From contig DAHUYK010000040.1 of assembly GCA_027315245.1 (NCBI GenBank), forward strand, positions 1-36,426: DNA of 36,426 nucleotides. Reading direction: 5' to 3'. Made by a program: the position numbers and the translations under genes. This stretch comes from Vulcanimicrobiota bacterium. Its GTDB lineage: Bacteria > Vulcanimicrobiota > Vulcanimicrobiia > Vulcanimicrobiales > Vulcanimicrobiaceae. Shown here piece by piece: positions 1 through 36,426 of this stretch (position 1 is the stretch's first letter; each line of letters opens with the position of its first letter). A model generated the notes under the pieces. The model saw only the letters and a list, made by a program, of their open reading frames with translations. It was not told where the DNA came from and ran no database searches.

Positions 1-97
1 GCGCTGTTGGGTCTTCCACCCGGGGGCCAAATGTGCGGGCATCGGTGAGCGAATACGTCGAGGGCCGCGGAGGCTTCGCCTCCGCGGTTCTTGCTTA
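1..97. other. Left-edge stretch downstream of the WYL regulator
   Basis: This stretch lies before the first gene and contains the hairpin listed separately. All plus frames are open for a short distance from the edge, with stops at 46-48 in frame 1 and 108-110 in frame 3. The tail of an upstream plus-strand gene could therefore be present, but I cannot tell which frame is real and do not call it. Confidence 0.4.
65..87. terminator. Hairpin terminator with TTCG-containing loop
   Basis: A perfect 9-bp GC-rich stem (CCGCGGAGG / CCTCCGCGG) closes on the loop CTTCG. On the plus strand it is followed by the T-rich stretch TTCTTGCTT, as expected for an intrinsic terminator of a gene entering from the left. 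It also lies 10 nt past the stop of the minus-strand WYL gene, so it may act in both directions, although no T-run follows on the minus side. Confidence 0.6.
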
Positions 98-1090
98 CTA
101 GACCGCGATGGCGGCCCGGTACTTCTCTGCGATCGACTCCGCGAGTGCGCCGATGCGGTTGCGAATCTCGGCCGGACCGAGGACCTCGGCTTGGTCGCCC
201 CAGCCGAGTACCCAACGAACGAGTTCGTCGGCATCGTCGACATGAAAGACGATCTCGGCAGACCCGTCGGCTCCGCGCGTGACGTCCCGCTCCGCGACGA
301 CGCGGGCGGCAATCGCCGCCTTCGCGACGCGCTGCGCGAAGCGCACGCGCACTTCTGCGGGAGAGCCGCCGTGAAGCACGCCGCTGATGGACGATGCGGC
401 CCATTGTTCGATATCGAAGCTCGTGGGCTTGACAAACGTCTGGCCCAGGGTTTCGACGCTGCGAATGCTGTCGACGGCGAAGCTGCGACGATCCTTACGA
501 GAGTGATCGAAGGCGATGCAATAGATGCGCCCCGAGCTTGCCACGAAGCCGTACGGGTCGACGATGCGCGTGCTCTCCTTGCCGACGTTGTCGGCGTAGT
601 CGAAGCGCACGCTGCGTCCGTTACGTTCCGCCGCCGACAGAAGCGCGAAGGCTCGCTCGCCGTGCTCGTCGAGGCGGATCTCAGAGAGACGGAAAGCCAC
701 GGTAGCGTGGCCGTTCGTTTGCGCCCTGCCGTTGCCGGCCGCCGACATCTTCTTCGTCACGTCCGCGATCGAGGCGCCGATCGTGCCTCCGATTGAGTGA
801 GCGATCGAGCGCAGCGCAACGAGGCCGAAGAGTTCTCCGTTCGACAGCGCAAGGCGCTTGAGGCTGTACCCTTCCGCGAAGCGATACGTATTCGTCGTGC
901 GATCGAAGTGCCAGGGAAACTCGGCCGCGGCCAAGATCGCAAGGTACCGGCGCAAGCTGCGGGTGCTCGGTCGCCTTCCACCGGCTTCGGCAACGCGATC
1001 CTTCAGCGATTCGAAGCTATGCCGCCCCTCGTCGATGGCATTGAGCAGGCGGACGAGCAGGACGATTTTTGGCTCAGTCGTGCGCTCCAT
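98..1090 (-). CDS. WYL-domain transcriptional regulator (HTH + WYL + C-terminal WCX-like region)
   Basis: This is a predicted DNA-binding regulator of 330 aa, close to the usual 310-340 aa of the YafY/WYL family. The N-terminal ~75 residues look like a winged helix-turn-helix (RPSTRSLRRYLAILAAAE). The WYL domain follows at about residues 140-210 (RFDYADN, IVDPYGFVASSGRIYCIAFD, RSFAVDSI). The C-terminal ~90 residues match the WCX extension (VRWVLGWGDQAEVLGP). WYL domains are known as ligand sensors, often for nucleic acids or nucleotides, in stress, DNA-damage or defence circuits; the ligand here is unknown. The ORF track begins 20 codons upstream at a TTG. I prefer the ATG of MERTTEPK because the earlier residues do not look conserved. 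The gene lies 67 nt downstream of the Ig-like gene on the same strand and may share the clpC transcript. Confidence 0.85.
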   Translation of the reverse strand: MERTTEPKIVLLVRLLNAIDEGRHSFESLKDRVAEAGGRRPSTRSLRRYLAILAAAEFPWHFDRTTNTYRFAEGYSLKRLALSNGELFGLVALRSIAHSIGGTIGASIADVTKKMSAAGNGRAQTNGHATVAFRLSEIRLDEHGERAFALLSAAERNGRSVRFDYADNVGKESTRIVDPYGFVASSGRIYCIAFDHSRKDRRSFAVDSIRSVETLGQTFVKPTSFDIEQWAASSISGVLHGGSPAEVRVRFAQRVAKAAIAARVVAERDVTRGADGSAEIVFHVDDADELVRWVLGWGDQAEVLGPAEIRNRIGALAESIAEKYRAAIAV

Positions 1091-1157
1091 AGAAATGGCA
1101 TACTGCCCGCGCTGCTCGTTGCCTGTGCCAAAAGTAGCGCACTCTATCAATTCTTGC

Positions 1158-2642
1158 TCAATTCCCCGCTGGCGCGCCCTGCAGCTGCTCCGGGAAGCAG
1201 CCGTCAGGCGATCGGATCGGGGGAGTCTGCGGCTGCGGCGGCGTGGCCGTGATGCCGAGGGTGAGCGGATAGCTGGATGCGCCGTCGGTCATCGTCTCGA
1301 TCCGCACCTCATAGGTGGCATGCGGCTGCAGCCCATAGGCTTGGATCTCGTAGGCGACTGGCAGACGCGCGCATCCGAGCTGGACGAGTGAACCGTCGAC
1401 GAGGAAGCTCGAGCGCACGGAACCACCCGACGGCTGCTCGTAGAGGTATGCGTTCGCCTCTGTGTCCGTGGGATTGACGAGGGTGAAGACGATGTGCCGC
1501 AGCACGCCGTATCCGCCAAAGTCGTGACCCGCAGCCCCTGCCGGCGCGCTCGGCGGCGTTCCAGCACCGTAGGTCACCGTCGCATCAGGGCCGCCGGCGG
1601 CATAGGTCGCCTCGGCCCGGCCAAAGCCGGTCAAATCGAAAACCCCCGTCCGATGGTGTCCGTCTCCGGGAAGCAGCGACGTCGCCGGCGCGGCTGCACC
1701 CGGGACATGGCTGAGCACTGTCATGCTCACCGGGCCACCGGAGAGCACCCGCAGGTACAAGCACTCGGCGACGTGCTGACCGTTCGTGCTGGGCGTATCG
1801 TGGAGCACGTACGGCACACCAGGCTCGAGCGCAAGAACGAGACCCTCGTCGCGAGGTTCCTCTTCGAGGTACTGCACACCAACGGCGTGTCCGACCGACA
1901 TGACGTCGGCGCTCGCACCCGCGATCGCGTCGATCGTCTGGATCCTCGTCGCTACCGGCGACTGGAGGACGACTGAAAAATAGAGCGCATCGTCCGTGTC
2001 TTCGTGATACGTGTAGAGATGAACCGGCGCCGCCTGCGTCACCACCCCGCGGTAGAGCGCGCCGGCTGCATCGACGCTCTCGGGATCGTCGTCATAGAAC
2101 AGCAGCTGCGCCGGCTGCTGAACGAGCGGTACGTCCTGCACCGTAACGTTCGTGACACCGCTCTGATCGAAGTACGCGGGATCGCCGCCGATCTGCACGG
2201 GAACCGGGATGCTCGCGGTAACACCGGGTGCCATCGGCGGCGGTGATGGCGACGTAATCGTCGTCTGCGCGCCGGGCGCCGCAAGCGCGGCCTTGCCGAC
2301 GGCCGCCGCAATCTGCGCCGACAGCCAGGCTGGATCGACGGGGTTCCCCGTGACCGTCAGCGAGAGCGCAGCGGGAACGGTCCCCGCGTTGAAGGCGACG
2401 CGGACGGGGATCGTCGCGCTGTCTCCCACGGCGTCGACGAGCTGCAGGACGTCGTTGCCCGTCGCCTGTGTCGCAGTAAGCGTCACTTGCGTACCCGCAT
2501 CATTCACCTTCGCGACCACGAGCCCCGACTGGAGCGTGGCGGTCAACGGCGGCACGGTACCGCTCACGACGATCGTCACCTGCTGCGCGGGGTTCATTTC
2601 GACCGAGGTGAGACTCGTGACGAGGGCGGCAACCGCGAGCAC
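1158..2642 (-). CDS. Secreted protein of unknown function with N-terminal Ig-like beta domain
   Basis: I do not recognise this 494-aa protein as a named family. The first ~15 residues are hydrophobic and signal-like (MLAVAALVTSLTSVEM) but lack the usual positive charges. Residues ~20-105 are rich in Val, Thr and Gly and resemble a bacterial Ig-like or BACON beta-sandwich (VTIVVSGTVPPLTATLQSG). The rest is also beta-rich and low in Lys, with few Cys, which suits an extracytoplasmic protein. The start is GTG at 2642, only 12 nt after the clpC stop. A strong ribosome site (AAGGGGG, 7 nt spacing) straddles the clpC TAA, so co-transcription with clpC is very likely. A role in envelope proteostasis would be speculation. 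Confidence 0.7.
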   Translation of the reverse strand: MLAVAALVTSLTSVEMNPAQQVTIVVSGTVPPLTATLQSGLVVAKVNDAGTQVTLTATQATGNDVLQLVDAVGDSATIPVRVAFNAGTVPAALSLTVTGNPVDPAWLSAQIAAAVGKAALAAPGAQTTITSPSPPPMAPGVTASIPVPVQIGGDPAYFDQSGVTNVTVQDVPLVQQPAQLLFYDDDPESVDAAGALYRGVVTQAAPVHLYTYHEDTDDALYFSVVLQSPVATRIQTIDAIAGASADVMSVGHAVGVQYLEEEPRDEGLVLALEPGVPYVLHDTPSTNGQHVAECLYLRVLSGGPVSMTVLSHVPGAAAPATSLLPGDGHHRTGVFDLTGFGRAEATYAAGGPDATVTYGAGTPPSAPAGAAGHDFGGYGVLRHIVFTLVNPTDTEANAYLYEQPSGGSVRSSFLVDGSLVQLGCARLPVAYEIQAYGLQPHATYEVRIETMTDGASSYPLTLGITATPPQPQTPPIRSPDGCFPEQLQGAPAGN

Positions 2643-2654
2643 GGCGCAGCCCCC

Positions 2655-5144
2655 TTAGCTGATCGCGGGCTCCGGCGCCGCCGGTGCCTCGACCGACGGA
2701 ATTTTGGTGAACTTCAACTTTTCGGCGTCGCCTTCATCGATGTCGGCGAGGATGTGATCGCCGCTCTGGAACGTCCCTTTGAGCATTTCCTCGGCGATTT
2801 CATCCTCGACACTGCGCTGAATCGCACGCCGCAGCGGCCGCGCGCCGAACTGCGGGTCCCAACCTTTGCGCGCGAGCAACGCTTTTGCGGCGTCGGTGAC
2901 CTTCAGGTACATGTCCTGAGCGCGCACCTCGCGCATGACCTTTTCGAGCTCGAGGCTAACGATCTTTTCGATCTCCTCGCGCGTGAGCTGATGGAAGACG
3001 ACGACTTCGTCGACGCGGTTGAGGAACTCGGGGCGGAACGTCGTCTTTACCTCCTCGAGAATCCTGTTCTTCATGCGCTCGTACGCGCGTTGCGCGTCTT
3101 CACCGCTCGTCTTCTGCAGGCGAAAGCCGATGTCGCTCGTCGTCTGCATGCCCGTCGCGCCGATATTCGACGTCATGATGATGACGCTGTTCTTGAAGTC
3201 GACCTGGCGCCCCTGAGAGTCCGTCAGACGTCCGTCGTCGAGCATTTGGAGCAGCAGGTTGAAGACGTCGGGATGCGCCTTCTCGATTTCGTCGAGGAGC
3301 ACGACCGAGTACGGACGCCGGCGCACCGCTTCGGTGAGCTGGCCCCCTTCTTCGTATCCGACGTATCCCGGAGGCGCCCCGACGAGACGGCTCACGGCGT
3401 ATTTCTCCATATACTCCGACATGTCGATGCGCACCATCGACTCTTCGTCATCGAAGAGAAACGCCGCAACGCTCCGCGCAACTTCGGTTTTGCCGACGCC
3501 CGTCGGCCCGAGAAAGATGAATGACCCGATCGGGCGACTCGGGTTCTTGAGCCCGGCACGCGAGCGGCGTATCGCGCGCGTGACGACTTCGATCGCCTCG
3601 TCTTGGCCGACGACGCGCGTATGCAGCTCTTCCTTCATGTTCAGCAGCTTCTCGGTCTCGGCTTGCGCGAGCCGGCTCACCGGAATCTTCGTCCAGGACC
3701 CGACGATCTCGGCGATGTGATCGGCCGTCACCTTGAGCACGCGCTCCGTCGCGCGCTTCTCCTTCCACTCTTGGTCGACGCGAGCGCGCTCGAGCCGCAG
3801 CTTCTCCTCGCGATCGCGGATGACCGCGGCGCGATCGAACTCCTGGTTGCCGACGACGCTCTCTTTTTCTGCGACGATCTTGCGCAACTGTGCATCGATC
3901 TCGCGAACCTCCGGCGGCGGAAGCGTGGCCTGTAGGCGCACGCGCGAACTCGCCTCGTCGATGAGGTCGACGGCCTTGTCGGGCAAAAAGCGGTCGGTAA
4001 TATACCGGTCGCCCAGGCGCGCGGCAGCCGAGAGCGCTTCGTCCGTAATCTGTACCTTGTGGTGCGCTTCGTACCGGTCGCGCAAGCCCTTGAGGATCTC
4101 GATCGTTTCATCGACCGTTGGTTCGCCGACCATCACCGGCTGGAACCGTCGCTCGAGTGCGGAATCCTTTTCGATGTACTTGCGAAACTCGTTCAACGTG
4201 GTGGCGCCGATGCACTGGAGTTCGCCGCGTGCCAGCGCCGGCTTGATGATGTTGCTCGCGTCGATCGCGCCTTCGGCCGCACCGGCGCCGACGAGCGTGT
4301 GCAACTCGTCGATGAAGAGAATGATTTCCCCCGCGGCGTTGCGGATCTCGTCCATGACGCGCTTCATGCGCTCTTCGAACTCACCCCGGTACTTCGTGCC
4401 GGCAACGAGGCCTGCGAGGTCGAGGGTGATGACGCGCCGGTCGCGCAGCGGTTCGGGAATTTCACCCTTGATGACGCGCTGCGCGAGCCCTTCCGCGATG
4501 GCGGTCTTGCCGACGCCAGGCTCGCCGATGAGCGCGGGATTATTCTTCGTACGTCGCGAGAGTATCTGAATGACCCGCTCGATCTCGAGATTGCGACCGA
4601 TCACCGGATCCAGCTTCGCATCGCGCGCGAGTTGCGTGAGATCGCGCCCGTATGCGTCGAGCGTCGGCGTCTTCCCTTTGCCCTTCGGGGCCGGCGGCTG
4701 ACCCTCGGCGCCAAGCAGCGACGTCGTCTGCACGCGCACCTTCGCCGGATCGACGCCAAGATTCGTGAGCACGCGCGCGGCGACGCCCTCGCCTTCGCGA
4801 ATCAATCCGAGAAGCAGATGCTCCGTGCCGATGTAGTTGTGGTTGAGTTGCCGCGCTTCCTCGAACGCAAGCTCGATGACGCGCTTCGCGCGCGGCGTGA
4901 AGACCATTTCTTGCTGCACGGTCTGACCGCCGCGTCCGACGATCGCTTCGACCTCTTGGCGCACCTTCGCCAAGTTGACGCCCAGCGACTCGAGCACTTT
5001 GGCGGCGAGGCTCTCTCCCTCGGAGATGATTCCGAGCAGAATGTGCTCCGTCCCGATATAGTTGTTGCCGAGACGCTGCGCTTCTTCTTGCGCGAGCACG
5101 ATGCTGCGGCGAGCGCGCTCGGTGAACGGTTCCCACATCGACAT
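2655..5144 (-). CDS. clpC: ATP-dependent Clp protease ATPase subunit ClpC
   Basis: ClpC is a cytoplasmic Hsp100 unfoldase that feeds substrates to ClpP. This 829-aa copy has the full architecture. Two Clp_N repeats occupy residues ~1-145 (GTEHILLGI and GTEHLLLGL). AAA+ domain 1 has Walker A GEPGVGKT at 207-214 and Walker [14 protein letters not shown]/coiled-coil middle region ([18 protein letters not shown]) distinguishes ClpC from ClpA and ClpB. AAA+ domain 2 has Walker A GPTGVGKT and [11 protein letters not shown], followed by the ClpB-D2-small C-terminal domain ([11 protein letters not shown]). The start gives [13 protein letters not shown], matching the family N-terminus; an internal ATG two codons later is possible. 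ClpC of this kind is typical of Firmicutes, Actinobacteria and Cyanobacteria. No ctsR, mcsA or mcsB lies upstream. The gene probably heads an operon with the Ig-like gene. Confidence 0.97.
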
Positions 5145-5210
5145 ATCAGTATCTTACCAAACTCTCGACGCTGCGCCATGGTTGCCGCAGCGTGCCATCA
5201 TAGCGAACGT

Positions 5211-5657
5211 TCACAGGCTGAATCGTAGGCCGGCAAAGCCCGCGGTCGTACCCCCGGCCTGCAAGCCTTGATAGAGCCGTAACTCGACCGACGCGTGCGG
5301 TGCAATCGGTTTTCCGCCGAAGACCGTGAGCACAGGGCCGGTCGTCCTGCCAATCGAGAGGTCGCCGATACCTGCTCCGATCCCCACGTACGCACCGCCG
5401 AAGCCGGCGCCGGAGAGACCGCGTAACTCGCCCGTAATCGCATACCCGCCTTGCCTGGTGACCGGGACGAGCAGAGTCGCCTGCAGACTGATGGGCACCA
5501 CCGGAATCGAAGACGACGTGCTGATCATGACGGCTCCGCCGCTCTGCGCCGGTGAGGTGCCGACCCAGCCACCGCCCGCTACCGACACGTCCGCTTGCGC
5601 GAGAACGGGAACTCCACACAGTAAAGTAAGTAGTGCGAGGAGGAGCGTTTTCCGCAT
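5211..5657 (-). CDS. Small exported protein, probable outer-membrane beta-barrel
   Basis: This is a 148-aa protein with a clear Sec signal peptide (MRKTLLLALLTLLCGVPVLAQA). The mature part is rich in Gly, Ser, Thr and Val with alternating hydrophobic residues (GAGFGGAYVGIGAGIGDLSIG), and it ends GFAGLRFSL. Such alternation and a hydrophobic last residue are typical of small outer-membrane barrels. A purine-rich ribosome site (GGGGGAGGA) directly precedes the ATG. It lies 66 nt upstream of clpC on the same strand. I cannot name a family; function is unknown. Confidence 0.7.
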   Translation of the reverse strand: MRKTLLLALLTLLCGVPVLAQADVSVAGGGWVGTSPAQSGGAVMISTSSSIPVVPISLQATLLVPVTRQGGYAITGELRGLSGAGFGGAYVGIGAGIGDLSIGRTTGPVLTVFGGKPIAPHASVELRLYQGLQAGGTTAGFAGLRFSL

Positions 5658-5714
5658 TCCTCCCCCTTTTCACACGGGGAATCGGGACCCTCCGGCTCCA
5701 ATGGGGTTCGTCCG

Positions 5715-6026
5715 ATGCCAACCGTGCAAGAAGTCCGCGATGCCCTCGTCGAGGTCAAAGATCCTGAGCTCAACCTTGGGATTCTGGAGCTCGGCCTCGT
5801 TTACGACGTAACGGTCGAAGGCGATAGCGGTGAGAACGTGACCGTACTCATGACGCTAACGTCTCCGATGTGTCCCGTCGGACCGCTCTTCAAAAAATCC
5901 GTCGAAGACCGCGTGCTCGCAATCGACGGCGTGAAAAGCGCAAAGGCGGAGATCACCTTCACGCCGCCGTGGGATCCCGCCACGATGGCGAGCGACGACG
6001 TGAAAGCCATGCTCGGAATCTGGTAA
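5715..6026 (+). CDS. MIP18/DUF59 (SufT/PaaD-like) iron-sulfur assembly protein
   Basis: This is a 103-aa cytoplasmic protein of the MIP18 (formerly DUF59) family, which helps assemble or deliver Fe-S clusters. The family hallmarks are DPELNLGILELGLVYDV near the N-terminus, TSPMCPVGP with its conserved cysteine in the middle, and the C-terminal TFTPPWDP. Length and motifs are complete. Members include SufT and the N-terminal domain of Mrp/ApbC; PaaD is a phenylacetate-specific relative. No suf or paa genes are in the window, so the exact client is unknown. The gene is convergent with the barrel gene on its right, with only 3 nt between stop codons. Confidence 0.88.
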   Translation: MPTVQEVRDALVEVKDPELNLGILELGLVYDVTVEGDSGENVTVLMTLTSPMCPVGPLFKKSVEDRVLAIDGVKSAKAEITFTPPWDPATMASDDVKAMLGIW

Positions 6027-6038
6027 CGCCTACAGGCG
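6027..6038. terminator. Small palindrome between convergent genes
   Basis: CGCCTACAGGCG starts immediately after the TAA of the SufT-like gene and covers the stop codon of the convergent barrel gene. It could form a 4-5 bp hairpin on either strand. The stem is short and has no T-run, so terminator function is weakly supported. Confidence 0.3.
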
Positions 6039-6686
6039 AACGTTGAGCGTCGCGCGGTACGTGCTGGCTTGAATGTTCGAGAAGTAGCGCGTCGAGAAGA
6101 ACGAGTCGGACGGCCGGAAACTCGTGCTTCCGAGGTGATCGAAGATGTACTCGATGCGTCCGCTTGAGTGCGAGGAGAACGCGTACTCCAGGCCTGCACC
6201 GGCGTTGTAACCGCCCAGCGTGTTCGTCTGGTTCGAGCTGTGTCCCGCGAACGGGGCTTGACTCTGCAACTGCAGGTTCAATGCGGCCTGGCTCCAGCCG
6301 CCGGCGACGTAGAACATCCACGCTCCCTCGGTGACGCCGAAGCGGACACGCGCGCGCAAACTCGTGCCTTCCGCGACGGAGTTGACGACGGGATCGGGCG
6401 CAAATGTAAGTGACGATGAGGGCGAACCTGCCAGAAGGCCGCTGTACTCAGCCTCGAGCCCTATGACGGTCGTGCCCTTCTGCACGTTGAAGCCGGCCAG
6501 AAAACCGTCAATCGTCGCCGAAGGCACCGGATTGAAGCTCACGCCGGTGGTGCCGATCGTCGCGTTTGCCGTCGTCGACGAGCCGCCGGCCAGGACGCCT
6601 GCGTAGAAGCCGGACCAGTCTTGCGCTAGCGCGGCGCCCGTCGAGATCGCACAAAGCGCAGCGGTTGCCAAAAGAACTCGGAGCAT
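6030..6686 (-). CDS. Outer-membrane beta-barrel protein (Omp25/opacity-like)
   Basis: This 218-aa protein starts with a Sec signal peptide ([21 protein letters not shown]). The mature N-terminus [15 protein letters not shown] is typical of the eight-stranded porin or opacity-type outer-membrane barrels of PF13505 (DWxGFYxG). Amphipathic beta strands follow, and the last strand is [11 protein letters not shown]. Its role is probably structural or adhesive at the outer membrane. The ORF track starts 34 codons upstream. I chose the ATG at 6686 because the signal peptide begins there and AAAGGAAAGGAAGG lies just upstream. It is divergent from pccB and supports a diderm envelope. Confidence 0.8.
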
Positions 6687-6707
6687 GTCGTGCCTTCCTT
6701 TCCTTTC

Positions 6708-6719
6708 GTTCGAGAACGT
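6708..6719. promoter_or_regulatory. Short inverted repeat in the barrel/pccB divergent region
   Basis: CGTTCGAGAACG is a perfect 5-bp inverted repeat around GA, located 22 nt upstream of the barrel gene start. It could be an operator half-site pair. There is no independent evidence beyond symmetry and position. Confidence 0.25.
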
Positions 6720-6765
6720 AGGCCGTCGCCGATTCCTTGAACGAGCAGGCGCCTTCTCCCTTTCG

Positions 6766-6788
6766 GTGCAGGGGCGAGCGGCCTGCAC
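6766..6788. promoter_or_regulatory. Inverted repeat before pccB
   Basis: GTGCAGG and CCTGCAC form a perfect 7-bp inverted repeat separated by 9 nt, ending 16 nt before the proposed GTG start of pccB. It could be a leader hairpin affecting initiation or an operator for the propionate operon. No consensus promoter is evident between 6687 and 6804. Confidence 0.35.
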
Positions 6789-6804
6789 GGCGAGCCATAC
6801 CAGC

Positions 6805-8358
6805 GTGAAGAGCCGCGCCGAACGCTACGACGAACTGACGGCCAAACGCTCCCAATCCCTGGTACCCGCCGGCACGGACGCGGTTGCCCGTCAACACGCA
6901 CGCGGCAAGCGGACCGCGCGCGAGCGGATCGAGATGCTCGTCGACGAGGCGTCCTTCACTGAGCTCGACCGCTTCGTCGTGCATCGCACGAACGCGTTCG
7001 GCCTGGACGAGAGAGAGTTTCTCGGCGACGGCGTCATCACGGGCTGCGCGAGCATCGACGGACGCCGCGTCTTCCTTTTCTCTCAAGACTTCACCGTGCT
7101 AGGTGGATCGCTCGGAGAAGCCTTCGCTGAGAAGATCTGCAAGGTCATGGATCTCGCCGTGCGGACCGGCGCGCCGGTCATCGGTATCAACGACTCCGGC
7201 GGCGCGCGCATTCAGGAGGGCGTCGTCTCGCTCGGCGGCTACGCGGAGATCTTCTGGCGCAACGTGCAGGCGAGCGGGATCGTGCCGCAGATCAGCCTCA
7301 TTGCCGGGCCGTGCGCCGGGGGCGCCGTCTATTCACCGGCCATCACCGACTTCATCATCATGACGCAAGCCGTCTCGCAGATGTTCATTACCGGCCCGGA
7401 CATCATCAAGACGGTAACCGGAGAGGACGTCTCGTTCGAAGAGCTCGGAGGCGCGACGACGCACGCCACACGCAGCGGCGTCGCGCATCTCGTCGCTGCG
7501 GACGAAGAGGACCTCATGGCGCAGACGCGCATCTTGCTCTCGTACCTGCCGCAGAATAATCTTGACGATCCCCCGCGGTACGCGAGCGACGACGACCCGC
7601 GCCGCGAGGCACCCGAGCTCGACACGCTCGTTCCGGACGCGCCCAACAAGCCATACGACATGCAGGCCGCCATCGCCGCCGTGCTCGACGACGCAGAATT
7701 CTTCGAAATTCACGCTCGCTATGCTTGCAATATCGTCTGCGGCTTCGGACGCATCGAAGGCCGGAGCGTGGGCGTCGTCGCCAATCAGCCTAGCGTGCTC
7801 GCCGGCGTGCTCGACATTGCGTCATCCGTCAAAGCGGCGCGTTTCGTTCGGTTCTGCGACGCCTTCAACATCCCATTGCTTACCTTCGTCGACGTTCCAG
7901 GGTTTTTGCCAGGCATCGGCCAGGAACACGGCGGTATCATCTTGCATGGGGCGAAGCTGCTCTACGCGTTCGCGGAAGCAACGGTTCCCAAAGTCACGGT
8001 CATCACGCGCAAAGCCTACGGCGGCGCCTACGACGTCATGGCGAGCAAACACATCCGCGCCGACGTCAATGTAGCCTGGCCGACCGCGGAGATCGCGGTG
8101 ATGGGCGCCGAAGGCGCCGTGAAGACGATCTTCCGGCGTGAGATCGCCGCCGCGAAGGACCCCGCGGCGAAGACGCAGCAACTCATCGACGAGTACACGG
8201 AACGCTTTGCGAACCCGTACATCGCGGCACAGCGCGGTTACGTCGACGACGTGATCGAGGCGCGCCGTACGCGTCCGGTCGTCGCCCAAGCGTTGCGCAT
8301 GCTCGAAAACAAACGTGTCGACCGTCCGAAGCGCAAGCACGGCAACATCCCGCTATGA
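6805..8358 (+). CDS. pccB: Acyl-CoA (propionyl-CoA) carboxylase carboxyltransferase beta subunit
   Basis: The enzyme transfers CO2 from carboxybiotin to propionyl-CoA (possibly also acetyl-CoA), giving methylmalonyl-CoA. At 517 aa it matches PccB/AccD5 length. It has two crotonase-type halves with [11 protein letters not shown] in the first and [19 protein letters not shown] and [14 protein letters not shown] in the second. The Asp in GGAYDVM is, as I recall, the residue that favours propionyl-CoA in the Streptomyces enzyme. The context with methylmalonyl-CoA mutase and epimerase agrees. The ORF track starts at 6685, but the first 40 residues are unlike the family, and the GTG beginning [11 protein letters not shown] fits better, though without a strong ribosome site. 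It heads a seven-gene operon. Confidence 0.92.
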
Positions 8359-8374
8359 GGAGTGCAGCACGACG

Positions 8375-9064
8375 ATGAAGCTTAGCAGGAAGGAACTCCT
8401 CGTGGCCGGCGCGGGCGTTGCCATGACGCCGCTCGCTGCGGGCTGCGCGCGGCCCGCGCGTGGCGCGGTCGCTCCGTTTGCGTTCGATCGCACGCGATTC
8501 GATGCGATCCTCGCAAAGCCGGCGCGGCACCGGCAGTGCTGCGGCGCAACGAAAGTCGAGGGCGGGGCGGTGCTGCACGCAATGGTTGCGACGATGTATG
8601 CATACGAGTTCGACCTCGCGGAAGGGCCCGGAACGGTCCACGAGGTTGCGGTGCTCTACCAGCCTGACGGGATTATTCTGGGACTCAACGACGCCATGTG
8701 GGATTCGATGGTTCTGCCGGCGCTGCCCCGGCTCTCCGACTACTTCAAGTCCGATCTGTCGCTGCACCGGCCGCGGGGGGCTCATCGCGGTAATCCGTAC
8801 CTGCACCGCCAGCGCGGTACGGCGTTGCAAGACGACGTATCGATCGAGGCGCTCGTGGCGCGCGGTGCAAACTTCTTCGTCTGCAACAATGCGCTGCTCG
8901 GCCTCGCCGACACGCTCGCGACCACCCTGCACGAAGAGAGTCATCGCGTCTACACGCGTTTGATCGCGAACCTCGTGCCCGGAGCGATGGCCGTTCCCGC
9001 AGGCGTCATGGCAATCAACGCCTGTCAGGAGGCTCACTTTACCTACCTGCAGGTGAACGTGTGA
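8375..9064 (+). CDS. Exported DsrE-like superfamily protein with Tat/lipoprotein-like leader
   Basis: This 229-aa protein begins MKLSRKELLVAGAGVAMTPLAAGC. That leader resembles a Tat signal (SRKELL instead of a full RR) and also ends in a lipobox-like LAAGC. The body resembles DsrE/DsrF-like proteins with Tat leaders: RHRQCCGATKVEGG early, LQDDVSIEALVARGANFFVCNNA in the middle, and VPAGVMAINACQEAHFTYLQV at the end. These are alpha/beta proteins linked in other settings to sulfur relay, but this subgroup has no firm function. Cysteines at CC, FFVCNN and INACQ could be functional. It starts 16 nt after pccB with GGAG upstream, and its TGA overlaps the GTG of fabI by 4 nt. Why an exported protein sits inside a propionate operon is unclear. 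Confidence 0.65.
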   Translation: MKLSRKELLVAGAGVAMTPLAAGCARPARGAVAPFAFDRTRFDAILAKPARHRQCCGATKVEGGAVLHAMVATMYAYEFDLAEGPGTVHEVAVLYQPDGIILGLNDAMWDSMVLPALPRLSDYFKSDLSLHRPRGAHRGNPYLHRQRGTALQDDVSIEALVARGANFFVCNNALLGLADTLATTLHEESHRVYTRLIANLVPGAMAVPAGVMAINACQEAHFTYLQVNV

Positions 9065-9828
9065 GCCTGCTGCAGGGAAAGCGGGCGCTCGTGACCGGCG
9101 TCGCGAACCGGTGGTCGATTGCGACCGGCATCGCGCGCGCGCTGCACGCTCACGGTGCGCAGGTGCTGCTCACCTACCAGGGCGAGCGCGTCAAAGACGA
9201 AGTCGTCAAGCTGGGCAGCGAACTCGGGAACGCCCCGGCATTCGAATGCGACGTGTCCAACGACGTCTCCCTGAAGTCACTCGCGCAGTCCGTCGACTCA
9301 CTCGACGTCCTCGTACACTGCATCGCCTATGCAAACAAAGAAGACCTCGCCGGGAAAGTCTACGATACGTCGCGCGCCGGCTTCGCGCTCTCGCTCGACG
9401 TCTCGGCATTTTCGCTCATCGCGCTCGTCTCGGCGCTGCGAGAGCGTCTGGAGGACAAGGCGAGCATCATGGCGCTCACCTATTTGGGAGCGACGGCGAT
9501 CGTACCGAGTTACAACCTCATGGGAATCGCAAAGGCCGCGCTCGAAGCGGAAATTCGCTATCTCGCGTTCGACCTCGGGGGACGCGGCATCCGCGTCAAC
9601 GGGATCTCCGCGGGTCCTATCAAGACGGCGAGCATGCGGCAAGTCTCCGGCGCGACGAAGATGCTCGACGTCGTTCCAACGATCGCACCGCTGCGTCGCA
9701 ACGTGACGCCCGAAGACGTCGGCAACACGGCCGTCTACCTCGCTTCCGACCTTTCTGCTGCCATCACGGGTGACATCCATTTCGTCGACGCAGGCTTTCA
9801 CGCGATGGGCATGTACCCGCCGCAGTGA
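9061..9828 (+). CDS. fabI: Enoyl-[acyl-carrier-protein] reductase FabI
   Basis: FabI is an NAD(P)H-dependent reductase of the last step of fatty-acid elongation and a cytoplasmic tetramer. At 255 aa the length is standard (E. coli 262). It has the atypical SDR cofactor loop GVANRWSIATGIA, the catalytic pair in SYNLMGIAK (Tyr-x6-Lys) preceded by ALTYLGA, and the substrate-loop region ISAGPIKT. The start GTG overlaps the previous stop (GTGA). The 3' end overlaps the next start in the same way, so translation is coupled. Its place inside a propionyl-CoA operon is odd; it may balance fatty-acid synthesis with carboxylase activity or reflect a multifunctional acyl-CoA carboxylase. Confidence 0.95.
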   Translation: MSLLQGKRALVTGVANRWSIATGIARALHAHGAQVLLTYQGERVKDEVVKLGSELGNAPAFECDVSNDVSLKSLAQSVDSLDVLVHCIAYANKEDLAGKVYDTSRAGFALSLDVSAFSLIALVSALRERLEDKASIMALTYLGATAIVPSYNLMGIAKAALEAEIRYLAFDLGGRGIRVNGISAGPIKTASMRQVSGATKMLDVVPTIAPLRRNVTPEDVGNTAVYLASDLSAAITGDIHFVDAGFHAMGMYPPQ

Positions 9829-10016
9829 TTGCGCCGCGCGAGCTTTTCTTCAAAAAAGCGCAGCCAACCGCGGACGAGACGACGGCGATCGCCGCTGCAG
9901 CATCGATCGTGTTGAGCCCTGAGCGCAAGGAGCGCGCCGTGAGATCAAATGCGAGTGCCTGGCGGCGGGCCGGTCGCGAGGAATCCGTCGGCTCCGGGAA
10001 CACTCTTTTGGACTGA
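9825..10016 (+). CDS. Small acyl-CoA carboxylase epsilon-like subunit (63 aa)
   Basis: This 63-aa ORF is linked to its neighbours by overlap on both sides. Its GTG overlaps the fabI stop (GTGA), and its TGA shares one base with the pccA ATG (TGATG). The sequence has two short blocks seen in actinobacterial acyl-CoA carboxylase epsilon subunits (AccE/PccE, PF13822). KAQPTADETTAIAAAASIV matches the xGxPTxEExAAxxA block, and SAWRRAGREE matches the C-terminal Trp/Arg block (SxWxxAGRxE). Epsilon subunits bind and activate the alpha-beta carboxylase complex, and being encoded between pccB and pccA fits that job. The assignment rests on pattern memory only, since the protein is too short for certainty. 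Confidence 0.65.
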   Translation: MIAPRELFFKKAQPTADETTAIAAAASIVLSPERKERAVRSNASAWRRAGREESVGSGNTLLD

Positions 10017-11776
10017 TGTTTCGCAAACTGCTCATCGCAAATCGCGGCGAGATCGCGGTGCGCGTCATTCGCACGGCGCACGAGATGGGCATCGCATGCG
10101 TTGCCGTGTACTCGGAGGTGGATCGCGGCGCAACGCACGTGCGCATGGCCGACGAAGCGTATCTGCTCGGCGCCGCGCCGCCGTCCGAGAGCTACCTCAA
10201 TGGCGATCGCCTGATCGCGGTCGCCGCGCGCGCGAATGCCGAGGCGGTCCATCCCGGCTACGGCTTTCTGGCGGAGAACGCGTCGTTCGCGCGCAGCGTC
10301 ATCGGCGCTGGGCTGACGTGGATCGGCCCGCACCCCGACGCGATCGACGCCATGGGTGACAAGCTTCGCGCTCGCCGTGCTATGGAGAGCGCCGGCGTTC
10401 CGTTCGTTCCAGGAGGCACCGATGCACTCGCGGATGCGGCCGCGGCGCGAGACGCCGCACGCCGTTACGGATTGCCTCTCGCGCTCAAGGCTTCCGGCGG
10501 AGGCGGCGGCAAAGGGCTCAAGGTTGCGCACACGCTCGACGAGGTGGACGCGGCATTTTCGACGGCGTCGCGCGAAGCTCAGGCGTACTTCAAGAATCCG
10601 ACGCTCTATGCCGAACGTTATCTCGAGAATCCCAAGCACGTCGAGCTGCAGATTGTCGCCGACCGGCACGGGAACGTGCTGCACTTCGGCGAGCGCGACT
10701 GTTCGCTGCAGCGACGTCATCAGAAGATTTGGGAGGAGGCTCCCGCATGCGTTTGCGAGCGCGTGCGCGAGGGCATTCGCGAAGCGGGCGTTCGCGCGGC
10801 GCGCGCGATCGCATACGACTCCGTCGGAACGATCGAGTTCCTCGTAGCGAATGACGCATTCTATTTTCTGGAGATGAACACGCGCATCCAAGTCGAGCAC
10901 ACGGTTACCGAGATGGTGACGGGGTTCGACCTCGTGCGCGAGCAGATTCGCGTCGCCGCGGGCGAGGCACTCGGCTACGAACAGAGCAGCGTCGCACTAC
11001 GCGGCGCCGCTATCGAAGGCCGCGTCAACGCCGAGGATCCCGCGCAAGGATTCCGGCCGGCACCGGGAACCGTGCGAGCCTATCGTGAGCCGTCAGGGCC
11101 TGGGGTGCGCGTCGATTCCGCCGCGTTCCCCGGCTTCACGGTCGTCGGCGATTACGACTCGCTCATCGCCAAGCTCGTCGTGTGGGCGCCGACGCGCGCA
11201 GAGGCGATCGCACGGTTTGCGCGTGCGATCGACGAGTTCGAAGTCACCGGCGTTCCTACGACGCTCGCGATTCTGCGCGCGCTCTGCGACGAACCCTCCG
11301 TGAGAGACGCAAGCTACGGGACCGCAACCCTCGAGGAGTTCGCGAAGGCGTGGACACCGGCATCGCAGGAGGTCGCTCGACCGGGCGCCTCGGGCGCGCA
11401 GCACGTCTTCAGCGAAACCGTTGACGTCGAGGTCAACGAAAAGCTCTACCGCGTACGATTTCCGCACGGCGTCGCTGGGGGAAGCGGAGCGCGAAAGGCG
11501 CCGCGGGTTCCCAAAAGAGACGGCGCGAACGCCGCGTCCGGCGGCAACGAGATCCGCTCCCCGATGCACGGCATCGTCGTCGAGATCTCCGTCGCTCCCG
11601 GCGAATCCGTGGAACAGGGGCAGCTCGTTGCCGTCGTCGAGGCGATGAAGATGATGAACGAGATACGTGCCCACCGCGCGGGACGCGTTCGTGCGACGCA
11701 CGCCGCTGCGGGCGCGACCGTTGAGGGAAACGCGACGCTCGTCACCATGGACGAACGAGAGTCCGTCAGCGAGTGA
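10016..11776 (+). CDS. pccA: Acyl-CoA carboxylase biotin carboxylase/BCCP alpha subunit
   Basis: This 586-aa protein carboxylates its own biotin with ATP and bicarbonate and hands the group to PccB. The biotin carboxylase part (residues 1-~445) has [24 protein letters not shown], the Gly-rich ATP lid [12 protein letters not shown], the active-site block [20 protein letters not shown] and [16 protein letters not shown]. After a shortened linker comes a biotinyl domain (residues ~510-580) with the biotin-lysine motif VEAMKMMNE. It is shorter than typical PccA (~650-700 aa) and resembles actinobacterial AccA. Its ATG shares one base with the stop of the epsilon-like gene. A 112-nt gap follows before the mutase. 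Confidence 0.95.
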
Positions 11777-11888
11777 GAATGATGCGATCGGCGATGAAGG
11801 CCGGCGGTCCCCAACTTCTACGCACCCAGTAGCCGTCGATCGCGACCCGCTGCGAGGCCTTCGTAGCGCCTCGCGGAACCAACCGGGC
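11777..11888 (+). other. Spacer between pccA and the mutase gene
   Basis: This is the only sizeable gap within the propionate operon (112 nt). It contains a 17-codon ORF beginning [10 protein letters not shown] just after the pccA stop, without clear homology, and no obvious terminator. The mutase frame is open back into pccA, so a longer mutase start cannot be excluded. Confidence 0.3.
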
Positions 11889-13487
11889 ATGGCAGAGAGA
11901 GCGCCGCGCGGCGCGCGCGAACGCAATGGATCGGGCATACCGCTGTGCGGCGCTTATGACGGCGTCGAAGGACCGCAGCACGATCTCGGCGCGCCCGGCG
12001 CCTATCCGTTTGCGCGCGGCATCCACCCGAGTATGTATCGCGACCGCCTCTGGACGATGCGGCAGTACGCGGGATTTGCGACGGCCGCGGAGTCAAACGA
12101 GCGCTATCGCTACCTCCTGGTGCAGGGCCAGACCGGCCTCTCCGTCGCATTCGACCTTCCCACGCAGCTCGGCTACGATTCCGATGCGCCGCAGGCACGC
12201 GGCGAGGTCGGTAAGGTCGGCGTCGCCATCGACTCGATCGAAGACATGGAGCAGCTTCTCGAAGGCATTCCTCTCGACCGGGTGACGATCTCCATGACGA
12301 TCAACGCGCCGGCGACGATTCTTTTCGCGTTGCTGCTCGCGGTCGCGCGCCGGCGCGGCACGCCGTTCTCGGCCCTCGGCGGCACGATTCAGAACGACGT
12401 CCTCAAAGAGTACGTCGCGCGCGGAACGTACATTTATCCGCCCAAGCCGTCGTTGCGCCTCGTGACGGACGCAATGGGCTACTGCGTCCGCGAGGTTCCG
12501 CAGTGGAATCCCATATCGATCTCCGGCTATCACATCCGCGAAGCGGGATCGACCGCCGTCGAAGAGATTGCGTTCACGCTCTCCAACGGCAAGGCGTACG
12601 TGCAGGCCGCGCGGGATGCAGGGATCGGCGTCGGAGCGATCGCGCCGCGCATCTCCTTCTTCTGGAACGCGCACAACGATCTGTTTGAAGAGGTCGCGAA
12701 GTTTCGGGCCGCGCGCTATCTCTGGGCGCACGTCGTTCGCGACGCGTTCGGGTGCAGCGATCCAGGCGCGCAGCGCATGCGCTTTCACGTACAGACCGGC
12801 GGATCGACGCTCACCGCGCAGGAGCCGGAGAACAACGTCGTCCGCGTGACGCTGCAGGCACTCGCGGCCGTACTCGGCGGCACGCAGTCGCTCCACACGA
12901 ACGGCAAGGACGAGGCGCTTGCGCTTCCGACGCAGGAGAGCGCGAAGGTCGCGCTGCGTACACAGCAGATCATCGCCTACGAAAGCGGCGTCACCGACGT
13001 CGCCGATCCGCTCGCCGGCTCCTACTACGTCGAATCGCTGACGAACGCCCTCATCGAACGTGCCGCTGCACTCATGGCCGAGGTCGACGCGCTTGGAGGC
13101 GCAGTTGCAGCCATCGAGAGCGGCTGGATGCAGCGCCGCATCGCCGATTCCGCATACGCCGCACAGCAGGCGGTGGAGCGAGGCGAGACCGCGGTCGTCG
13201 GTGTCAATCTCTTTGCGGAGCAATCTACTGCACCGCCGCCTCCGCTGCAGCGTATCGATGCGCGGGTCGAACGCGAGCAGGCTGAGCGCGTGCGCGCCTT
13301 TCGTGAGCGGCGCGACGGCCCTGCGATGCGCATCCGGCTCGAGGCGATACGGCGCGCAGCGGAAAGCGACACAAACCTTCTGCCTGTCTTCGTCGACGCG
13401 GTCGACGCGGGCGCGACGCTCGGCGAGATCTGCAACACGTTGCGCGACTCTTTCGGCACCTATCGCCCGGCCCATACTTTAGCATGA
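11889..13487 (+). CDS. mcm: Methylmalonyl-CoA mutase, catalytic (N-terminal domain) subunit
   Basis: The enzyme isomerises (R)-methylmalonyl-CoA and succinyl-CoA using adenosylcobalamin. The 532-aa protein carries only the TIM-barrel substrate-binding part. Visible blocks are [99 protein letters not shown], and the terminal [15 protein letters not shown]. The B12-binding domain with DxHxxG is absent, so this is the large subunit of a two-part enzyme whose partner is outside the window. The ORF track starts 74 codons upstream; the ATG at MAERAPRG fits family length better. The stop overlaps the epimerase start (ATGA). Confidence 0.93.
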
Positions 13488-13903
13488 GGGAATCGTGGCC
13501 CCTCGACCACGTCGCGATCGTCGTCGCGGATTTGGAGCGCAGCGTTGCGCTCTACACCGAGCAACTCCGATTCGCGCAACTCTATCGCGAGACGATCGCC
13601 GACCAAGGCGTCGAAGCCGTCGGCTTGAAAGCCGGCGACTCCGTCATCGAGCTGCTTCGCCCGCTCGACGATGCATCACCGGTCGCGCGTTATCGCGGCG
13701 GCGCCGCGTCGAAGCTGCACCACGTCGCATTTCGCGTTGAAGACATCGAGACGACGCTAGCGCAACTGAAGGCTGACGGCATACGCCTGATCGACGAGAA
13801 GCCGCGCAGTGGAGCACACGGCAATCGCGTCGCCTTCCTGCACCCTTCTTCGACAGAGGGCGTGCTCATCGAGCTTTGCGAGCCTCTTGAACCGCCGCGG
13901 TAG
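13484..13903 (+). CDS. mce: Methylmalonyl-CoA epimerase
   Basis: The epimerase interconverts the (S)-methylmalonyl-CoA made by the carboxylase and the (R)-form used by the mutase. The 139-aa VOC-fold protein has two beta-alpha-beta-beta-beta modules. Metal-ligand regions are visible: [11 protein letters not shown] at the start, [12 protein letters not shown] at ~80, and GVLIELCEP near the end. Length is normal for bacterial Mce (~135-150 aa). The start ATG overlaps the mutase TGA by 4 nt, so the two are translationally coupled. This is the last gene of the propionate operon, followed by a REP-like repeat and a convergent desaturase. Confidence 0.94.
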
Positions 13904-13960
13904 GCGGCTCCCTCGACTTCGGCGCTGCGCGCCTACGCTCGGGATGACAACGCTGACGTT
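13904..13960 (-). repeat. REP-like intergenic repeat, copy 1
   Basis: The 57-nt convergent spacer carries, on the minus strand, the 18-bp core TGTCATCCCGAGCGTAGG (plus 13932-13949). It is followed by an imperfect hairpin (GGCGC-GCA-GCGCC). The same 18 bp occurs inside the amiE-like gene at 18813-18830. Repeats with a TCATCCCGAGCG core are common scattered intergenic elements in many bacterial genomes. Here it may serve as the bidirectional terminator between mce and the desaturase. Confidence 0.6.
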
Positions 13961-13962
13961 CG

Positions 13963-14853
13963 CTAGCGTATGGAGCGGACGGTGCGCTGCACGAAGACCG
14001 GGCGAAACGCGAAGCGTTCCATCGTCGCTTTCGTCGGCACGCGAACGCGGTCTGCCAAACGCAGCATTCGCAAGAACTTGATGTGCCACCACGTGACGTC
14101 GATCTCGAACCACGCCATACCGTGACGGGCCGAGAAGGGGAATGCATGATGGTTGTTGTGCCAGCCTTCTCCGAACGACACGAGCGCTACCCACCACGAG
14201 TTCGTCGAACGGTCGCTCGTTTTGAAGGTGCGATAGCCAGCCCAATGCGATGCGCTGTTCACGAACCACGTCGTGTGGTAGGTGAAGATGAGGCGTGCGA
14301 AGATGCCCCACACGACCCACGGCCACCCGCCGATGGAAAATAGGATGAGCGCCAGGCCGACTTGGAGCGGAACCGCCAAGTACGAGAGCGCTCGATAGTA
14401 TGGGTCCCGCACGAGGTCGGGGCAGTGGCGCGCGCGCTCCAACGCTGACGGAACGTAGCGGTTCTTGAAGAGCAGCCACTTCATGTGCGCCCAGGTGAAT
14501 CCGCGGCGCGTCGTATGCGGGTCGCCCTCGTGATCGGAGTGCGCATGATGCACGCGATGCGTCGCGACCCATTCGATGGGTGCGCCTTGCATCGCCAGTA
14601 CACCCAGCGTTGCCACGACGTACTCTAAGCCCCAACGCAGACGAAGGCTGCGATGCGTGAGCGTCCTGTGGTATCCCAGCGTCACGCCGATCGCCCCGGT
14701 AACGTATGCGAGCCCCGCAGCGACCGCGAGTGCAGACCATGAGAAGAACGCCGGCCAAAACACGGCGAGCGCACAGACGTGAATGGCTGCAAGAGCCACG
14801 CCGTTTGTCCAGTTCGGGCGACGGGGCCAGAGTCTACGTTTTATGAGTTGCAT
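13963..14853 (-). CDS. Membrane acyl-CoA fatty-acid (delta-9 type) desaturase
   Basis: This is a 296-aa integral-membrane di-iron desaturase that introduces a double bond in long-chain acyl-CoA, tuning membrane fluidity. All three histidine boxes are present: GYHRTLTHRS (HX4H), HRVHHAHSD (HXXHH) and GWHNNHHAFP (HXXHH). Hydrophobic helices lie at ~20-60 and ~160-200 (VPLQVGLALILFSIGGWPWVVWGIFARLIF). Length fits the OLE1/DesC-like bacterial group. The start MQLIKRRLWPRRPNW has positive charges before the first helix. It is convergent with mce and separated from the recycling operon by the hairpins at 14881-14910. Confidence 0.94.
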   Translation of the reverse strand: MQLIKRRLWPRRPNWTNGVALAAIHVCALAVFWPAFFSWSALAVAAGLAYVTGAIGVTLGYHRTLTHRSLRLRWGLEYVVATLGVLAMQGAPIEWVATHRVHHAHSDHEGDPHTTRRGFTWAHMKWLLFKNRYVPSALERARHCPDLVRDPYYRALSYLAVPLQVGLALILFSIGGWPWVVWGIFARLIFTYHTTWFVNSASHWAGYRTFKTSDRSTNSWWVALVSFGEGWHNNHHAFPFSARHGMAWFEIDVTWWHIKFLRMLRLADRVRVPTKATMERFAFRPVFVQRTVRSIR

Positions 14854-14880
14854 CGGATACTACTGTGTATTCCCCACGGA

Positions 14881-14910
14881 GGCGGCCTCTCCGCCTTGGA
14901 GTACCAAGGC
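14881..14910 (-). terminator. Tandem hairpins after the peptidoglycan-recycling operon
   Basis: Starting 2 nt past the DUF4127 stop codon, the minus strand can form GCCTTGG-TACT-CCAAGGC (7-bp perfect stem). It then forms GGCGG-AGAGG-CCGCC (5-bp stem, extendable). Two stems back to back directly after the last gene suit transcription termination, although a U-run is lacking. Confidence 0.6.
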
Positions 14911-14912
14911 TC

Positions 14913-16481
14913 CTAGAAGTTCGGAGCGAGCCCAACCTCGATCTTTGTCTCGAACGTTCGATCCCAGGGCAGCGCAATCGTCATTGCCGCGATATGATAC
15001 CCCGGGTAGAGCTCCGTAAGGATCGCTTGCGCGTCGGCCCAAAGGAGCGAGCGGTTCTCCTCTCCGACGACCGCGGCATCTGCCGGCAGCAAGATCATGT
15101 GGTCGATGCCGCGCGCCGTGAGTTGCGCGTCGAGCAGCGGGCGCACTTCATCGTGAAAGGCGTAGTCGTCGACGAAGCGCATGAAGGTGAACTCCCGATG
15201 GGCGATGCCGTCGTACGTTCCCGTTCGGCGTCCGGCTCCTGCCGCGATCGCTTCGGCGAGTGCGGTTCCCACCGTATTCGCGTTCGTGTTCCAGGAAGCG
15301 TACGCGTCGAGCTCTGATGCGATGCCGTCGGCGAGGATGCGCCGTGCAAAGGCTCCTTGCTCGGCGTAACCCGGATTGCCGCCGCCGGCGAGATAGCTGA
15401 GGTCGGCAAGCGCAACCGAACGTCCCTGTACGAGCGCCTTGCGCATTGCTGCCACGAAAGCATCGTCCTGTTCAGGCGTCGTTCCCGGGACGCGCACGAA
15501 GAGCGCGATCTGCGGATCGGCCTCGTCTTGCACGCCGCCGCAGAGCGTGATGAGGTGTCCGATCGCAACGGAGATGGGGCCGTACTCAAGCGGATCCTGC
15601 GCCAGCGCACCCTCCGGCGTGGAGTACTCGACGGAGACCCGCGGCGTCCACGAGGCGCGTCGTGCGAGAGCGTGGGCGACGAGCGCCATGCCGAGTTCGT
15701 CTGCGCCGGGCTCGATCGTGGCGCGGGACGCGACGCCGAGGCGAATGATATCGTTCTCGAGCACGATGCGATCCGGCACGTCGATGCCGACGGGGCCCGC
15801 GTCGTCTTGCCCGAGGACGAGCCGGTCGAGCGTCGTCGCAGCGCCCGTAACGAGGAGACGGTCGACAGCGAGGTCGCGCGCCCGCGTGGCGATATACGCG
15901 TCGAACGCCGGCCCCGCGAGCGCACGCAGATTCGCCGCCAAAGCTTCCTCGCTTGGCAACAGAGGATCGTGCAGCTTCGCGTATTCCCACAGATACTGCC
16001 AGATGGGACCGGCGGCAAAGTAACCGTTGCCCGGCCCTATCGCGGGAACGCCGGTGGGCGCCAAACGCATGACGGTGCCGAAGACCGCGATCCAGCTGCG
16101 CGGGTGCGATGCTCGCAGTTGCCCGAGCTCGTGAAGGCGGAAGTACGCGTCGGCATAGGTCGTGCCGGGAACGCGTGACGCGAGCAGGCCGCCGTAGGCG
16201 AGCATATCGCTCGAGATGACGTACGCGGCTGCATCCTGCGGCGCTTGCGCATTGAGCCAGCGGATGAGATCGTCAGGAGAGCCCGGCTGCAGGTAGTGAC
16301 CGAGCATCGCTGCGGGCGGCGTCACCACACGGCGTCCCGCGATGCGTCCCAGGAGCACGGGCAACTGGTACGTGACCGGACGGTCATCGAGCGGAACGAA
16401 GACGATCGGTGCGGGGGCCGCCGCAAAGGCACGTACGGGAAGGAGCGCCGCGAGCACGAGCAGCGCTCCGAATGCCCTCAC
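14913..16481 (-). CDS. Secreted DUF4127 family protein coupled to peptidoglycan recycling genes
   Basis: This 522-aa protein belongs, by its motifs, to the DUF4127 family (PF13552), which has no established function known to me. A clean signal peptide (VRAFGALLVLAALLPVRAFAAA) predicts export. Conserved-looking blocks are IVFVPLDDRPVTYQLP at the mature N-terminus, YVISSDMLAYGGLLASR, IEPGADELGMALVAHAL, LSYLAGGGNPGYAEQG and WNTNANTVGTALAEAI. Acidic residues in DDRP and ADEL could be catalytic, but that is speculation. The start GTG overlaps the murQ TGA by 4 nt (GTGA), making it the last member of a six-gene coupled chain. A role in handling cell-wall sugars or muropeptides outside the cytoplasm is inferred from context alone. 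The ORF track's 867-aa version reads through murQ in the wrong frame. Confidence 0.85.
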   Translation of the reverse strand: MRAFGALLVLAALLPVRAFAAAPAPIVFVPLDDRPVTYQLPVLLGRIAGRRVVTPPAAMLGHYLQPGSPDDLIRWLNAQAPQDAAAYVISSDMLAYGGLLASRVPGTTYADAYFRLHELGQLRASHPRSWIAVFGTVMRLAPTGVPAIGPGNGYFAAGPIWQYLWEYAKLHDPLLPSEEALAANLRALAGPAFDAYIATRARDLAVDRLLVTGAATTLDRLVLGQDDAGPVGIDVPDRIVLENDIIRLGVASRATIEPGADELGMALVAHALARRASWTPRVSVEYSTPEGALAQDPLEYGPISVAIGHLITLCGGVQDEADPQIALFVRVPGTTPEQDDAFVAAMRKALVQGRSVALADLSYLAGGGNPGYAEQGAFARRILADGIASELDAYASWNTNANTVGTALAEAIAAGAGRRTGTYDGIAHREFTFMRFVDDYAFHDEVRPLLDAQLTARGIDHMILLPADAAVVGEENRSLLWADAQAILTELYPGYHIAAMTIALPWDRTFETKIEVGLAPNF

Positions 16482-17365
16482 GACTCGAGGACCCGGCGTA
16501 ATCGGCCTTGTGCCAGCTCGAGCAGCACGCGCGCAGCCGGCGCGCTGCACTCGCGACGTGCCATGACGATCGCGACCTTGACGCTGCCTTCGGCCGATTC
16601 GAGCAACGCTGCGGCTTGCAGCGCGTTGACGCCTGCAACGCGTTCGACGATGCGCCGCGCGCGCGCATGCAGCTTTTCGTTCGTCGCGACGAGGTCGACC
16701 ATGAGATTTTCGTAGACCTTTGCGCGCAGCACCATCACGGCAGTCGAGATGGTGTTGAGCACGATCTTCTGCGCCGTGCCGGCGCGCATACGCGTCGAAC
16801 CGGCGATCGGCTCTGCGCCGGTGCACACGGCGATCGTGCGTTCGGCGGCGTCGGCCAGTGGGCTCGGGACCGTGTTCACGATCGCGGCCGTGAAGCATCC
16901 CTTCGCGCGCGCCGCCCGTAGTGCAGCGACGACGAAGGGGGTGCCTCCGCTCGCTGAAAGGCCGATGACAGCGTCCGCGGGCTCGACGTGGAGCATGGCG
17001 TCGATCCCGGAGCGCGCATCGTCCTCTGCGCCTTCGACTGCTCGCAAGAGTGCAGTCGTTCCCCCCGCAACGTGCGCGCAGACGAGGCCGGGCTCCGTTC
17101 CGAACGTCGGTGGCATCTCCGCGGCGTCGAGCATCGCGAGGCGGCCGCTCGTACCGGCTCCGACGTAATGCAGGCGCCCGCCGCGTTCGAGCGCGGTGAC
17201 GACGCCGTCGACGACGCCGGCAATCGCACGGCGCTGGGCGAGCACGACGTCGGCGACGTCGCGTTGCGCAAGCACGAGCCGCTCGACGAGCGCATCGCTC
17301 GCGAGCCGGTCGAGGTCGGCGCCAGCCTGCGTCATCGTCTCGGTCTCGGGCAGATCGCCGCTCAC
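16478..17365 (-). CDS. murQ: N-acetylmuramic acid 6-phosphate etherase MurQ
   Basis: MurQ cleaves the lactyl ether of MurNAc-6-phosphate, giving GlcNAc-6-phosphate and D-lactate in the cytoplasm. The 295-aa length matches E. coli MurQ (298). SIS-domain signatures are clear: LHYVGAGTSGRLAMLDAAEMPPTFG, the catalytic-glutamate segment AVEGAEDD, VIGLSASGGTPFV, GSTRMRAGTAQKIVLN and ENLMVDLVATNEKL. The start is taken as the GTG at 17365, which overlaps the anmK stop (GTGA). This gives VSGDLPETETMTQAGADLD, aligning with the family N-terminus. It is the product-forming step after AnmK in the same operon. Confidence 0.95.
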   Translation of the reverse strand: MSGDLPETETMTQAGADLDRLASDALVERLVLAQRDVADVVLAQRRAIAGVVDGVVTALERGGRLHYVGAGTSGRLAMLDAAEMPPTFGTEPGLVCAHVAGGTTALLRAVEGAEDDARSGIDAMLHVEPADAVIGLSASGGTPFVVAALRAARAKGCFTAAIVNTVPSPLADAAERTIAVCTGAEPIAGSTRMRAGTAQKIVLNTISTAVMVLRAKVYENLMVDLVATNEKLHARARRIVERVAGVNALQAAALLESAEGSVKVAIVMARRECSAPAARVLLELAQGRLRRVLES

Positions 17366-18504
17366 GACGCGCCGCCGCATTCGCGCTCGACGCGTTCGAG
17401 CAGCGTGCGCAGGTCGTGCGGTGCGATGGCACCGAGCACGGCGCTGCTCCGGGCACCGGTGGCGGCGCGTACGTTCGCGGGGCGACCGCGAAGCGTCTCG
17501 TATCCGAGCACGGCAAATGCCAAAGCCTCTTTCGCGTCGGCCCGAATGCCCATCACGTCCGAGCGTTCGACGCGCGCCCGCGGAAGCCGTGCGCGCAAGC
17601 GCGCGAGGAGTTCGGGATTGAACGCGCCGCCTCCGGAGACGATGACGAACGCCTCCTCGAAACCGGCAACGCGCAGGGCATCGGCAATCGTGGCTACGGT
17701 CAGCTCCGTGAGCGTCGCCGCGGCGTCTTCGAGCGAGAGCCGCGCGAGGTCTCCGTGCGCCTCGATGAAGTGCATTCCGTAGCGCTCGCGACCCGTCGTC
17801 TTCGGCGGCGGCTGGGCGAAGTACGGATCGCGCAGCATCGCTGTCAGCAGTCCGCTGTGGACGCTCCCGCGGGCGGCAAGGCTTCCCTCTGCATCGAAGT
17901 GCATGGCGCCGCCGGTGCGGTCGCGGACGAGCGCGTCGAGGAGCATGTTGCCCGGTCCGGTATCGAATGCAACCGGCGAGGCACCAGCTGCCAGGAGCGT
18001 CACGTTCGCGATACCGCCCACGTTGAGCGCGACGCGGTCCTCGCCGGAATCTGCGAGGAGGAGCGCGTCGACATAGGGCACGAGCGGCGCGCCGTGGCCG
18101 CCGGCCGCAGAGTCCGCGGAGCGAAAGTCGTAGCAGACGGTCGCACCGACGGCTTCGCGGATGACGAACGCATCGCCGATTTGTAGCGTGACGTGTGCGG
18201 CACCATCGTGGAAAAGCGTCTGTCCGTGCGAGGCGACGTAGTCGACCCGCTCTCCGGCGAGCGTCGCGACTGCGGCGGCGGCGAAGGCCACCCCCACTTG
18301 GTGGTGCAGGCGCGCGCACTGCGCAACCGTACCGGCGTTGGGTGGCAGCGCGGCGCGCAGTGCCGCTTCGAGCTGCGGATCGAGTGCATGCGTCGTAAAG
18401 CGTAGGACATCGAGAGCGTACGACGAGCCCCGTGGACGAACGTCTACGAGCGCAGCGTCGATGCCGTCGAGCGACGTGCCGCTCATCAATCCAAGTGCGA
18501 TCAT
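17362..18504 (-). CDS. anmK: Anhydro-N-acetylmuramic acid kinase AnmK
   Basis: AnmK opens and phosphorylates 1,6-anhydroMurNAc to MurNAc-6-phosphate, the MurQ substrate. The 380-aa protein (E. coli 369) shows the ASKHA-fold kinase motifs. These are ALGLMSGTSLDGIDAALVD at the N-terminus, ASHGQTLFHD, TLQIGDAFVIRE, VCYDFRSADSAAGGHGAPLVP, ALNVGGIANVTLL, FDTGPGNMLLDA and VSGGGAFNPELLARL. The ATG at 18504 overlaps the amiE-like TGA by 4 nt (ATGA). Upstream residues in the ORF track are out-of-frame extension. AnmK implies that the cell makes anhydro-muropeptides with lytic transglycosylases, as Gram-negatives do. Confidence 0.96.
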   Translation of the reverse strand: MIALGLMSGTSLDGIDAALVDVRPRGSSYALDVLRFTTHALDPQLEAALRAALPPNAGTVAQCARLHHQVGVAFAAAAVATLAGERVDYVASHGQTLFHDGAAHVTLQIGDAFVIREAVGATVCYDFRSADSAAGGHGAPLVPYVDALLLADSGEDRVALNVGGIANVTLLAAGASPVAFDTGPGNMLLDALVRDRTGGAMHFDAEGSLAARGSVHSGLLTAMLRDPYFAQPPPKTTGRERYGMHFIEAHGDLARLSLEDAAATLTELTVATIADALRVAGFEEAFVIVSGGGAFNPELLARLRARLPRARVERSDVMGIRADAKEALAFAVLGYETLRGRPANVRAATGARSSAVLGAIAPHDLRTLLERVERECGGAS

Positions 18505-19517
18505 CGCTCCACCGCTTCGACGCACGCATCGTAAAAGGCCGCGCGCAAATCGCGAACGTCTCTGCGCCCGAAGTACACGGCGTTCGTGAGCAGCACGCCC
18601 TGCAGGTCGCGCGAAGGATCCGCCCACACGCACGTTCCAACGAAACCGGTGTGTCCGAAGCTCTCCATCGAAAATGCGCGCCCGCAAGAGTTCTCGTCGT
18701 TCGTTTTCAGTGCCCAGCCCAAACCGCGACGGAGCACCGGGTCGTACGCCTGCTCGGAGACTGCGGCCCATACGATCTCTCGCGGCAGCGCGATGTGCCG
18801 GCCGCTTCGCTCCCTACGCTCGGGATGACAGAGCGCAAGATACACGCCGGTGAGCGCGGCCACGTCGGCAGCGGTGCCGAAGAGACCGGCGTGGCCGGCA
18901 ACGCCGCCCATAAGGTACGCCTTCTCGTCGTGCACGACGCCTTGCACGCGCCCGCGCCATTCGTCGTGCTCGGTGGCCGGAATAGCGGCACGCTCGCTCT
19001 GCCGAGGACGGAATCCCAGCGTCGGGCGTCCGAAGCACTCGTCCGCGAGCTGCGCGAGCGAACGCCGGTGCAGCCGTTCGAGGAGCATGCCGATGAAGAT
19101 GAAACCGAGGTCGCTGTAGAGGACACGCTCGCCTGGAGCAGCCACGAGCGGCTCGTGCTCGACGAATCGTTCGATGTTTCTATCGAGCAACAGCCGGTAG
19201 TCGGCGCCTGAGTTCATACCGGACGTATGGGCAAGCAGCATTCGCGGTGTGATGTCACGCTCCAGCGCGCCGTCGAGCGAGACGAGCCCGCGCCCGACGT
19301 CGCCGAGAAGCACCGTCGCGATAAAGAGCTTCGTGAGCGACGCAAGGTCGAAGCGCGTGTCGACGAAGACCGGCTTGCCAAGCGCATCGTCCCGCGTGGA
19401 GCCGTACGCGCGCTCGAAGAGGAGCCTTCCCTTGTGTTCGACGCGCGCGACCGCTGCCGTGAAGGCGCTCCCCTGCGCCGACGCAAGCAGCGCATCGACC
19501 GCATCGAACCGGCTCAC
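18501..19517 (-). CDS. Beta-lactamase-fold serine hydrolase, AmiE (YbbE)-like MurNAc-peptide amidase
   Basis: This 338-aa protein has the penicillin-binding/beta-lactamase class C fold. It shows SLTK (SxxK nucleophile) at ~60, YSDLGF (YxN-equivalent) at ~125 and GHTGFVG (KTG-equivalent) near ~295. The block GVVHDEKAYLMGGVAGHAGLF is typical of the family that includes Bacillus AmiE/YbbE, which cuts MurNAc from L-Ala. No signal peptide is visible, so it probably acts in the cytoplasm. Between nagZ and anmK it would supply the amidase step that AmpD performs in enterobacteria. Ordinary beta-lactamase or esterase activity cannot be excluded. A REP-like repeat has been inserted in frame (ALCHPERRERSGRH). 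The GTG start overlaps the nagZ stop. Confidence 0.85.
   Translation of the reverse strand: MSRFDAVDALLASAQGSAFTAAVARVEHKGRLLFERAYGSTRDDALGKPVFVDTRFDLASLTKLFIATVLLGDVGRGLVSLDGALERDITPRMLLAHTSGMNSGADYRLLLDRNIERFVEHEPLVAAPGERVLYSDLGFIFIGMLLERLHRRSLAQLADECFGRPTLGFRPRQSERAAIPATEHDEWRGRVQGVVHDEKAYLMGGVAGHAGLFGTAADVAALTGVYLALCHPERRERSGRHIALPREIVWAAVSEQAYDPVLRRGLGWALKTNDENSCGRAFSMESFGHTGFVGTCVWADPSRDLQGVLLTNAVYFGRRDVRDLRAAFYDACVEAVER
18800..18830 (-). repeat. REP-like repeat inside the amiE-like coding sequence, copy 2
   Basis: The minus strand reads TGTCATCCCGAGCGTAGG followed by GAGCGAAGCGGCCG. The first 18 nt are identical to the copy between mce and the desaturase (13932-13949). Here it is read through in frame and encodes CHPERRERSG in a surface loop between two otherwise normal hydrolase segments. 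The outer limits are approximate; only 18813-18830 is an exact match. Confidence 0.7.
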
Positions 19518-20506
19518 AGCGCAAGCGGTTCTTGCAGCTGCGTCCGCAGCGCGTGCATCCGCGCCGCAGCCTGGCGCAGTCGTTCGAGCGCGAGCACGCC
19601 GCGGCGTGCGTCGCGAACGATCCGCTCGACGATCTCGACCGCAAGGCCGGGAGCATGACTAACCGTGAGCGCGTCGGCACCCGCGGCAAGCGCTGCAACG
19701 GCCCCGTCGACACTGCCCGTACCGTGCGCGATCGCGCCCATCTCGAGACAGTCGGTGAAGCAGACGCCGCAAAAGCCAAACTCCTCGCGCAGCATTTTCT
19801 GCAGAATGCGCGGTGAGAGCGTCGCCGGCAAGGTTTCGTCGAGCGCGCGCACGACGACGTGCGCCGTCATGAAGGCGCGCGCGTGAGGCGCGACGGCCGC
19901 GAAGGGAACGAGGTCTCTTTCGCGTAGCGTCGCTTCGTCGTCGACGACGACCGGCAACGCCTCGTGTGAGTCTATCGTCGTCGCGCCATGGCCCGGGAAG
20001 TGTTTGAAGGTTGCGACGACGCCTCCGCCTTCCAATCCGCGCGCAAAGGCGCTCGCCATGCGCGTCACCGCGGCGGCATCCCTACCGAAGGAACGGTCGC
20101 CGATGACCTCGTTCTTCTCTTCGAGCGCAAGGTCGAGGACGGGGGCAAAGTTGACGTTACAGCCGGCGCGACGCAGATCGTACGCACAGCGCGCGCCCGT
20201 CGCCTCGGCGAGGCGCTCGTCGCCGGCCGCGCCGAGCGCTGCGGCCGCGGGCATCGGTGCAACACCGTTGCGCAGCCGCATGACACGCCCGCCTTCTTGA
20301 TCGATCGCCAGAATGGGTGCGATCTGCCCATAGCGCCCGCGAAGCCGATCGGTGAAGCCGCGCAGCTGCGAGAGCGTCTTCGTGTTGCGATCGAAGAAGA
20401 CGAAACCGCCGAAGGGATACCGCGCAAAGGTCGCATCATCGAGATCTTCGTCGAGCACGCCGGTGACGACGACCGATGCTGCGAGCCGCCGCAGATCAGC
20501 GGTCAC
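19514..20506 (-). CDS. nagZ: Beta-N-acetylhexosaminidase NagZ (GH3)
   Basis: NagZ removes GlcNAc from GlcNAc-anhydroMurNAc(-peptide) in the cytoplasm. The 330-aa single-domain GH3 protein matches Gram-negative NagZ length (~340). It shows PILAIDQEGGRVMRL, NFAPVLDLA, the family hallmark KHFPGHGATTIDSHEALP with the loop His, and FTDCLEMGAI containing the catalytic Asp nucleophile. No signal peptide is present. The GTG start at 20506 overlaps the ABC ATPase TGA (GTGA), and its own TGA overlaps the amiE-like start. It is the first dedicated muropeptide enzyme of the chain. Confidence 0.96.
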   Translation of the reverse strand: MTADLRRLAASVVVTGVLDEDLDDATFARYPFGGFVFFDRNTKTLSQLRGFTDRLRGRYGQIAPILAIDQEGGRVMRLRNGVAPMPAAAALGAAGDERLAEATGARCAYDLRRAGCNVNFAPVLDLALEEKNEVIGDRSFGRDAAAVTRMASAFARGLEGGGVVATFKHFPGHGATTIDSHEALPVVVDDEATLRERDLVPFAAVAPHARAFMTAHVVVRALDETLPATLSPRILQKMLREEFGFCGVCFTDCLEMGAIAHGTGSVDGAVAALAAGADALTVSHAPGLAVEIVERIVRDARRGVLALERLRQAAARMHALRTQLQEPLAL

Positions 20507-21531
20507 GGAATGGCAGCACCGCTGCGCGCATCGAAGCGGCGCACGTGCTGCGGCGGCAGCTCGAGTCCGAGTTCGTCGCCGGCTGCCCCGGGCTCGTCCG
20601 AGGCAATGCGCGCGACGATCGTTCCTCGCTCCGTGCGCAGGGTGAGAAAGGCGACGTCACCAGCCGGCTCCCTGCGCTCGACGCGACCGCGCAGCGGGGC
20701 GCCTGCGGCGATACGGATGCGCTCAGGACGTATGCCGGCGATCCACGGCCCGTCGTCGAGCAGGTTCATCGCCGGCACGCCGAGTGCCGACGCGGCTCGA
20801 ACGGTTGCCGGAGCATCGTAGACGCGTTGCGGTGGCCCGAGGTCTTCGAGGCGTCCGTCGACGAGCACGCCGAGCGCATCGCCGAGCATCATCGCTTCGG
20901 CATGGTCGTGCGTCACGTGCACGACGGGACCGTCGAAAACCGCACGCATATCACGCAATGCGCCGCGTACGCGCGCGCGCAACGCTGGATCCAGGTGTGC
21001 GAGCGGCTCGTCGAGCAGAAGCGCTCGGGGCGACGAGAGCAATGCACGCGCCAGAGCAGCGCGCTGGCGTTCGCCCCCCGAGAGTACCGCCGGCATGCGA
21101 TCGAGATATGCATCGACGTGCAGCGCGCGTGCAATCTCTTCGACGCGCTCGCTGCCGGCGCGATCGCGGAGTGCGAAGCGCAGGTTCTCTCGCACGCTCA
21201 TCGTCGAAAAGAGTGCGTCGCTCGCGAAGACGAGCGGGACGCGGCGCTCACGCGCGGGCAACGAGCGGATCGACCGCCCGTCGAGCGTCACCGATCCGGC
21301 GTGCGGTTCGACGAGTCCCGCGATCGCGCGCAGGAGCGTCGTCTTCCCGGCACCCGAAGGGCCAACGACGGCCAGTGTACGCCCCGGTTCCACATGAAAG
21401 CCGATGCCGTCGAGAGCCATCCGAGTACGCGGAGCACCCCCGTAGGCGTAGGACAGCCCCGCAAGGGTAAGCCCGGTGCTAGCGAATTCGGATGTACTGG
21501 GCGATGATGCGTCCGTGAACGACGCTCGCAC
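20503..21531 (-). CDS. Sugar-type ABC transporter ATP-binding protein (MalK/UgpC-like)
   Basis: This is a peripheral ATPase energising a membrane importer. All motifs are present: Walker A GPSGAGKT, signature LSGGERQRAALARAL, Walker B ALLLDEPLAHLDP, switch His VTHDHAEA, and a C-terminal TOBE-like region from ~WIAGIRPERIRI. This is the CUT1/MalK layout, which often serves sugar or oligosaccharide importers. No permease or binding protein is in the window, so the partner membrane proteins are encoded elsewhere. The start is uncertain. The ORF track uses 21582; conserved sequence begins only at LTLAGLSYAYGG, and GTG 21531 is my choice. Either way it overlaps the preceding gene by 50-100 nt. The stop overlaps nagZ (GTGA), so it may import cell-wall sugars. 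Confidence 0.85.
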   Translation of the reverse strand: MRASFTDASSPSTSEFASTGLTLAGLSYAYGGAPRTRMALDGIGFHVEPGRTLAVVGPSGAGKTTLLRAIAGLVEPHAGSVTLDGRSIRSLPARERRVPLVFASDALFSTMSVRENLRFALRDRAGSERVEEIARALHVDAYLDRMPAVLSGGERQRAALARALLSSPRALLLDEPLAHLDPALRARVRGALRDMRAVFDGPVVHVTHDHAEAMMLGDALGVLVDGRLEDLGPPQRVYDAPATVRAASALGVPAMNLLDDGPWIAGIRPERIRIAAGAPLRGRVERREPAGDVAFLTLRTERGTIVARIASDEPGAAGDELGLELPPQHVRRFDARSGAAIP

Positions 21532-21760
21532 CGACGTCAACGAACGTACCGCGGTGAACGTCGGCGATCGTTGCGTAGCCACCGTCGGGCTTGTCGACGT
21601 CCGTGCTCGGCGTCACCTGAACCGTGCGGTCGCCCGCCGTGGTGCGCACGACGATGACCGAGTTCGTATAGTCGACGCTCATGACGCGCCCGGTGAGCGC
21701 GAGCGGGAATACCGTGAGTGCCGCCACAAGCAGGCAGGCAGCGCAGAATCGCCCGATCAT
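21479..21760 (-). CDS. Small exported OB-fold-like protein (DUF5666-like)
   Basis: This 93-aa protein has a signal peptide (MIGRFCAACLLVAALTVFPLALT). The mature ~70 residues form an alternating beta pattern with GRVMSVDYTNSVIVVRT, QVTPSTDVDK and DVHRGTFVDVGASVV, ending IIAQYIRIR. This resembles the OB-like DUF5666 domain of many secreted bacterial proteins, whose role is unknown. A ribosome site (CTGGAG, 7 nt) precedes the ATG, and a consensus -10 TATAAT lies ~48 nt upstream. It is therefore probably the first gene of the recycling transcript. Its 3' end overlaps the ABC ATPase start. Confidence 0.7.
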   Translation of the reverse strand: MIGRFCAACLLVAALTVFPLALTGRVMSVDYTNSVIVVRTTAGDRTVQVTPSTDVDKPDGGYATIADVHRGTFVDVGASVVHGRIIAQYIRIR

Positions 21761-21807
21761 CTTTCAACTCCAGGAACGCAGCAAAGCAAGCATTCGTTCC
21801 AATCACG

Positions 21808-21813
21808 ATTATA
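21808..21813 (-). promoter_or_regulatory. Candidate promoter -10 box (TATAAT) for the recycling operon
   Basis: The minus strand carries a perfect TATAAT within an AT-rich patch. It ends 47 nt upstream of the small OB-like gene and overlaps the stop of the 109-aa ORF. No good -35 match is seen at 16-18 nt spacing (GAGGCG region). In a GC-rich background an exact -10 is notable, and the 5' leader would be ~40 nt. Confidence 0.45.
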
Positions 21814-22138
21814 AAACATCCCGAAGCAGCGCCTCGTACTCCTGCCGCGCCTTCGCCCCATCGTCGCCGCCGGCACGTACGCGCTCAACGAGCCGGCGGA
21901 GCTGCCCGACCGTCTCGTCGCCGGCACGCCGGCCGGAGATGACGAGGCGTAGCGCGATGAGGGCAAGCTCCGGCGTGCGTCCGCGCAACAGACGCAAGCC
22001 TTCATAGAAGGGACGCGCGGCGTCGTTTGGCGGCGGTTGTGCCACGAGCAGCTCGACGAGCTGTGCGCGCGCCGGCGCACCGTCGAGCAGATGCGCATCG
22101 ATGAGCGCTGCTTCCTTATTGACGTGCGGTGAGGACAA
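21809..22138 (-). CDS. Small hypothetical helical protein
   Basis: This 109-aa ORF begins inside the end of the TonB receptor gene (23-nt overlap, TTG start). I do not recognise it. It is rich in Leu, Ala and Arg with heptad-like helices (LVELLVAQ, FYEGLRLLRGRTPELALIALRLVISG, QLRRLVERVRAG) and resembles a small TPR-like helical repeat. A ribosome-like AAGGAAG overlaps the receptor stop codon, but the next in-frame standard start is not well placed, so the true start is uncertain. Position and strand suggest cotranscription with the receptor. It may be a genuine short gene or a GC artefact. Confidence 0.45.
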   Translation of the reverse strand: MSSPHVNKEAALIDAHLLDGAPARAQLVELLVAQPPPNDAARPFYEGLRLLRGRTPELALIALRLVISGRRAGDETVGQLRRLVERVRAGGDDGAKARQEYEALLRDVL

Positions 22139-24404
22139 GGCGAAAGCCCGCCGGCTCGATGGCGTACAGGTTCGTGGGGATGGGGCCGCTCACGCCGGCA
22201 TAGGGAACGCCGCCGCCGAGGACGGTAAACTTGCCTGCGGCGGCATCGGTGAGGTTCGTCGCTGCAACGGTGAGGTCGAGGCTCCCCACCGCGTGCCCGA
22301 CGGACGCATTCACGATGAGGAACGGACCGGCGTTGAGCTCGTTGTTGCGTCCACGATAGACCCCGTTCATTGCAGCATGCCACGGTCCATGCAGCCATGC
22401 GACGTCGAAGGATGCCTGCTGCGGGGGAATGTTGAGGAACTGTTCGTTGTTCACAAGGTCGCCGCCCGACGTCGGGTTCGAGACCGTCGAAGGAAGGTTG
22501 CGCGGGTATGCGACGTTGATGCCGTACGCAACGTGCGCGCTGAACTCGCCGATTCGCTGCCCCAGACGCAGCTCCGCGCCTTCGTAGACGGCGTTGCCCA
22601 CGTTGATCGGATACGCTTCGCACGGCGGCGTTGCGCTCGCACAGGCTCCCGCTGTTGCCTGCGCGAGCGGATAGAAGGTTTCGATTGGGTTGCGCAGGTT
22701 CGTACGATAGAGGGAGGCGTCGATCTGCGTGTTCGCGAGATGTTTGGAGTAACCGAGTTCGTACTCGGTCGCGTGCTCCGGCTGCTCGGCCGGATTTCCT
22801 TGCCCGACGTAGACCCCGTTCACGTCACGCGCCAGCGCCGCGAGTGGAAAGACGTATCGCTCGATGAGCAGCGGGGCACGAAAGCCCGTTCCCACCGAGG
22901 CATGGAGCGCCGACGTTCCATCGAGATCGTACGCGACGCCGAAGCGCCCATCAAGACTGCTACCGAACGTGGAGTACTGAGCGAAATACGCGCCGCCTTC
23001 GAGGTGAATGCGTTCCGTCGGAGAGTATTTGCCGCGGACGAAATAGTTGTGAATCTCCTGCGCAAGCATCGTTCCGATGAAATCACCACCGAGCGACTCG
23101 TGCCGTACGTATCCGCCGAATGCGATGAGGTAATCGTCGCCGTCACGCTCCCACCACAGGCTCAGGTTCTGCCGCCGGTCGGTGTGCGAGACGTCGTATG
23201 GAGAGACGCCGGAACCGGTGAACGTGATGCCGTCGTCGTCGAGGCTCGCGTCGGCGACGAGCGTCCCCGCGCCGAGCGGCGCGCGCGCGTGGAGATCGTA
23301 GGCGCGCAGGTCCTGTGTTAGGTTTGACGCACCAGGACCCGTGAAGTACGCTCCGGGCCCTTCTTGCGACGCGAAAACCGGAGCGTTCTCCGTGCCGCTC
23401 ATGTCGCGTGCGTTGCCCAGCGTGAAGATGCGCAAGCCGACATCCGATCGCTGCGACGGCGCATACGTGACGTTGAGGAGCGCGGTGCGAGCGCTAATCG
23501 TCGAGCCGAGATGCGTCGGCTGCGGTCCGGAGCAGCGCGACGCCGGCGGCAGCGCCGGATCGAATCCGCCCGTGCAGAGCATGACGTTCTGATCGACGTA
23601 GCCGTGCTGCTGCGTATCGTCGAGGGCGAATGCATAGCCGAAGGCGCCGTGCATTCCGGTTGCGTTCACCCACGCTTCGCTGCGTCCGAACGAGCCGACT
23701 GCGATCGATTCCGCGGCATGCGGCCGAAGCGTCGGATGCAGCGAGAAGAGATTCACCGCGCCGCCGATCGTGTTGCTGCCCTGCAGATCGATCGGCCCCA
23801 GTCCCTCGCTCACCTCGACGCCGCTGAACATCGAGAGGGGGAGCTGCGACACGTCGAGGTCGCCAGTGTTGCCGTCGTTGAGAACTTGGCCGTCGAGCAT
23901 GACGAGCGTTTCCGACGGGTCCGGTCCGCGTAATGCAACCGGCACCGGCGCGGTCGACGCGCCTCCGTCCGGACGCGCAAATGTGACCGACGGTACGCTG
24001 GCCAAGCCCTGAAGCACGTGGTCGAACCCGAGCGCCTCCATCTGCGAACGCGTAACGACGACGCTCGGCACGAACGCGTGCACGCTCAGCATTGCGCCGT
24101 TCACCCGCACCGTTGCAATCGTACGCAGCGCAGCCGTGTCGGCGGGCACGAGCGCGACGTCCATCGATTGATCGCCGTTGACCGCAAACGGACCGACCTC
24201 GACGCTCCGATAGCCTTGCGCGACGACGACGACCGTGACGCGACCCGGCGCGACCAGCACCGCGACGTCGCCGTGCGCATCGGTCGCGCCGTGGAGCGTG
24301 CGCTGCCCTTCGAGAACCGTGACGCTGGCACCGGAGACCGGACCGCCGGAGGTCGCATGCACGTACGCGTGCAGCGAACAGCACAGAGCCAGCAGAACGG
24401 ACAC
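22116..24404 (-). CDS. TonB-dependent outer-membrane receptor with N-terminal carboxypeptidase-regulatory-like domain
   Basis: This 762-aa protein is an active outer-membrane importer of unknown substrate. After a short signal sequence (MSVLLALCCSLHAYVHA) comes a CarboxypepD_reg-like beta domain (GGPVSGASVTVLEGQRTLHGATDAHGD, residues ~20-90). The plug follows (~110-230: FVPSVVVTRSQMEALGF, VALRGPDPSETLVMLDGQVLNDGN, VEVSEGLGPIDLQGSNTIGGAVN), then a ~500-residue beta-barrel with YELGYSKHL and C-terminal AGFRLVLTARQ. The regulatory-like domain is seen in SusC-like and some vitamin or metal receptors. The start is a GTG with an in-frame TAA four codons upstream. A strong ribosome sequence (AAGGAGGG) lies 31 nt too far upstream, so the start or a sequencing error deserves a check. 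The gene is preceded by a long hairpin. Confidence 0.9.
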   Translation of the reverse strand: MSVLLALCCSLHAYVHATSGGPVSGASVTVLEGQRTLHGATDAHGDVAVLVAPGRVTVVVVAQGYRSVEVGPFAVNGDQSMDVALVPADTAALRTIATVRVNGAMLSVHAFVPSVVVTRSQMEALGFDHVLQGLASVPSVTFARPDGGASTAPVPVALRGPDPSETLVMLDGQVLNDGNTGDLDVSQLPLSMFSGVEVSEGLGPIDLQGSNTIGGAVNLFSLHPTLRPHAAESIAVGSFGRSEAWVNATGMHGAFGYAFALDDTQQHGYVDQNVMLCTGGFDPALPPASRCSGPQPTHLGSTISARTALLNVTYAPSQRSDVGLRIFTLGNARDMSGTENAPVFASQEGPGAYFTGPGASNLTQDLRAYDLHARAPLGAGTLVADASLDDDGITFTGSGVSPYDVSHTDRRQNLSLWWERDGDDYLIAFGGYVRHESLGGDFIGTMLAQEIHNYFVRGKYSPTERIHLEGGAYFAQYSTFGSSLDGRFGVAYDLDGTSALHASVGTGFRAPLLIERYVFPLAALARDVNGVYVGQGNPAEQPEHATEYELGYSKHLANTQIDASLYRTNLRNPIETFYPLAQATAGACASATPPCEAYPINVGNAVYEGAELRLGQRIGEFSAHVAYGINVAYPRNLPSTVSNPTSGGDLVNNEQFLNIPPQQASFDVAWLHGPWHAAMNGVYRGRNNELNAGPFLIVNASVGHAVGSLDLTVAATNLTDAAAGKFTVLGGGVPYAGVSGPIPTNLYAIEPAGFRLVLTARQ

Positions 24405-24435
24405 CGCTGGCGATTACGCGCGAGCGGAGAGGCAG

Positions 24436-24443
24436 CCCTCCTT
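24436..24443 (-). promoter_or_regulatory. Strong ribosome-binding-like sequence far upstream of the receptor start
   Basis: AAGGAGGG on the minus strand is the best anti-16S match in this part of the window, but it lies 31 nt before the receptor GTG. No in-frame ATG, GTG or TTG is at normal spacing for the receptor. It may serve a minimal upstream ORF, a misplaced frame, or a structured leader. Confidence 0.35.
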
Positions 24444-24451
24444 ACATGCCA

Positions 24452-24478
24452 GCTTCTGCGCATACGTGCGCATGAAGC
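24452..24478. promoter_or_regulatory. Long hairpin in the receptor leader
   Basis: GCTTC-TGCGCA-TACG-TGCGCA-T-GAAGC can form an 11-bp stem with one bulged T and a TACG loop. It lies between the XRE gene stop (24496) and the TonB receptor gene. On the minus strand no U-run follows, so it could be a weak terminator for the regulator, an mRNA-stability element, or an operator. Confidence 0.5.
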
Positions 24479-24495
24479 GTCTTGCGCGTGATGCT

Positions 24496-24708
24496 TTACA
24501 AGCGCTTGGGTGGATCTGAGAGCAGAATGTCGTCCGACGAGCAGCCGCAATGATGCGCGATCCGGCGCAAGATCGTCGCCGACGGAATCATCTTTCCGCG
24601 CTCGTACTCGCTCCACGTTACGGGATGGATACCGACGGCGGCTGAGGCTTGGCGCTGTGTCTCGCCACGCAAGAGACGCCACTCCCGGAGTGTTCTCGCT
24701 TTGGCCAT
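24496..24708 (-). CDS. XRE-family HTH regulator (70 aa)
   Basis: This is a 70-aa single-domain DNA-binding protein of the Cro/CI type. LREWRLLRGETQRQASAAVGIHPVTWSEYERGKMIP contains the helix-turn-helix, followed by a short helix (ATILRRIAHHCGCSSDDIL). The ORF track starts 27 codons upstream, but those codons lie in the AT-rich promoter zone. The ATG of MAKARTLREW is preceded by GGTGGG and a well-spaced promoter, so I use it. It is divergent from a second XRE gene and 92 nt upstream of the TonB receptor, which it could regulate. Confidence 0.85.
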   Translation of the reverse strand: MAKARTLREWRLLRGETQRQASAAVGIHPVTWSEYERGKMIPSATILRRIAHHCGCSSDDILLSDPPKRL

Positions 24709-24717
24709 TTCCCACCA

Positions 24718-24746
24718 ACTATACGGGCCTTTGCCTATACTCGCAA
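24718..24746 (-). promoter_or_regulatory. Promoter TTGCGA-17-TATAGT for the leftward XRE gene
   Basis: On the minus strand, TTGCGA (24746-24741) and TATAGT (24723-24718) are separated by exactly 17 nt. The predicted start site near 24711 is only ~3 nt before the ATG at 24708, so the mRNA would be almost leaderless. Two of the three CTATAC boxes (24719-24724 and 24735-24740) overlap the -10 and spacer, as autorepressor sites would. Confidence 0.55.
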
Positions 24747-24781
24747 TGAGGTGCTGCGCGAAAGTTGCTTCTTTTGTTTGT

Positions 24782-24788
24782 CTATACA
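24782..24788 (+). promoter_or_regulatory. Candidate -10 (TATACA) and third CTATAC box for the rightward XRE gene
   Basis: CTATACA lies 4 nt before the ATG at 24793 on the plus strand. If it is a -10 element, the transcript would begin at or just inside the first codon, giving a leaderless start or shifting translation to ATG 24826. No good -35 was found at 17 nt. The box CTATAC is shared with 24719 and 24735. Confidence 0.35.
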
Positions 24789-24792
24789 CTAA

Positions 24793-25158
24793 ATGTCACG
24801 CTTCGAACTTAGCGAATCCACTATTATGCCTTCGCAACGAGGCCGGCGAGCCGAAGCCTTTCCGATGGTGCTCGGCGCGAATCTCCGGCGCTGCCGGGAA
24901 GAGCGTCGCATGACCCAGCGTGACGTGAGCCGCAAGGCGCGCTACGATCTCGCGCAGCTCTCAGCAGTAGAGAACGGCCTCGCGGTTCCACGCGCGGATG
25001 CGCTGCGCCGCATCGCCGACGTGCTCGACGTCTCGCTCGACCGGCTCTGCGGGCGGCGCGGATTCACGGCGGCCGAAGCGGAGACTGCAAGCATCGCGCT
25101 GGTCGAAGAGCTTCGCGATCTTCGCAAGCGCATCGAACGCCTGGAGAAGCGAACGTAG
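24793..25158 (+). CDS. XRE-family HTH regulator with C-terminal coiled coil
   Basis: This 121-aa protein has an HTH_3 domain at ~residues 28-85 (LGANLRRCREERRMTQRDVSRKARYDLAQLSAVENGLAVPRADALRRIADVLDVSLDRL). A charged C-terminal helix (VEELRDLRKRIERLEKR) probably dimerises. The start may be ATG 24793 or ATG 24826, because the candidate -10 box lies only 4 nt before the first. It is divergent from the 70-aa XRE gene and shares an 84-nt AT-rich intergenic region. The pair may cross-regulate or respond to a signal affecting the TonB receptor. It is convergent with the MFS gene. Confidence 0.85.
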   Translation: MSRFELSESTIMPSQRGRRAEAFPMVLGANLRRCREERRMTQRDVSRKARYDLAQLSAVENGLAVPRADALRRIADVLDVSLDRLCGRRGFTAAEAETASIALVEELRDLRKRIERLEKRT

Positions 25159-25193
25159 AGGGGTTCGCGCCGTGACCGTCCTGCATGCGAGCA

Positions 25194-26375
25194 TTATATG
25201 GATGACGCATGCCGACTGGGTGGCACCGCGAGAGCGACCCAGAGAAAGTTGAGGAACGTGAGCGAGCCGATCATGAGAAACGCTGCGGCGAATCCAAGGC
25301 TCGACGCGACGATCCCGCCAAGCAACGGCCCGACGAACATGCCCATGAACGTCGCGCTCGATACGACACCGTAGACACGCCCCCGCTGTTCGCCCGGAAA
25401 GAGGCTGCCGATCCACGCGTTCGCGGTGGGCAGGATGCCCCCCAGGAAGATACCGACGCCGAATCGCAGCGCCAGAAAGGCCCAGAGGTTGTGCACGATT
25501 GCCTGGGGCAACGTGAACGCACTCACGCCGACAAGTGAGATGAGGAGCACACGGCGATAACCGATGCGATCGCTGCGTTTGCCGAGCAGCGGCGATGCAA
25601 TGAGGTCTGCTAGCCCAGTCACCGCGAACGCCGCTCCGGCCGCGGTCGCAAGCCAGGGCACGTCGCCCACCATGCTGCGCACGTAGAGCGGTACGATGGG
25701 CTGGATACCGAGCGCCGCAACCTGCGCGAGCAGCACGACGACGAACATCGGCGCGAGTTGCGGGTGACGGACGAGTTCTCCGATCTCGCGGAAGAACGTG
25801 ACGCGCTGGGCGCCATCGCGATCTTCTCGGCGCACGAAACCCTCATGCACGAACCACGCGCATCCGGCAGCCGCGACGAGTGCGAAGACGGACGTGCCGA
25901 AGAACACGATACGGTAACTGTGCGTCGAGTCGGCCACGAGGCCGCCGATCATCGGTCCGAGCAGCGCTCCGACGAGCTGCCCGGTCGCCATCCATCCCAG
26001 CGAAAAGCCCAGACGGCGTTTTGGGACCTTCGTCGCCACGAGCGCCGTGGCAGCGGCAGAGAACCCGCTGAACGCGCCCATGAGCGCCCGAACGCCAAAG
26101 AGCTGCAGGGCGTTCTGCACGAAGCCCATGAGCGCCGTAAAGAACGCAACGGCGCCGGTCGAACGAATGACCATCGCCTTTCGCCCATAGCGATCTGCAA
26201 GGCTGCCCCAGAGTGGCGAAAGGAGCGCCGACGTGAGAAAGTTCACCGAAGAGATCGCGCCTGCCCAGAGCTCGACGGTGGGAAGCGGGTGCACGCCCAA
26301 CTGTATAAGAAAGAGCGGCAGAAAGGGCGCCGAAATTTGAAATGCGAGCGACATGGTCGCCTGAACGGCAACCAT
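25194..26375 (-). CDS. MFS transporter (DHA1-type, multidrug-efflux-like)
   Basis: This 393-aa inner-membrane protein has about 12 hydrophobic helices. The MFS loop 2-3 signature is GSLADRYGRKAMVI, and the equivalent in the second half is GKRSDRIGYRRVLL. GQLVGALLGPMIGGLVAD resembles the drug/proton antiporter motif C (GxxxGPxxGG). It is therefore probably a proton-coupled exporter; the substrate is unknown. The first helix starts right at the annotated Met, and the frame upstream encodes DWRRTLWL, which looks like the usual cytoplasmic lead-in. No standard start codon exists there, so a non-standard start near 26400 is possible. It follows msrB by 29 nt on the same strand. Confidence 0.9.
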   Translation of the reverse strand: MVAVQATMSLAFQISAPFLPLFLIQLGVHPLPTVELWAGAISSVNFLTSALLSPLWGSLADRYGRKAMVIRSTGAVAFFTALMGFVQNALQLFGVRALMGAFSGFSAAATALVATKVPKRRLGFSLGWMATGQLVGALLGPMIGGLVADSTHSYRIVFFGTSVFALVAAAGCAWFVHEGFVRREDRDGAQRVTFFREIGELVRHPQLAPMFVVVLLAQVAALGIQPIVPLYVRSMVGDVPWLATAAGAAFAVTGLADLIASPLLGKRSDRIGYRRVLLISLVGVSAFTLPQAIVHNLWAFLALRFGVGIFLGGILPTANAWIGSLFPGEQRGRVYGVVSSATFMGMFVGPLLGGIVASSLGFAAAFLMIGSLTFLNFLWVALAVPPSRHASSI

Positions 26376-26404
26376 GAGCCAGAGCGTCCGGCGCCAATCC
26401 TTTG

Positions 26405-26833
26405 CTATGTCGTTTGCTTGGGGGCGGCCGGTGTGAAGCGCAGGGCGAGCGAGTTGATGCAGTAGCGCGTGTTGCTCGGCGCTGGCCCGTCATCGAAGAC
26501 GTGGCCAAGATGTGAGTCGCAGCGAGCGCACCGTACTTCGACCCGCTGCATGCCAAGACTATCATCGTCCAGGAGGCGTACGTTGCGCCGCTCGCCGGGA
26601 TGCGTGAAGCTCGGCCAACCGCAGTGCGACGTAAACTTTGCATCGCCGGCGAAGAGCGGCGCGCCGCATGCGCCGCAGTGATAGACTCCATCGTCCGTCA
26701 CCTCCAGGAGCGCGCCGCTGAACGGGCGCTCCGTTCCGGCCTCACGCAACACGTGGTAGCGATCGTTGCCAAGCTCCTCGCGCCACTGCGCTTCCGGCTT
26801 GCTCACCTCGGGGTCTGCATTGCGATGGTCCAT
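26405..26833 (-). CDS. msrB: Peptide-methionine (R)-S-oxide reductase MsrB
   Basis: MsrB reduces methionine-R-sulfoxide in oxidised proteins using thioredoxin. The 142-aa protein has the full domain: TERPFSGALL, two CxxC zinc pairs (YHCGACG and VRCARCDSHLGHVF), SHCGWPSF, and the catalytic Cys in RYCINSLALRF. Length is normal (~135-145). The ATG at 26833 is preceded by GAAGAAGAAG; the longer ORF-track start adds an unlikely 29 residues. It is divergent from the transketolase pair and probably cotranscribed with the MFS gene. Confidence 0.95.
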   Translation of the reverse strand: MDHRNADPEVSKPEAQWREELGNDRYHVLREAGTERPFSGALLEVTDDGVYHCGACGAPLFAGDAKFTSHCGWPSFTHPGERRNVRLLDDDSLGMQRVEVRCARCDSHLGHVFDDGPAPSNTRYCINSLALRFTPAAPKQTT

Positions 26834-26894
26834 CCGCGCTTCTTCTTCCCCGCGTCGAAAAGGGCTTGCAGGGGCGAAGCCGGTATTGCGCTGC

Positions 26895-27749
26895 ATGCCT
26901 CTCACCGCGCAGCGCATCACGGACTTAGAACTGCACGCAAACGACGTGCGTCAGGGCATCATTCGCGCGCTCGCCGCCGCCGGTTCCGGCCACTCTGCAG
27001 GCCCGCTCGACATGGCCGACATCTTTGCCGCGCTCTACTTCCACGTCTTACGCCACGATCCCAAGAACCCCGAGTGGCCGCAGCGGGATCGCTTGCTGCT
27101 CTCGTGCGGACACATCACCCCGGTGCGCTACTCGGCGATGGCGTATGCGGGCTACTTTCCGGTCGAGGAGCTGCTCACGCTGCGCAAGTTCGGAACGCGG
27201 CTGCAGGGCCACCCCGAGCGCGTCCGGCTTCCCGGCGTCGAGACGACGTCGGGGCCGCTTGGCGAAGGGCTCGCGCAAGGCGTCGGGATGGCGCTCGCCG
27301 CCAAGGCCGATGGCAAGAGCTGGCGCGTCTACGTCGTGACCTCAGATGCCGAGCATCAGTGCGGCCTGCATTGGGAGGCGATGCTTACCGGCGCGAAGTT
27401 CCGGCTCGACAACCTCATCAACATCATCGATCGCAACGTCATTCAGATCGACGGCAGCACTGAAGACATCATGCCCCTCGAGCCGCTCGCCGACAAGTAT
27501 CGCGCGTTCAACTGGGAGGTCTTCGAGTGCGACGGCAACGACGTAGGCTCGTTCGTCGACGCCGTCGAGCGCGCGCAGAAGGTAGCCGGCAAACCCTCGG
27601 TGATCGTCGCTCACACGGTGCCCGGAAAAGGCGTCTCATATATGGAAGGCGATTACACCTGGCACGGCAAGCCGCCGAACGCGCAGCAAGCCGGCGAAGC
27701 GCTCCGCGAGCTCGCCGTGCAACGCGAGAGGATTCTCGCGCATGCCTAG
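26895..27749 (+). CDS. Transketolase, N-terminal (thiamine diphosphate) subunit
   Basis: Transketolase moves two-carbon units in the pentose phosphate pathway. This 284-aa half binds the TPP diphosphate. The blocks AAAGSGHSAGPLDMADIFAALYFH, LLLSCGHITPVRYSAMAYAGYF, GHPERVRLPGVETTSGPLGEGLAQGVGMALAAK and PGKGVSYMEGDYTWHGKPP match two-subunit transketolases. The expected metal/TPP motif (GDG/SDGE...EG..WEA...N) reads SDAEHQCGLHWEA here, then LINIIDRN, so the second Gly and an acidic residue are changed. The chosen ATG (MPLTAQRITDLE) fits the family; upstream residues of the ORF track do not. Its stop overlaps the next gene by 8 nt. Confidence 0.92.
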   Translation: MPLTAQRITDLELHANDVRQGIIRALAAAGSGHSAGPLDMADIFAALYFHVLRHDPKNPEWPQRDRLLLSCGHITPVRYSAMAYAGYFPVEELLTLRKFGTRLQGHPERVRLPGVETTSGPLGEGLAQGVGMALAAKADGKSWRVYVVTSDAEHQCGLHWEAMLTGAKFRLDNLINIIDRNVIQIDGSTEDIMPLEPLADKYRAFNWEVFECDGNDVGSFVDAVERAQKVAGKPSVIVAHTVPGKGVSYMEGDYTWHGKPPNAQQAGEALRELAVQRERILAHA

Positions 27750-28752
27750 CACGACGGCCATGGGCGACGCAGCCGGCATGCAACTCGTCGAGTACCGCAA
27801 CGCCGCAACGCTCAAGCACCTGCCGACGCGCAACGGCTTCGGCGAAGGGCTCATCGAGGCCGGCGCGCTCGATGAGAACGTCGTCGGCATCTGCGCCGAT
27901 CTTTCGGAATCGACGCGCATGGAGGGCTTCAAGAAAGCGCATCCGCGGCAGTACTTCGAGATCGGTGTCTCCGAGCAGATGCTCGTCGCAATGGCCGGCG
28001 GCCTTGCCGCGTGCGGTAAGATTCCCTGGATCGCGTCGTACGCCATGTTCAATCCCGGCCGTTCGTGGGAGCAAGTGCGCACGATCATGGCGCTCAACGA
28101 GACGAACGTCAAGATCGCCGGCGCGCACGCCGGCGTCTCGGTCGGACCCGACGGAGCGACGCACCAAGCCATCGAAGACATCGCGATCATGCGCGTCATT
28201 CCGCACATGACCGTCGTCGTTCCGTGCGACGCGGTGCAGACGAAGAAGGCGACGCTCCTCCTTTCGCAGACCCGGGGGCCGGCGTACCTACGTTTTGCGC
28301 GCGAGAAGTCAGCGATCGTCACGACCGAGGCGACGCCCTTCGCGTTGGGAAAGGCGCAGGTGTTCCGTGACGGGAACGATGTCGCGATCGTCGCGTGCGG
28401 CATTCTCGTCTACAATGCGCTCGTCGCCGCCGACGAGCTCGAACGCGAGGACGGGATCGCGTGCCGTGTCGTCAACAACCACACCGTGAAACCGATGGAC
28501 GGCGACGCGATCGTGGACGCTGCGCGAGGCTGTGGCGCCATCGTCACCGTCGAGGAACATCAAGTTCACGGCGGCATGGGTTCCGCCGTCGCAGAGATCG
28601 TCGCGCGGCGCCATCCCGTTCCCATCGAGTTCGTCGGCGTGAACGACACCTTCGGACAATCAGGCGACCCGGCAGAGCTCATCGAGCACTACGGCATGGG
28701 CACGACAGCGATCAAAGATGCGGCGCGTCGCGCCCTCAGGCGAAAAACGTAG
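27742..28752 (+). CDS. Transketolase, C-terminal subunit
   Basis: This 336-aa partner of the preceding gene supplies the pyrimidine-binding and C-terminal domains. Visible are ADLSESTRMEGFKKAHPRQYFEIGVSEQMLVAMAGGLAACGKIPWIASYAMF (with the catalytic Glu in GVSEQ), GAHAGVSVGPDGATHQAIEDIAIMR, and the transketolase C-domain VNNHTVKPMDGDAIVDAA and VTVEEHQVHGGMGSAVAE. The start ATG overlaps the upstream stop by 8 nt (ATGCCTAG), assuring coupled synthesis of both halves. A DXS-like function is less likely because the N-terminal partner looks like a transketolase. Confidence 0.93.
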   Translation: MPSTTAMGDAAGMQLVEYRNAATLKHLPTRNGFGEGLIEAGALDENVVGICADLSESTRMEGFKKAHPRQYFEIGVSEQMLVAMAGGLAACGKIPWIASYAMFNPGRSWEQVRTIMALNETNVKIAGAHAGVSVGPDGATHQAIEDIAIMRVIPHMTVVVPCDAVQTKKATLLLSQTRGPAYLRFAREKSAIVTTEATPFALGKAQVFRDGNDVAIVACGILVYNALVAADELEREDGIACRVVNNHTVKPMDGDAIVDAARGCGAIVTVEEHQVHGGMGSAVAEIVARRHPVPIEFVGVNDTFGQSGDPAELIEHYGMGTTAIKDAARRALRRKT

Positions 28753-28829
28753 CACCTGACTTCGCGCCAACCGAGCGGCGTACGTTGCCTAGCAGGGCCT
28801 CGCCCAAAGCCCGAACAAGCCTTCCCTCC

Positions 28830-30107
28830 ATGACGACGTCAATCGACCGGTCGGCGCTTCAGGCGCCTCAAAACGTATGGGATATGGCGCAGCAGCAGCT
28901 CGATGAGGTCGCGCACCTCATCGGGCTCACCGAGGGAATCCATCTCTTTCTTCGGCAGCCTAAACGCGTGCTCGAAGTCTCCGTACCGGTGCACATGGAC
29001 GACGGACGGGTGCGCGTCTTCACGGGATATCGCGTGCAGCACAATATGGCGCGCGGGCCCGCGAAGGGCGGAATACGCTTCCATCCGGACGTGACGCTGG
29101 ATGAAGTGAAGGCGCTCGCGATGTGGATGACGTGGAAATGCGCGCTCGTGAACATTCCGTTCGGTGGCGCAAAGGGCGGCGTCATCTGCGACCCCAAGGC
29201 GATGTCGATGCACGAGCTCGAACATCTCACTCGCCGCTTCACGACCGAGATCTCGATCGTCATCGGGCCCGAGAAAGATATCCCCGCGCCGGACGTCTAC
29301 ACGACACCGCAGATCATGGCGTGGATCATGGACACGTACTCGATGCAGAAGGGCTACTCCATCCCCGGCGTCGTCACCGGAAAGCCGATCGCCATCGGCG
29401 GATCACTCGGGCGCGACAAAGCTACCGCGCGCGGTTGCCTGTACGTCGTCGATGAAGCCATGAAGATGCTCTCGCTCGACGCGACCGGAGCGCGCGTCGC
29501 AATTCAAGGCTTCGGCAACGCGGGCATGCACGCGGCGACGCTCATGGCGCAGGCCGGCTACCGCATCGTGGCTGCCTCCGATTCGCGCGGCGGCGTCGCG
29601 AACGCCAGCGGTCTCGACGTGCGCGGACTCGTCGCACACAAGACGGAGACCGGATCCGTCGTCGGGTTCGGCGGCGGAGAAGCAATCTCGAACAAGGACG
29701 TGCTCGAGTGCGACTGCGACGTGCTCGTGCCGGCAGCTCTCGAGAAGGTGATCACCGCTCAGAACGCGCCGAACATCAAAGCGAAGATCGTCGCTGAGGC
29801 GGCGAACGGGCCCACGCTTCCGGAGGCCGATGCAATCCTGCACGAGCGCGGCGTTATGGTGCTGCCCGACATCCTCGCGAACGCCGGCGGCGTGACCGTC
29901 TCGTACTTCGAGTGGGTGCAAGACCTGCAGGAGAACTTCTGGGAAGAAGACGAGATCAACGAGCGCCTCAAACAAAAGATGACACGCGCCTTCCGTGAAA
30001 CGCACGAACAGGCGAAGCGCCACGACGTCAACATGCGCACCGGCGCGTACGCCGTTGCGGTGGAACGCGTTGCCGAGGCGACCCGCCTTCGTGGCCTCTA
30101 TCCGTAG
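28830..30107 (+). CDS. gdhA: Glutamate dehydrogenase (Glu/Leu/Phe/Val dehydrogenase family)
   Basis: The enzyme interconverts glutamate and 2-oxoglutarate plus ammonia. The 425-aa length matches the hexameric ~420-aa class. The dimerisation and substrate domain has GYRVQHNMARGPAKGGIRFHPDV with the substrate Lys, MTWKCALVNIPFGGAKGGV with the catalytic Lys, and DIPAPDVYTTPQIMAWIMDTY. The Rossmann domain has AIQGFGNAGMHAATL. The ending RTGAYAVAVERVAEATRLRGLYP is typical. The ATG at 28830 (MTTSIDRSALQAPQNVW) is preferred; the 570-aa ORF-track version runs antisense-like through the end of the transketolase gene. Cofactor preference cannot be read with confidence. It is convergent with the acyltransferase, with stops 9 nt apart. 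Confidence 0.95.
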   Translation: MTTSIDRSALQAPQNVWDMAQQQLDEVAHLIGLTEGIHLFLRQPKRVLEVSVPVHMDDGRVRVFTGYRVQHNMARGPAKGGIRFHPDVTLDEVKALAMWMTWKCALVNIPFGGAKGGVICDPKAMSMHELEHLTRRFTTEISIVIGPEKDIPAPDVYTTPQIMAWIMDTYSMQKGYSIPGVVTGKPIAIGGSLGRDKATARGCLYVVDEAMKMLSLDATGARVAIQGFGNAGMHAATLMAQAGYRIVAASDSRGGVANASGLDVRGLVAHKTETGSVVGFGGGEAISNKDVLECDCDVLVPAALEKVITAQNAPNIKAKIVAEAANGPTLPEADAILHERGVMVLPDILANAGGVTVSYFEWVQDLQENFWEEDEINERLKQKMTRAFRETHEQAKRHDVNMRTGAYAVAVERVAEATRLRGLYP

Positions 30108-30120
30108 GCCTCGCGCCTAC
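30104..30120. terminator. Bidirectional hairpin containing both convergent stop codons
   Basis: GTAGGC-CTCGC-GCCTAC is a perfect 6-bp stem with a 5-nt loop. Its arms contain the TAG of glutamate dehydrogenase (30105-30107) and, on the other strand, the TAG of the acyltransferase (30117-30119). It could terminate both transcripts, but stem length and lack of T-runs make it modest. Confidence 0.45.
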
Positions 30121-30686
30121 ACTTGAGACAGCCGTAGCGGACGCGCCGGAACGCCGCCTACGAACGCGTAGGGCTGCACATCGTCGACCACGACGGCGCC
30201 GGCTGCGATGACTGCATGGTCTCCGACGTGTACGCCCGGGACGATAATCGCTCCGGAGTAGACGAGCACGTCGTCGCCGATGATGACCGGCGCAACGTCG
30301 ACGATGAGGGGTCTGGGGTCGCCCGCTTGAATCGGCCTGCCTTGTTGCGACGTGACGTGTACTCGTGCGCCAAGGTGGACGTTGTTCCCAATCGTGATGC
30401 CGCCTCCACCCCAAAGCACGCAATACGGGCCGATCTCGACGTCGTCCCCAAGCCGGATGAAGCCGCGTGCGCCGTTGAGCGTTCCGCAGCTCAGGTAGGC
30501 ACGGTGATCGATGAACACGTTTTGACCTGCAGCGATTCGCTCGGCGCCGCGCAGCCGGACACCACCGCCGAAAAGGACGTGCGGTAAGGCAGCGCGCTGC
30601 TGCTCGTCGGCAATCGCCAGCTTGGCGGCGCAGCGCACGGCCTTGAATAAAATGCGTAGCCGTGAAACGACCGACCGCTCCATCAC
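30117..30686 (-). CDS. Hexapeptide-repeat (LbH) acyltransferase, WcaF/LacA-like
   Basis: This 189-aa left-handed beta-helix protein probably transfers an acetyl or similar acyl group from acyl-CoA to a sugar. Hexapeptide repeats run from ~45 to the end: [102 protein letters not shown]. The terminal [11 protein letters not shown] is typical of the family. [11 protein letters not shown] carries the candidate catalytic His. Either the GTG at 30686 or the adjacent ATG at 30683 can start it; no strong ribosome site is seen. Its position beside the nucleotide-sugar cassette suggests modification of a surface polysaccharide. Confidence 0.88.
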
Positions 30687-30805
30687 ACAAGCATTCCCAC
30701 GCTACGGCATTCCGCTTTAGGACTTGCTTCCCAAGCGGCGTTGAGCATTTGCCCCGACTGTGGTTCCCGGGGTGCATCTTCGCCGCAGTATAGCCGACGG
30801 GTACG
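30687..30805. other. Divergent promoter region, acyltransferase / polysaccharide cassette
   Basis: The 119-nt spacer is less GC-rich than its neighbours. Rightward, TATAGC (~30791) precedes the first cassette ATG by about 10 nt and could be a -10. No confident -35 is visible. I see no repeat or RNA element. Confidence 0.3.
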
Positions 30806-32734
30806 ATGAACGCGGTTATGCGAGAGTCATCCCACGGTACGCAGCGTAGCAACCGTGGCATCAGGACGGAACTGCGGTTCGGCCTGCTCGCCGCGGATCT
30901 CGTGCTCTTCGCTGCGGCCGTCGCACTGGCGCCGGTCGTAGCCGACATTCACAGCGCGGATGCGTTGCAGCTGGGCATTCTCGCAGCGATCTTCTTCGTC
31001 TGCGGGGCGTACATCCAGTTCCGCTTCGAAAGTGCGCGCACATTCGACTTCCACGACGTCCTGCGCTTGCTGCTCGGTGCTTTCGCGGGCATGCTGCTTG
31101 CCTATCTCTTCATCTGGCTCGTCCCCAGCCCGCTTTCCCATGCATCCGGGCGCCTCGTTGCCGTCGCCGCGATGATCGGCTTCGTGCTGCGCATGTTCGT
31201 GCGCATCGCTCTCGTGCTGCTTCGAACGTGGATCATGACGCGGCGGCCCAACGCCCAGCGTGTCGTCGTCGTCGGCGTCGGCATTCACGCATCGTCGCTC
31301 ATCCGCGCAATCACCGAAGACCGCGAACTTCCTATGCGGGTTCTGGGCTGCATCGACGACGGCGTTGCGGTGAAGCGCGTGGACGGCGTTCCGATCCTTG
31401 GGCGCATCGACGACCTGCCTCAGCTCATCGATCGCTTGAAGATCGACTGCGCGATCGTCGCCGTTCCCGCGGCTTCGCTGCAACTCATCAATCGCGTCAA
31501 GGAGCGGTGCACCATCGGACGCGACCCTGCAGTCGCGCCCAAGGTAAAGGTGCTCCCCGACGCTGCTGAGTTGCTCAACGAACGCGTCACCGTGTCGCGT
31601 ATCCGAGACATCCGACTCGAAGACGTGCTCGACCGCGAGCCGGTCGTCATCGATACGGCGCGTCTGCGGCCGCACATCGAGAACCAGGTCGTTCTCGTAA
31701 CCGGCGCGGGCGGCTCTATCGGCGGCGAGCTCTGCCGGCAGATCGTGAACTTCGAACCGAAGCTGCTCCTGCTCGTCGGACACGGCGAAAATAGTCTCTT
31801 CGGCATCCAGCAAGAGCTGCGCACGACGTACGGCTTCACGCGGACGAAACTTCTCCTTGCCGACGTCGGCGATGCGCCGGCGATTCGTCACATCTTCTCA
31901 CGCTTCTACCCCCGGCTCGTGTTCCACGCGGCGGCGCACAAGCACGTGCCGATCGTCGAGGAGAACATCTGCGAGGCGGTGCGCAACAATATCTTGGGCA
32001 CGCGCACCGTCGCGCTCGCCGCATCGGCCCACGGCGCCGCAAAGTTCGTGTTGCTCTCGAGCGATAAGGCCGTGAAGCCGACGAGCGTCATGGGCCTCAC
32101 GAAGCGGATGGCCGAACTGCTCTGCCAATCGTTCGCCGGCGGGAGCAGCACCGAGTTCGTCACCGTGCGCTTCGGTAACGTGCTCGGGAGCCGCGGCAGC
32201 GTCGTTCCCACGTTCAAGCAACAAGTGGCGAACGGCGGACCCGTGACGATCACGCACCGCGACATGAAGCGCTACTTCATGACGATTCCCGAGGCGGTCG
32301 CGCTCGTGCTCCAGGCGATGTCGATCGGACGCGACGGCGAGGTCTTCGTGCTCGACATGGGCACCCCAATTCGTATCCTCGATCTGGCCGAGAATATCAT
32401 ACGCCTCTGCGGTCTGCAGCCGTACGAGGACATCGACATCGTCGAAACCGCAATGCGTCCCGGCGAGAAGTTGTTCGAAGAAATTCTCACGAACTCCGAA
32501 GACTTCACGCGCACGAGCCATCACCGGCTCTTCATCGCAAAGCAGGACCGCCTCGACTACGCCGATCTCGGCGACGGCATCGCGCGTCTGCAGTACGCCG
32601 TTCGCGCCTCCGACTGGCGCACCGCACTCGCCGTGATGCAGCGCTTCGTCCCGGACTATACACCGGATGCGCACCTGCGCCCCGCGAGCACGAACGGCCA
32701 CACCGACTCGCCCTTCATCACCGCCTCCGCATAA
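30806..32734 (+). CDS. Membrane-bound UDP-sugar 4,6-dehydratase (CapD/PglF/WbpM family)
   Basis: This 642-aa protein has four N-terminal membrane helices (FGLLAADLVLFAAAVALAPVV, LGILAAIFFVCGAYIQF, LLLGAFAGMLLAYLFIWLV, MIGFVLRMFVRIALVLL). A CoA-binding-like Rossmann domain follows (VVVVGVGIHASSLIRAI, ~150-265), then an SDR dehydratase domain (VLVTGAGGSIGGELCRQIV, ~295 on). The active-site segment LLSSDKAVKPTSVMGLTKRMAE has SDK and Met in place of the usual SDR Tyr, as in PglF/WbpM-type enzymes that convert UDP-GlcNAc to the 4-keto-6-deoxy sugar. RFGNVLGSRGSVVP and RPGEKLFEEIL are conserved. It opens the cassette; the next gene starts 10 nt later. Start choice between codons 1 and 5 (MRESS) is open. 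Confidence 0.93.
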   Translation: MNAVMRESSHGTQRSNRGIRTELRFGLLAADLVLFAAAVALAPVVADIHSADALQLGILAAIFFVCGAYIQFRFESARTFDFHDVLRLLLGAFAGMLLAYLFIWLVPSPLSHASGRLVAVAAMIGFVLRMFVRIALVLLRTWIMTRRPNAQRVVVVGVGIHASSLIRAITEDRELPMRVLGCIDDGVAVKRVDGVPILGRIDDLPQLIDRLKIDCAIVAVPAASLQLINRVKERCTIGRDPAVAPKVKVLPDAAELLNERVTVSRIRDIRLEDVLDREPVVIDTARLRPHIENQVVLVTGAGGSIGGELCRQIVNFEPKLLLLVGHGENSLFGIQQELRTTYGFTRTKLLLADVGDAPAIRHIFSRFYPRLVFHAAAHKHVPIVEENICEAVRNNILGTRTVALAASAHGAAKFVLLSSDKAVKPTSVMGLTKRMAELLCQSFAGGSSTEFVTVRFGNVLGSRGSVVPTFKQQVANGGPVTITHRDMKRYFMTIPEAVALVLQAMSIGRDGEVFVLDMGTPIRILDLAENIIRLCGLQPYEDIDIVETAMRPGEKLFEEILTNSEDFTRTSHHRLFIAKQDRLDYADLGDGIARLQYAVRASDWRTALAVMQRFVPDYTPDAHLRPASTNGHTDSPFITASA

Positions 32735-32744
32735 GGACACTGCA

Positions 32745-34088
32745 GTGCAACTGCTCGAAGCGCCGTCGACTCCGAACTCTTTGGAGTCGCTCAAAGCGAA
32801 GATTCTCGACCGCACCGCACGCGTCGGCGTCGTCGGCATTGGTTACGTCGGCTTGCCGCTCGCCGTCGAGAAGGCGAAAGTCGGATTCACCGTAATGGGG
32901 TACGACCGTAACCCGATCCGAGTCGACCAAGTGCGCGCGGGCCTCAACTACATCCGCGACGTACAGGATCGTGAACTCGCAGAGATGGTCGATCTCGGGC
33001 GTCTCAATGCGACGACAGACTTCGCCGAGATCGCTGGCACCGACGTCATCGTCATCTGCGTGCCGACGCCGCTGACGCCGAATCTGGACCCCGATATCTC
33101 GTACATTCGAGCCGTCGGTGAACTCATTGCGCAGCACGTGCGACCCGGCCAGCTCGTCTGCCTCGAGAGCACGACCTATCCCGGAACGACCGAAGAAGTG
33201 CTCCTGCCCCTTCTGCAGCGCTCCGGTTTGCGGGTCGGCGAAGACGTCTTCCTCTGCTTTTCGCCGGAGCGCGTCGATCCCGGGAACGCCCGCTATACGA
33301 CGAAGAACACGAACAAGGTGGTCGGCGGCGTGACCGCCGCGTGCCTCGATGCGGGCGGTTGCTTTTACGAGCAGACGATCGCCGACGTGCTGCGCGTGTC
33401 GTCGCCTCGGGTCGCCGAGATGACGAAGGTCTTCGAGAACACGTTTCGTGCGGTGAACATCGCGCTCGTCAACGAGATGACGATGCTCTGCAACCGGCTA
33501 GGCATCAGCATGTGGGAAGTGGTCGACGCCGCTGCAACCAAGCCGTTCGGCATCATGCGGTTCGATCCGGGGCCGGGCGTCGGCGGACACTGCATTCCGC
33601 TCGATCCTTTTTACTTGGCATGGAAGGCACGTGAGTACGACTTCGCCGTGCGTTTCATCGAGCTGGCAGGCGAGATCAACATCGGCATGCCGTCGTACGT
33701 TTGCGATAAGATACGGCACGCCCTCAACGACCGCCGCAAAACCGTGAGGGACGCAGCAATCTTGATCCTTGGAGTTGCTTACAAGCGCGACATCGACGAC
33801 TGCAGGGAGTCACCGGCATTGAAAATCATCGACGTGCTCGCTCGTGATGGAGCGAACATCGAATACCACGATCCCCACGTGCCGAGCCTCACCGACCACC
33901 ACGGGAGATCGTGGCACTCAGTCCCTCTCTCGCAAGAGACCATCGAGTCGAGTGACTGCGTCGTCATCGTGACCGACCATACGAACGTCGACTACGAACG
34001 CCTGACGAAGCACGCAAAGCTCATCGTCGACACGCGCAATGCGACGCGCGCTACGCGCAACGGTGCGAAGAACGTCGTGCTCCTGTGA
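32745..34088 (+). CDS. Nucleotide-sugar 6-dehydrogenase, UDP-GlcNAc dehydrogenase (WbpA)-like
   Basis: The enzyme oxidises C6 of a UDP-sugar twice with NAD+, giving a UDP-hexuronic acid. The 447-aa protein of the UDP-Glc/Man dehydrogenase superfamily has VGVVGIGYVGLPLAVEKAK, ICVPTPLTPNLDPD, ESTTYPGTTEE, FSPERVDPGN, and the catalytic Cys in GPGVGGHCIPLDPFYLAWKA. Its C-terminal domain has GVAYKRDIDDCRESPALKII. The FSPERVDPGN and GGHCIPLDP variants fit WbpA/WecC-type rather than Ugd enzymes. The following WbpB-, WbpD- and WbpE-like genes favour UDP-GlcNAc as substrate. The GTG start has an ideal AAGGA overlapping the previous TAA. The stop overlaps the next start (GTGA). Confidence 0.92.
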   Translation: MQLLEAPSTPNSLESLKAKILDRTARVGVVGIGYVGLPLAVEKAKVGFTVMGYDRNPIRVDQVRAGLNYIRDVQDRELAEMVDLGRLNATTDFAEIAGTDVIVICVPTPLTPNLDPDISYIRAVGELIAQHVRPGQLVCLESTTYPGTTEEVLLPLLQRSGLRVGEDVFLCFSPERVDPGNARYTTKNTNKVVGGVTAACLDAGGCFYEQTIADVLRVSSPRVAEMTKVFENTFRAVNIALVNEMTMLCNRLGISMWEVVDAAATKPFGIMRFDPGPGVGGHCIPLDPFYLAWKAREYDFAVRFIELAGEINIGMPSYVCDKIRHALNDRRKTVRDAAILILGVAYKRDIDDCRESPALKIIDVLARDGANIEYHDPHVPSLTDHHGRSWHSVPLSQETIESSDCVVIVTDHTNVDYERLTKHAKLIVDTRNATRATRNGAKNVVLL

Positions 34089-35071
34089 GCACGGCAGTCC
34101 GCCTGGGGGTCCTGGGTGCCGGGCCGTGGGGCCGCAACATCGTGCGCACCGCGCGAGAACTCGGGGTGCTCGCTGCGGTCTGTGATGCCGACATCGTCTC
34201 ACTCGATGCGGCGCGCGAGATCGGCGGCCCGGCTTCGTACTACACGGAGTACCGGCGCATGTTCACCGAAGCCCACCTCGAAGCGGTAGTGATAGCAGCG
34301 CCGGCCGCGCTTCATGCCGATCTGACGATTGAAGCGATCGATGCTGGCCTCGCCGTGCTCGTCGAAAAGCCGTTTGCGACGAGCCTTCGCAGCGCCGAGC
34401 GCATGGTAGAGCGTGCGCAGGCGCGCGGGCGGCTGCTCGCCGCAGGGCATCTGCTGCTCTACGACGGTGCGGTGAACGCGATGCTCGAGACCGTAGCACG
34501 CGGCGGCATCGGCACGCTGCGTCACGTTCGGACGCGCCGTTTGGGGTGGGGACGGCTACGCGCGCATGAGGACGTGTGGTGGAGCTTCGCCCCGCACGAC
34601 GTCTCGGTTGTGCTCGAACTCATGGGAGATGAGCCGCTGGAAGCGATGATCGCAAAGAGCGCGTTCGTTCGGCCGCACATTGCCGATGTGACGTACGCTG
34701 ATTTCCGCTTCACGCTGGGGCGCACGGCGCACGTGGAGGTATCGTGGATCGATCCGCAGCGCGCGGCTCAGATCGACGTCTTCGGATCGGAAGGCGCGCT
34801 GTCGCTCATCGATGAGCGTAACGGCTCTCGTTCGCTGCACTTCTGGCCTTGCGGCGATCGCCTGAACGCGAGCGGCGAACCGGAGCTCTGGCGCGCCGAG
34901 CCACGTATGCTCGCATTCGATGAAACGCCGCCGCTCAGCGCCGAGATTGCAGCCTTCTGCGCGGCCCTGCGCGACGGAACGCTTCCGCCGTCGCATGCAG
35001 GCGAAGCGCTCGCCGTCGTACGCGCACTCGAAATGGCACAGCGGGCCGAGCGCGAGCAGGTGACCCGATGA
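34085..35071 (+). CDS. Gfo/Idh/MocA oxidoreductase, WbpB-like UDP-sugar 3-dehydrogenase
   Basis: This 328-aa NAD(H)-dependent enzyme probably oxidises C3 of the UDP-hexuronic acid made upstream. The N-terminal Rossmann fold begins [21 protein letters not shown]. The family signature [18 protein letters not shown] carries the EKP motif, followed by [13 protein letters not shown]. The C-terminal beta-sheet domain includes [13 protein letters not shown] with the conserved His region. The GTG start overlaps the previous stop by 4 nt and its TGA overlaps the acetyltransferase ATG. Function by itself is generic; the WbpB assignment comes from the four-gene context. Confidence 0.85.
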
Positions 35072-35655
35072 TCGTGGCGGCGTCCTACTTCGTGCACGAG
35101 TCTTCGTACGTCGACGATCCGGCCGATATCGGAGAAGGCACGAAGATCTGGCACTTCTCGCACGTCATGCACGGCAGCAGCATCGGTAAAAACTGCACGA
35201 TCGGCCAAAACGTACTCGTCGGCCCGAACGTGCGCATCGGAAACAACGTGAAGATCCAGAACAACGTTTCGATCTACGAGGGCGTCGAGCTAGAGGACGA
35301 GGTCTTCTGCGGGCCCTCGATGGTCTTTACGAACGTGACGCGTCCGCGAAGCGGCACGCCGCGCAACACGCCGGCGGATTTCGCACGCACGCTCGTCCGC
35401 CGCGGCGCCACTATCGGAGCGAACGCGACGATCGTCTGCGGCACGACCGTCGGCGCCTACGGTTTCGTCGGAGCCGGGTCGGTCGTCACGAAGAACGTCC
35501 CGGATTTCGCGGTCGTGTACGGTAATCCGGCAAGGACTCACGGCTACGCATGCATCTGCGGCCTGGCCTTGCACTGGGCCGGCGCTCTTGCACATTGCCT
35601 GGACTGCGGACGTGCGTACGCGCGCGAGAACGATCATGTGCGGGAGATGCCATGA
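35068..35655 (+). CDS. Hexapeptide N-acetyltransferase, WbpD-like
   Basis: This 195-aa left-handed beta-helix enzyme probably acetylates the 3-amino group of the UDP-amino-hexuronic acid using acetyl-CoA. The N-terminus [43 protein letters not shown] and the blocks [50 protein letters not shown] and [11 protein letters not shown] match WbpD/WlbB-type enzymes. A short Cys pair pattern at the C-terminus (CICG and CLDCG) looks like a small zinc site found in some members. Overlaps of 4 nt on both sides (ATGA) couple it to the oxidoreductase and the aminotransferase. Confidence 0.9.
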
Positions 35656-36426
35656 TCCCGCTGCTCGACCTCAAACGGCAGTATGCCTCGATGAAAGACG
35701 ACATCGACCGCGCCGTTCTCGGCGTGCTCGACAGCGGCACCTTCATCGACGGCCCGAATGTCAAGGCATTCGAGGAAGAACTGGCGCGCTACACCGGCTC
35801 GACCTATGCCGTCGGGCTCAACTCGGGCACCGACGCGCTCCATCTTGCACTTCGCGCCCTCGACGTCGGACCGGGCGACGAAGTCGTCACGACGCCTTTT
35901 ACCTTCATCGCGACAACGGAAGCCATTACGATGTGCGGAGCGACGCCTGTCTTCGCCGACATCGATCCACGGACGCTGAACGTGGACCCGCAGGCAGTCG
36001 CCGCCGCAATAACGCCGCGGACGCGAGCGATCATCCCCGTGCACCTCTACGGCCTGCCGTGCGATATGGAACCGCTGCTCGCCCTTGTACGCAGACATAA
36101 CCTCGCCGTCGTAGAGGACTGCGCGCAGGCACTCGGCGCGATGGCTGCGAGTCGCCGCGCAGGGGCGGCAGGAACCATCGGCGCGCTCAGTTTCTTTCCT
36201 TCGAAGAACTTGGGTGCTTACGGCGACGCAGGAGCGATCATCACGGACGACGGCGATCTCGCGCGACGCGTCCGGCAGCTGCGTGCACACGGCGCGCGCG
36301 TGAAATACTATCACGAGGAAGCCGGCGTCAATAGCCGGCTCGACGAGATTCAGGCGGCAATTCTTCGCTGCAAGTTGCCCCGGCTCGAAGCATGGATTCT
36401 GGGTCGCCGGCGCGCTGCGAAAGCGT
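35652..36426 (+). CDS. DegT/DnrJ/EryC1 aminotransferase, WbpE-like (3' end outside window)
   Basis: This gene is not in the ORF track because it runs off the right edge. The frame opens at an ATG overlapping the previous TGA (ATGA) and stays open for 258 codons ([20 protein letters not shown]). It is a PLP-dependent sugar aminotransferase: [31 protein letters not shown], the PLP-Asp segment [11 protein letters not shown], the Schiff-base Lys in [16 protein letters not shown], and [15 protein letters not shown]. Members are ~360-400 aa, so roughly a third is missing. It would place the 3-amino group using glutamate. In the Wbp pathway the reaction is coupled to the WbpB step. Confidence 0.93.

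Follow-up and report, generated by a model that had tools for sequence, protein, structure and literature searches.

A conserved NagZ-AmiE-AnmK-MurQ gene cluster in Eremiobacterota with a probable role in cytoplasmic peptidoglycan recycling

To our knowledge, peptidoglycan recycling is known in detail for only a few bacterial groups. The Gram-negative pathway, as in Escherichia coli, comprises AmpG, AmpD, NagZ, AnmK and MurQ. In Bacillus subtilis the recycling genes form the cluster murQ-murR-murP-amiE-nagZ-ybbC (namZ), whose NagZ and AmiE products act extracellularly while MurNAc enters through the PTS transporter MurP (PMC5061867); AmiE is a PF00144 protein encoded in this murQ-nagZ cluster (PMC5061867, PMC10653849). 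Rhodothermus marinus has a secreted NagZ-beta-lactamase fusion, RmNag3 (PMC6987092), and in Agrobacterium the peptide ABC transporter YejBEF-YepA is an established route of muropeptide import without AmpG (PMC9790009).

The window, the whole 36,426-nucleotide stretch of DNA analyzed here, carries on its minus strand, in this order, genes for an ABC ATPase, NagZ, an AmiE-like serine hydrolase, AnmK, MurQ and a DUF4127 protein (Table 1). An earlier note on this DNA described six genes joined by five 4-nt overlaps, and all of these are present in the sequence; the overlaps suggest that the six-gene run is translationally coupled. The span 14913-20506 given there for all six genes leaves out the ATPase (20503 to ~21477), because 20506 is the start of nagZ. 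Candidate ATPase starts are the first GTG at 21582, which overlaps the upstream gene, and the first ATG near 21420. Two small proteins encoded farther upstream have similarly sited homologues in many relatives.

Table 1. Genes and junctions of the cluster and its upstream end.
Feature	Position	Strand	Evidence or remark
109-aa small protein	21809..22138	minus	head of gene run; no Pfam match
93-aa small protein, signal-like N-terminus	21479..21760	minus	upstream gene; no Pfam match
ABC transporter ATPase (UgpC/MalK-like NBD + TOBE_2)	20503..~21477	minus	PF00005, PF08402
Overlap ABC ATPase/nagZ	20506-20503	minus	GTGA
nagZ, GH3 beta-N-acetylglucosaminidase, 330 aa	19514..20506	minus	NF003740, motifs
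Overlap nagZ/amiE-like	19517-19514	minus	GTGA
amiE-like class-C serine hydrolase (predicted MurNAc-L-Ala amidase)	18501..19517	minus	PF00144, motifs
Overlap amiE-like/anmK	18504-18501	minus	ATGA
anmK, anhydro-MurNAc kinase	17362..18504	minus	PF03702, alignment to 3qbw
Overlap anmK/murQ	17365-17362	minus	GTGA
murQ, MurNAc-6-P etherase	16478..17365	minus	NF003915, alignment to 4s12
Overlap murQ/DUF4127	16481-16478	minus	GTGA
DUF4127 protein, N-terminal signal-like segment	14913..16481	minus	PF13552

The four central enzymes are recognizable by family and alignment, and their catalytic motifs appear intact. NagZ has a GH3 domain (PF00933), an Asp-His dyad loop and the nucleophile Asp, scores 224 bits against NF003740 (NCBIfam cut-off 207), and aligns with GH3 glucosaminidases of solved structure at KHFPGHG...DSH and TDCLEMGA. 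The AmiE-like protein matches PF00144 (152 bits), contains the SxxK, Y-x-N/D and HTG motifs, and is encoded in one cluster with murQ and nagZ; its SLTK, YSD, VHDE and GHTGFVGT motifs recur in the homologues that Paenibacillus, Truepera and Deinococcus encode in their recycling clusters. It is predicted to be a MurNAc-L-Ala amidase on the strength of PF00144 family, motifs and gene context, rather than direct alignment to B. subtilis AmiE. No signal peptides were evident on NagZ or the AmiE-like protein. AnmK is a full-length PF03702 match (342 bits) that aligns end to end with the solved AnmK 3qbw, FDTGPGN covering the position of catalytic Asp182 (P. aeruginosa AnmK numbering); it scores above the NF007148 equivalog cut-off and below the cut-off of some other equivalog models. 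MurQ is a SIS-fold etherase in which both catalytic Glu segments, LDAAEMPPTFG and AVEGAEDD, align to 4s12. It lies above the NCBIfam subfamily cut-offs of NF003915 (333 bits) and NF009222 and below that of TIGR00274 (281 bits, cut-off 302).

Eremiobacterota are a little-studied phylum, and we found no description of this cluster in them in the literature. A search of related genomes (Eremiobacterota and neighbours) for the same gene order or for scattered genes had been proposed as a check; the phylum named there proved correct, and the order is conserved in every class relative examined: NagZ-AmiE-AnmK-MurQ occur in the same order and on the same strand in 47/47 sampled class relatives (37 genera), and the four genes co-occur in all 48 class loci. 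DUF4127 is found in 38 of these loci and a BadF-type kinase (PF01869) in 37. The ABC ATPase gene immediately precedes nagZ in 27 loci, and in 24 of those the two overlap by 4 nt. Flanking genes vary among class relatives while the cluster order stays, and in the other classes of the phylum AnmK occurs alone. This distribution indicates that the cluster is ancestral to the class and vertically inherited.

In most relatives a MurNAc/GlcNAc-kinase-like gene lies between anmK and murQ, and the BadF-type kinase of the relatives matches the solved MurNAc/GlcNAc kinase 8zo3 (E=4e-23). There is no PF01869 kinase between anmK and murQ in the window, which has lost it. That annotation overlooked the gene was rejected, the anmK/murQ junction being a 4-nt overlap and a kinase encoded elsewhere, at G000:C10, being a distant paralogue. 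The four enzymes had been described as a complete route to GlcNAc-6-P; this stands for the MurNAc half but not for the GlcNAc half, because the released GlcNAc needs a kinase.

The earlier note knew of no such layout, but overlapping related clusters exist in Deinococcota and Bacillota, and AmiE-type genes of Deinococcus, Truepera and Paenibacillus independently cluster with those for AnmK, NagZ or MurQ. A Deinococcus plasmid cluster, GntR-anmK-murQ-'esterase' (CP029777), shares AnmK, MurQ and AmiE-type genes with 4-nt overlaps, but it adjoins a peptide ABC importer, has its own regulator and a different order, and lacks a neighbouring NagZ or DUF4127. Three of the four central genes are adjacent in Paenibacillus (NagZ-AnmK-AmiE) and Truepera (AmiE-NagZ-AnmK), with MurQ and the kinase elsewhere or differently placed and DUF4127 several kb off or absent. 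The B. subtilis cluster likewise unites MurQ, a PF00144 AmiE and a GH3 NagZ and leads from MurNAc to GlcNAc-6-P; it lacks AnmK, which is central here, whereas the present cluster has no PTS or MurR gene and no evident signal peptides, and namZ lies elsewhere. AmiE of B. subtilis acts on non-anhydro muropeptides, and the AmiE-like protein of the window is predicted to act on an anhydro substrate in the cytoplasm. With the Gram-negative pathway the cluster shares the logic of cytoplasmic NagZ, AnmK and MurQ; it differs in the absence of AmpG, an amidase of a different family and the gathering of the genes in one overlapping cluster. Best read as a cytoplasmic route, it joins an amidase of Bacillus type to the anhydro branch of Gram-negative bacteria, without signal peptides. 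R. marinus resembles it in coupling NagZ to an AmiE-like domain, in having AnmK and NagK and in lacking AmpG (PMC6987092), but in place of the secreted RmNag3 fusion there are two separate proteins, predicted to be cytoplasmic, in an operon.

From the directly observed gene identities, motifs, order and conservation, from NagZ and AmiE sequences with no evident signal peptide and from the absence of AmpG, we infer the reactions, the importer, co-transcription and a part for DUF4127 in the pathway. Lytic transglycosylases would release GlcNAc-anhydroMurNAc-peptides, which would be carried into the cell by an importer that the cluster does not encode, probably a peptide ABC transporter of the Opp type. 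NagZ would cleave off GlcNAc, the AmiE-type serine amidase would remove the peptide, AnmK would open and phosphorylate anhydroMurNAc to MurNAc-6-P, and MurQ would remove D-lactate to yield GlcNAc-6-P. NagA and a GlmM-like mutase encoded elsewhere in the genome could then return GlcNAc-6-P to amino-sugar synthesis, and DUF4127, as a probable sugar-processing enzyme, may serve the same pathway. We consider it likely that the cluster is an operon that recycles the sugars of the cell's own peptidoglycan in the cytoplasm with the enzyme order NagZ-AmiE-AnmK-MurQ; this confidence covers the recycling role and the enzyme order, and DUF4127 and the importer stand outside it. A class-wide operon of AmiE and anhydroMurNAc genes without AmpG makes muropeptide re-import in such bacteria testable.

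The earlier note had suggested self-contained uptake, which is not supported because permease, binding protein and AmpG are absent. The cluster contains no genes for a permease or sugar-binding protein, the genome gave no match to AmpG (TIGR00901) or to the PF13416 sugar-binding protein, and 40 relatives gave three weak AmpG matches below cut-off. These searches led us to reject a cluster with its own importer. The genome has six PF00528 permease genes, all on other contigs; those examined are of Opp, Pst, Mod/Wtp and betaine type, and none was found to match the cluster's ATPase, whose best NCBIfam match is UgpC (228 bits, below the 432 cut-off). The Opp-type permease pair, encoded elsewhere in the genome, is a candidate importer, for which YejBEF-YepA is a precedent as an Opp-type transporter that works without AmpG. 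A TonB receptor gene (22116-24404, same strand) lies just upstream of the cluster and is similarly placed in several genus members. Together with the ATPase, which overlaps nagZ in most loci that have it, and with DUF4127, which adjoins TonB/SusCD genes in one Acidobacteriota and one Bacteroidota MAG, it could form a self-contained system scavenging external muropeptides, with outer-membrane uptake by the receptor, import by the ABC transporter, periplasmic trimming by DUF4127 and digestion by the enzymes. We regard this as unlikely: the receptor is linked to the cluster only in some genus members and was rejected as part of it, no permease or binding protein is encoded nearby, and NagZ and AmiE are without signal peptides.

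A general amino-sugar operon, with the AnmK homologue acting on another anhydro-sugar in the manner of a levoglucosan kinase and the AmiE-like protein serving as an esterase or carboxypeptidase, seems to us quite improbable. Levoglucosan kinases are indeed AnmK homologues, PF00144 is functionally broad, among curated families the hydrolase scores highest against PBP4B (78 bits), well short of the cut-off, and DUF4127 is found in general sugar loci elsewhere; however, structures of bacterial AnmK give the best alignments with the AnmK of the window, the MurQ reaction is known and very specific, and the four enzymes make up one route and are conserved together in every class locus. That the gene run is a product of genome compaction, its 4-nt overlaps being ordinary in this GC-rich genome and functionally meaningless, is hardly credible. 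Such an overlap is possible at 33/166 (20%) of the other same-strand junctions in the same class loci, but the fraction rises to 84/170 (49%) within the cluster, and the order holds in 37 genera while the flanks change. Since order is kept and overlaps are enriched, chance grouping of the genes is ruled out.

DUF4127 is the one real unknown of the cluster, and we found no mention of it by name in the literature. The protein is a full-length domain match to PF13552 (314 bits, residues 26-514) and its AF2 model (pLDDT 90.9, pTM 0.93) is confident; the models show a beta/alpha protein. Two models searched against the PDB gave no match at E<=1e-3, and weak matches were to sugar-isomerase and glycosidase barrels (TM about 0.25). 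Because these matches are weak, assignment by fold similarity was dropped and the protein was given no family. A viral library gave one strong match, to an unnamed entry. DUF4127 recurs beside sugar genes and is probably a carbohydrate-active beta/alpha enzyme. Its description as secreted is plausible in the window, where a signal-like segment is present, but the N-terminus varies among relatives, and those from other phyla have no signal sequence at their start. We tentatively raise the possibility that DUF4127 is a beta/alpha-barrel-like carbohydrate enzyme, possibly of a new glycoside hydrolase family, devoted to peptidoglycan turnover in Eremiobacterota, and that the class imports anhydromuropeptides independently of AmpG into a hybrid AmiE-AnmK pathway. 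The cluster gives this widespread protein a defined pathway context.

Genes for the supply of substrate and the use of product lie outside the cluster and speak for the recycling route. The genome has four SLT transglycosylase domains; MltG, present in nearly all relatives, was not found in this MAG. A NagA-like gene, whose product scores below its equivalog cut-off, adjoins a PGM/PMM-family mutase gene. The lack of MltG in this MAG and the low NagA score weigh against the route, as do the absent cluster importer, the missing in-operon kinase, the AnmK and MurQ scores below some equivalog cut-offs, and the extracellular action of B. subtilis AmiE on non-anhydro muropeptides. A further point against it is that the NamZ exo-muramidase is also encoded, away from the cluster, so that some MurNAc may enter through a non-anhydro branch.

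The earlier note named six genes joined by five 4-nt overlaps; domain searches back each name and the overlaps are present in the sequence, while its coordinates end at the nagZ start and thus exclude the ABC ATPase. The AmiE-like protein carries the motifs SLTK, YSD, VHDE and GHTGFVGT, which also occur in its homologues from the recycling clusters that other phyla have.

Genes of the minus-strand run in the window
Feature	Coordinates	Strand	Basis or remark
Small conserved gene	22138-21809	minus	109 aa, no Pfam match
Small conserved gene	21760-21479	minus	93 aa, signal-like, no Pfam match
ABC ATPase	about 21477-20503	minus	domain search
nagZ	20506-19514	minus	domain search; catalytic segments align to solved enzymes
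amiE-like gene	19517-18501	minus	domain search; motifs
anmK	18504-17362	minus	domain search; catalytic segments align to solved enzymes
murQ	17365-16478	minus	domain search; catalytic segments align to solved enzymes
DUF4127 gene	16481-14913	minus	domain search

The two small genes (21479-22138) head the run in many relatives. A same-strand TonB-dependent receptor gene (22116-24404) lies just upstream, a position comparable only in some genus members. In the region 10016-14853, most sampled members of the genus have a same-strand desaturase gene downstream of the cluster, and many relatives share a convergent run whose products resemble methylmalonyl-CoA epimerase, mutase and a biotin carboxylase.

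AnmK is present in 119 of 148 relatives, and we sampled up to 20 kb around it in 60 genomes. In all same-class relatives (47/47), the genes for NagZ, AmiE, AnmK and MurQ share a strand and keep a constant order; in one locus (L031) MurQ lies about 7 kb further along, and extra genes precede MurQ in several members of a second family within the class. No NagZ, AmiE or MurQ homologues were found near AnmK in 13 genomes outside the class (12 from other classes of the phylum and one outside the phylum). DUF4127 occurs in 38 of the 48 class loci, window counted, and is missing from the second-family (f3) loci. In seven second-family loci (L070:8850-9602 and other f3 loci), murQ is preceded by a gene for an exported protein, about 250 aa long and with no Pfam match. 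A BadF-type kinase matching the solved N-acetylmuramic acid/N-acetylglucosamine kinase 8zo3 lies between AnmK and MurQ in 37/48 class loci; within the window's genus, G007 is the one sampled genome that keeps it. At about 330 aa, NagZ of this genus is shorter than that of most relatives (about 480-540 aa) and has lost a C-terminal domain.

A 4-nt overlap is possible at 24/27 ABC-nagZ, 26/48 nagZ-amiE, 34/48 amiE-anmK, 26/37 kinase-murQ and 16/38 murQ-DUF4127 junctions. Because a separate, stricter count gave 84/170 cluster junctions against 33/166 other same-strand neighbours, predicted translational coupling is a trend conserved in the class; overlaps by themselves are no proof of co-transcription.

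The recycling role proposed for the cluster is supported. SLT transglycosylases make anhydromuropeptides, and the window's genome encodes four such domains; MltG (PF02618), which nearly all relatives have, is missing from this MAG (96% complete), probably through an assembly gap. LdcA and NamZ are encoded outside the cluster, and a NagA-like gene adjoins a PGM/PMM-family mutase gene. The NamZ exo-muramidase gene adjoins a menaquinone-biosynthesis gene (PF02621) both here (contig G000:C137) and in a relative, G012 (L238:8130-10186). No signal peptide is evident on NagZ or AmiE of the window and relatives, and both therefore probably act in the cytoplasm. The claim of a complete route holds for the MurNAc half but not for the GlcNAc half, which requires a kinase: the window's genome has a single full-strength PF01869 match, on contig G000:C10, and it is a distant paralogue. 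A PF12831 FAD oxidoreductase gene adjoins this BadF-type kinase paralogue (L097:1833-3167 and 3457-4383), and its family also recurs beside DUF4127 in other phyla.

Self-contained uptake, also proposed, is not borne out. AmpG was not found in the window's genome, and 40 relatives yielded only three weak matches, all below cut-off. Of six PF00528 permease genes in the window's genome, one pair is Opp-type; PF13416 binding proteins were not found there, and the cluster ATPase has no evident partner. In Agrobacterium, the Opp-type transporter YejBEF-YepA takes the place of AmpG (PMC9790009), and in Deinococcus actinosclerus an anmK-murQ-amiE cluster adjoins peptide ABC importer genes.

This kind of cluster is already known. 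Lentibacillus, Cohnella, Paenibacillus, Truepera and Deinococcus have clusters that join AnmK with NagZ, MurQ, AmiE or the kinase. Bacillus subtilis encodes murQ, amiE and nagZ together, as in the window, but its NagZ and AmiE work outside the cell (PMC5061867), whereas those of the window and its relatives are probably cytoplasmic. Rhodothermus, in which NagZ and a beta-lactamase domain are fused, encodes AnmK but no AmpG (PMC6987092), like the window's genome. The isolate Vulcanimicrobium alpinus WC8-2 is Gram-negative, with an outer membrane and a thin peptidoglycan layer (PMC9758169). The class-wide combination and order without AmpG is a variant, of which we found no description in the open literature searched. 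Within the system, the importer and the DUF4127 protein merit further work.

A scan of genome contigs identified 501 DUF4127 relatives in many phyla. In two Trueperaceae the gene immediately upstream is nagZ, and several Paenibacillus encode NagZ no more than a few kb away. Genes for PF12831 FAD oxidoreductases, sugar ABC importers, GH38 and GHL10 enzymes, SusCD and a ManNAc-6-P epimerase are also among the neighbours. Two confident AlphaFold models (pLDDT 90.9 and 94.6) alternate strands and helices, with invariant Asp, Glu and Arg mostly just after strands, as in barrel enzymes. Searching the PDB with the models gave no match at E<=1e-3, only weak sugar-isomerase and fucosidase matches. DUF4127 is likely a carbohydrate-active enzyme. 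One viral-library entry, A0A346TNQ6 (unnamed, 693 aa), matches one DUF4127 model (m08cd00d771d2) at E=1.5e-33.
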